Shown: positions 1-43,347 of the stretch, in pieces
How positions within the stretch are numbered: the stretch's first letter is position 1
Layout: each line of letters opens with the position of its first letter
DNA from: Thermoplasmatota archaeon
GTDB lineage: Archaea; Thermoplasmatota; Thermoplasmata; Thermoplasmatales; Thermoplasmataceae
Direction of reading: 5' to 3'
Length of the DNA: 43,347 nucleotides
NCBI GenBank assembly: GCA_023484805.1
Contig: JAMDAM010000053.1
Coordinates: forward strand, 1-43,347
Position numbers and translations under genes: made by a program
Notes under the pieces: model-generated
The model's input: the letters and a program-made list of their open reading frames with translations, nothing else
Database searches by the model: none
What the model was told of the DNA's origin: nothing

Positions 1-89
1 AATCCCTCCGAGCCCGTATCGCGCAATTCATAATCGTATTGAGAAACCGCAAGGGAAATTATAAGAAGAGCGGTTGCCAGGCTGGATAC

Positions 90-106
90 TGGTACCATTT
101 GTACCA
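90..106. repeat. Short inverted repeat TGGTAC-N5-GTACCA
   Basis: Perfect 6-bp arms (90-95 and 101-106) around a 5-nt spacer, just upstream of the first ATG of the small ORF that ends at 341. It could be a protein-binding site or a small hairpin. No second copy with the same spacing was seen in the window, so function is open. Confidence 0.3.
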
Positions 107-116
107 CAAAAGCAAT

Positions 117-341
117 ATGATGTGCAGATCATTAAGATTTATGGTAATAACAGGGTTGGCAATTGCTAAGGCAGCATTGACAGCAATAGGGATAGGAAGT
201 GCTGGAGTTGCGGCAGTTGCAGTAGGATACCCACACGGGCTGGATGTGGCATTGCAGAATGTTCCGGTAATGTCTCACGCGCATAGCGTGCTCCAAGGAC
301 TCTGGCATTCATTTCAGGGACCTGGTACCCCGGGGCGTTGA
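117..341 (+). CDS. Hypothetical small protein with one hydrophobic segment
   Basis: Family not recognised. The frame is open from a TTG at 39, but the first ATG is at 117 (two consecutive ATGs at 117 and 120), giving a protein of about 74 residues. Residues about 9-37 form an Ala/Gly/Ile/Val-rich stretch (AIAKAALTAIGIGSAGVAAV) that could be a membrane helix or an uncleaved signal. The tail is polar with three His and ends GTPGR. There is no clear ribosome binding site. The gene lies at the window edge next to an oppositely oriented pilin-like gene, so its operon context is unknown. It may be a genuine small membrane protein or a chance ORF; the biased hydrophobic composition is the main argument for coding. 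Confidence 0.35.
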   Translation: MMCRSLRFMVITGLAIAKAALTAIGIGSAGVAAVAVGYPHGLDVALQNVPVMSHAHSVLQGLWHSFQGPGTPGR

Positions 342-398
342 ACTAATGAATGCGTAAAGGAATGAACTGCAGAAATTATAACGGTGAGGGCAGAAAAC

Positions 399-893
399 TC
401 ACTGTGGGTAAGCTGATGCAATTATCCCGCTTGACGCAGTATCAATGAAGGCTATCCTCGTTACGAACTGACGAGCATTGCTCTCCTTTATGGATATGAA
501 ATCCAATGGGGAGAAAGTAGTACTGCCCTTTGTCAGGTTGGCCACTATGTGGGGCGTCAGGTTGGTTCCATTTGGGCCAATGCTCAGTAGCGGTATTGTT
601 GTTATGTTACCCGTGTTAAGCGTGACCATCATCCTGACATACGAAAGCGATATATTTCCAGAGACTGATTCTATGTATACGATATAGCTCCCCGTCCCAG
701 TTCCACTTGGCGCTACCTTGGTCATGTTTACCACGGCAATGTTGGCCTGGGGGGTCAGGACCGGAGCGTTGGAAAAGTATCCTCCGACGATAGAGTACAG
801 GGTTGAAGCAAGGGTCACGGTTATGGCGATAAGCAAAATTGTGGCGATAATCGGTGATACTGCATTATCATTCCTTAATACTACTTCCTTCAT
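399..893 (-). CDS. Archaeal type IV pilin-like protein
   Basis: About 164 residues from ATG at 893 (an in-frame TTG at 902 would add three). The N-terminus is a class III signal: a short charged leader (MKEVVLRNDN) followed by AVSPIIATILLIAITVTLAS, the motif typical of archaeal pilin/archaellin-like precursors (Pilin_N, DUF1628 type). The remainder is Thr/Ser/Asn-rich and beta-prone, as expected for an extracellular pilin head. By family knowledge the leader is cleaved by a PibD/FlaK-like peptidase and the hydrophobic helix packs in the filament core. A TATA-like ACATATA lies about 30 nt upstream. No assembly ATPase or platform gene is nearby, so this is an orphan pilin subunit; adhesion pilus versus other filament cannot be decided from the sequence. 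Confidence 0.75.
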   Translation of the reverse strand: MKEVVLRNDNAVSPIIATILLIAITVTLASTLYSIVGGYFSNAPVLTPQANIAVVNMTKVAPSGTGTGSYIVYIESVSGNISLSYVRMMVTLNTGNITTIPLLSIGPNGTNLTPHIVANLTKGSTTFSPLDFISIKESNARQFVTRIAFIDTASSGIIASAYPQ

Positions 894-1082
894 GTAGGTC
901 AATATGTAAACGCTTGTGTAGCTCTATATGTTTTAGGCGGTCAGCATGATTTTCCTTCGCGTGTTCATGATGTCGATAATGCCAGTTGAAATTCCATTCC
1001 CGGCAAGTCCTTTATGATTTTTTTAAGGAAAATTATCTAGATGGCGAAATTAAGTTATTTAACAAGGAGTTAATGGCGAAGC

Positions 1083-1517
1083 ATGCTTCTTTCGTTCAGA
1101 TATGAAAACGGGAATGGATTCTTAACAGAAGTGGATGGAAAAGACCCGGTCAGGATCAAGAACTCGCTGTCGGACAATGCACAGAATTTCAGCCCAACGG
1201 AACTGTTGGTTCTCTCTATAGGATCCTGTACAAGCGATGATGTTCTCTCTATCCTGCAGAAGATGAAGCAGCCATACAAGTCCTACAGGTGCATTCTTGA
1301 CGCCGAGAGGGAGGAACAGATACCGAAGACGCTTAAGAGGGTGAATATAACCTACGACCTGATCGGAGATCTTGATCCTGAACAGGTAAGGAAGGCAGTG
1401 AACCTTTCACTTTCTAAATACTGTTCCGTCTCAATACTGGTCAAGCGAGGCGGCACGAAGGTAACACATTCCATAATAATCAACGGAAAGAAGATAGACG
1501 ATCGCAAATCCCTCTGA
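1083..1517 (+). CDS. OsmC/Ohr-family protein
   Basis: 144 residues. The two cysteines expected for OsmC/Ohr peroxidases are present, Cys49 (LSIGSCTSDDV) and Cys114 (LSKYCSVS), each at the start of its helix. The order is N-terminal beta sheet, central helix with the first Cys, a beta hairpin, then the second-Cys helix, and the length is normal for the family. Known members reduce organic or fatty-acid hydroperoxides using thiol donors; the archaeal 'YhfA-like' branch has less certain substrates, so the peroxidase role is inferred. A TATA-like AAGTTATTTAA at 1052-1062 places transcription start close to the ATG at 1083, suggesting a leaderless mRNA. It converges on thrC with about 24 nt between them. 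Confidence 0.8.
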   Translation: MLLSFRYENGNGFLTEVDGKDPVRIKNSLSDNAQNFSPTELLVLSIGSCTSDDVLSILQKMKQPYKSYRCILDAEREEQIPKTLKRVNITYDLIGDLDPEQVRKAVNLSLSKYCSVSILVKRGGTKVTHSIIINGKKIDDRKSL

Positions 1518-1541
1518 TCTGTGGTCGAAGAGCGATTGCCC

Positions 1542-2585
1542 TCAGGGGGTTTTCAATCCGTTTCCGGTGATGACCAGCAAGCTCCTGCCATCAAAATGTG
1601 AAAGAGAGAATGCCGCCAGGACAGTTGCGGAACTGTACTCAGCGTAAATCCCCATAAGGGCAAGGTTCTTTCTCGCGCCAATTATTGATTGCTCGCTCAC
1701 GGTAATGCATCTGCCGTTCTCCTTTATTATGCCAGACATAAGGTCCAAAAGCGGTGGGGTCCTGGATACGAGTGCGTCCGCAACTGATTCAATGGAGTTA
1801 TCCGGATCATACGGTGTGTTGTTTACGCTGGAACATAAAGGGGATACAGCTTCAGTCTGAACTGCAATAATGGATGGCACCTTCTCGATTTCACCACTTT
1901 CCATCAGGTGATGGAACCCGCTGTACATGCCTATAAGCAGGGTTCCTGCAGACACCGGGATGAAGATATTGTCCGGAACCTTGCCGTTCCCCTGCCTGAA
2001 AATCTCGTAAGCTAGTTCCCTGATGCCATCCCTGAATTCCGGGTTTATTACATGGCTGGCATAGACCCCGCTGTTCATCCTGGCTGCCTCCGCAACCCTT
2101 TCCCTGCCACCCTTAACTGGTACTATCCTTGCACCGTAGGACTCTATCTGTGAGATCTTTCCCTTAATCGTGTTTTCAGGCACGAAGATGTTTACGTTGA
2201 ATCCTGCCCTTTTCCCGTACGCTGCGATGGATGCACCCGCGTTTCCAGAAGAATCCTCGTTTATTTCCGTTTCTCCCGGTTTCACGTACCTTTCTGCGAG
2301 AGCGGAGACAAGCGTTTTTGACCCCCTGTCTTTATAGGAAAATGTAGGCGAGAAGTACTCAAGTTTCACGGATACGGCATCAAAATCCAGAATAGGTGTT
2401 ACAACTTCTCCCAGCGAAATCATCTGTCTGATATACGGATAGTTTTCCTCGTAGGCATCTCGGTATTTAAAGTCAGGTTCCATATTGAATATGCCGTTGC
2501 ACTTCAGGCATCTTAGCTCACTCCCCTTTCTGGATTCACCGCAGTTGATGCAGTAAGTTCTCATTCCGGAAACATCCCGAATCAC
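1542..2585 (-). CDS. thrC: Threonine synthase
   Basis: PLP enzyme converting O-phosphohomoserine to threonine. 347 residues from a GTG at 2585; an in-frame ATG at 2564 (MRTYCINCG) is an alternative start. Seen: an N-terminal zinc ribbon with Cys12/15 and Cys26/29, the PLP-lysine motif FSYKDRGSK (Lys85), the phosphate-binding SSGNAGAS loop near residue 112, and the C-terminal TGNGLKTP. This matches the zinc-ribbon threonine synthases of archaea. The GTG start overlaps the TGA of the upstream TusA-like gene by four bases (GTGA), so the two are translationally coupled. Homoserine dehydrogenase, an earlier enzyme of the pathway, is about 32 kb away in the gyrase operon; no homoserine kinase is seen here. 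Confidence 0.9.
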   Translation of the reverse strand: MIRDVSGMRTYCINCGESRKGSELRCLKCNGIFNMEPDFKYRDAYEENYPYIRQMISLGEVVTPILDFDAVSVKLEYFSPTFSYKDRGSKTLVSALAERYVKPGETEINEDSSGNAGASIAAYGKRAGFNVNIFVPENTIKGKISQIESYGARIVPVKGGRERVAEAARMNSGVYASHVINPEFRDGIRELAYEIFRQGNGKVPDNIFIPVSAGTLLIGMYSGFHHLMESGEIEKVPSIIAVQTEAVSPLCSSVNNTPYDPDNSIESVADALVSRTPPLLDLMSGIIKENGRCITVSEQSIIGARKNLALMGIYAEYSSATVLAAFSLSHFDGRSLLVITGNGLKTP

Positions 2586-2830
2586 TGGTTGTCTCTTCGT
2601 ATGATCAACTCTATTTCGCCATTCTCCTCCTTCATCTCAACCAGCTTAAGGCGGGAGTTTCTTGAGAGACTTTCAAACAGGTCCCGCTTGTATGGGAACT
2701 TTTCGCTGAGCAGCAAAACCTTTGCATCCTGTCCCGGAGAGAGATCGAAATAGAGACCTTTCAGTACGCTTTTAAGGTAATTGAATGGATCTCCTCCGCA
2801 TGAAATATTTCTCTGGTCTTCTACGAGCAT
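2582..2830 (-). CDS. TusA/SirA-like small protein upstream of thrC
   Basis: 82 residues from ATG at 2828-2830. The layout resembles TusA/SirA proteins: a short strand, a Cys (Cys11 in NISCGGDPF) at the start of a helix, then strand-helix-strand ending in an EIELIIRR edge strand. In TusA proteins the motif is CPxP and the Cys carries persulfide sulfur; here the residues after Cys are GGDP, so only the Cys and one Pro of the motif remain. Sulfur transfer is therefore an inference. Its TGA overlaps the thrC start, making a two-gene operon. TATA-like sequence (reverse complement of about 2850-2862) lies upstream. A different ferredoxin-like alpha/beta protein is possible. Confidence 0.5.
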   Translation of the reverse strand: MLVEDQRNISCGGDPFNYLKSVLKGLYFDLSPGQDAKVLLLSEKFPYKRDLFESLSRNSRLKLVEMKEENGEIELIIRRDNQ

Positions 2831-3176
2831 GCTTGATAATGTTTCCTTGTCTAATATTCTTTTATCCCAGATGATCAGGGCACATTGAGGGTGTCTTTCC
2901 TTCTGAATATTTCTCCTATTAGCATAAAATAGGATAATTGCGCAACGCCAGTTTCAGTTGCAGGCAGCTTATCCATTCCAAATTCTTGGGTTTTCCCTCA
3001 CGCATAATCCATCTGGCCTTTTCATGAGAGGCTGCTTCGAGTAACCGTCACTAGGCCATAATCCTTAGCATCATCACGTTTGCAATCATGGATGGATATT
3101 GAGAGAACTATCACGCACATCTGTCAGTGGCGCATTTACATCGGAGATGTTTTATATCCTATGCACATACAAAATT
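2831..3176. other. Intergenic region, divergent promoters
   Basis: 346 nt between the TusA-like gene (minus strand) and the DUF1059 gene (plus strand). It holds AT-rich promoter sequence at the left end and a TATA-like TTTTATATC at 3150-3158 at the right end. An open frame from 3099 to the DUF1059 start is judged non-coding because the TATA box lies inside it. Nothing else recognisable was seen. Confidence 0.5.
3150..3158 (+). promoter_or_regulatory. TATA-like box that decides the DUF1059 start
   Basis: TTTTATATC centred about 23-25 nt before the ATG at 3177, the spacing expected for a leaderless archaeal transcript. It sits inside the frame extension running upstream to 3099, which argues that 3177 is the real start. 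Confidence 0.55.
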
Positions 3177-3359
3177 ATGGCTACTTTTCTTTACAAGTGC
3201 AAGGACATTGGTTATGATTGCGGTTTTGAGTTCTCGGCCCACGCAAGGGAAGACCTCATGCCAAGGATAAGGATTCATTCAAGATACGCACACAACATCT
3301 ACGAGATGAACGACGAAACCACGAAGAAGATTGAAGCCGCCATAAAGCAGATAGACTGA
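3177..3359 (+). CDS. DUF1059 family small protein
   Basis: 60 residues. The pattern YKCKDIGYDCGFEF...ED-L-P-I--H---AHNI is that of the DUF1059 family: two Cys (8 and 15) and conserved His residues in the second half, followed by a terminal helix (KKIEAAIKQ). The function of the family is unknown; the Cys/His set suggests metal binding, which is inference. The start at 3177 is chosen because of the TATA-like box at 3150-3158 and because the paralogue at 32574-32759 begins at the equivalent place. It stands alone, about 40 nt before the GTPase gene. Confidence 0.8.
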   Translation: MATFLYKCKDIGYDCGFEFSAHAREDLMPRIRIHSRYAHNIYEMNDETTKKIEAAIKQID

Positions 3360-3398
3360 GCTTTACACATAATTTTGCTCTAGAAGTGATAAAAAGAA

Positions 3399-4370
3399 AT
3401 GTTTAACAAGATACCGACTGTTTTAAGAACTCAGGAAATAATTGACAAAGCCTTTTCCAAGGCTGCAAAGATAGAGGAACCATACCACCCGGATATTTCA
3501 GACAAGATAAGGAAGGAACTGATTGATAAGATATCTACAATTGAAAGCACTGCCTGTTCACATCTTGACAGGCTGGTGAAGAAATTTCCGTCAAGCGAGA
3601 AGCTTCACCCGTTTTATTATGGGTTGCTCGACCTTATGTTTGACGTTGACAAGTACAAGCTCTCGCTGGGCAAGATCCAGTGGACTTCTGAGAGGATAGT
3701 TACACTCAGCACAGATTACATAAGGAGATTGAAATCAGAGAAGGACAAGAAGATCATGAATAGCTGGATGAAGCAGTATTACGGACGATTTTCATCCCTA
3801 ATCAAGAACATTTCCGCAGATCTTGAATTCCTGTCAAGCTGCCGTGATTACATGAGGAAAATTCCGGAAATTGAAACCGGCATGGAGACGTTTATTATAG
3901 CAGGAATGCCAAATGTAGGAAAGAGTTCCTTGCTGGGCATGCTGACCACCTCTCAGCCTAAGGTGGCCCCCTATCCCTTTACGACCCAGTCAATTCACAT
4001 TGGGTATACTGACATTGGTTATTACAGGATTCAAATAATTGATACCCCGGGTATCCTTGACAGGAAAATGTCGGACAGGAACGAGATGGAGAAGAAGGCA
4101 ATACTTGCGCTGCAGAAGATTGAAGGAAGCATAATATTTCTCCTCGATTATTCAGGCAGTTCCGGGTATTCCGTGGAACAGCAGGAAAATCTCTATGAGG
4201 AAGTCAAGAAATTTTTCAGGAAAAAGATTATCCGTGTCCAGAGCAAAACAGACCTTTCGCCTGAACGCGTTGAAAGAATATGCATATCCATAAATGATAA
4301 GTCAGGAATGAACGATCTGGTTTCCGAGATGGAAAATATTCTGAGGGGTTCACTTGTCCCTGCTGGATGA
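3399..4370 (+). CDS. NOG1-like GTP-binding protein
   Basis: 323 residues. An all-helical N-terminal part (about 1-155) matches the NOG1 N-terminal domain, followed by a TRAFAC GTPase domain: G1 GMPNVGKSS (169-177), switch I PYPFTTQSIHIG, and G3 DTPGILDR (215-222). The G4 position reads QSKTD (SKTD 282-285) instead of the canonical NKxD, so guanine contact by the usual Asn is replaced by Ser. Nog1 proteins act in large ribosomal subunit assembly; archaeal ones are presumed to do the same. The 3' end overlaps the start of gltX by 17 nt, so the two translation genes are likely coupled. Confidence is high for the GTPase class and good for the NOG1 assignment. Confidence 0.85.
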   Translation: MFNKIPTVLRTQEIIDKAFSKAAKIEEPYHPDISDKIRKELIDKISTIESTACSHLDRLVKKFPSSEKLHPFYYGLLDLMFDVDKYKLSLGKIQWTSERIVTLSTDYIRRLKSEKDKKIMNSWMKQYYGRFSSLIKNISADLEFLSSCRDYMRKIPEIETGMETFIIAGMPNVGKSSLLGMLTTSQPKVAPYPFTTQSIHIGYTDIGYYRIQIIDTPGILDRKMSDRNEMEKKAILALQKIEGSIIFLLDYSGSSGYSVEQQENLYEEVKKFFRKKIIRVQSKTDLSPERVERICISINDKSGMNDLVSEMENILRGSLVPAG

Positions 4371-6012
4371 TGAGATAAGGAAACAGGTAATCCGGAACGC
4401 ATACCAGCATGGTGGCAGGGCCGATCCTGGTCCTGTTATCGGAAAGATAATGGGCTTGTTCCCGGAAGTGCGTTCGGATCCTAAGGGGCTCGCCCGCAAG
4501 GTTGCCGAGGTTGCCAGCAAGGTCAATTCAATGTCGCAGCATTCGCTGGAAGAGATTGTAAGGAAAGAATTCCCTGAATTTATGGTAAAGGAGAAGAGGG
4601 TGCAGGAACACAGGCTTCCGGACCTGGAGGATGTGTCGGGAAATGTTGTTATGAGGATGGCCCCTTCACCATCTGGGCCGCTACATCTCGGTCATTCGAG
4701 GATGGCAATTCTCAACGATGAGTATGTGAAAAGGTATGGTGGCAGGCTGATTCTCAGGATAGAGGATACAAATCCAGATAACATAGATCCCTTCGCTTAC
4801 ACTCAGATTCCCAGGGATCTCGAATGGTTGGGAGTGGATGTTTCCGAAGTAGTGATACAATCTGACAGATTTGATCTGTATTATAACGAAGCCAGGAATC
4901 TGATAAAAATAGGAAAAGCTTACGTATGTCACTGCAAGCAGCAGGACTTCCGGGACATGAAACTCAAGGGCCTCGAATGCCCGCACAGGTCCAACACCAT
5001 CGAAACTAACTCTTCGGAATTTGAGGAGATGATCCGTGGCAGTTTCAGACCTGGAACCGCAACCCTGGTGGTAAAGACAGATCTCAATCACCCGAACCCG
5101 TCCATAAGGGACTGGATTGCATTCAGGGTGGTTGACGCTAACCACCCGCGAACCGGGAAAAAATACCACGCATACCCGATGATGAATTTCTCTGTGGCTG
5201 TGGATGACCATTATCTCGGACTGACTCACGTTATAAGGGGAAAGGATCACCTGAACAATACTGAGAAGCAGAAATATGTATTTCAGTATAACAAATGGAA
5301 GCTTCCCGTCTATTACCACTATGGACTGATCAATATACCGGAAACAATCCTTAAGACATCAATAATAAAGAAAGGAATTGCAGAGGGAAAGTACAGTGGC
5401 TGGGACGATATTCGCCTAGGAACTTTGCTTGCACTGAAGAGGAGGGGATATTCGCCTGCGGTGATAAGGCGATACTGGATTGAATCCGGGCTCAGGGAGA
5501 TCGATGCAGATTTCTCGTGGGAGATTTTCAACGCCATGAATAAGGAAATTATTGATTCTGGGGCAATGCGGTTCTGGTTCGTCCGTGATCCGGTAAGGGT
5601 AACGGTGAAGTCTCCTTTACCGCTTCAGAGCAGGGCTCCTTACCATCCAGGGCGCACAGAACTCGGTTACAGGAAATACGATCTGGGGACGGAATTCACC
5701 ATATTTGTGCAGAAGGAAGACTGGGATAAATTTGACGATGGCGATGTGCTGCGGCTTAAGGATCTATGCGTTGTGGTGAAGAGCGGGAACGTCGGAAATT
5801 TCGATCACCGTGAAGTAACAAAGGATCATCCGCTCAAAATTATTCACTGGTGCCCGCAGGACTCTGAACGATTCAGCGTCTACAAGCCGGATGGAACTGT
5901 TGACAATGGCCTGCTCGAGCCGCTGGCGCTGGATTACAATGGAATAGCACAGTTTGAAAGATATGGTTATGTAAACAAGACGGCAGACGAAGCGTTTTTC
6001 CTCTACCGTTGA
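4354..6012 (+). CDS. gltX: Glutamyl-tRNA synthetase, archaeal type
   Basis: 552 residues from TTG at 4354, inside the end of the GTPase gene. Class I synthetase: HIGH motif HLGH at 111-114 (APSPSGPLHLGHSR) and a KMSKS equivalent LKTSIIKKG near residue 332. It has the long N-terminal extension of about 100 residues and the C-terminal beta-barrel domain of the archaeal/eukaryotic GluRS/GlnRS branch. Such enzymes charge tRNA-Glu and, in archaea without GlnRS, also misacylate tRNA-Gln. The KMSKS variant is looser than the usual LSTSK of archaeal GluRS. The TGA at 6010-6012 directly abuts the stop codon of the converging PRC-barrel gene. Confidence 0.93.
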   Translation: MSLLDDEIRKQVIRNAYQHGGRADPGPVIGKIMGLFPEVRSDPKGLARKVAEVASKVNSMSQHSLEEIVRKEFPEFMVKEKRVQEHRLPDLEDVSGNVVMRMAPSPSGPLHLGHSRMAILNDEYVKRYGGRLILRIEDTNPDNIDPFAYTQIPRDLEWLGVDVSEVVIQSDRFDLYYNEARNLIKIGKAYVCHCKQQDFRDMKLKGLECPHRSNTIETNSSEFEEMIRGSFRPGTATLVVKTDLNHPNPSIRDWIAFRVVDANHPRTGKKYHAYPMMNFSVAVDDHYLGLTHVIRGKDHLNNTEKQKYVFQYNKWKLPVYYHYGLINIPETILKTSIIKKGIAEGKYSGWDDIRLGTLLALKRRGYSPAVIRRYWIESGLREIDADFSWEIFNAMNKEIIDSGAMRFWFVRDPVRVTVKSPLPLQSRAPYHPGRTELGYRKYDLGTEFTIFVQKEDWDKFDDGDVLRLKDLCVVVKSGNVGNFDHREVTKDHPLKIIHWCPQDSERFSVYKPDGTVDNGLLEPLALDYNGIAQFERYGYVNKTADEAFFLYR

Positions 6013-6270
6013 TCAGTCCTTGTCTTCCGGCTCCTTCACGAAGGAGGGGAATCTTTTAAGGAGTATGATCTCGCCTATCGCCTTTATCCACCTGTATGGT
6101 ATGGAGATTGCCGCACCGTTCTCAATAAGGGATGGGTTCGGATTTTCTATATACAACCCGTGGACAGTCTGCCTGTCGAGATCCACTATGACATCGTCAA
6201 CGGTGCCAACAAACTTGCCCTTATCAGAATAGACCTTCATGCCGGTGAACTCACTTACCTCTGTAAGCAT
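6013..6270 (-). CDS. PRC-barrel domain protein
   Basis: 85 residues from ATG at 6268-6270. The sequence MLTEVSEFTGMKVYSDKGKFVGTVDDVIVDLDRQTVHGL is a typical PRC-barrel start: first strand, then G--V-D, a second hairpin with VHGL, and a C-terminal part continuing YRWIKAIGEIILLKR. PRC barrels are small beta domains found in RNA processing (RimM) and photosynthetic reaction-centre proteins; free-standing archaeal copies have no settled role. The start is chosen because an AAATATATTTAA box (reverse strand, about 6293-6304) lies about 26 nt upstream, consistent with a leaderless mRNA; the longer upstream frame overlaps guaA and is rejected. Its stop abuts that of gltX. Confidence 0.8.
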   Translation of the reverse strand: MLTEVSEFTGMKVYSDKGKFVGTVDDVIVDLDRQTVHGLYIENPNPSLIENGAAISIPYRWIKAIGEIILLKRFPSFVKEPEDKD

Positions 6271-6316
6271 TATTGCTTTAATGATTAAGGCGGTTAAATA
6301 TATTTGTCTGCTTACC

Positions 6317-6889
6317 TCATTTTTTCGAGGCACATATGTCGAGGAAAGAGCGGAAAATATCTTCTCCGTGTTCGGTATTGTTGACTTCCGGATGAAACTG
6401 GACTCCGAAAATCGGCTTAGTCCTGTGGTAAAATGCCTGCACCTTGCAGCCTTCTGAGGATGCGCAGACGATGTAATCGCCACTCATGCGCTTTATTTCA
6501 TCGTTATGGTTCTCCCATGCTACGATACTGTCAGGAAGCTGAGAGAAAATTCCCCCTTTGTTAAAGAACGTTACTGCTGTTTTCCCGTATTCTGGATGTG
6601 TGCCCGGCCCGACCTCGCCACCGGAATTCAGGGCTATAAACTGTGCACCGACACATATCCCGAGCACCGGGAATTCGTGATCTGCAAGATATTCCTTGAC
6701 ATATCCAAGCTTATCCAGTTCAGAAACTATGCTCGGAGCCCCCCCGGAAAGGACAATGCCGTCAGCATCAGAAATCCTGTATGAGGGGGTATCGTTTGGA
6801 ATGATAGTGGATTCGGCGCCCAGGTTCCTCACCACTCTCCATTCACGATGAGTCCACTGGCCACCGTTGTCGACGATGTAGATTCTCAT
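6317..6889 (-). CDS. guaA: GMP synthase glutamine amidotransferase subunit
   Basis: 190 residues, a complete class I glutaminase without the ATP-pyrophosphatase half. Seen: the oxyanion/SGGAPS segment at 48-53, nucleophile Cys79 in GICVGAQ, and the His166/Glu168 pair in FHPEV. Many archaea split GMP synthase into GuaAa (this part) and GuaAb (ATP-PPase, XMP binding); the second gene is not in the window. It supplies ammonia for XMP to GMP. The gene starts 8 nt after the stop of the upstream tfb gene, so both are probably on one transcript. The spacing to the PRC-barrel gene downstream includes a separate promoter. Confidence 0.9.
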   Translation of the reverse strand: MRIYIVDNGGQWTHREWRVVRNLGAESTIIPNDTPSYRISDADGIVLSGGAPSIVSELDKLGYVKEYLADHEFPVLGICVGAQFIALNSGGEVGPGTHPEYGKTAVTFFNKGGIFSQLPDSIVAWENHNDEIKRMSGDYIVCASSEGCKVQAFYHRTKPIFGVQFHPEVNNTEHGEDIFRSFLDICASKK

Positions 6890-6897
6890 CTCTTGGT

Positions 6898-7827
6898 TTA
6901 TTCCAGGCCAACTATTCCCAGGGACTTGCTTATCTCCTTGTACCTGTTCCGGATTGTAACTTCAGTGACGCCAGATACCCTTGCAATTTCTTTTTGCGTC
7001 CTTGGTTTTCCGAGCATTACAGATGCTATGTATATCGAAGCAGCTGCAACACCGGTGGGTCCCTTTCCAGAAGAAATTCCAAGCTCTATTGACTTCCTGA
7101 CTATCTCTTCACTTTTTACAATTGCCTGCTTGTCAAGTTCCAGCTTGCTGCAGAATTGCGCTACGTATGAATACGGGGTTGTTGGCTTAAGGTTGAGGCT
7201 CAATTCCTTGGCAAGATGCCTGTAGGCTTTCCCGATCTTTTTCTTGTTGACTTCGGAAGCCTTGGAAATTTCATCCAGCGTCCTTGGAAGATTTACCATC
7301 CGGCAGGCTGCGTATATAGAAGCGCACACGATGCTTTCAATACTTCTCCCTCTGATCAGGTTCTTCTCAACGGCCTTCCTGTAGATGAGTGCTGCCGTCT
7401 CCTTTATGTCCTTGGGAATACCTAGCTTCGCGCCGTTATCGTTAAGCATTTGCAGAGCTAGAGAAAGGTTTCTCTCGGCAGCATTACTTACCCTGATCCT
7501 CTGATGCCATTTTCTGACTCTATAAATCTGGGCTCTATTTTTGTGCGGAATTCTTTTTCCATAATAGTCCTTGTTTGACCACGAAATCTCGGTTGCCAGA
7601 CCCTTATCATGACTCAGGAACGTCATGGGTGATCCGGTTCTTGCCCTTCTGTCATCCTGTTCCGAGTCGAAGGCGCGCCATTCAGGTCCCTGATCAATGA
7701 GGGAATCCTCGATTACCATGCCGCAATCGCTGCATACCAGTTCTCCCCTTTCATAGTCCCTTACAAGGTGCTCGGATTTGCATTCAGGGCACCGTTTCAT
7801 AACTTCTTCACTATTTTTTGTAGCCAT
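6898..7827 (-). CDS. tfb: Transcription initiation factor TFB (copy 1)
   Basis: 309 residues. N-terminal zinc ribbon [24 protein letters not shown] (residues about 13-36), the B-reader/linker with [13 protein letters not shown], then two cyclin folds (about 110-205 and 210-305) ending in a helix-turn-helix ([21 protein letters not shown]) that reads the BRE. TFB bridges TBP on the TATA box and RNA polymerase. It is divergent from a second TFB, separated by the promoter region 7828-8106. Downstream it is followed after 8 nt by guaA. A TTGGTG-like sequence just before the ATG suggests a short leader with ribosome binding site. Which of the two TFBs is the housekeeping factor cannot be told here. 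Confidence 0.95.
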
Positions 7828-7842
7828 ACAAACACCAATATA

Positions 7843-7855
7843 ACTCGATACTCGA
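7843..7855. repeat. Direct repeat ACTCGA-T-ACTCGA before tfb copy 1
   Basis: Two copies of ACTCGA (7843-7848 and 7850-7855) separated by one base, between the probable promoter and the start of the minus-strand tfb. A binding site is possible; the repeat is short. Confidence 0.2.
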
Positions 7856-8069
7856 ACTACATTAGTGGCAATATTAAAGCTTTTTGGTCAAACATGTTGC
7901 ATTTTTCTCGGAAATATATTTGACCGGCGAACTGTTCATATATTCAGCACTTTGTCGCTGATGAATAGGAAACGCCAGCCGATATTCATTCTGCACGTAG
8001 TGGTATACATATACAAACTGGTGTAATAATGCTTTAATATAATTTGAGCATATATTAATAATTTTACGA

Positions 8070-8083
8070 ACAGTTTAAATACT
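8070..8083 (+). promoter_or_regulatory. gar1-tfb promoter (TATA box)
   Basis: CAGTTTAAATACTG, nearly palindromic, centred about 30 nt before the gar1 ATG at 8107. The spacing fits a leaderless or very short-leader transcript. Confidence 0.5.
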
Positions 8084-8106
8084 GAAAATGCATATAGTAA
8101 TTAATA

Positions 8107-8367
8107 ATGGATTTAAAATGCGAAATCCTTAACATGAGAGGAAAAGAGGTCACTATCCGGATCAATGATTGCGTGAAAATGAATTCAAAGATATATGATA
8201 AGACAGGCAAGACAATTGGCAAGATAACCAGAATATTTGGTCCAGTATCCTCAGCATATGGTCTCGTCAGCGTTTTTCCAGCCTCAGGTGAGGTGAAAGA
8301 GCTGTACGTAAAGTGTACAGGTGATGCAAATGGTAGAGGAAAAGCAAGAGAAGAGGAAAATAGATGA
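8107..8367 (+). CDS. gar1: H/ACA RNA-protein complex component Gar1
   Basis: 86 residues. The small beta-barrel pattern ([34 protein letters not shown]) is that of Gar1/Naf1: V--...G-I--IFGPV--PY--V. Gar1 binds Cbf5 and helps substrate turnover in H/ACA-guided pseudouridylation. The C-terminal tail is charged ([10 protein letters not shown]). Gar1 next to a TFB gene is a recurrent archaeal arrangement. The downstream tfb start lies inside the last 38 bases of this gene, giving strong translational linkage. The sequence around the usual 'PY' turn reads SAYG, a mild deviation. Confidence 0.85.
8319..8324 (+). promoter_or_regulatory. Ribosome binding site deciding the tfb copy 2 start
   Basis: AGGTGA five bases before the ATG at 8330, inside gar1. 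It favours 8330 over the in-frame GTG at 8321 and ATG at 8324, which overlap the site itself. Confidence 0.55.
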
Positions 8368-9271
8368 AATCACGAAGTGCCCCGAATGCGGTTCCACGCA
8401 ACTGGTAAGAGATTATGAGCGTGGGGAGCTCGTTTGTAATAATTGTGGGATTGTCATAGACGACAGCTATATAGACCAGGGTCCGGAATGGAGGGCATTT
8501 GATTCCGAGCAGAATGATTCCAGGGCCAGGGCAGGGTCCCCTATGACATTCACGATACATGACAAGGGACTCTCGACGGACATATCATGGAAGAACAAAG
8601 ACTCATACGGGAAGTCAATTCCAACCCGTAACAGGGCTCAACTTTACAGACTAAGGAAGTGGCAGAAGAGAATCAAGGTATCCAACGCAGCAGAACGCAA
8701 TCTTTCACAGGCTCTTCAGGAACTTGAGAGGATGGCTTCTAACCTCAGCATTCCGAACGACGTCAGGGAAACGGCGGCCGTGATTTACAGGAAAGCTGTA
8801 AAACAGAACATGATAAGGGGGAGAAGCATCGAAGGAGTAGTTGCAGGTTCCATTTATGCTGCATGCAGGATCACCAATGTACCGAGAACTTTGGAGGAAA
8901 TAGCTTCTGTGACGAGAGTCAAGAAGAAAGAAATTGGCAGGACATACAGGATCATGAGCAGATACCTGAAGCTCAACATAATGCCTTCGAAACCGGATGA
9001 TTACATAAACCGCTTCTGCAGCAGGCTCAAATTGTCCATGGACGCCAGGAAGAAGGCGACAGAAATACTGAAACTTGCCAGGGATAATGACCTGACTTCC
9101 GGAAAAGGCCCAACGGGTGTGGCCGCCGCGGCAATATATATCGCCTCACTTATGACTGGTGAGAGAAGGACGCAGCGGGCAGTGGCCGAAGTGGCCGGCG
9201 TGACAGAAGTAACCATAAGGAACCGGTACAAGGAACTTACAGAGAAGCTTTCAATAACAGTAGAGCAGTGA
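8330..9271 (+). CDS. tfb: Transcription initiation factor TFB (copy 2)
   Basis: 313 residues from ATG 8330. Same plan as copy 1: zinc ribbon [24 protein letters not shown], linker [26 protein letters not shown], two cyclin repeats, and a C-terminal helix-turn-helix [21 protein letters not shown]. By eye the ribbon and linker are nearly the same as in copy 1, whereas the cyclin repeats have diverged more; that pattern suggests an old duplication with selection on the polymerase-contacting part. It is translated from within gar1. The TGA (9269-9271) directly abuts the stop codon of the converging Pcc1-like gene. Confidence 0.95.
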
Positions 9272-9487
9272 TCAGAAATCACTCTCAATATTTTTGCCCA
9301 CTTCAATATCCCTTATCAGATCATCGATTATATTATACAGGGAAGATAATTTCAATTGTGAAATGGTGATTTTTGCGTGGCTACCCAATACTTCCAAAGA
9401 TATCATATTGTCATTATCCGGGTCAATCACCCTAAGTAGGTCCACTGCGTTCGGGTCGTCAAACTCCAGTTCAACGGATATATCCAT
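9272..9487 (-). CDS. Pcc1-like KEOPS subunit
   Basis: 71 residues from ATG at 9485-9487; a frame extension to 9544 is considered untranslated. MDISVELEFDDPNAVDLLRVIDPDN...ITISQLKLSSLYNIIDDLIRDIEV follows the Pcc1 pattern: strand, 'P--a--i---l-PDN', strand-strand, then a helix ending LR-t-nd-l. Pcc1 is the dimerisation subunit of KEOPS, which with Kae1, Bud32 and Cgi121 makes t6A37 in tRNA. The family is short and diverged, so the call rests on pattern and length. It is beside tRNA-Leu but on the other strand. No other KEOPS genes are in the window. Confidence 0.7.
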   Translation of the reverse strand: MDISVELEFDDPNAVDLLRVIDPDNDNMISLEVLGSHAKITISQLKLSSLYNIIDDLIRDIEVGKNIESDF

Positions 9488-9561
9488 TAAAGCCAGATCT
9501 GCCGGTTGAATAATAATATGATGGAAAATATGATAAATGGACATTGTATCGTGGTCTGCGG

Positions 9562-9646
9562 GCGGAGGTTGCCGAGCCTGGTCAAAGGCGACAGACTCAA
9601 GATCTGTTTCCGTAGGGGTTCGCCGGTTCGAATCCGGCCCTCCGCA
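9562..9646 (+). tRNA. tRNA-Leu (anticodon CAA)
   Basis: Complete class II cloverleaf. Acceptor GCGGAGG (9562-9568) pairs with CCTCCGC (9639-9645), discriminator A at 9646. D stem GCC/GGC. Anticodon stem ACAGA/TCTGT around loop CTCAAGA, anticodon CAA at 9598-9600. Long variable arm (9608-9621). T stem GCCGG/CCGGC around TTCGAAT. CCA is not encoded and no intron is present. Confidence 0.95.
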
Positions 9647-9968
9647 TATTTGTCATCAGAATATTGCAAAAGGATGCTTGTGTGGTTCTCTCTCGCTGAA
9701 TTTTCAATCTAAAATAGGTAGGGTTGAATTGGCTCAGGTAAACAAATGTCCTCAGAAGGACACTCATTTACCACGAGTGAGCAAGGACCCAGCTTGGTTA
9801 AGAGGGATAGAAAACGAACTGCGACCCGCTGATTTATGATAGCGCAATCAATTAAACACCGTTCAGGACTGTTAAACTGTAGCATCCCTATGTTAATCTA
9901 TTGCTTAACGACCCATTTGGGAAAGGGCACGTCAAGAATGTTGAGCGAGTATCGCACTTTTCTACTGA
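9647..9968. other. Gene-free region with a stable hairpin
   Basis: 322 nt between tRNA-Leu and the ACT-regulator gene. Short open frames here lack start signals and family resemblance. The main structure is the hairpin at 9732-9782, listed separately. Confidence 0.4.
9732..9782 (+). ncRNA. Possible structured RNA (nested hairpin)
   Basis: Three stacked complementary blocks: GCTCA/TGAGC (9732-9736 with 9778-9782), GGTAAA/TTTACC (9737-9742 with 9767-9772) and TGTCCT/AGGACA (9747-9752 with 9757-9762) with a CAGA loop, a 4+4 internal loop and a 5-nt bulge. That is 17 base pairs in 51 nt. It lies about 85 nt downstream of tRNA-Leu. The internal loop is reminiscent of a guide pocket, but no ACA follows at the right distance. 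Could be a small RNA, or a processing or termination element of the tRNA transcript. Confidence 0.35.
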
Positions 9969-10640
9969 TCACATCTTTGATTGAGATTTTGCAAAATTTA
10001 TTAGATCAATCAGGGATGTGAATGCATCGCTTGCATCACTTTCCTTTACCACTATTATTGCATCTGTGTAGCTATTTGTTGTCTCTTCAATATTTATTCC
10101 AGTAAAAGCAAGTTTCGAGTACAATGACATCAAGAATCCAGCAGTTTCTAGCAGCGAAACCGGGGCTTTTATAATTATAACCGCTAGGTCTGTCCTTTTG
10201 TCTATTATGCCTCTCCTCAGCATAGTCAATACTGCAGGCAGGTTCCGGTTTTCTATAATAAGGGTTGTAAATTCAGGCCCTGTGGAAATATACAGGGCGC
10301 CGGTAAGCTTAATATCAACCACATTCCTGAAAATTTTCTCATTTTCTTTCACAGGTATTACGACCTTCGCAACGGAGGTTAGAAGCTGAACGCTTGTTTC
10401 GGAGAGGACGCTGAACACTTTCGAATCCGATCGTCTGGATGCTTCGCGATTCCTTTTTAGTGCTGATATCACCGCCTCAATGTTGACCTTTTCACCGAGT
10501 TTTGCCTCTACTACCGGAACTAGGTCTCTTGCGACGGCGCTTAGATTTACGTACCCCTTATTGAGAGAGGTTGCAAGAAAGATATCATTCGTGACAAAAT
10601 TTTTGACTATTTTATTAATACTTAACTCCATTTTAGTCAT
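9969..10640 (-). CDS. ACT-domain protein with N-terminal helical (HTH-like) domain, probable amino-acid regulator
   Basis: 223 residues from ATG at 10638-10640 (ATG 10631 is the alternative). Residues 1-70 are helical with an HTH-like pattern (GYVNLSAVARDLVPVVEAKL...NIEAVISALKRNREA). The rest looks like two ACT-type repeats, the last being ETAGFLMSLYSKLAFTGINIEETTNSYTDAIIVVKE, close to the aspartokinase-type ACT pattern. ACT domains bind amino acids at dimer interfaces. A paralogue with the same order is at 20747-21343. It is divergent from the lysine cluster, and a 7-4-7 inverted repeat lies between its TATA-like sequence and its start. Together this suggests an autoregulated lysine-responsive repressor; DNA binding is inferred, not shown. 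Confidence 0.6.
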   Translation of the reverse strand: MTKMELSINKIVKNFVTNDIFLATSLNKGYVNLSAVARDLVPVVEAKLGEKVNIEAVISALKRNREASRRSDSKVFSVLSETSVQLLTSVAKVVIPVKENEKIFRNVVDIKLTGALYISTGPEFTTLIIENRNLPAVLTMLRRGIIDKRTDLAVIIIKAPVSLLETAGFLMSLYSKLAFTGINIEETTNSYTDAIIVVKESDASDAFTSLIDLINFAKSQSKM

Positions 10641-10652
10641 TTTAACCTAACT

Positions 10653-10670
10653 ATGACCAATTATGGTCAT
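10653..10670. promoter_or_regulatory. Inverted repeat operator candidate ATGACCA-N4-TGGTCAT
   Basis: ATGACCAATTATGGTCAT: perfect 7-bp arms with an ATTA spacer. It is 13 nt upstream of the ACT-regulator ATG, between that start and an AT-rich TATA-like stretch at about 10671-10683, where a bound protein would block initiation. The same half-site pair recurs at 19000-19037 before homocitrate synthase. Confidence 0.6.
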
Positions 10671-10782
10671 AAAGTATTAATAATTTTTCAAAATCGGCGC
10701 AATACAACAAAACAAATCTCATTGAAATACTGCTGCTTAGAACTGGCATTATTCGGGGTTTGTGAATTTGCGAGGGAATGAA

Positions 10783-10956
10783 ATGGATCTAGAATGTACA
10801 ATGTGTGGCGGAAAGGTAGTAGCTCCTGACGATGCCTTAAAAGGTGAGATCGTCAGCTGCGGAGATTGTGGGCTGGATTATGAAATACAGGAAGTAAGCG
10901 CGGGAACTGTTATCCTGAAAGCCGCGGAAAACGTAAAAGAGGACTGGGGAGAATAA
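10783..10956 (+). CDS. lysW: Amino-group carrier protein LysW
   Basis: 57 residues. Zinc-ribbon-like Cys pairs at 5/8 and 26/29 (CTMC, CGDC) and the diagnostic C-terminal EDWGE (53-57). The terminal Glu gamma-carboxyl is joined to alpha-aminoadipate (and in some organisms glutamate), protecting its amino group during conversion to lysine or ornithine. The start is ATG 10783 because GAGGGA sits five bases before it; an upstream GTG (10762) is less likely. It opens the lysine cluster: the next gene starts about 80 nt downstream. The acidic surface typical of LysW is evident (many Asp/Glu). Confidence 0.95.
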   Translation: MDLECTMCGGKVVAPDDALKGEIVSCGDCGLDYEIQEVSAGTVILKAAENVKEDWGE

Positions 10957-11038
10957 TCGATTCCGGCACTTGCATGTCCAAGTCTTTTATCATCAGAAAA
11001 ATGAACCCGACTGTCTTTTTTGAATGGGGTAATGTTAG

Positions 11039-12091
11039 TTGCGGACAGTAGGTATTGTAGGGGCATCTGGATACGTCGGAGGTGAACTGTTACGGCTGCT
11101 TTTGATGCACCCCGATATCCAGGTAAAGGTCGCAACTTCTCAGCAGCATTCCGGTGAGTATGTTTTCAAAGTGCATCCCAACCTCAAGGGGTTGATAGAT
11201 CTGACATTTGCCAACGACACTCCGGAAGAAGCTGCATCGAAGGTGGACATCATTTTCATGGCAGTTCCACACGGTTCATCCATTGAACATGTTCCAAAAA
11301 TATCTGAAATGGGGGTAAGGATCATAGACATGAGCGCAGATTTCAGGTTCAGGAACCCTGCTGACTATCCTGTCTGGTACGGGTGGGAACATCCGGCACC
11401 GGACCTTCTCTCAAAATTTGTCTACGGTATGCCAGAACTTCACAGGGAAGAACTGAAGTCAGCGCATTTTATCTCCGTCCCCGGTTGTATAGCCAGTTCA
11501 TCGATTTACAGCCTTGCACCACTTGCAAAGGCAGGCCTGATAAATGGGGTGGCAGTTGTTGATGCCAAAATAGGTTCGTCTGGATCCGGAAATAAGCCGT
11601 CGATCGCGACTCATTTCTCGGAAAGATACAACTCAGTCAGGATATACAGTCCTTCAGGCCACAGGCATATAGGGGAAATTGAGCAGGAACTCTCCATTGT
11701 TTCCGGGATTAAAACCACAGTTACCATGTCGGCGCACTCGGTCAACATGGTTCGTGGAATTCTGACCACGAGCAGTGTTTTTGTTGACAGAGAGCTGAAA
11801 ATGCCCGATCTGTGGAACGCTTATCGCTCGATGTACGGGAAAGAACCATTTGTGAGGTTCATAATGGATCCCAACGGGCTCTATAAATATCCCGACCCGA
11901 AGCTTGTGGTGGGTTCAAATTTCGTAGATCTCGGGTTCGTCATCGATCAGCACGTGAGGAGGGTTATTGCCCTTGGATCAATAGATAATCTCATAAAAGG
12001 TGCAGCCGGAAATGCGATTCAATCGATGAATGTCATGGAAGGTTTCGATGAGCGGGAAGGGCTAATGATGTCCCCAATGAGATTGGTGTAA
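11039..12091 (+). CDS. lysY: LysW-aminoadipyl-6-phosphate reductase (ArgC-like)
   Basis: 350 residues from TTG at 11039; no in-frame ATG is nearby. NADP-binding GASGYVGGE (8-16), catalytic Cys150 in SVPGCIASS, and the substrate-binding HRHIGEIEQE segment near residue 207. It reduces the LysW-bound acyl phosphate to the semialdehyde. By family it is homologous to ArgC and would also act on LysW-glutamyl phosphate in organisms that make ornithine this way. Position directly between lysW and the kinase gene supports the LysY assignment rather than free acetyl-glutamyl ArgC. Confidence 0.92.
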   Translation: MRTVGIVGASGYVGGELLRLLLMHPDIQVKVATSQQHSGEYVFKVHPNLKGLIDLTFANDTPEEAASKVDIIFMAVPHGSSIEHVPKISEMGVRIIDMSADFRFRNPADYPVWYGWEHPAPDLLSKFVYGMPELHREELKSAHFISVPGCIASSSIYSLAPLAKAGLINGVAVVDAKIGSSGSGNKPSIATHFSERYNSVRIYSPSGHRHIGEIEQELSIVSGIKTTVTMSAHSVNMVRGILTTSSVFVDRELKMPDLWNAYRSMYGKEPFVRFIMDPNGLYKYPDPKLVVGSNFVDLGFVIDQHVRRVIALGSIDNLIKGAAGNAIQSMNVMEGFDEREGLMMSPMRLV

Positions 12092-12094
12092 ATT

Positions 12095-12898
12095 TTGGTA
12101 ACGGTTTTGAAGTTGGGTGGGAGTCTCATGAAGTCTGGCGTCAGGGAAAGCTTGATCAGGGACATTTCAATGCAGAAGGAAGACGATTATATAATTGTCC
12201 ATGGGGGCGGTCCTGCCGTCACTGACCTCTGCAGCAGGCTAAACATGGAAACAAGATTTATTACCTCGCCCGAGGGGATCAGGAGCAGGTACACTGATGC
12301 TGAAACCATGTCAGTATACCTCATGGCCATGCGCGGCAGCATCAATGCGTCAATAGTTCTTGCACTGCAAAGAGCAGGAATGAAATCCTTCGGGATGTCC
12401 GGTATAGATGGACCTACAATTATGGCGGAGAGAAAAAAAAGGCTCATAACAATAAACGAGAAAGGAAGGAGAATGTTTATCGATGGAGGCTACACGGGAA
12501 AGATACTGTCTGTGGATGGAAGCCTCATAGAATATCTGCTTTCAGAAAAAATGACTCCCGTCATTGCCCCTATAGCAGTCGGGCTTGAGCATGAGCCTCT
12601 AAACGTAGATGGGGACAGAGCCGCATCAGCGATTGCTGGGGGACTAAAAGCCAGTCGAATGATCCTGCTGACGGATGTTGATGGTATAATGTTCAATGGT
12701 AAAATAGTAGAGAAACTGGACCTTGCACATGCCAGGGAAATGCTGAAGTTGGTAGGGAACGGCATGGACAAAAAGATCATGGCGGCAATTGAATCCATAG
12801 AGGCAGGGACTTCTGAGGTAATTATTGCTAACGGAAACGTGGAAATGCCAATATCAGGTGCAATAAATTCGAAACAAAGGACAGTGATCACGAAATGA
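12095..12898 (+). CDS. lysZ: LysW-aminoadipate kinase (ArgB-like)
   Basis: 267 residues from TTG at 12095, three bases after the lysY stop. Amino-acid kinase fold: KLGGS at 6-10, HGGGPAV near 36-42, the MSGIDG segment, and the ATP-binding LLTDVDGIM around 187-195. It phosphorylates the side-chain carboxylate of LysW-bound alpha-aminoadipate. The R-S-RYTD region (RSRYTDAETMSVY) follows the LysZ/ArgB pattern. Its TGA overlaps the ATG of the aminotransferase gene (ATGA at 12895-12898). Confidence 0.93.
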   Translation: MVTVLKLGGSLMKSGVRESLIRDISMQKEDDYIIVHGGGPAVTDLCSRLNMETRFITSPEGIRSRYTDAETMSVYLMAMRGSINASIVLALQRAGMKSFGMSGIDGPTIMAERKKRLITINEKGRRMFIDGGYTGKILSVDGSLIEYLLSEKMTPVIAPIAVGLEHEPLNVDGDRAASAIAGGLKASRMILLTDVDGIMFNGKIVEKLDLAHAREMLKLVGNGMDKKIMAAIESIEAGTSEVIIANGNVEMPISGAINSKQRTVITK

Positions 12899-14091
12899 TG
12901 AAAAACACATTTACGGAAGAGGTCGAAGATCGTTATCTTGCCGGAACATATCAGAAAATACCCGTGGTGGCTGCTAGAGCCAGGGGAACAAAAATATGGG
13001 ATATGAATGGAAAGGAATATCTTGATTTCATGAGCGGCTATGGCGTTGCTATTTTCGGACACTCAAACGACGCAATAAGAGAAGCAATCAAGAGGCAACT
13101 GGATGAAATATACATAACACACACATCAGTTTACAGTCCTGCGCGGGCGAGATTTCTTGGGGAACTGATGAAAGTAACGCCAACCGGGCTGAACATGGCC
13201 TATCTTTCAAATAGCGGGGCGGAAGCCATAGAAGCTGCCTTAAAAATTGCCGTGAAATCCACTAAGAGAAAAAAAATCATAAGCATGGAGAAGGCCTATC
13301 ACGGAAAAACAATGGGCGCCTTGTCGATAACTCATTCAGCAAAATACAGGAAATCTTTTGAAAATATGCTGATCCCGGGAGTTGAATTTGTGAAATTCGG
13401 GGATTATGAGGGTGTTCTCGCGCTGTTGAAAAAAGAGGATGTTGCTGCTGTTTTCATGGAACCAATTCAGGGTGAAGGCGGGATAAACCTTCCGGATCCT
13501 CAATTTCTGGCATCTGTCAGGGAGGCAACATCCAGCTATGGTACCCTCCTTGTTATGGATGAAATCCAGTCCGGATTGGGGAGAACAGGAAAGATGTGGG
13601 CGCATGAAAACTGGGGGGTAGCTCCAGATGTGATGACCATAGGAAAAGGCATAGGGGGCGGCATACCAATGGGAGTCACTGTGGGAAAAAAGGAGTTCGT
13701 GGAAACTCTTGAAATTGGAGAGCAGAGTTCCACGACCGGAGGAAATCCACTATCTTGTGCCGCTGGAGAGGTCGTCATAAGAGAGCTAAGAAATGGAATC
13801 ATGAGACAGGCAGGCGAAATGGGAAAATACGTACTTCAGAGAATGAAGGAGGAAACCGATTCACATAGGCTGGTATCACAGTCCAGGGGAATTGGAATGA
13901 TGCTTGCGATGGAACTCAGGGTAAGGTTCGTTCCAGTACTCATGGATATGATCAGCCGGGGCCTCATTACGCTTTACTCTGGAATAAACACAATTAGGAT
14001 GCTACCTCCATACACTGTATCCAGGGAAGAGGTCGATAGGGCAATTGACATAATGAAAGCTGCACTGGATCATCATCTCAAGAATCAATGA
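12895..14091 (+). CDS. lysJ: LysW-lysine aminotransferase (class III)
   Basis: 398 residues, beginning in the ATGA overlap with lysZ (a second ATG follows immediately at 12898). PLP fold type I, class III: GAEA near 108-111 for phosphate binding, YHGKTMGALS (135-144), Asp222 in MDEIQSGLGRTG and the PLP lysine Lys251 in TIGKGIGGG. It transfers the amino group from glutamate to LysW-aminoadipate semialdehyde; homologues also serve as acetylornithine aminotransferase. As the only such gene in the cluster it could serve both the lysine and ornithine branches. Confidence 0.93.
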   Translation: MMKNTFTEEVEDRYLAGTYQKIPVVAARARGTKIWDMNGKEYLDFMSGYGVAIFGHSNDAIREAIKRQLDEIYITHTSVYSPARARFLGELMKVTPTGLNMAYLSNSGAEAIEAALKIAVKSTKRKKIISMEKAYHGKTMGALSITHSAKYRKSFENMLIPGVEFVKFGDYEGVLALLKKEDVAAVFMEPIQGEGGINLPDPQFLASVREATSSYGTLLVMDEIQSGLGRTGKMWAHENWGVAPDVMTIGKGIGGGIPMGVTVGKKEFVETLEIGEQSSTTGGNPLSCAAGEVVIRELRNGIMRQAGEMGKYVLQRMKEETDSHRLVSQSRGIGMMLAMELRVRFVPVLMDMISRGLITLYSGINTIRMLPPYTVSREEVDRAIDIMKAALDHHLKNQ

Positions 14092-14105
14092 AGGACTGAT
14101 CGAAA

Positions 14106-14954
14106 ATGAAAATCTCAATGATATATGACACAGTCAGGTGGGAAGAAAAGGCAATTTTTAAAGCCGCTGAACAGAAGGGAATAGAACTGAAGATGATTGA
14201 CGTCAAAGAGATGGATATGGATTTCGATAAACCCGTCCCTGATTATTATGGTAACGTAACCCTGCAACGATGCACATCATATTATCGCGGACTTCATTCA
14301 ACAGCTTTCCTCGAATATAAGAAGCAAAAGGTTGTAAATGATCTCATGACTATAATCAATGCTGGAAACAAGATGCTAACTTCACTTGCTCTCGTCGCCA
14401 GCGGCGTACCATCACCTTTAACATCAGTTTCAACCAGTTACGAGGTTGCCATGAAACAGTTTTCAGAAAAATTTCATGGCAGGGCGGTTCTTAAACCAGT
14501 AACAGGAAGTTGGGGGAGAATGATCGCGCTCATGAATGATCCAGAGGCTGCGATGGCCATTCTTGAGGACAGGGAATACATGTATCCGTTATATTCAATT
14601 TTCTATATGCAGGAATATGTTAAAAGGCCTCCAAGAGACATAAGAACATTCGTCATAGGCGAAAGGGTTGTAGGCGGAATATACAGATACCAGCCTGAAG
14701 GAGACTGGAGGACGAACGCTGCCATAGGCGGTAGGGCCGAAAAATGTGAAATTACGCCGGAGATCGAGGACATTTCCATTAAAGCCGCAAAAAGCGTTGG
14801 AAAAGGAATATTCGGAATCGACATAATGGAATCGGAGAGAGGTTATCTGGTACATGAGGTGAACAGCACTACTGAGTTTAAAAACACGGTAAGAGTTTCC
14901 CAGGTCGATATACCGGGCGAAATACTAAATTATCTTGTGGAGGTAGCAAGGTGA
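14106..14954 (+). CDS. lysX: LysW-aminoadipate ligase (ATP-grasp)
   Basis: 282 residues. RimK-like ATP-grasp: AVLKPVTGSWGRMI (about 126-139) for the nucleotide loop, MQEYVKRPPRDIRTFVIG for the central part, and the metal-binding GIDIMES...LVHEVNSTTEFKN near the C-terminus. It joins LysW's terminal Glu to the amino group of alpha-aminoadipate. Archaea that also make ornithine on LysW usually have a second homologue, ArgX, for glutamate; only one is in this window. LysX is assigned from the homoaconitate-branch genes in the same operon. The TGA overlaps the GTG start of lysK. Confidence 0.92.
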   Translation: MKISMIYDTVRWEEKAIFKAAEQKGIELKMIDVKEMDMDFDKPVPDYYGNVTLQRCTSYYRGLHSTAFLEYKKQKVVNDLMTIINAGNKMLTSLALVASGVPSPLTSVSTSYEVAMKQFSEKFHGRAVLKPVTGSWGRMIALMNDPEAAMAILEDREYMYPLYSIFYMQEYVKRPPRDIRTFVIGERVVGGIYRYQPEGDWRTNAAIGGRAEKCEITPEIEDISIKAAKSVGKGIFGIDIMESERGYLVHEVNSTTEFKNTVRVSQVDIPGEILNYLVEVAR

Positions 14955-16030
14955 TTGATGACATCGGAAAAACCCTAGTTCATCTTGTGAAGACGTACTC
15001 GCCCACTGGAAAGGAGAAGCAAGCTGTTTCCATATTCAACTCATATCTTAAGAAATCAGGTGCAGCCGAAATCGGTACCGACAATGCCGGAAATGGATTC
15101 GGGATATTCGACGGAGAGGGGCTGTCCGTAATCCTCTGCGGGCACATAGATACTGTGCCGGGAAAACTCAGGGTTATGGTTAAAGACGGCATCTTATATG
15201 GAAGGGGTGCGGTGGATGCAAAGTCCTCACTGGTTTCCCTTCTTTATGGCGCAAGCATAGCAAAGGAGTCAGGGTTCAAAGGGTCATTGAAGGTAATTGC
15301 TGCAATAGGGGAAGAGGGTCCAGGGAAGGGAATACTTGAGGTCATAAGAACACAAACGAAGAGCGATTATGCAATATTCGGTGAACCGAGTGATGTCAAC
15401 GGCATCACTGTTGGGTACAGGGGCAGGTTGTTGATAGATGTGGCGTTCCAAACAGAACCTTTCCACGCGAGTGCTCCGTGGATGGGGGGGAACGCGGTGG
15501 ATGCTGCCATATTAGCATGGTCTAGAATACGAGACCTTTATTCCGGAAACACGGAGTTTTCAAAAGTATCCGCCGCATTGACAGGTATCCGAGGAGGGGA
15601 ATCTGACAACATCACGCCTTCAAAGTCAAGAATCACGCTCGATTTCAGGTTTCCACCATTGGTCGACAGGAACAATATTCTGAAAGAAGTGACTGGAATA
15701 TGTGACTCACTTAATCTTCCAGTGCCTGCAAAAATAAAAGTAAGAAGTGAGGTAAAACCATATATATCCAGCACGAAAAGTCCTCTGGCTATGGCATTCC
15801 GTTCCGCAGTAAGCCAGAAAACAGGATCAAGTGCCAAGCTTGTGTTCAAAAGCGGCAGCGGTGACATGAACATACTTGGGAATTCGTGGAATATACCAGC
15901 TGTAACCTATGGTCCCGGCGACACCAAGCTTTCACACACAAACAGTGAGCGCATAAAACTTGAAGACGTTGAGAAAAGCGCAGAAATAGTTTCGGATGCC
16001 CTGATTCTGCTGGAAAGGGAATTGCAGTGA
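14951..16030 (+). CDS. lysK: LysW-lysine hydrolase (M20 family)
   Basis: 359 residues from GTG at 14951, in a GTGA overlap with lysX. Zinc peptidase M20 fold: His65 and Asp67 in CGHIDTVPG, bridging Asp89 in GRGAVDAK, the Glu121-Glu122 pair in AIGEEGPGKG, and a late His in TKLSHTNSE. It releases lysine (or ornithine) from LysW at the end of the pathway. The dimerisation domain lies between about residues 165 and 280. It is the last of the tightly coupled carrier-protein genes; about 80 nt separate it from the homoaconitase subunits. Confidence 0.92.
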   Translation: MIDDIGKTLVHLVKTYSPTGKEKQAVSIFNSYLKKSGAAEIGTDNAGNGFGIFDGEGLSVILCGHIDTVPGKLRVMVKDGILYGRGAVDAKSSLVSLLYGASIAKESGFKGSLKVIAAIGEEGPGKGILEVIRTQTKSDYAIFGEPSDVNGITVGYRGRLLIDVAFQTEPFHASAPWMGGNAVDAAILAWSRIRDLYSGNTEFSKVSAALTGIRGGESDNITPSKSRITLDFRFPPLVDRNNILKEVTGICDSLNLPVPAKIKVRSEVKPYISSTKSPLAMAFRSAVSQKTGSSAKLVFKSGSGDMNILGNSWNIPAVTYGPGDTKLSHTNSERIKLEDVEKSAEIVSDALILLERELQ

Positions 16031-16108
16031 GTGTTCCAGGGTTTAGTGCAACCCGCCCTAATATTCCGCTATCACTGTATTGCAGAATAGATGGATCTTC
16101 ATTGGTGG

Positions 16109-17392
16109 ATGGTGGCAAATCTCTTGAACATGATTGAGAAAATATTGCTGGCGCATTCTGATTCAGATACTAAGACGGTAAGCCCGGGCGACATTGTCAA
16201 TGTGTCAGTTGACAGAGTCATGTTGCTGGATATAGCAGGGTTACATCCGGAGCTAATTAACAATCCGCCAAAGGAAGCATTTGATAGGTCCAAACTTGCA
16301 ATAATATTTGATCATTTTGCGCCTGCCCCAAACATAGAGATGGCAATAGGCACATCCAAGATACGTAAATTGGCGCATAAACTTGGAGTTAATGATTTCT
16401 ACGACTACGGGAGAGCGGGGATATCGCATGCCTTTGCCGCTGAGAGAGGATGGTTACTGCCAGGAAGGATTATAGCCAATACAGACTCTCACTCCATAGC
16501 TGCCGGTGCCTATAATATGCTGAGTAGAGGACTTGGGACACCGGAGTTGTTGCAGGTAATATGTACCGGAAGAACATGGTTCATTGTCGGGGAAACTGTT
16601 AACATAGAGCTGAACGGATCGATGCAGTCACCTACTGAGTCAAAGGACGTATTTCTCAAATTGGCTGGAGAAATAGGGGACTTGCCGAATGAGAACATCG
16701 AATTTTCTGGGGAGGGCATAGGACAGATGACGATGGACCAGAGATCGGTGGTATCTACCATGTGTGCCGAATTAAGCGTTGAATTTGCTATTTTTCCTTA
16801 CGACAAGGTTTTGAAGAGTTACCTTAAAAACAGGGCAGAGTCCTATTTTCGCCCGGTCCGCCCGGACGAGCATACAGAGTATTCAAGATATTACAGCTTC
16901 GACATGCGAGACATACCGCCAATGGTTGCCCTTCCAGATTCTGTATCAAGGAACACAAAACCAGTATCCGAGTTAGGCAACATTCCAGTGGATCAGTGCG
17001 TAATCGGATCCTGTGCGAACGGCAGGATCGAGGACCTAGAATCCGCTGCAAGAATATTGAAAGGAAGGAAGGTGCATCGTGATACAAGACTTATCGTTAC
17101 ACCTGCAACCCCTGAAATCTACAGGAATGCTGAAAGGCTTGGATATATCGGAGAGATAATCGATGCTGGGGGCATGGTCACAAACCCAACATGCGGATCA
17201 TGCATGGGAGGGCATATGGGAATACTGGCTGATGGCGAGACTGCAATAACATCAACAACACGAAATTTCAGGGGGCGAATGGGGTCCAGGGAAGCAAAAA
17301 TCTACATGGCGTCTTCCGCCACCGTTGCCGCATCAGCCATAAAAGGATATGTAGCAGATCCATCCGAATTCCTCGGCGGTGCTTTCTCTTGA
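16109..17392 (+). CDS. lysT: Homoaconitase large subunit (LeuC/LysT family)
   Basis: 427 residues from ATG 16109; ATG 16091 and 16130 are alternatives, and 16109 leaves the normal short lead before IEKILLAHS. The [4Fe-4S] ligands are Cys302 (GSCANGR), Cys362 and Cys365 (NPTCGSCMGG), numbered from 16109. Other aconitase-family signatures are DHFAPAPN, TDSHS and the terminal RNFRGRMGS. LeuC and homoaconitase are close relatives; homocitrate synthase and lysW in the same cluster argue for homocitrate to homoisocitrate. Dual use for isopropylmalate is possible. Its stop overlaps the small-subunit start (TTGA). Confidence 0.88.
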   Translation: MVANLLNMIEKILLAHSDSDTKTVSPGDIVNVSVDRVMLLDIAGLHPELINNPPKEAFDRSKLAIIFDHFAPAPNIEMAIGTSKIRKLAHKLGVNDFYDYGRAGISHAFAAERGWLLPGRIIANTDSHSIAAGAYNMLSRGLGTPELLQVICTGRTWFIVGETVNIELNGSMQSPTESKDVFLKLAGEIGDLPNENIEFSGEGIGQMTMDQRSVVSTMCAELSVEFAIFPYDKVLKSYLKNRAESYFRPVRPDEHTEYSRYYSFDMRDIPPMVALPDSVSRNTKPVSELGNIPVDQCVIGSCANGRIEDLESAARILKGRKVHRDTRLIVTPATPEIYRNAERLGYIGEIIDAGGMVTNPTCGSCMGGHMGILADGETAITSTTRNFRGRMGSREAKIYMASSATVAASAIKGYVADPSEFLGGAFS

Positions 17393-17898
17393 AAAGAGTC
17401 ATAACCGGAAGGGCATGGGTATTCGGAGACAATATCAACACAGATCTCATGTATCCTCACATTTGTTACACGCTGCCGGAAGGTGAGAGGCCGAAGTATA
17501 CTATGTGGGCCAACAGGCCCGGATGGCCGGAAATTGTATCGAGAGGCGATATTCTCGTGGCCGGGAAGAATTTTGGCCTCGGATCATCAAGGCCAGCTGC
17601 TTCAAACCTTCTCGGGGTTGGTATTTCAGCAGTAATTGCGGAGAGCCTGAATGGTTTGTTCCTTAGAAACGCTGTTAATGTTGGGCTTCCGGCAGTCTCA
17701 TCCCAAGTTATCAGATCGATGGTAACGGAAGGAGACCTGATAGAAATAGATCTCACAGAAGGCAATTTCAGGAACTTAAGCACGGGAGGAAGCGTTGCAT
17801 TCAGGTCACTTCCGGAATTCCTGATGGATGTCATAGATGCTGGAGGAATAATAGAGATACTGAAAAGAAGCGGCTGCCTAGATACCGAGGCACTGTAA
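17389..17898 (+). CDS. lysU: Homoaconitase small subunit (LeuD/LysU family)
   Basis: 169 residues from TTG 17389 in a four-base overlap with the large subunit. Swivelling-domain signatures: GRAWVFGDNINTDLMYP and GKNFGLGSSRPAASNLLGVGISAVIAESL. The GSSR carries the Ser/Arg that position the substrate carboxylate; the residues after it are PAA where most LeuD proteins have EHA or EQA, which is unusual. The loop between MYP and the GSSR motif, which reads substrate length, is YTLPEGERPKYTM. With the large subunit it forms the heterodimeric hydro-lyase. Confidence 0.87.
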   Translation: MKRVITGRAWVFGDNINTDLMYPHICYTLPEGERPKYTMWANRPGWPEIVSRGDILVAGKNFGLGSSRPAASNLLGVGISAVIAESLNGLFLRNAVNVGLPAVSSQVIRSMVTEGDLIEIDLTEGNFRNLSTGGSVAFRSLPEFLMDVIDAGGIIEILKRSGCLDTEAL

Positions 17899-17915
17899 AA
17901 TTCAAGGTGAAAATG

Positions 17916-18974
17916 ATGAAGGATGTATATACAATAGCCGTGGGAAAGGGAGACGGTATAGGTCCGGAGGTTGTAGAATCAGCACTGAAAGCAGTACAAA
18001 GCGTAACTGATTCGCAAGGGCTGAAGGGATTATTGAATTTCAGGAACGTCGATATTGGTTGGACATCATACTACATGCATGGATCTCCCCTCACAGACGA
18101 AACATTGAATGTAGTATCCAGTTGCGACTGTATGATTTTAGGGCCTTTGGAAGTTGGAGAGTATCCCGGCGCGAACAGAAGTCCTTCCGGCATTATCCGC
18201 AGGAAATTTGACCTTTATGCCAATGTCAGGCCTGTCAAATCTTACATTCCTACGAACCAGAAGCCGATTGACATTGTGATAGTGCGGGAAAACACCGAAG
18301 GGTTCTATGCGGACAGGAATATGTACCAGGGTTCCGGTGAATATATGCCAACCAATGACCTTGCCCTGGCAGTTAGGGTAATAACAAGACACAAAAGTGC
18401 AAAGATCAGCGAGGCTGCCATGAGAATAGCACTGAACAGAAGAAAAATCGTAACTGCGGTGCACAAGGGAAATGTGCTGAAGATGAGCGACGGGCTTTTC
18501 AGGGAAGAATTCTACAACCAAGCAAAAAAATTTCCGGACATAACTGCCGGGGACAGGCTCATAGATTCTACTGCATATGACCTGATCATAAATCCGGGCA
18601 TGTTTGACGTCATTGTTACAACCAATATGTATGGAGATATTCTGTCAGACGAGGCGGCCGCCATAGGAGGAAGCCTAGGAATCGCACCTGCTTTGAATCA
18701 TGGGGACGAGTGGGCCATGGCCCAGGCTGCGCATGGCACGGCCCCAAACATCGCAGGAAAGGGGATCGCCAACCCCATATCTGAAATCATGTCCACCGGC
18801 ATGCTCTTGAATTGGCTTGGAAACAGATATACAGATGAACGGCTCATAAACGTAGGGAAAAAGATAAATGACTCAGTGGAACACACTTTAAAAAATACGT
18901 ACGATCTGACTCCGGACCTTGGCGGGAACGGAGATACAAAAAAGGTGACAGACTCCATCATTTCTGCGCTTTAG
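17916..18974 (+). CDS. Homoisocitrate dehydrogenase
   Basis: 352 residues from ATG 17916; AAGGTGA at 17904-17910 is placed correctly for this ATG, with GTG 17907 and ATG 17913 as alternatives. Beta-decarboxylating dehydrogenase: GDGIGPEV near the N-terminus, RRKFDLYANVRPVKSY with the substrate arginines, VRENTEGFY, the catalytic Lys in AVHKGNVLK, and the metal-binding NMYGDILSDEAA. It oxidises homoisocitrate to 2-oxoadipate with NAD(P). IPMDH and isocitrate dehydrogenase are relatives; the assignment rests on the neighbouring homocitrate pathway genes and the RRKFDLYANVRP segment shared with homoisocitrate dehydrogenases. Confidence 0.85.
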   Translation: MKDVYTIAVGKGDGIGPEVVESALKAVQSVTDSQGLKGLLNFRNVDIGWTSYYMHGSPLTDETLNVVSSCDCMILGPLEVGEYPGANRSPSGIIRRKFDLYANVRPVKSYIPTNQKPIDIVIVRENTEGFYADRNMYQGSGEYMPTNDLALAVRVITRHKSAKISEAAMRIALNRRKIVTAVHKGNVLKMSDGLFREEFYNQAKKFPDITAGDRLIDSTAYDLIINPGMFDVIVTTNMYGDILSDEAAAIGGSLGIAPALNHGDEWAMAQAAHGTAPNIAGKGIANPISEIMSTGMLLNWLGNRYTDERLINVGKKINDSVEHTLKNTYDLTPDLGGNGDTKKVTDSIISAL

Positions 18975-18999
18975 GCATAATAATAAGTAATTGTCGTAA

Positions 19000-19037
19000 A
19001 TGACCAATATGTTTATATTTTGCCCAATATTGGTCAT
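19000..19037. promoter_or_regulatory. Inverted repeat operator candidate before homocitrate synthase
   Basis: ATGACCAATAT (19000-19010) and its exact complement ATATTGGTCAT (19027-19037), 16 nt apart, flanking GTTTATATTTTG. The right arm is immediately followed by a TATA-like TATTATATAATAG (19041-19053). The core ATGACCA/TGGTCAT is the same as at 10653-10670 before the ACT-domain regulator gene. Confidence 0.6.
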
Positions 19038-19073
19038 ACGTATTATATAATAGACCCAAGTAACATCGAAATA

Positions 19074-20261
19074 ATGGAAACAAAAATCAGTGCAGGCATT
19101 CTTGATTCAACGTTAAGGGAGGGTGAACAGACACCAGGTGTAGTTTTTACACCGGACCAAAGGGTTGAAATCGCAAGGAAATTGTCGGATATCGGAATAA
19201 AAATGATTGAGGTAGGTCATCCTGCCGTTTCGCCTGACGTTCTTGAAGGCATTAAAAGGATAACGAGGCTGAAAAAAGACGGATACATAACTTCCGAAAT
19301 AGTAGCACACAGCAGAGCAGTAAGCAGTGACATAACGCTGGCAGCCTCCCTTGAGATAGACAGAATGGCGATATTTTACGGGATAAGCGACACGCATCTC
19401 ACTTCCAAAACGCACAAGTCCCGGGAAGACGCAATGTCAATAATAGGAGAGTCTGTTGCAGAAGCAAAATCTCATGGACTTAAGGTAAGGTTCACTCCGG
19501 AAGATGCTTCAAGAACCGATTACAATTATCTGATAGAAGTCATAAAAACTGCAAGAGATGCGGGGGCAGACCGTATCGGCATTGCAGATACCGTAGGAAT
19601 AATGAACCCCCTAAGGACAAAGGACCTCTTCCTGCATATAAGGAGAGATGTACCAGGTATTGAATTGGATATTCATGCCCATAATGACATGGGAAACGCT
19701 GTCGCAAACTCCCTTTCGGCCATAGAAGGAGGTGCCACGATAGTTCATTCAACGATCAACGGACTTGGAGAGAGGGTTGGAATCACGCCAACTCAGATCA
19801 TAGCAGTTGCAATGAAGTTTCATTTCGGAATAGAAGCGGCTAAACTGGACAAACTCGGGGAACTGTCTCGCTTGGTTGAAGTCCATAGCGGAATTCGCAT
19901 GCCTCCTAATTTTCCAATTACTGGTGAATACGCTTTCGTTCACAAGTCAGGTGTGCACGTTTCTGGAATCCTCGGGAACCCTGCCACATATGAATTCATG
20001 GATCCGCGTTCATTAAGCGTGACAAGGAGTTATACCATTGACAAATATAGTGGAAAACACGCTCTGCAATCAAAATTGACGAGCTTGGGCATTAACCTAA
20101 CAGACAGTGAGGTCGTGGCAGTCCTCTCACAGATCAAGAATAGCCCTGACACGAGATACTTTGACAACGCTAAACTCCAGGAAATTGCTGGCTATGTCTC
20201 AAGTAGCAGGCAGGCAACTGTATATCGGGAAATATTGAAAGATCCACCTAATCAAATGTAA
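19074..20261 (+). CDS. lysS: Homocitrate synthase
   Basis: 395 residues from ATG 19074, placed about 26 nt after the TATA-like box at 19041-19053; an upstream in-frame TTG at 19020 lies within the operator and is rejected. DRE-TIM metallolyase: GILDSTLREGEQTPGV at the start, the metal-binding HAHND (DIHAHNDMGNA), and STINGLGERVGI. The segment FGISDTHLTSKTHKSREDA is like homocitrate synthases. It condenses acetyl-CoA with 2-oxoglutarate, the entry step of lysine synthesis, and is usually lysine-inhibited. No separate C-terminal leucine-binding LeuA regulatory domain is present. It has its own promoter with an operator shared with the regulator gene. Confidence 0.88.
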   Translation: METKISAGILDSTLREGEQTPGVVFTPDQRVEIARKLSDIGIKMIEVGHPAVSPDVLEGIKRITRLKKDGYITSEIVAHSRAVSSDITLAASLEIDRMAIFYGISDTHLTSKTHKSREDAMSIIGESVAEAKSHGLKVRFTPEDASRTDYNYLIEVIKTARDAGADRIGIADTVGIMNPLRTKDLFLHIRRDVPGIELDIHAHNDMGNAVANSLSAIEGGATIVHSTINGLGERVGITPTQIIAVAMKFHFGIEAAKLDKLGELSRLVEVHSGIRMPPNFPITGEYAFVHKSGVHVSGILGNPATYEFMDPRSLSVTRSYTIDKYSGKHALQSKLTSLGINLTDSEVVAVLSQIKNSPDTRYFDNAKLQEIAGYVSSSRQATVYREILKDPPNQM

Positions 20262-20746
20262 AGTGGGGCAGAGGGTTTACAGCAAAAATAGCCAAAGACT
20301 TAAAAGGGCATGATGGAACATGTACCTCGTTAGGATAAGCAAAAATTCGCATGTTTTATCATCTTGTTTTGAGTCTCACCAATCACTCTGGCATACTTTC
20401 CATCGCAAGCGATCGCATGTTCCTGCTACACAGGCCATATTCGATCACAATTCCACTCTGTGAGTTGCTCCCTGCCTATGGGCAGGTACTTTACTGAGGT
20501 ATCGATTTCCAAAGGCGTTAATTTGGAAGTTCACCACTCTGCTTTTCTCAGTTATCTTAATTCAAATAGACATTTCGCGATTAATCCACATCGTAAGCTC
20601 GGTAGCTGTCTTGCTCAAAATATTGTTAGCTGGGTGATAGGTGAAAGTTTTCCCAAGAGAACAGATTTTCACATATTCCCTTGAAGCAATGGTCAAAAAT
20701 GGATAGTTGAATCACGTTCGTATTCAGCCTCGGAAGGAGGGGTGAT
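20262..20746. other. 485-nt gene-free region
   Basis: Lies between the stops of homocitrate synthase and the second ACT regulator, which converge. A 74-codon frame (20460-20684, plus) has no recognisable family or start signals. On the minus strand short broken frames are seen, e.g. a GKYARVIGETQNKMIKHA-like stretch near 20341-20410, which might be a decayed gene, but no family could be named. Confidence 0.35.
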
Positions 20747-21343
20747 TTATGTCATTGTCAAAATTTCGTAAGCAAGCGTGGAGTCCTTCTTATTCAGTAT
20801 TATTATTGTTTCATTGGAACATGAGATGAGTTGGAGGATATTGACACCACGCGCAAAGAGCTTGTGTGTTATTCGCATCACAAAACCAGGCGTCTTTTCT
20901 ATCTCCCTCGATGAGAATATATGGATCATGCTGACATCCCTGTCGACTATAACACTCTGGGAGATCTGCGGTATTTTGCTTTTTATCTCGTCTACAATAT
21001 ATACAATGTTATCCTGGAGATACGTTGCGGATATGTATTTCATTGTCTGAGGAATTTTTGACGTTACAACGCATATCTTGTCTTGCAACGAGATTTTACT
21101 CTTCTTTAGAAGGTCGTCAGCCTTGCTTTTCCCTGTTTCACCATCTCCTTTGATCTTAAATCTGTTCAATGCCGCTCTCACAGATATGGGATTGAGGTCG
21201 TCATTCTCCTTCAATATGAGCTGCGCCAGTTTACTGACATTGATCACGCCAACTCTCAATGAAAGCATATAGTCAGGGTTTTCCGTGAGGAATCTTGCAA
21301 CCCTGCTTTCAACCGTGACCTTCTCGTTAACATTTTTTTTCAT
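20747..21343 (-). CDS. ACT-domain protein with N-terminal HTH-like domain (paralogue)
   Basis: 198 residues. It follows the same plan as the protein at 9969-10640: a helical N-terminal region (VGVINVSKLAQLILKENDDLNPISVRAALNRFKIKG), a first degenerate ACT-like repeat, and a clear second ACT domain at the C-terminus (TPGFVMRITHKLFARGVNILQLISCSNETIIILNKKD). It is divergent from argG across 115 nt of AT-rich promoter sequence. The likely role is an amino-acid-sensing regulator, plausibly of arginine genes; DNA binding is inferred from the helical domain and position. A TATA-like TTAAAATATACAT (reverse strand, about 21363-21375) fits a leaderless start. Confidence 0.6.
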   Translation of the reverse strand: MKKNVNEKVTVESRVARFLTENPDYMLSLRVGVINVSKLAQLILKENDDLNPISVRAALNRFKIKGDGETGKSKADDLLKKSKISLQDKICVVTSKIPQTMKYISATYLQDNIVYIVDEIKSKIPQISQSVIVDRDVSMIHIFSSREIEKTPGFVMRITHKLFARGVNILQLISCSNETIIILNKKDSTLAYEILTMT

Positions 21344-21381
21344 TAAATCGACATAATGTATGTATATTTTAACATTGTTTA

Positions 21382-21394
21382 TGATTGTAAATCA
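21382..21394. promoter_or_regulatory. Palindrome TGATT-GTA-AATCA in the regulator/argG promoter region
   Basis: Perfect 5-bp arms with a 3-nt centre. It contains GTAAATCA, which recurs at 21445-21452 between the argG TATA-like box and ATG. TAACATT also occurs as a direct repeat on either side (21370-21376 and 21399-21405). Candidate binding sites for the adjacent ACT-domain regulator. Confidence 0.4.
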
Positions 21395-21429
21395 ATTATA
21401 ACATTAAGAATGATATAATATTTAACTAA

Positions 21430-21458
21430 TTTAATATGCTAATGGTAAATCACTATTA
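21430..21458 (+). promoter_or_regulatory. argG promoter with second GTAAATCA site
   Basis: TATA-like TTTAATAT at 21430-21437 lies about 25 nt before the argG ATG (21459), consistent with leaderless transcription. An imperfect inverted repeat TAATGGT-AAATC-ACTATTA (21440-21458) containing GTAAATCA fills the space up to the start codon, a position suited to repression. Confidence 0.45.
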
Positions 21459-22676
21459 ATGAAGGAAAAGGCACTTCTGTTGTATTCGGGCGGTCTAGAC
21501 ACTTCGGTGATGATAAAATGGTTACAGGAACAACTGAATCTTGACGTCGTAACGCTAACCCTCGATGTTGGGCAGGAAAAAAACGACTTGCAGCGGATAG
21601 CAGAAAAGGCAAAAAAACTTGGAGCTGTGAAGACAATTACGGAAGACGTTACAAAGAAGTTTTCCGATGATTTCGTGGCACACGGGATAATGAACGACGG
21701 GCTGTACCAGGATAAATACCCACTCTCTACGAGCCTTGCAAGGCCTCTAATGTCAATGGAGGCGGTGAAATTTGCAGAACAAAACAAATGCACCACAGTT
21801 GTTCACGGCTCAACAGGAAAAGGCAACGATCAGGTAAGGTTCGAAGTTTCCATAAAGGCGCTGAATGAAAATCTTACAGTGATTGCACCAGTCAGGGAAA
21901 TGAACATGAACAGGGACGAGGAAATAGAGTATGCCAAATTGAGGAATATAGAGATACCCTATGGAGGGAAATATTCTGTAGACGAGAATTTGTGGGGCAG
22001 GTCAGTTGAAGGTTCAAGCATGGAATTCATAGACGAAGGAGTTCCAGAAGACGCATACAGGTGGGTTCTACCCGTTGAAAAATCAGGGGATAAGCCGGAA
22101 GTTGTATCTATTACATTCAATGGAGGACTGCCAGTTGAACTCAACGGTAAGCCAATGCTGCTCAGGGACATAATTGCTGAATTGAACTATAAAGCAGGTC
22201 AGAGTGGAGTTGGGGCGATTGACATGATAGAGGACAGGGTTGTAGGCATAAAGAGTCACGAATTCTATGAATGCCCGGCCGCTATCACAATTATAAGCGG
22301 ACACAAATATCTCGAGTCCCTTGTTTTGAACAAGAAGGAAAGCCAGTTGAAAAAGGTCATGGATCAGCAGTTTGCAGATATGGTTTATAGTGGATTGTGG
22401 TTTGATCCTGCTATGGACCACATAAAGAGGTTCCAGCAAAGCATAAATGGGGTTGTAAACGGAACGGTCAAACTCAAGTTATACAAAGGGAATGTTATTC
22501 CGATGGGCGTTGATAGCACAAACTCGCTTTATGATATATTTATGTCTACGTATGGGAAGAACCAGACCTTTGACCAGAGCAAAGCCCCAGGTTTCATTTA
22601 CGTTTTCGGGAGCCAGACAATTACAACAAGGAAGGTAAGGAAGAAACAGTTCGGTGAAATAATTATTGAAGAGTGA
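21459..22676 (+). CDS. argG: Argininosuccinate synthase
   Basis: 405 residues. PP-loop nucleotide-binding motif LLYSGGLDTSVM at 7-18, the citrulline/aspartate-binding HGSTGKGNDQVRFE near 114-127, and YSVDENLWGRSVEGS near 172-186. It joins citrulline and aspartate in an ATP-dependent reaction. Length and motifs are normal. The start is the first ATG after a TATA-like box, suggesting leaderless transcription. argH follows four bases after the stop, forming the argGH operon divergent from an ACT-domain regulator gene. No ornithine transcarbamylase gene is in the window. Confidence 0.96.
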   Translation: MKEKALLLYSGGLDTSVMIKWLQEQLNLDVVTLTLDVGQEKNDLQRIAEKAKKLGAVKTITEDVTKKFSDDFVAHGIMNDGLYQDKYPLSTSLARPLMSMEAVKFAEQNKCTTVVHGSTGKGNDQVRFEVSIKALNENLTVIAPVREMNMNRDEEIEYAKLRNIEIPYGGKYSVDENLWGRSVEGSSMEFIDEGVPEDAYRWVLPVEKSGDKPEVVSITFNGGLPVELNGKPMLLRDIIAELNYKAGQSGVGAIDMIEDRVVGIKSHEFYECPAAITIISGHKYLESLVLNKKESQLKKVMDQQFADMVYSGLWFDPAMDHIKRFQQSINGVVNGTVKLKLYKGNVIPMGVDSTNSLYDIFMSTYGKNQTFDQSKAPGFIYVFGSQTITTRKVRKKQFGEIIIEE

Positions 22677-22680
22677 AGCA

Positions 22681-24042
22681 ATGACAAAGATATGGAGTGG
22701 TGGAGTATCAGAAGAAGCGGGTAAGGATCTTTCCGACATCATGACAGTTGAGGATGCGCAGATCGACTCCATGCTCTTGGACTACGAAATAGTTTCTCTT
22801 CTTGCTTACCAGTTACAATTAAGAAAAGAAGCCATCATTTCTACAGAAGATAGCGATGCAATACTTTCAGGACTCTTGCGTTTGCTTGGGAATAAAGTAA
22901 CAATAGATCCAGCTATTGAAGATGTGCATGGGTTTGTAGAAGAGTACATGAAGGGTAATGGTGGTGATGCATACAAGAATCTCCGCATATTTCTTTCAAG
23001 GAACGAGCAGAGCCACACAGACATAAAGTCATTCTACATTGACCATCTTCTCAAAATTTCACAATATCTCACGACCCTTTCAGAGACTATGATGACTCGC
23101 AAAGGAGATTTCAGTGGGGCGATGCCAGGTTACACTCACAACCTCCAGGCAATGCCAGTTATGATTTCCACATATTTTGACTATTTCTCCAGGATATTCT
23201 TAGATATGTCGCTCGATGCTCTCGATATGTCTGAAAAATTTTCAGTTATTTCACCACTTGGTTACGGTTCCGGATTTGGCTCTCTTTCACCAATAGATTT
23301 CAAGATCGTGGCCAAAAGTCTAGGTTTCAAGTCCAACGCACAAAATCCAATGGCTGGAAGTTTTTACCGTGGCATCGACGATCTGGACGTATCGACACTC
23401 ATTCTGAAAATAATGATCTTTTTATCTAAAATATCTCAGGATTTCATAGGTTTTAGTGCAGGGGATTCGGCATTCATAATAATGCCGGATGGGTTTTCTA
23501 CCGGCAGCTCACTGATGCCAAACAAGAGGAACCCAGACTTTCTGGAAATGGTTCAAGGTTACGCCTCCGAATCCATAGGGCACTGTGTTTCAACTGCCAC
23601 GATCCTGATGAATAAAGGATCTGGTTATCACAGAGAATTCCAGACATCAAAGGACAAAACCATCGAATTTGTTATCTTATGCGAGAAGATTCTCAATCAC
23701 TTTCAAGATTTCATGCTGGAATTCAAGCTCGACGAGAAAAAGGCTATGGATTCAATGAAAAACTCCATAAATGCAACTGCGGAGGCATTCTCAATCTTTC
23801 AAGCTGGAAAGTCTTGGAAGGATTCATATGCTGTGGTAGGTGAGAAGATAAGGAAAGATATACCTCTAGATTATCACAAACCGCCTGAATTCGCTTCTGT
23901 CAAAAGTCAAGAAATTTTGTACGCAAAGGAGAAAAGAATGAAACTTTTAAATTCATGGCGGACGCCAAGGGAAGATGTGCTACTCCGTGCCAAAGATATA
24001 ATAAAAAACAAATCACCTGCCGAGAAAATTCTGAAGGATTGA
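22681..24042 (+). CDS. argH: Argininosuccinate lyase
   Basis: 453 residues from ATG 22681; the upstream TTG at 22666 overlaps argG and is less likely. Fumarase/aspartase superfamily: KIWSGGVSEEAGK at the N-terminus, EDVHGFVEEYM, the HTDIKSF segment near residue 116, MPGYTHNLQAMPV, and the signature GSSLMPNKRNPDFLEMV (about 279-295). It cleaves argininosuccinate to arginine and fumarate. The usual signature GSSIMPQKKNPD is slightly altered (MPNKRNPD), as seen in some archaeal lyases. GAGTGA before the start may act as ribosome binding site. Confidence 0.95.
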   Translation: MTKIWSGGVSEEAGKDLSDIMTVEDAQIDSMLLDYEIVSLLAYQLQLRKEAIISTEDSDAILSGLLRLLGNKVTIDPAIEDVHGFVEEYMKGNGGDAYKNLRIFLSRNEQSHTDIKSFYIDHLLKISQYLTTLSETMMTRKGDFSGAMPGYTHNLQAMPVMISTYFDYFSRIFLDMSLDALDMSEKFSVISPLGYGSGFGSLSPIDFKIVAKSLGFKSNAQNPMAGSFYRGIDDLDVSTLILKIMIFLSKISQDFIGFSAGDSAFIIMPDGFSTGSSLMPNKRNPDFLEMVQGYASESIGHCVSTATILMNKGSGYHREFQTSKDKTIEFVILCEKILNHFQDFMLEFKLDEKKAMDSMKNSINATAEAFSIFQAGKSWKDSYAVVGEKIRKDIPLDYHKPPEFASVKSQEILYAKEKRMKLLNSWRTPREDVLLRAKDIIKNKSPAEKILKD

Positions 24043-24283
24043 GTTCTGTTGAATAACAAAATTTTTATGAAATACAACTTTGAATAGAACATTTTTTAAT
24101 GATTGCCTGGCTCTGCACTTTATTAGGTCACATCTCTTCTGGAAAAACTACTTTGTCCGTGCGTCCATCTGAACATTATGGTACACCATCTTTGTCGCCG
24201 TCAACACTTCTATTGAATTGTTGAAACAGATACCATGATCCAAGAAATGTCATGGGCAGCAATAAACACGGACATAACAGAAT

Positions 24284-25327
24284 TCAGGTCATTTCTATCT
24301 TCACACCTTCACGTCTTAGCTCGTTAAGGATGTGATTCATTTTCTTCTCGTCTTTCCCCAATTCCTCAGGTGGCAAGAAACCCATGATCTCAGGGTATTC
24401 CGTTAGCAACGTTGCAGTAATTGCGGCAGTATGCCCTGTGAGTCTGGCCATCGAGGTCAGATGGTCATCTCCATAGTCCCTTAGCTCAATCCTGTGCTCT
24501 TTCTTGTCGAGAGAGATGACATCGAGAATAGACACGTCATGGGTGTCGTTAAATTGTGAGAAAATCCTCTCTGTCATTTTTCTTGGGGACATTTCATTTT
24601 CGTCTTCAAAATAACCCATTTCCTTGAGAAATTTCATGTTTTTGAGGTGCCCTTTATATCTAAGGGTTATCTCGAAAAGATCCTGGACGGGAAGTGTGCT
24701 GAGCAGGGTACGGAGTCCATCGGAGTAAAATCCTTCAAGTTTCATAAATCCTCGTGGCTGATAGTTGTATATCTTTCCAAGAGGGTCTGATTCAACGGCA
24801 ATCCCGTTCTTAATGAGCTTGGCTGGCCTTATATATTCATCTATGAGTCCTTCCACGCTCCATGTTACGCTATGCAGAAACGGTTGCCTTGGTTCAGCAG
24901 GTAACCCACCAACATATATCCCGATTTTCTCTGTGCCAAACCTCGAGAATAAATACCCAGCCATTATATTCGAAAGCCCTGGGGCAAACCCGCAGTCCGG
25001 TATATAAACAGAATTCGGAGGCACACTTGCTTGAAAGACAAAAGGGTTTTCCTGGTAGAACGATACATCAACAACTCTCTTACCATCCTTTAGCAGCCTG
25101 GCAACAGTGTTTTTCGCAATCCTTCCTGGCAAGGCGACCACGAAAACATTGCTGCTGGAAAGAACCTCCGGGTTTGTATCAACTGTGCCCTTTATCTTCT
25201 CAACAGAGGAGACCTGGTCCAGGGCTCTCCTGTCCGGGTCTACAAGCACGCATGACCCTTCATTTGAAAGAAATCCCGCTATCTCCCTCCCTATGTGCCC
25301 CCCTCCAATCACAGCATAGTCTCTCAT
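24284..25327 (-). CDS. Saccharopine/lysine 6-dehydrogenase family protein
   Basis: 347 residues. N-terminal Rossmann domain YAVIGGGHIGREIAGFL (about 4-20) followed by an acidic strand end (LVDPD), then VALPGR and PDCGFAPGLSNIMAG, and a C-terminal catalytic-type domain with HSVTWSVEGLIDEYIRPAK. This order is that of lysine 6-dehydrogenase and saccharopine dehydrogenase-like oxidoreductases. Possible reactions are oxidation of lysine at the epsilon-amino group or an opine-type reductive reaction; the substrate cannot be told from sequence. Its position between argGH and carAB in an amino-acid block suggests lysine turnover or homeostasis. It stands as a single gene on the minus strand. Confidence 0.7.
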   Translation of the reverse strand: MRDYAVIGGGHIGREIAGFLSNEGSCVLVDPDRRALDQVSSVEKIKGTVDTNPEVLSSSNVFVVALPGRIAKNTVARLLKDGKRVVDVSFYQENPFVFQASVPPNSVYIPDCGFAPGLSNIMAGYLFSRFGTEKIGIYVGGLPAEPRQPFLHSVTWSVEGLIDEYIRPAKLIKNGIAVESDPLGKIYNYQPRGFMKLEGFYSDGLRTLLSTLPVQDLFEITLRYKGHLKNMKFLKEMGYFEDENEMSPRKMTERIFSQFNDTHDVSILDVISLDKKEHRIELRDYGDDHLTSMARLTGHTAAITATLLTEYPEIMGFLPPEELGKDEKKMNHILNELRREGVKIEMT

Positions 25328-25645
25328 TCTATCAACACGACATGAGGAGTGGGGATAAGTATGTCTTCATCAGGTTGAAAAGTATACTGGCTTTCGGTTC
25401 AGCGCGAGCCGCTTTCGTCTTTCCAGCTAAAATGTCCAGATCGTCCATCGGGTGCCATTTACTATGCCCTCTTTCTTATCATGCGAGAGTTATGTGACTC
25501 TCTATGCTTCATTGACTGGCTTGCAAACAAAAGTCATATCTCCAGAATTAAAGCGTTATTTTTTTATTCTACATTGCAATCCGTAGTGATAAGTTGAATT
25601 GGAATCCCGATCCTGAGCTTTTTCCAGAAATGAGGGGGATTCTAT
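25328..25645. other. Divergent promoter region
   Basis: 318 nt between the dehydrogenase-like gene (minus) and carA (plus). It holds an inverted repeat GAGAGT-N6-ACTCTC at 25485-25502, a T-rich AT stretch near 25556-25575, and GAGGGGG at 25632-25638 about 7 nt before the carA TTG. No gene was found. Confidence 0.4.
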
Positions 25646-26704
25646 TTGTCTCATAGATTTCTCATTCTTGAGGACGGGACCATAATAAAAGGGTCAGGTT
25701 TTGGTCATGATTCCGGCAGTTATGGAGAAATAGTATTCACAACTGCAATGACGGGTTATTTGGAGTCCATAACCGACCCATCATACAGGGGACAGATGCT
25801 TGTCTTTGCCGCACCGACAATCGGCAATTATCCGTTGCAAAAAGGCAAAATGGAATCTGATCGTGCACAGGTATCTGCCGTGATAACAAGGGATGCGCAT
25901 TCCACCCTCTATTCCGGGGAGAGCGGCACCCAGCTCGATAGGTTCCTCAAGGATAACGGGGTGCCAGGAATAGACGGAGTAGACACCAGACTGCTTGTTC
26001 GCAAGATAAGGGAACATGGCGTCATGAAGGCTTACATTTCCGACACCCCTGAGTTTCCCGATGAGTGGCCAGATCCGATGGCTGCAGATCTGGTCGGTGC
26101 AGTCAGCACCATGTCATCATACACTGTTGCAGGGGCGGGAAAGAGAAACATCCTGTATATTGACGTTGGCACCAAAACAAGCCTCGTCAAGAGCATATCT
26201 GAGATCTTCTCCCTGACTGTTGTTCCATACAGTGAAAATTTCTCCAACCTGGAGAATGAATATGACGCGATCTTTGTGTCAAATGGCCCTGGCGATCCAG
26301 CTCATCCTGCCCTTGCAAAGGTAAGGGAATTTCTCAAGGGCAATACGGGTAAACTTCCAATATTTGGCGTGTGTCTCGGGCATCAACTTCTTGCCCTGTC
26401 CGGCGGAGGCAGAACCATTAAAATGAAATTCGGGCACAGGGGGACCAACCATGCCGTAACTGACGGAGAGAACATATTCATCACATCACACAACCATGGA
26501 TATGCGGTAGATCCGGATTCACTTGCAGGAACATCCCTCAAAATAGGACAGCGGGATATAAACGACGGAACTGTAGAGATGCTTTATGATCAGAAAAATT
26601 CAGTGTATTCTGTCCAATACCATCCGGAGGGATCACCCGGACCAAGGGATTATTCTCAATTCTATTCCCTGATGGCAAAGGTAGTGGAGGATTATTATGC
26701 CTAG
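25646..26704 (+). CDS. carA: Carbamoyl-phosphate synthase small subunit
   Basis: 352 residues from TTG 25646, supported by the GAGGGGG ribosome binding site. N-terminal CarA-specific domain (LEDGTIIKGSGFG, FTTAMTGYLESITDPSYRGQ) and a C-terminal class I glutaminase: SNGPGDP, nucleophile Cys243 in GVCLGHQLLALS, and QYHPEGSPGP. It hydrolyses glutamine and channels ammonia to CarB for carbamoyl phosphate, used in arginine and pyrimidine synthesis. It overlaps the carB start by eight bases. The lack of pyrimidine genes nearby and the arginine genes upstream point to the arginine branch as the local context. Confidence 0.96.
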   Translation: MSHRFLILEDGTIIKGSGFGHDSGSYGEIVFTTAMTGYLESITDPSYRGQMLVFAAPTIGNYPLQKGKMESDRAQVSAVITRDAHSTLYSGESGTQLDRFLKDNGVPGIDGVDTRLLVRKIREHGVMKAYISDTPEFPDEWPDPMAADLVGAVSTMSSYTVAGAGKRNILYIDVGTKTSLVKSISEIFSLTVVPYSENFSNLENEYDAIFVSNGPGDPAHPALAKVREFLKGNTGKLPIFGVCLGHQLLALSGGGRTIKMKFGHRGTNHAVTDGENIFITSHNHGYAVDPDSLAGTSLKIGQRDINDGTVEMLYDQKNSVYSVQYHPEGSPGPRDYSQFYSLMAKVVEDYYA

Positions 26705-29700
26705 GGATCCTGCAATAAAGACAGTCCTGATAATAGGGTCAGGTCCAGTTGTAATCGGACAGGCAGCAGAATTTGACTATTCTGGATCCCAGGCATGCCT
26801 TTCAATGAAGGAGGAGGGGCTGAAAACTGTCCTGCTGAATTCAAACCCGGCGACAATACAGACGGATTTTGACATCGCAGATCGCATCTACATCGAGCCC
26901 ATTAATGCAGAAGCGGTCAGACGCATTGTGGAAGCTGAAAAAGTCGATTCCGTTCTGTTCTCAATGGGTGGACAGACTGCCCTGAACCTGGCAATGGACC
27001 TTGAAAATTCCGGAATGATACGCAAACTTTCCCTGAAGGTGCTAGGAACAGGAGTGGCATCAATTTCCGTGGCAGAGGACAGGAAAAAATTTCATGCAAG
27101 GATGATGGAAATCGGGGAACCGGTGGCCGAGTCATATACCCTTACTTCTGCGGATTATGAGCAGCAGGCTGATATCATAAGCAGGTTCCCGGTGATCGCC
27201 AGGACGTCTTTCTCCCTGGGAGGCTCTGGCGGATCCATAGCGAGGGATAAAGAGGATCTCATAAGGTTCTGTGAATGGTTCTTCAGGTCATACAGGTCAG
27301 ATTCCCTTGAGGTTGAAACATCTCTCCTGGGCCTGAAGGAAATTGAATACGAGGTCATACGCGACAACGTTGGAAACTGCATTACAGTATGCAACATGGA
27401 GAACCTCGATCCCATGGGTGTGCACACCGGTGAAAGCATAGTGGTGACCCCGTCCCAGACCCTGAGTGATGCAGAATACCATATGCTGCGTCGAGCAGCA
27501 ATAAAGGTGATCTCCTCGATTGGCATAGTTGGCGCGTGCAACATCCAGTTTGCCCTTGACCCAGAGAGTGAAAAGTACTTCATTGTCGAGGTAAACCCGC
27601 GTACATCCAGATCCTCAGCTCTTGCCTCAAAAGCCAGCGGATACCCCATTGCAAGAATCGCATCTAAGATCGCTGTTGGATACAATCTTGATGAAATACT
27701 CAACCCGATCACGAAAAACACGTTCGCTGCCTTTGAGCCCTCCCTTGATTATGTTACAGTAAAGATCCCAAGATGGCCGTTTGACAAGTTTCACGTTGCA
27801 AGGACGCTTGGAGTGCAGATGAAGTCCATCGGTGAGGTAATGGGCATCGGAAGAACATTTGAGGAAGCCACGATGAAGGCTATTTCCTCCCTTGATAACG
27901 AGATGTCCCAGAAAATCCGGATGTACGAATCTGATGATCGGATATGGGAATACATATCCATTCCGAGTGATCTTCGTATTTATGCCATATTTGAGGCGCT
28001 TTTCAGGAACTTTGACATAGGGCTCATAGCTAGTAAAAGTGGATATGATCCTTACTTCATCTGGAAATTCAGGAATATTGTGGATATGCTGTCTGGTCTT
28101 GAAGTGGGAACTATCCCGGAAAATCTTCTATCCTTCAAGGAGCTGGGCATATCTGACTCCATTATTTCTTCATTCACGAAGGTTTCTGCAGTTGAAATAT
28201 TCAGGTACAGGCTCGATCACAATATTTTTCCACAGTACAAGTCCATAGATACATGTTCCGGGGAATTCGTGGCCATGACTCCGTACATGTATTCAACGTA
28301 TGACAGCGAGGATGAGAGAAACGCCTCCAGGACTGGCACAAAGATCATGATCATAGGATCCGGGCCAAACCGGATATCGCAGGGACTTGAATTTGACTAT
28401 GGGGCGGTGAAGGCAATAAAGAAACTCCGCAATGATGGATATACCACGATCATGGTAAATTCAAACCCGGAGACTGTATCGACTGATTTTGATATTTCAG
28501 ACATACTTTATTTCGAGCCACTCACACTGGAGCACATTTCGAACATAATTCATGTGGAAAAGCCGCTTGGAATAATAATCCAGTTTTCAGGGCAGACGGG
28601 ACAGAACATGGCAATGGGCCTGTCAGATATTTTTGGGCCAGACATAATTCTCGGTACGAGCCCCACGGACATATCACATGCCGAAGACAGGACACACTTC
28701 GCAGAAGTACTGAAGCATCTTGGGATAAGGCAGCCGGAATTCACCACTGTGTCAAATCTACAGGAAGTGTCCGAGAAGCTTTGGAAAATAAACCTTCCCG
28801 TCATTTTGCGGTCAAGCTTCATCATAGGCGGCAGGGCTATGGACATAATCGGTGACCGTGAATCACTGATGAAAAGATCGGAGGAACTCTTCAGGGAACG
28901 CCCCGGATTCCCCATACTTGTGAGCAGGTACGTTGAGGATGCGGACGAGATCGACGTTGATTTTGTATCGGATGGACGATCCTTTGCAATCTGTGGTGTG
29001 TGCATGCATATTGAGGAAGCAGGGACTCACTCAGGAGACGCTACGATGATCATTGGAAAATCCGTTGTTTCCCCCAGCGTGATGGGTGAGATAGAGAGGA
29101 TAGTCGGCCTGCTTGTGCCTGCCTTTAAACTCATCGGGCTGTCGAACCTTCAGCTTGCGTCAAATGAATCGGGCGTATATGTAATAGAGCTAAATACAAG
29201 GTCCAGCAGGTCAATTCCCTTTGTCTCGAAGGCGACTGGAGTCAACTGGGTCGCCATTGCTGTGGATACAATGTTGGGCAAGGGAATCGATCGGCGGGCA
29301 GATGCTGCAATGAAGTCCTATTTCATCAAGATACCAGTCTTTCCATTCAAGAGGTTTGAGGACCTGGACCCAATCCTCTCCCCGGAGATGAAGTCTACCG
29401 GCGAGGGAATGGGGGCCGGGTTAACGCCGGAGGAAGCGATAATCAAAGCCATGGCAATTTCCGGATCGCGTTTCAAGGAAGGCGGCTCTGTAATCATAAG
29501 CATCAACGACCGTGACAAGGCGTCGATCCCATTCCTCAAGCCTTTTCTTGAGAATTTCAAGGGGCAGGTATATGCAACGGCGGGAACACACGATTCGCTT
29601 CTGGCTGCCGGAATTGAGAGCGTTGTCGTTTACAAGATAGGCGACATCAGGGAGCCAAGGATAGACCAAGTCATGTTCAGGAATCAGGTATCTCTGGTGG

Positions 29701-29873
29701 TTAACACGCCCAGTGAGGTCGCGGACCAGGTCAAGGACTCATTCCAGATCAGGAAAATTGCCATTTTCCGCAACATTCCTCTCATCACTAACATGCGCCT
29801 TGCAAGGTTTGTATTTGCGTCAATGGAGAAGCGAGTTTCTCTGGAATACAGGGAGATAAGAGAATATTACTGA
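26697..29873 (+). CDS. carB: Carbamoyl-phosphate synthase large subunit
   Basis: 1058 residues, full length for the family. Two homologous ATP-grasp halves: the first begins KTVLIIGSGPVVIGQAAEFDYSGSQAC, the second KIMIIGSGPNRISQGLEFDYGAVKA near residue 549. Each half has its nucleotide-binding and metal-binding segments (VEVNPRTSRSSALASKASGYP; IELNTRSSRSIPFVSKATGVNW). The C-terminal MGS-like allosteric domain (about 930-1058; FLENFKGQVYATAGTHDSLLAAGIE) is present. The first motif has PVVIGQ where most have PIVIGQ. It makes carbamoyl phosphate from bicarbonate, ammonia and two ATP. No fusion or truncation is seen. Confidence 0.97.
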   Translation: MPRDPAIKTVLIIGSGPVVIGQAAEFDYSGSQACLSMKEEGLKTVLLNSNPATIQTDFDIADRIYIEPINAEAVRRIVEAEKVDSVLFSMGGQTALNLAMDLENSGMIRKLSLKVLGTGVASISVAEDRKKFHARMMEIGEPVAESYTLTSADYEQQADIISRFPVIARTSFSLGGSGGSIARDKEDLIRFCEWFFRSYRSDSLEVETSLLGLKEIEYEVIRDNVGNCITVCNMENLDPMGVHTGESIVVTPSQTLSDAEYHMLRRAAIKVISSIGIVGACNIQFALDPESEKYFIVEVNPRTSRSSALASKASGYPIARIASKIAVGYNLDEILNPITKNTFAAFEPSLDYVTVKIPRWPFDKFHVARTLGVQMKSIGEVMGIGRTFEEATMKAISSLDNEMSQKIRMYESDDRIWEYISIPSDLRIYAIFEALFRNFDIGLIASKSGYDPYFIWKFRNIVDMLSGLEVGTIPENLLSFKELGISDSIISSFTKVSAVEIFRYRLDHNIFPQYKSIDTCSGEFVAMTPYMYSTYDSEDERNASRTGTKIMIIGSGPNRISQGLEFDYGAVKAIKKLRNDGYTTIMVNSNPETVSTDFDISDILYFEPLTLEHISNIIHVEKPLGIIIQFSGQTGQNMAMGLSDIFGPDIILGTSPTDISHAEDRTHFAEVLKHLGIRQPEFTTVSNLQEVSEKLWKINLPVILRSSFIIGGRAMDIIGDRESLMKRSEELFRERPGFPILVSRYVEDADEIDVDFVSDGRSFAICGVCMHIEEAGTHSGDATMIIGKSVVSPSVMGEIERIVGLLVPAFKLIGLSNLQLASNESGVYVIELNTRSSRSIPFVSKATGVNWVAIAVDTMLGKGIDRRADAAMKSYFIKIPVFPFKRFEDLDPILSPEMKSTGEGMGAGLTPEEAIIKAMAISGSRFKEGGSVIISINDRDKASIPFLKPFLENFKGQVYATAGTHDSLLAAGIESVVVYKIGDIREPRIDQVMFRNQVSLVVNTPSEVADQVKDSFQIRKIAIFRNIPLITNMRLARFVFASMEKRVSLEYREIREYY

Positions 29874-29978
29874 TGCTGATCTTTCCTGATTATCTTATGG
29901 CTCAGATATTGCAGCAAAGGTTAAACTATTGTCAAGTGATTACAGGCTGCCCTGATCGAAGGGGCAATTGGTGAAAAC

Positions 29979-31232
29979 ATGACAGAGAATTTGGACCCAT
30001 TTGAAATTGCTGTGAAGCAACTGAACAGAGCAGCGAAAATAATGAATCTGGACAAGCAGGCTCTCGCACTGCTTAGTGAACCACAGAGAATCCTGCAGGT
30101 CAGGATACCCGTGAGAATGGATGACGGATCGACCCAGGTATTCACTGGTTTCAGGGTAAGATACAATAATGCTAGAGGCCCCACAAAGGGAGGCATAAGA
30201 TTTCACCCGCAGGAGACACTTTCAACTGTTAAAGCTCTATCTGCATGGATGACCTGGAAGACCGCAGTCACTGACCTTCCGTATGGAGGATCAAAGGGTG
30301 GAGTTATATGCGATACAAAGAAACTGAGCATAGGAGAACTGGAGAGGCTGAGCAGGGGATACATCAGGGCCATAGCTGATTCCATCGGGCCCGAGATCGA
30401 TGTTCCGGCGCCGGATGTTTACACGACACCGCAGATAATGGCGTGGATGATGGACGAATACGAGAATGTGGTAAGGCACTCTGCTCCTGGCGTAATTACA
30501 GGCAAGCCGCTTGACCTTGGAGGATCTCTCGGCAGGGGAGACGCAACCGCAAAGGGCGGAATGTACGTCCTGAGAGAGGGGGCCAAGAAGATAGGGCTTG
30601 ACATGAAGAAGGCCACGGTAGCGGTTCAGGGCTTTGGGAATGCAGGGCAGTTTGCGCACAAGCTTGTTACTGAGCACTTCCCAGGATCCAAGGTCGTAGC
30701 CATATCGGACACAAAGGGTGGAATCTATTCCGAGAATGGCATAGATTATGAAAAGCTTCTTGAGCATAAGAAGAAGACGGGCACTGTACAGGGATTCCCT
30801 GGATCCAAGAACATAACCAATGAGGATCTCCTGGAACTCAAGGTGGACGTACTTATTCCTGCGGCAATCGAGAACCAGCTGACTGGAGCTAACGCTTCCA
30901 AGGTGAAGGCAAAGGTAATCCTAGAACTTGCGAACGGACCTACTACACCTGACGCTGACGAGATATTCTTCAAGAACAAAGTTCTTGTTCTTCCGGACTT
31001 CCTGGCTAACTCTGGTGGAGTTACTGTCTCATACTTTGAATGGGTGCAGAACGTTGGCGGGTATTACTGGACCGAGGAAGAAGTATACGATAAGCTGGAC
31101 AAGAAAATGACCCAGGCGGCAAACGACGTTCTCGCCATGGCGGACAAATACAAGGTCGATCCAAGGATGGGCGCTTATATCATATCTGTCAAGAGAGTCG
31201 CAGATGCAATGAAGTCAAGGGGCTGGTACTGA
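29979..31232 (+). CDS. gdhA: Glutamate dehydrogenase
   Basis: 417 residues. Glu/Leu/Phe/Val dehydrogenase fold: GGIRFHP and the catalytic lysine Lys106 in [11 protein letters not shown]; then the Rossmann motif [29 protein letters not shown], and [18 protein letters not shown]. It interconverts glutamate and 2-oxoglutarate plus ammonia, so it feeds the glutamate and 2-oxoglutarate used by the lysine and arginine genes of this window. The cofactor (NAD or NADP) is not clear from the motif. It is a single gene on its own transcript, ending at a T-rich terminator shared with the converging azlD. Confidence 0.96.
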
Positions 31233-31234
31233 AC

Positions 31235-31252
31235 ACCCCCTCCCTTTTTTTT
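31235..31252 (+). terminator. T-tract terminator after gdhA
   Basis: A run of eight T (31245-31252) just after the gdhA stop, preceded by a C-rich stretch. Such U-tracts suffice for archaeal termination. The converging azlD ends at 31251, inside the tract. Confidence 0.5.
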
Positions 31253-31553
31253 AAACAATAAGAGAAATCGAAAGCACGGCCAGTGCAACTAGAACCGTAA
31301 GCCCCATATTATGAAATTTCATAGCAACAACCAGGGCAACAGCAAGTGAGATGAGCGTGATGAAGTTCAGGCTCTGGACGTTGTATACAAGCAAGGCAGA
31401 GAATGCTGATATGGCAAAAAGGTCGAACGTTTTTTCAAGCGAGTTTCCGGATTTTAGCCTCTTGTAGAACAGCCACGGTATGACCCTCTGCAAAACGCTA
31501 AGCAGTGCCAGTGCAGCCAGGAGGTATATTAGTGTATAATTCACTTTGACCAC
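31251..31553 (-). CDS. azlD: AzlD-family branched-chain amino-acid transport protein
   Basis: 100 residues with about four hydrophobic segments (starting YTLIYLLAALALLSVLQRVIPWLFYKR). The pattern 'RxxPxxxxxR' after the first helix and the overall length match AzlD. With AzlC it forms a branched-chain amino-acid exporter in bacteria (BrnE/F type). The start overlaps the azlC stop by 13 nt. Substrate in archaea is inferred from the family. Confidence 0.8.
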   Translation of the reverse strand: MVKVNYTLIYLLAALALLSVLQRVIPWLFYKRLKSGNSLEKTFDLFAISAFSALLVYNVQSLNFITLISLAVALVVAMKFHNMGLTVLVALAVLSISLIV

Positions 31554-32230
31554 CGCCTTGAAATTTTTCCGGCAGTCAATCCCGTCATAACGCCGATCAG
31601 TATGGGAACTATGAGGAAATACGGGGCAAGACCAAGGAGACGACCTGCAAGTGCAATCACTCCGGAGGTTAAGGCAGTTACCAGTCCAAAACCGTTCCTG
31701 ATCCTTGGCGCCAGAAGACCGAGGAACAAAGCAGGGAGTGCAAGAAACAGTATGTTCAGAACAGCTGATGGGGCATAATATATTGCGATTATTCCAATTG
31801 CAGTTCCAGCAATCCAGTTAAAATAGGCATATATTGAAAGTCCGTGGAGATTTGGGAGGGAGAGGGACTGATAGCTTACAGCGATGGCATAAACCTCGTC
31901 CGTGAGCAGTGGTCCGATGATACCGATGTCGCGCAGCCTGATATCTCCCCTCAGTGTTTCTATGTGCGCACCGTAGAATGTATGCCTCAGGTTCAGCAGG
32001 AAAGCGGTTAGGATTAATGAGAGGGGGTCGATGCCTGCTGCCCAGTAACCAAGAAATGCGGACTGCACAGCCCCGGAGTAGACGAAAAATGAAAGGGAAA
32101 TTGTGTAAATCCCTGGAATGCGGAGTGCTGTTGAAATTGATCCGAAAGCTATGCCTGAAGGTAGATACCCTGCGGAAATAATCAGGAGAGTATTCAAGAT
32201 TGTGCTTCTTCGCCCGCCTAAGTATGGCAA
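31541..32230 (-). CDS. azlC: AzlC-family branched-chain amino-acid transport protein
   Basis: 229 residues, strongly hydrophobic, about five to seven membrane helices. Seen: ISAGYLPSGIAFGSISTALRI, FFVYSGAVQSAFLGYW and LNLRHTFYGAHIE, the conserved core of AzlC, followed by LLTDEVYAIA. AzlC and AzlD together export branched-chain amino acids; here they are an operon (13-nt overlap) facing gdhA. Export near biosynthetic genes would relieve amino-acid excess, which is inference. Confidence 0.87.
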   Translation of the reverse strand: MPYLGGRRSTILNTLLIISAGYLPSGIAFGSISTALRIPGIYTISLSFFVYSGAVQSAFLGYWAAGIDPLSLILTAFLLNLRHTFYGAHIETLRGDIRLRDIGIIGPLLTDEVYAIAVSYQSLSLPNLHGLSIYAYFNWIAGTAIGIIAIYYAPSAVLNILFLALPALFLGLLAPRIRNGFGLVTALTSGVIALAGRLLGLAPYFLIVPILIGVMTGLTAGKISRRWSK

Positions 32231-32387
32231 TCAGGAGCATAGGAAATCATTTGCTATAATTTTTGTGTTTTTCTGGAATTATTGCAGAAATCACTTCTGC
32301 CGCAATACGAGTTGCCCTCAGGGACAATTCCGCTTTGTTTATGTATAAGCTTTGAATATTCCACAACACACTTTGGGTCACAATGTT

Positions 32388-32459
32388 GCGGAAGTAGTGT
32401 AGCGGTCATCACAGGGGCTTCCCAAGCCCTTAACCCGGGTTCAAATCCCGGCTTCCGCA
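32388..32459 (+). tRNA. tRNA-Gly (anticodon CCC)
   Basis: 72 nt. Acceptor GCGGAAG (32388-32394) pairs with CTTCCGC (32452-32458), discriminator A 32459. Anticodon stem GGGGC/GCCCT with loop TTCCCAA, anticodon CCC at 32421-32423. T stem CCGGG/CCCGG with TTCAAAT. No intron and no encoded CCA. Confidence 0.95.
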
Positions 32460-32573
32460 TTTTTATAAATTGCTTCGTTTTGCAATACACAGATAATGAG
32501 TATATCCACAACATTTGGTGAGATGGGAAGCGGTAACATTTAATAAGATCCACCTAATGATTGGATGAGAAAC

Positions 32574-32759
32574 ATGGCACCATACAACTTTAAGTGCAAG
32601 GACATCGGAATGGAATGTGGTTTTGAAACAAAGGCAAAGACGAAGGAAGACCTCATGCCAAAGATAGTCGAACACGCAAAATCGGCGCATAACATAACAG
32701 AGATCACTCCTGACCTGAAAACAAAGGTAGATGGAGCCATAAAGAAAACATTCTTTTAG
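32574..32759 (+). CDS. DUF1059 family small protein (second copy)
   Basis: 61 residues from ATG 32574 (an ATG at 32565 adds three). MAPYNFKCKDIGMECGFETKAKTKEDLMPKIVEHAKSAHNITEIT parallels the copy at 3177-3359 residue for residue, including both Cys and the AHNI segment. A TTTAATAA box at about 32539-32546 sits roughly 30 nt upstream, so the mRNA probably has little or no leader. The function is unknown. The two copies share the CKDIG--CGFE core but differ in the middle, as expected for an old duplication. Confidence 0.82.
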   Translation: MAPYNFKCKDIGMECGFETKAKTKEDLMPKIVEHAKSAHNITEITPDLKTKVDGAIKKTFF

Positions 32760-32789
32760 ACAGAATAAATCTTTTATCTCTTATAAATT

Positions 32790-33743
32790 CTATATTTTAT
32801 ATAACAGTTTTCCATCCCTATCCGCTTTAGAAATGAGGCCTATATTCTCAAGGTGTCTCAGGTGGGCAAGTGTTTCACCCAGTGCAAATATTCTCTCCAT
32901 CCCGCTCATATCTTCAAGAGTCCTGCCTCTGTTCCAGCGGATTCGAGCTGATATCTCATATGGCGTAAGCCAGTCTGTGCACTGTGCGTATATCTCTGAT
33001 AACCGGAGCTTGTGGTGGGCAAGTATATCATCGATCCTGTAGCCAAGGTTGTAGATATCCGCCCCGTGTCCTGAATAACCTGTTTCTATCCCTGTCTCTC
33101 TCAGCGTGATGAGGCTTTTCATGTAAAGTCCTAGCATGTCAGACTCCCCATCATAATATGAAATGTTAGGGGTTATCTTCTCTATGACGTGATCACCGGT
33201 AAACGCGGTGTTCATTTCCTTGACTACATAAGTCATTGAACCAGGCGTGTGGCCGGGCACACTCAACAGTGACAATTCCGGAAATCCCTGAAACGATTTA
33301 CCTCCTTCCAATGGCGTGAGCTTATCTATTTCCGAAGCCATCTTGTATGTTTCTTGTACAGGATTCGTCTTTTCCGCAATTGCCAGCTGATTATCCGGGA
33401 ATCCTATGTATTTCAGGTATTCAACTTCATTCTTCAGGTATTTTTCCGGGTCTTCTATCATCCTGTTTATGATGTCAGCATCATTTGCGCCGATGTTCAC
33501 CGGTATTGACAGGTCATTCTGTAGCTTGCCCGCTCCTCCTATATGGTCAAAGTGGAGGTGGGTAAGAAGAATTTCGTCTATGGAATCGACCACAACCCCG
33601 CTCAATTTCAGGAATTCGAGGGTTGATCCGGACATACCGGTATCAATCAGAACTCTCTTCCTGCCATTGCTTATGGTATAGATGTTTGCAGTCTTCAGGC
33701 TTCTGATATTAATGGGTATTACAAATTTCCTGATCTCTATCAT
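32790..33743 (-). CDS. Metallo-beta-lactamase fold hydrolase
   Basis: 317 residues. The metal motif THLHFDHIGG has His62, His64, Asp66 and His67; the third His is in SVPGHTPGSM and the bridging Asp in AFTGDHVIEK. The C-terminal 100 residues are helical with a winged-helix look (LTPYEISARIRWNRGRTLEDMSGMERIFALGETLAHLRHLENIGLI), as in LACTB2-like hydrolases. The substrate is unknown; glyoxalase II-like thioester hydrolysis or nuclease activity are options. Translation is coupled to the upstream isochorismatase-like gene by an ATGA overlap (33740-33743). Confidence 0.85.
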   Translation of the reverse strand: MIEIRKFVIPINIRSLKTANIYTISNGRKRVLIDTGMSGSTLEFLKLSGVVVDSIDEILLTHLHFDHIGGAGKLQNDLSIPVNIGANDADIINRMIEDPEKYLKNEVEYLKYIGFPDNQLAIAEKTNPVQETYKMASEIDKLTPLEGGKSFQGFPELSLLSVPGHTPGSMTYVVKEMNTAFTGDHVIEKITPNISYYDGESDMLGLYMKSLITLRETGIETGYSGHGADIYNLGYRIDDILAHHKLRLSEIYAQCTDWLTPYEISARIRWNRGRTLEDMSGMERIFALGETLAHLRHLENIGLISKADRDGKLLYKI

Positions 33744-34492
33744 GCTGATCGCGCTCTTAGCCAGGTATCAGTTATTTCCCTGAGTTTCAGAATTACTGCC
33801 ACATTACCCATGTTTCTGAGCGATAACTCATGGGCAGGCCTGTTCATTGAGGAGACGCAATCTGAGCAGACTATGGTATAAAATCCCCTCATGGAGGAAT
33901 CCCTGACACTGTTCTCTATTCCAAGTTCCGTTCCAATACCTGAAAACAGGATTGTGGTTATGCCTGCTGCCCTTATCATGTGCTCGAACTGGGTGCCATA
34001 GAAAATACTCATGGAGCTGTTCTTCAGAACCGTGTCATACATTCCCGGAGCCGCGCAGGGATGGATGCTGTCATCTTCTGTGCCAGGATCAAAATATCTT
34101 GGAAGCCTCAATGGGTCCGAGATTCCGTTCCTTAACATTGAAATGTAAAAAGCCCAGGCGAACTCAAACGAAGAATCTGAAGGAGAATACCTGTTGAAGA
34201 ACATCAATATATGTGCCATTCTGGCACTTGCAATGAGTTTTCCCATGTTGACCTTAAATTCCTCTGTGTTGAAAATTTTGGAAACAAGGGAATTCTGTGT
34301 ATTCCACACTACCAGGGCTGTATGTTCAGGTTCAAGGATTTCCCTTAACTCATCATAAATTACTCTCTGCCCGATCTGCTTCACTCCTGGCAATTTTGAG
34401 ATCATATTTATAGGATTGCCACCTGCCCCATCCGTATATTTAAAACGGCTGTTCATCATTTCAGGCAGTGGTGTGAAAGGCTCGCATTCCAT
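33740..34492 (-). CDS. Isochorismatase-fold protein without canonical catalytic residues
   Basis: 250 residues. The fold is visible: TALVVWNTQNSLV (59-70) at the position of the usual 'D-Q--F' strand, a RYSPSDSS segment, HPCAAPGM, and IRAAGITTILFSGIGTELGIENSVRDSSMRGFYTIVCSDCVSS near 172-214. The Asp of the triad is replaced by Asn64, and the nucleophile Cys position (normally T--CV--T) reads GTELGIENS. A branch of the superfamily with GI-TE-GIE in place of CV is known; activity there is unclear. An N-terminal extension of about 55 residues precedes the fold. It is co-transcribed with the downstream metallo-hydrolase. Confidence 0.65.
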   Translation of the reverse strand: MECEPFTPLPEMMNSRFKYTDGAGGNPINMISKLPGVKQIGQRVIYDELREILEPEHTALVVWNTQNSLVSKIFNTEEFKVNMGKLIASARMAHILMFFNRYSPSDSSFEFAWAFYISMLRNGISDPLRLPRYFDPGTEDDSIHPCAAPGMYDTVLKNSSMSIFYGTQFEHMIRAAGITTILFSGIGTELGIENSVRDSSMRGFYTIVCSDCVSSMNRPAHELSLRNMGNVAVILKLREITDTWLRARSA

Positions 34493-34624
34493 CAGTGATC
34501 TAACTGGAATCCATCCCTGAAATTACCAGTTAGTCAAATAAAGTGCATTGCATAAGCGTCTTTTCAACAAAAACTAACTCCATCAGCCAGATTTTAGGCT
34601 TTTATCGGACCAGTTTTTGGAAGG

Positions 34625-35653
34625 CTACGCTCTTTGCCTGGCGATCAGCATAACGTCATTCAGGACTGCAGAAGCTGTTTCCAGGGGCCCATCTCGTATA
34701 TTGCCGACAAAGTATTTGGATCCGTCCGTTGTCTCCAGGAGATAACATAGTGATGAGGTTCCGAGCGACACCAGGGGATCAAGTGGTTCCATTGTCTGGA
34801 GTTTCGAAGAAGCAAGGATCTCACTGCCTTTCCGGTAGACGTCAGAAACTATGCGGTATCTGTCTCCACTTCTTTTCATTTCGTCTATACGATCAGAAAG
34901 GTTCTCCACCCCATCAAACTCCATATCCTGTAGAGAAATATTTGATCCGAAAATGGAGTTGGCCATGATGACAGTTTTCCTGGCGGAGTCTATGCCGAGT
35001 GTATCATCATGGAAATTTGTCTCTGCAATCCCCTCCCTTTGGGCCATCCTTATGGACTGCTCAAAATCTAGGTTGTGGAGCATTCGGTCAAGTACAAAGT
35101 TTACAGTCATGCTGACTATCCCCCTTACTCTCACAATTTCAACTGGCATGAGTGAATAGTCTATCAGGTTGAATAGTGGTGTACCTCCGGCAACGGTAGC
35201 TTCGTACCTTATCCTCCTGCCGTTTATCCTCGCTGAGTTCATAACTTCTGACCAGTGCATTGCCAGTGGTGATTTGTTAGCGGTAACCACATCAATTCCA
35301 CTCTTGAATGCATTCACATACATGCCCATACCGAAGACTCCATCCGGGGTGGCTGGAGTCATGTCCACGATAATGTCTGGTGATTCTCCGAAAACATCTT
35401 CCAGTTCCACTTTATTCCCCGTTTCCCGGAGTCTTCCATCTTCCTTGGCCCTGAGCAGCACTTCTGTATTTATTCCATTCCTTACAGAATAAATTCCATG
35501 GGAGTCTGACGCAAAAGATACCACAATATCCTTTCCGACCTTTTTTCTAATCCCCTTCTGGTTCCTGGAAAGCAAAGAAAGGAAGTTCCTCCCCACATTC
35601 CCAACTCCCATGATGGCTATGGAAACCGTGTCCTGATCATTCTTCAGTGCCAT
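34625..35653 (-). CDS. hom: Homoserine dehydrogenase
   Basis: 342 residues from ATG at 35651-35653 (TTG 35662 upstream is less likely). Rossmann motif [36 protein letters not shown] with the conserved Lys, [18 protein letters not shown], and the catalytic region with [19 protein letters not shown]. It reduces aspartate semialdehyde to homoserine for threonine and methionine. No ACT domain is present. The start lies inside the 3' end of gyrA, overlapping it by 17 nt, so it appears to be the third gene of a gyrB-gyrA-hom operon, an unusual partner for gyrase. Confidence 0.92.
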
Positions 35654-38036
35654 CACCCTCAATTCTCGTTGCGGATATCACATAGTCATCGTCGCTGAGG
35701 TCAATGAGCTTTACTCCTGCGGTAACCCTCGACAACTCCCTTACTTCCGACACCCTTATCCTTATGGTTTTCTCCATCTTTGATACAAGGAGAAGGTCAT
35801 CATTCTCTCGTACCGGCAATGCGGAAACAAGTTCACCAGTCCTCTCATTCCATTTAGAGAGGAATATGCCGGATGACCCCCTGTGATGCACTGGATACTG
35901 GGACACCTTTGTACGCTTTCCTATGCCGTTTCTCGAGACGTTGAAAATGAACTCGTCATCGTCTACTGCAAAGGCAGAGACAACATACTCATTCTTCTTG
36001 AGCTTCATCGATTTAACGCCACGCGATGTTCTTCCGGTCATTCTGACTTCCTTCGTGAGAAATACAGCAGCCTTTCCTGCGCTTGACACAACCACGAACT
36101 TGCCAGGCTTGTCACTGTGCTCCACCGCAACTACTTCGTCATCATCCTCGAGCGTTATGATCCTGAGTCCGGATGTTCGCATGTCAAACAGGTCCTCAGC
36201 TGGTGTCCTCTTTACAAAACCATTCCTGGTGACAAGAACCAGGAAGGATTTCTTGTTTTCCGGAGCCTTGAGTATCTGTTGCACCTTCTCGCCCTCCATC
36301 AGGGGCAGGATAGCCTGTGCGGATGTACCTACTGACTTCCTGTTCTTCTTCTCAAGTTCATAGACCTTGCCCTTTATCACTCGCCCACTGTTTGTGAAAT
36401 AATAGATCGTATCATGGCTGTCGCAGTCCAGAACACTCTTCACGGAATCCTCTTTTCTCGTAGAGGTGATTATACCTTTGCCGCCCCTCTTCTGGGCCTT
36501 GTACTCCTCAATGGATACCCGCTTGAGAAGACCTCCCTCGCTCAGTATAACCATATCCTGTTCGTTTGGTATCAGATCCTCGACTGCTCTTTCCTTAAGT
36601 TGTTTATATGTAATCTTTGTCCGTCTTTTGTCTCCGAACTTTGCCTTCAGGTCGGAAATCTCGTCTTTCAGTATTTTCCTTCTTTCGCTTTCCTCGTTAA
36701 TTATCTTGTTGAGGCGTTTGATATTATTGTTAACTTCCTCGAGTTCCTGCCTGATCTTGTTAATTTCAAGAGCTGTGAGCCTCTGCAGCCGCATCTCAAG
36801 GATGGCATTAGCCTGCTTTTCAGTCATCTGGAAGGAGGTGATCAATGATGATCTTGCTTCCGTCACATCCCTGGAGGCTTTTATCAGCGATACAACCCTG
36901 TCAATGCTGTCCAGCGCTTTTGCCAGCCCAAGCAGTATCTCCTGCCTTTCCATGTTTTTGTTAAGGTCAAACTTGGACCTCCTCAGAATCATCTCAAGAC
37001 GGTGAGCGATAAAAATTTCGATCAGCTGGTTCAACCCGACTATTTTCGGCTCATTATCGACCAGAACCAGATTTATTATGCCAATGGAGGTTTCGAGCGC
37101 TGAATTTTCATAGAGCTGGTTAAGCACAAGGGCTTTCATGTCCTCATCCCTCACCTTTACAACTATTCTCATGCCATTCCTGTCAGATTCGTCCCTTACA
37201 TCGGTGACGCCTTTCAGAACCTCATTCTTTGTTAGGTTCGCTATGCTCTCTATAAAAGTTGCCTTGTTTACGCCATAGGGTAAGCTCTTTATTATGAGGT
37301 GCTTTGGCTCATCTAGGCTTACCTCTCCGTGGCAGAGTGCTTTCCCCCTTCCGGTCTGGTAGGAATCCACCAACTCCTTCGTGTAGAAGACTATTCCGCC
37401 ACCAGGAAAATCAGGACCTTTGACAAATTTCAGGAGATCATCAGTGGTTGATTCCGGTTTGTCGACTTTATAGGATACTGCATCGCAGATTTCTGAAAGG
37501 TTGTTAGGGAGCATGTTCGTTGCCATCCCGACCGCAATACCGGAAGTGCCATTGATGAGAAGCTGCGGTACTTTGGTTGGAAAATACTCAGGCTCTTCAA
37601 GCGATCCGTCAAAATTCTGCCTGAAGGGGACTGTTTTCTTGTCTATGTCCTGGATCATTTCAGAAGAAATTCTTGCCAGCCTGGCTTCAGTATATCTCAT
37701 CGCCGCCGGGGAGTCCCCATCTATTGACCCGAAATTTCCCTGTCCGTCAACCAGCGGGTAACGCAATGAGAAATTCTGTGCCATCCTGGCAAGGGCGTCA
37801 TATATTGACAGGTCGCCGTGCGGATGGTATTTACCCATTGTCTCTCCCACAATCCTTGCTGATTTTTTATAAGGCTTATCGAAATTCACGCCAAGTTCAC
37901 TCATTGAATATAGAATTCTCCTCTGAACGGGCTTCAGGCCATCCTTCACATCCGGTATAGCCCTGCTGACTATGACGCTCATTGCATATTCGAGGTAGGA
38001 GTTCTTTATTTCGTCTTCAATAGGTCTAGTTTGCAT
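35637..38036 (-). CDS. gyrA: DNA gyrase subunit A
   Basis: 799 residues. Catalytic Tyr115 in [14 protein letters not shown]; the N-terminal [12 protein letters not shown] and [18 protein letters not shown]; a coiled-coil linker (about 405-470); and a C-terminal beta-pinwheel whose GyrA-box equivalent QKRGGKG near 530 marks gyrase rather than topoisomerase IV. It breaks and rejoins DNA in negative supercoiling. Gyrase is of bacterial origin in Thermoplasmata and some other archaea, an old acquisition. The gene starts nine nt after gyrB and overlaps hom at its end. Nothing is truncated. Confidence 0.97.
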
Positions 38037-38045
38037 TATAATTCC

Positions 38046-40469
<2,424 letters not shown>

Positions 40470-40541
40470 GGATAGGTGGCAGAGCGGTCATGCGTGGGAC
40501 TGCAGATCCCATCTAATAGGGTTCAACTCCCTACCTATCCT
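40470..40541 (+). tRNA. tRNA-Cys (anticodon GCA)
   Basis: 72 nt. Acceptor GGATAGG (40470-40476) pairs with CCTATCC (40534-40540), discriminator T 40541 as typical for tRNA-Cys. Anticodon stem TGGGA/TCCCA around CTGCAGA, anticodon GCA. T stem TAGGG/CCCTA with TTCAACT. CCA is not encoded. The last 16 bases recur at 41377-41392. Confidence 0.95.
40526..40541 (+). repeat. Direct repeat copy 1 in tRNA-Cys 3' end (att-like)
   Basis: ACTCCCTACCTATCCT, identical to 41377-41392. Similarity continues outside the tRNA: TGT shortly after, and TTTTTGAGTA at 40554-40563 which recurs at 41411-41420. The arrangement is that of an integration site within a tRNA gene. Confidence 0.6.
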
Positions 40542-40644
40542 TTGTCTTTAGCTTTTTTGAGTAGGATCCAAAGTCTCTATTCTGAATTTCTTGAAGCAGC
40601 CCCATGTGCATACACTTATATATTATATAAGAATATATACCATG

Positions 40645-40908
40645 ATGGAAAACAAGTCAATAGTGCACTACCCAAGATTAGATACTGTCCTTATGGTGGA
40701 GGATACTCTAAGAAAAGCAGAAGAATATCCATCAAAGAGGCAGCTGTGGCTTGCCTTGGAGAAGAAAGTGATGTACCAAACATTCAGCCTAATCATTTCA
40801 TATCTGGAAGATTCAGGGAAAATTGTCCAGCATAATGGTAAGATAATCTGGGTGTGGAATCCTGAACTGGTAAGCAAGTACAGTAACAGCAAGCTGGTGC
40901 TGAAATAG
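40645..40908 (+). CDS. Winged-helix-like small protein, probable antitoxin
   Basis: 87 residues from ATG 40645 (ATG 40642 is adjacent; a longer frame from 40591 includes the promoter and is rejected). A wHTH pattern is visible: TVLMVEDTLRKAEEYPSKRQLWLALEKKVMYQTFSLIISYLEDSGKIVQHNGKIIWVW, i.e. helices, a recognition-type helix and a beta wing. It is followed with a one-base overlap by a RelE/ParE-like gene, the order of a type II antitoxin-toxin pair. A strong TATA-like stretch TTATATATTATATAAG lies at about 40617-40631. No named antitoxin family was recognised. It sits directly downstream of tRNA-Cys inside the repeat-bounded island. Confidence 0.6.
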   Translation: MENKSIVHYPRLDTVLMVEDTLRKAEEYPSKRQLWLALEKKVMYQTFSLIISYLEDSGKIVQHNGKIIWVWNPELVSKYSNSKLVLK

Positions 40909-41237
40909 TGATTGACAAGAAAATTACAGTGGTATTTGCAGATGAAGACATCCAAAAAGCCTATTTCAGGATGAAGACTGATAATCCATCACTTTACAAA
41001 TTCCTGGAACGAGCGACGGACGACCTCAAGCAAAACCCTTTCTGTGGTATTCAGATACCAAAACGGCAAATACCGAAAACCTACGTGAGCAAGTATGAGA
41101 TCAACAACCTGTGGAAATACAACTTACCCAACGCCTGGAGGTTAGTTTATTCAGTTGCCGGGAGCGAAGTGGAAATAATTGCAATTCTGCTGGAGTGGTT
41201 TCCTCACAAGGAATATGAGAAGAGATTCAATTATTGA
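40908..41237 (+). CDS. RelE/ParE-superfamily toxin-like protein
   Basis: 109 residues from GTG 40908, sharing its first G with the TAG stop of the upstream gene. The pattern is that of RelE-like proteins: two N-terminal helices (DIQKAYFRMKTDNPSLYKFLERATDDLKQNP), then GIQIPKRQIPKTYVSKYEINNLWKYNLPNAWRLVYSVAG and the closing EVEIIAILLEWFPHKEYEKRF. The many Lys/Arg in the sheet region would suit RNA binding, and HKEYE at the end is typical. RelE cleaves mRNA on the ribosome, ParE inhibits gyrase; sequence alone does not decide. The paired wHTH gene would be the antitoxin. Confidence 0.7.
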   Translation: MIDKKITVVFADEDIQKAYFRMKTDNPSLYKFLERATDDLKQNPFCGIQIPKRQIPKTYVSKYEINNLWKYNLPNAWRLVYSVAGSEVEIIAILLEWFPHKEYEKRFNY

Positions 41238-41376
41238 AATTTGATGACGATTCTCTGGATTAACCACAGTCCAAATTGATTTTACAAAAATAAACGTAAT
41301 GTTCCTTAAGGTGGTTTTCCAAAGGCCCCGCTATCGTTTCTGTGGTACAGATAGTATCCACTTAATTAACTAATCG

Positions 41377-41392
41377 ACTCCCTACCTATCCT
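41377..41392 (+). repeat. Direct repeat copy 2 of tRNA-Cys 3' end (att-like)
   Basis: Second copy of ACTCCCTACCTATCCT, not part of a complete tRNA. It lies about 140 nt after the toxin-like gene. With copy 1 it bounds an 851-nt unit holding only the toxin-antitoxin pair. The flank TTTTTGAGTA at 41411-41420 also matches that behind the tRNA. Confidence 0.6.
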
Positions 41393-41499
41393 CTGTTCTA
41401 TAGTTCTAAGTTTTTGAGTATACTTATGAGTTTATTAAGAATCACGATATTTTGTTTTGTTACTAAAAACAAACTTTGTAGCACCATTGGGGCATAGAA

Positions 41500-42753
41500 A
41501 TGAATAGCAATACGTCAGGAATTCTTCGAAACAAGAATTTCCAGAAATATTTTGCAATGACTCTAACTTCTAGATCTGCTACCTCAGTAGCCAGCCTTGT
41601 TATTGTATGGTATGTGTTTGCAGTTACCCAGTCAGCAATAGATGTAGCAATAGTTGGCGTAACTGAAACCGTAAGTGCTGTCATTCTCTCATTACCAGCA
41701 GGTGTTTGGATTGACAGATTTAACCGTCTAAAGTTACTTGTCTTATCCAATTCAATCAGGGTATTGAGCATAACAGCGCTGATCTTCTTTACCCTAATTT
41801 ATGGATTTAATCTAATTGTAATAGTCATTTTATTATTCACCTGGACCGGTGCAGGTGAACTCTACAGATCGGGCAACTATTCTATGCTCCCTGAATTGAT
41901 AGGGAAAGAAAATCTCTCAAGTGCAAACGGGATCGAACGATCGGGGAGGGGCCTATTTACGGCTCTATCCAACGCAATAGGAGGAACCCTGATACTTGCT
42001 GTCGGAGCTTCAATAGCACTATCATGGGGAGCAGTTGGATTTTTCGTGGCTCTTTTCTTTTCTGTGTTGCTGCTTAGTTCTAACAGTGGAACAATTAAGC
42101 GGTTATCCTCAAGGCAGGAGAAAAAGAAGAGTGGATATTTGGAGATGCGTGAGGGAATTGCGTGGCTGATATCCCAAAGAGGGCTCTTTTGGCTAACTAT
42201 TTCCGCACTGCCCTTCAATTTCTTTTTTACCATCTCATATTATTTTCTTGTTGTCTATGTAAAAACCGGACTCTTGGCTGGACCGTTGATTTATGGGGCT
42301 ATACTTGCCGCCTATTCCATTGGCTACGCCATTGGTTCACCTCTTGTCGCACGTTCCAAATGGGCGCTTAGGTACGTAGGAAAAGTGTGGATTCTTATCT
42401 ACGGTGGTAGTATTGGAACCTCACTTCTGATTATGGGTATCATCCCAAATTCATTTCTAGCAATCCTGTTATTATTTATTGTTGGTCTAGGGGTAGGTTT
42501 CGCAGGAAACGTATGGCTCACTTCCGCACAGAATATAGTACCGGAAAAGATGCGTGGTCGTTACTTTGCAGTCGACGGATTGTTAAGTTTCATAGGTGGC
42601 CCTCCTGCCGTGGCAACAGGCGGAGTTTTGGTGCTGTTGTTCGGTGTTATTCCAGTATTCGAATTGTCGGGTTTCATAATATTGCTTTTCGCTCTTTGTT
42701 TTTCCTTATTCAGGCCTCTGTGGAAACTTGATGGTACCAGAATGTTGGAATAG
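41500..42753 (+). CDS. MFS transporter (drug-efflux-like)
   Basis: 417 residues with about 12 hydrophobic segments. A motif-A-like loop PAGVWIDRFNRLKLL lies at about 66-80 between helices 2 and 3, and a cytoplasmic linker (SNSGTIKRLSSRQEKKKSG) near 190-210 separates the two halves. The pattern resembles the MFS_3/MefA-like exporters. Substrate is unknown; drugs, small metabolites or siderophore-like compounds are possible. It begins 107 nt after the second tRNA-Cys repeat, so it may be part of a neighbouring integrated segment. No regulator is adjacent. Confidence 0.82.
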   Translation: MNSNTSGILRNKNFQKYFAMTLTSRSATSVASLVIVWYVFAVTQSAIDVAIVGVTETVSAVILSLPAGVWIDRFNRLKLLVLSNSIRVLSITALIFFTLIYGFNLIVIVILLFTWTGAGELYRSGNYSMLPELIGKENLSSANGIERSGRGLFTALSNAIGGTLILAVGASIALSWGAVGFFVALFFSVLLLSSNSGTIKRLSSRQEKKKSGYLEMREGIAWLISQRGLFWLTISALPFNFFFTISYYFLVVYVKTGLLAGPLIYGAILAAYSIGYAIGSPLVARSKWALRYVGKVWILIYGGSIGTSLLIMGIIPNSFLAILLLFIVGLGVGFAGNVWLTSAQNIVPEKMRGRYFAVDGLLSFIGGPPAVATGGVLVLLFGVIPVFELSGFIILLFALCFSLFRPLWKLDGTRMLE

Positions 42754-42902
42754 TTTTTTTCACAATTCAATAAGTCAAACGTATAAACAAGTCTTGTTGT
42801 AGAAAACAACTTTGAATGTTATTCTCAGACCTATATCTGCTTTTTTTGCTGCTTTCATATTTCGGGACGCTATGAGAACTCCTGCTTTATTGGATTGCTG
42901 GA

Positions 42903-43322
42903 TTGTCACTCGAGGAAATATCAAAATATGACTTGGAACTTAAAGGTAACTTCTTGAAAACCTTCATGAAACTTGAAGGAGTAATTTCTGGTTATGCCTC
43001 TTGGATTCTTGATTCGATAAGTTTAATTTCTCAATATGAGAAAGGGAAATCTTCCATTATCGGTGATATCCAAGCAATGGCTGAGTACACTCTTTATGGT
43101 CACTTCGATCATTATGTCATAAAGCTTCTGGAAAAAGACGTTAACAAAACATTGTTGAGAGATGATATAATTGCGTTGAGGGAGAATTTGCCCTCACTTA
43201 AGTATCTGTTTGAGGGCAAATATGATGCAGAATTTTTAAGAGACATTCTTACAAGGGCTGAGAGAAAGACTAGAATGGACGAGAAGTATGTCGCAAACTC
43301 ACTTGTAAAACTCACATCCTGA
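42903..43322 (+). CDS. Hypothetical helical protein
   Basis: 139 residues from TTG 42903; no ATG is available near the start. No family recognised. The sequence is predicted largely helical by eye (LELKGNFLKTFMKLEGVISGYASWIL..., then ALRENLPSLKYLFEGKYDAEFLRDILTRAERKTRMDEK), with mixed charge and no signal peptide or long hydrophobic stretch; it is probably cytoplasmic. It follows the MFS gene after about 150 nt on the same strand near the window end. It may be accessory DNA associated with the tRNA-Cys region. Confidence 0.5.
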   Translation: MSLEEISKYDLELKGNFLKTFMKLEGVISGYASWILDSISLISQYEKGKSSIIGDIQAMAEYTLYGHFDHYVIKLLEKDVNKTLLRDDIIALRENLPSLKYLFEGKYDAEFLRDILTRAERKTRMDEKYVANSLVKLTS

Positions 43323-43347
43323 AACTGTCGTTCTCACAATTGAATCT

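Follow-up and report, generated by a model that had tools for sequence, protein, structure and literature searches.

To our knowledge, few archaeal regulators of amino-acid biosynthesis have known operators, and the one described for lysine, LysM, is an Lrp-type protein from Sulfolobus. The archaeal activators LysM, Ptr2 and Tar bind just upstream of the BRE/TATA elements, and LrpA of P. furiosus represses its own gene from a site just downstream of TATA (PMC2995911; PMC6737238). The locus described here lies in a stretch of 43,347 nucleotides, hereafter the window, from a Thermoplasmatota archaeon that belongs to a poorly studied group of acidophiles, and comprises a putative regulator gene, ACT1, beside a lysine gene cluster. 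The arrangement is comparable to that of LysM of Sulfolobus solfataricus in its LysW-type lysine operon, in a site placed just upstream of BRE/TATA and in a presumed response to lysine (PMC2995911). LysM is, however, of the Lrp/AsnC type, whereas ACT1 matches only ACT models, has a palindrome of its own, is encoded divergently and is probably autoregulated. A gene divergent from a biosynthetic operon, an operator in the common intergenic region and autoregulation are also features of TrpY of Methanothermobacter thermautotrophicus (PMC6737238), but TrpY is a repressor and its operator context is different. Membership of the TrpY family (NF053754, cut-off 180 bits) was rejected, as ACT1 gave no match and the best singly scanned relative reached 12.9 bits. 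The activator Tar (TK0271) of Thermococcus kodakarensis serves several promoters of a single amino-acid pathway, at which the palindrome TGGACA-N8-TGTCCA lies upstream of BRE/TATA (PMC6737238). That pathway is the aromatic one, the palindrome is different, and the likeness noted here concerns operator layout. The ACT1-palindrome system is very likely a new switch that controls the lysine pathway and has no relation to the archaeal one already known.

The ACT1 protein and its paralogues

ACT1 (9969-10640, minus strand) encodes 223 amino acids, with a helical N-domain (residues 8-80) followed by two ACT-like domains (residues 83-141 and 147-222). Its match to PF13840 (ACT_7; E 7e-5, 23 bits) falls just under the gathering score of 27 bits, which the duplicated regulator ACT1b exceeds (32.5 bits), and at E up to 0.1 the same family is matched by all 32 aligned relatives. 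The AF2 model (pLDDT 86.8) displays two beta-alpha-beta-beta-alpha-beta units arranged as in aspartokinases, whose regulatory domains are the top matches both in Foldseek and in profile comparison of the ACT domains. The ACT domains named in the earlier note are thus aspartokinase-like, and its separation of the protein from the Lrp-family LysM holds as well, since only ACT models of Pfam and NCBIfam are matched. No AsnC/Lrp-type HTH or RAM ligand domain was found in ACT1 with either collection. The tandem ACT fold is shared with aspartokinases, several of which are lysine-sensitive, but ACT1 is devoid of a kinase domain and carries the helical N-domain in its place. This N-domain is all-helical in prediction, its isolated model is of moderate quality (pLDDT 74.7), and a fold search of solved structures gave no match at E below 1; the HTH-like character suggested for this domain in the earlier note is accordingly putative.

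The generic ACT_7 and DUF7523 (PF24367) proteins of Thermoplasmata have the same build and can be aligned with ACT1. Several of these generic paralogues pass the DUF7523 cut-off (gathering score 27 bits), and 20 of the 32 aligned relatives match this family at E up to 0.1, whereas ACT1 has no match to it and belongs to its own lysW-linked clade (support 100/99), whose members are divergent from a lysW. ACT1b is divergent from a second lysW and a second lysX, the latter a probable argX, in three genomes (G104, G105, G107), where it has its own copy of the palindrome described below. Another paralogue, ACT2 (20747-21343, minus strand), is divergent from argG in the window; its PF13840 match is sub-threshold, it falls in a separate clade (100/100) and it was not assigned to the operator. 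A sister family in G036 and G037 also adjoins argG. A contig scan with an alignment of closer relatives gave matches in four named uncultured Thermoplasmata and in none of the viral contigs, and no characterized member of the family was found.

The candidate operator and its conservation

The lysine cluster starts with lysW, the gene of the amino-group carrier protein (10783-10956, plus strand; NF041070, E 5e-24, above cut-off), the first of a lysWYZJXK run. It continues on the same strand with lysY, lysZ, lysJ, lysX and lysK (11039-16030), which belong to the carrier pathway common to lysine and arginine, and with lysT and lysU, the homoaconitase subunits, and a homoisocitrate-type dehydrogenase (16133-18974). 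We take lysJ, lysK, lysT and lysU to be such from sequence and gene order. The homocitrate synthase gene lysS follows (19074-20261, plus strand; TIGR02146, E 3e-144, above cut-off) and would be near-leaderless with a start near 19074. The genes argG, argH, carA and carB adjoin the lysine genes.

The inverted repeats that the earlier note had reported before the ACT gene and before homocitrate synthase are both present, at 10653-10670 and 19000-19037. The candidate operator unit is an 18-bp palindrome, ATGACC-N6-GGTCAT, of which site 1 (ATGACCAATTATGGTCAT, 10653-10670) is a perfect copy. The second repeat had been read with an N16 spacer; it is better read as a core, site 2 (TTGCCCAATATTGGTCAT, 19020-19037), accompanied by an upstream accessory half-site (ATGACCAATAT, 19000-19017) that starts exactly 20 bp before it, because the core has the N6 spacing of site 1 and perfect 18-mers occupy its place in the lysS promoters of G076 and G039. 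Site 1 had been assigned to the ACT gene, at whose promoter it is indeed located. It lies inside the intergenic region between the divergent ACT1 and lysW genes and can therefore serve lysW too, a target that had been overlooked, as had the tandem half-site, ACT2 at argG and the combined lysine/arginine nature of the cluster.

Site 1 is followed after 4 bp by a self-complementary TATA-like box (TATTAATA, 10675-10682), usable for lysW on the plus strand and for ACT1 on the minus strand. The TATA-like box of lysS (TATTATATAATA, 19041-19052, plus strand) stands 3 bp past site 2 and is kept in G076 and G039. The palindrome is thus upstream of TATA at both lysW and lysS, with a gap of 4 bp at the former and 3-6 bp at the latter, and just downstream of TATA at the promoter of ACT1 itself.

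Within the window, ATGACCA-N0-30-TGGTCAT was observed twice against 0.01 expected, and none of 100 shuffles contained two or more. No further copy was found elsewhere in the 1,094,620-base draft genome (about 71% complete), over which the backwards control gave 0. An exact 7-nt inverted-repeat half-site common to both promoter stretches (spacer to 30 bp) arose in 2 of 5000 first-order shuffles. The short core TGACC-N6-GGTCA is not rare (26 matches in ten genomes, where the reversed control gave 19), and the operator signal is one of position and conservation rather than of rarity of this core. Perfect or near-perfect copies also occur upstream of ribonucleotide reductase (G105 C4) and of another reductase (G109 C4). 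These two copies and those of G000 (C13, C21, C29) were considered as additional regulon members and treated as chance, because they either fall within open frames or are not kept at the promoter of the orthologue in nine relatives.

Conservation was followed in related genomes. ACT1 is divergent from lysW with a common operator in eight genomes (G000, G109, G104, G105, G082, G087, G088, G096). Every one of the 11 lysW promoters that adjoin an ACT1 orthologue or paralogue has the palindrome at a distance of 4 bp from TATA, with 0 to 3 mismatches; there the half-sites are kept across genera and the spacer varies, the ATTAATA of the TATA-like box is near-invariant and the 4-bp spacing is constant. 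In the lysS promoters of ACT1-carrying relatives, the palindrome or a weaker version (0-3 mismatches) occurs in 7 of 8: the variants are TTGACCAGTATTGGTCAA in G104 and G107 and CTGACCGAAATAGGTCAC in G082, the site is weak in G109 (3 mismatches) and none is seen in G096. The upstream half-site is found at lysS in G000, G076, G039 and G109. When at most 2 mismatches are allowed, the motif accompanies lysW in 10 of 11 promoters beside an ACT1-clade gene versus 0 of 17 in genomes without such a gene beside lysW, and lysS in 6 of 8 versus 0 of 9. Among genomes of the same family, several that carry lysS (g2, g4, g13) lack ACT1, which speaks against the link, as do the weak or missing lysS sites of G109 and G096 and the slight enrichment of the short core.

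G047 is a natural experiment that ties the regulator to the operator. This genome has lost lysS, lysT, lysU and the homoisocitrate dehydrogenase gene and has kept lysWYZJXK-argGH-ACT2. Its ACT1 is a pseudogene with a recognizable N-terminus followed by stops, the operator has decayed at its old position (AAGACTAATTATGGCAAT), and a TTTATATA-like box has arisen downstream of the old TATA. The search upstream of orthologues, set beforehand as a refutation test, thus found the motif conserved there and at lysS, absent where the gene is not beside lysW and decayed beside the pseudogene, in agreement with the link between regulator, operator and lysine cluster suggested by the earlier note. Leaving aside the sign of the control, ACT1, the palindrome and the lysine cluster probably form one regulatory link.

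Proposed mechanism and alternative explanations

In the proposed model, ACT1 would regulate transcription of the LysW-dependent lysine cluster locally and in response to lysine, and its dimer would bind ATGACC-N6-GGTCAT through the N-terminal helical domain. Gene context points to lysine as the presumed ligand. At lysW and lysS, the bound ACT1 would lie immediately before BRE/TATA and, under lysine shortage, most likely help to recruit TBP and TFB. At lysS, binding of a second dimer would be favoured by the accessory half-site located 20 bp further upstream. Activation at these two promoters is favoured, at slightly better than even probability, because a site upstream of TATA is the usual place of an archaeal activator; repression would be slightly below even. 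At its own promoter the same bound dimer, placed between TATA and the start site, would block RNA polymerase. Such autorepression is likely because only at this gene is the site downstream of TATA. When lysine occupies the tandem ACT domains, DNA binding would become weaker or change its form, and expression of lysWYZJXK and lysS would fall. Of the autoregulated repressor originally proposed, the autoregulation is accordingly retained as likely, and plain repression at lysW and lysS is unsupported, the site being upstream of their TATA boxes.

It is nevertheless possible, though at well below even probability, that all three promoters are repressed by ACT1 in a lysine-dependent manner, along the lines of the repressor suggested by the earlier note. 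With lysine bound, the protein would cover the upstream BRE edge of lysW and lysS as well as the start region of the ACT1 gene. The palindrome, 3-6 bp from TATA, reaches into the end of the presumed BRE, and TrpY acts from one intergenic region to repress its own gene together with the divergent trp operon (PMC6737238). At lysW and lysS, however, the site is upstream of TATA in every case, with the accessory half-site still further upstream, as for characterized archaeal activators (PMC2995911), and the new box of G047, which lacks ACT1, could have made up for the loss of an activator, a weak argument. The nature of the signal can also be questioned: ACT1 might chiefly sense arginine, or lysine and arginine together, on behalf of the common LysW pathway. 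This is rather unlikely, although arginine genes adjoin the lysine genes, G087 and G088 combine ACT1 with lysWYZJXK-argGH, and the sister family of G036 and G037 is found beside argG. Against it, the second site of the window is at the lysine-specific lysS, argG has ACT2 nearby and no ACT1 site, and G047 lost ACT1 together with the lysine-specific genes and kept the arginine branch. In some lineages the signal may still be arginine or both, because ACT1 occurs without a close lysS in G087, G088 and G105.

That the palindrome serves another, unlinked regulator, for instance of the Lrp/FFRP type, ACT1 being either uninvolved or an ACT protein with a metabolic role, is improbable. DNA binding by ACT1 is a prediction, its N-domain giving no confident DNA-binding match, and Thermoplasma possesses a lysine-binding FFRP protein, TvFL3 (PMC2995911); yet the motif tracks ACT1 and not the lys genes, being missing from lysW and lysS promoters without ACT1, it decays beside the ACT1 pseudogene and the duplicated ACT1b has a copy of its own. 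It is very improbable indeed that the repeats arose by chance, are an ordinary part of the promoter or act as an RNA element: the promoters are AT-rich and the short core is common in genomes, but both shuffle tests, the half-sites conserved across genera with varying spacers and the ACT1-less lysW promoters without the motif all argue against it. The sites also fall outside the lysW and lysS transcripts, because they are upstream of the TATA boxes, and the only Rfam families detected in the window were tRNAs.

Implications for the ACT family in Thermoplasmatales

With ACT1 as the regulator, a concrete candidate operator, a regulator and a three-promoter regulon, together with a natural gene-loss control, become available for a family whose sole annotation is ACT domain or DUF7523. 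More tentatively, these proteins may represent an undescribed family of archaeal amino-acid regulators that couples an unclassified helical DNA-binding domain to an aspartokinase-like tandem ACT module and has radiated by duplication in Thermoplasmatales, with ACT1 for lysine, ACT1b for a second lysW/lysX pair (probable ArgW/ArgX, arginine) and ACT2 for argG. The ACT1 palindrome and the self-complementary TATA box might then switch a bidirectional promoter, turning lysW on and the regulator gene off. Two questions thereby become open to test: to what the N-domain binds in the DUF7523-like ACT proteins, and whether, in archaea, the choice between activation and repression depends on where the site lies with respect to a common TATA box.

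Palindrome anatomy and its setting

The inverted repeats described in the earlier note before ACT1, a putative ACT-domain regulator, and before lysS (homocitrate synthase) were both found at the coordinates claimed. Site 1 (10653-10670), a perfect palindrome, lies between ACT1 (9969-10640, minus strand) and the divergent lysW (start 10783, plus strand), the first gene of lysWYZJXK; lysT, lysU, a homoisocitrate-type dehydrogenase and lysS come next. Comparison across relatives defined the unit as a single 18-bp palindrome, ATGACC-N6-GGTCAT. The repeat at 19000-19037 is present but was re-read as an 18-bp core (19020-19037, TTGCCCAATATTGGTCAT, 2 half-site mismatches) with an accessory half-site ATGACCA at 19000, exactly 20 bp upstream, and not as one N16 unit. 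Two relatives, G076 and G039, both with lysS 95% identical to that of the window, display perfect cores at this position (ATGACCAATTCTGGTCAT and ATGACCAAAATAGGTCAT, respectively) and the half-site 20 bp upstream. Half-sites are kept while spacers differ between genomes, the pattern expected of a protein operator. ATGACCA-N0-30-TGGTCAT occurs at only 2 places in the whole 1.09-Mb draft genome (about 71% complete), both in the window, where the expected count is 0.01. An exact 7-nt inverted-repeat half-site common to two stretches of matching size and composition was obtained in 2/5000 first-order shuffles.

Beyond lysS lie the paralogue ACT2, argG and argH (20747-24042), then carAB, so that lysine and arginine genes are interleaved. 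A single lysX was found in the draft genome. A saccharopine-dehydrogenase-like protein (PF16653, 24284-25327) adjoins the cluster despite lysine synthesis by the LysW route, and two TFB (TFIIB-like) genes (6898-7827 and 8321-9271) lie on opposite strands, about 0.5 kb apart, just upstream of ACT1. The divergent ACT2/argG promoter carries an imperfect palindrome different from that of ACT1, TTATGATTG-TAAAT-CAATTATAA (21379-21401), in an intergenic block well conserved in G109, G039 and G047; it may serve ACT2 as an operator in the arginine branch.

Conservation and loss in relatives

An ACT1-clade gene adjoins lysW in 8 genomes (the window's own, G000, and G109, G104, G105, G082, G087, G088 and G096), and 3 ACT1b duplicates (G104, G105, G107) each adjoin a second lysW and lysX. 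The presence of the motif upstream of orthologues, a check proposed earlier, was borne out in all 11 ACT1- or ACT1b-linked lysW promoters, with 0-3 mismatches and exactly 4 bp from a TATA-like box. The lysS promoters of G000, G076, G039, G109, G104, G107 and G082 display it as well (0-3 mismatches, 3-6 bp before TATA), those of G076 and G039, which lie on short contigs, being counted whatever their ACT1 status; it is absent from the G096 lysS promoter. At ≤2 mismatches, genomes lacking ACT1 beside lysW yielded 0/17 lysW and 0/9 lysS promoters, these genomes often being close kin, with a genus-level lysW contrast of about 6 versus 6. G093 holds a degenerate copy (3 mismatches) at the right position, near a contig edge. 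A perfect palindrome precedes a ribonucleotide reductase in G105 (ATGACC-N6-GGTCAT, L161:1501-1518), and a core copy precedes another reductase in G109; as neither is kept at the orthologous promoters, both are probably due to chance. Contig L144 (G039 C23) shares 95-99% identity with the lys cluster of the window but is binned in a genome of another family (f5), and is likely mis-binned or else recently transferred.

A natural experiment is provided by G047, which retains lysWYZJXK, argGH and ACT2 at 75-89% identity. Its cluster lacks lysS, lysT, lysU and the dehydrogenase, and no close lysS match was found anywhere in this genome. Between lysW and the neighbouring gene, an alignment to the window spans 344 bp at 75%: the ACT1 start is still legible (MVRIEIFINKTVRNLVTSDTIIATF...) before being interrupted by stops, and the ancestral operator position reads AAGACTAATTATGGCAAT, with both half-sites mutated. 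Regulator, operator and lysine synthesis were therefore lost together while the arginine branch survived. Following the loss of ACT1, a TTTATATA-like box arose in the G047 lysW promoter (L110:13953-14141), downstream of the ancestral TATA; this could be a compensation if ACT1 had been an activator.

In the duplicates, the second lysW and lysX, probably argW and argX, are divergent from ACT1b with an operator copy, ATGAACCATATAGGTCAT (L052:2743-4636, L054:9561-11442, L058:6975-8867); regulator, operator and target seem to have been duplicated as one unit.

ACT1 protein and family

Profile searches of ACT1 (223 aa) returned ACT_7 matches only, all sub-threshold. The AF2 model (32 homologues, mean pLDDT 86.8) displays helices at 8-80 followed by two ACT-like units, and its top Foldseek matches are aspartokinase regulatory domains, some solved with lysine. 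The N-domain searched alone gave no reliable fold match; a helix-turn-helix may plausibly be present there. In a tree for which the program warns of long branches, the ACT1 clade is supported at 100/99, ACT1b is nested within it beside G082 ACT1, and ACT2 forms a separate clade. Membership of the TrpY family was rejected, the TrpY_fam score being far below cut-off. Generic relatives match DUF7523, a name found in no paper in our literature search, and COG2150 was met there in one paper, only as a Euryarchaeota-specific protein. COG2150 is predicted to be an ACT-domain protein that regulates amino-acid metabolism and is not equated here with the ACT1 family.

Ligand and regulatory sign

Lysine is favoured as the putative ACT1 ligand because of the site at lysS and the co-loss in G047. 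ACT1 may instead sense arginine, or both, as it is present without a close lysS in G087, G088 and G105.

TATA/BRE positions predicted from sequence place the end of the palindrome of lysW and lysS 3-6 bp upstream of TATA. The archaeal activators Ptr2, LysM and Tar have their sites just upstream of BRE/TATA (PMC2995911; PMC6737238); Tar binds via a palindrome (PMC6737238). On the ACT1 side, site 1 falls between the common, self-complementary TATTAATA and the start codon, resembling LrpA, whose autorepression is exerted from a site just downstream of TATA (PMC2995911; PMC6737238). By analogy, this geometry predicts that ACT1 would repress its own gene from site 1 and would activate lysW and lysS from the palindrome upstream of TATA, lysine relieving its action. 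ACT1 may alternatively act as a repressor at lysW and lysS, given the contact of the palindrome with the presumed BRE. A local amino-acid regulator with a divergent, autoregulated gene is known in kind; new here would be the family of this putative regulator, its operator sequence, its target set and its lineage.
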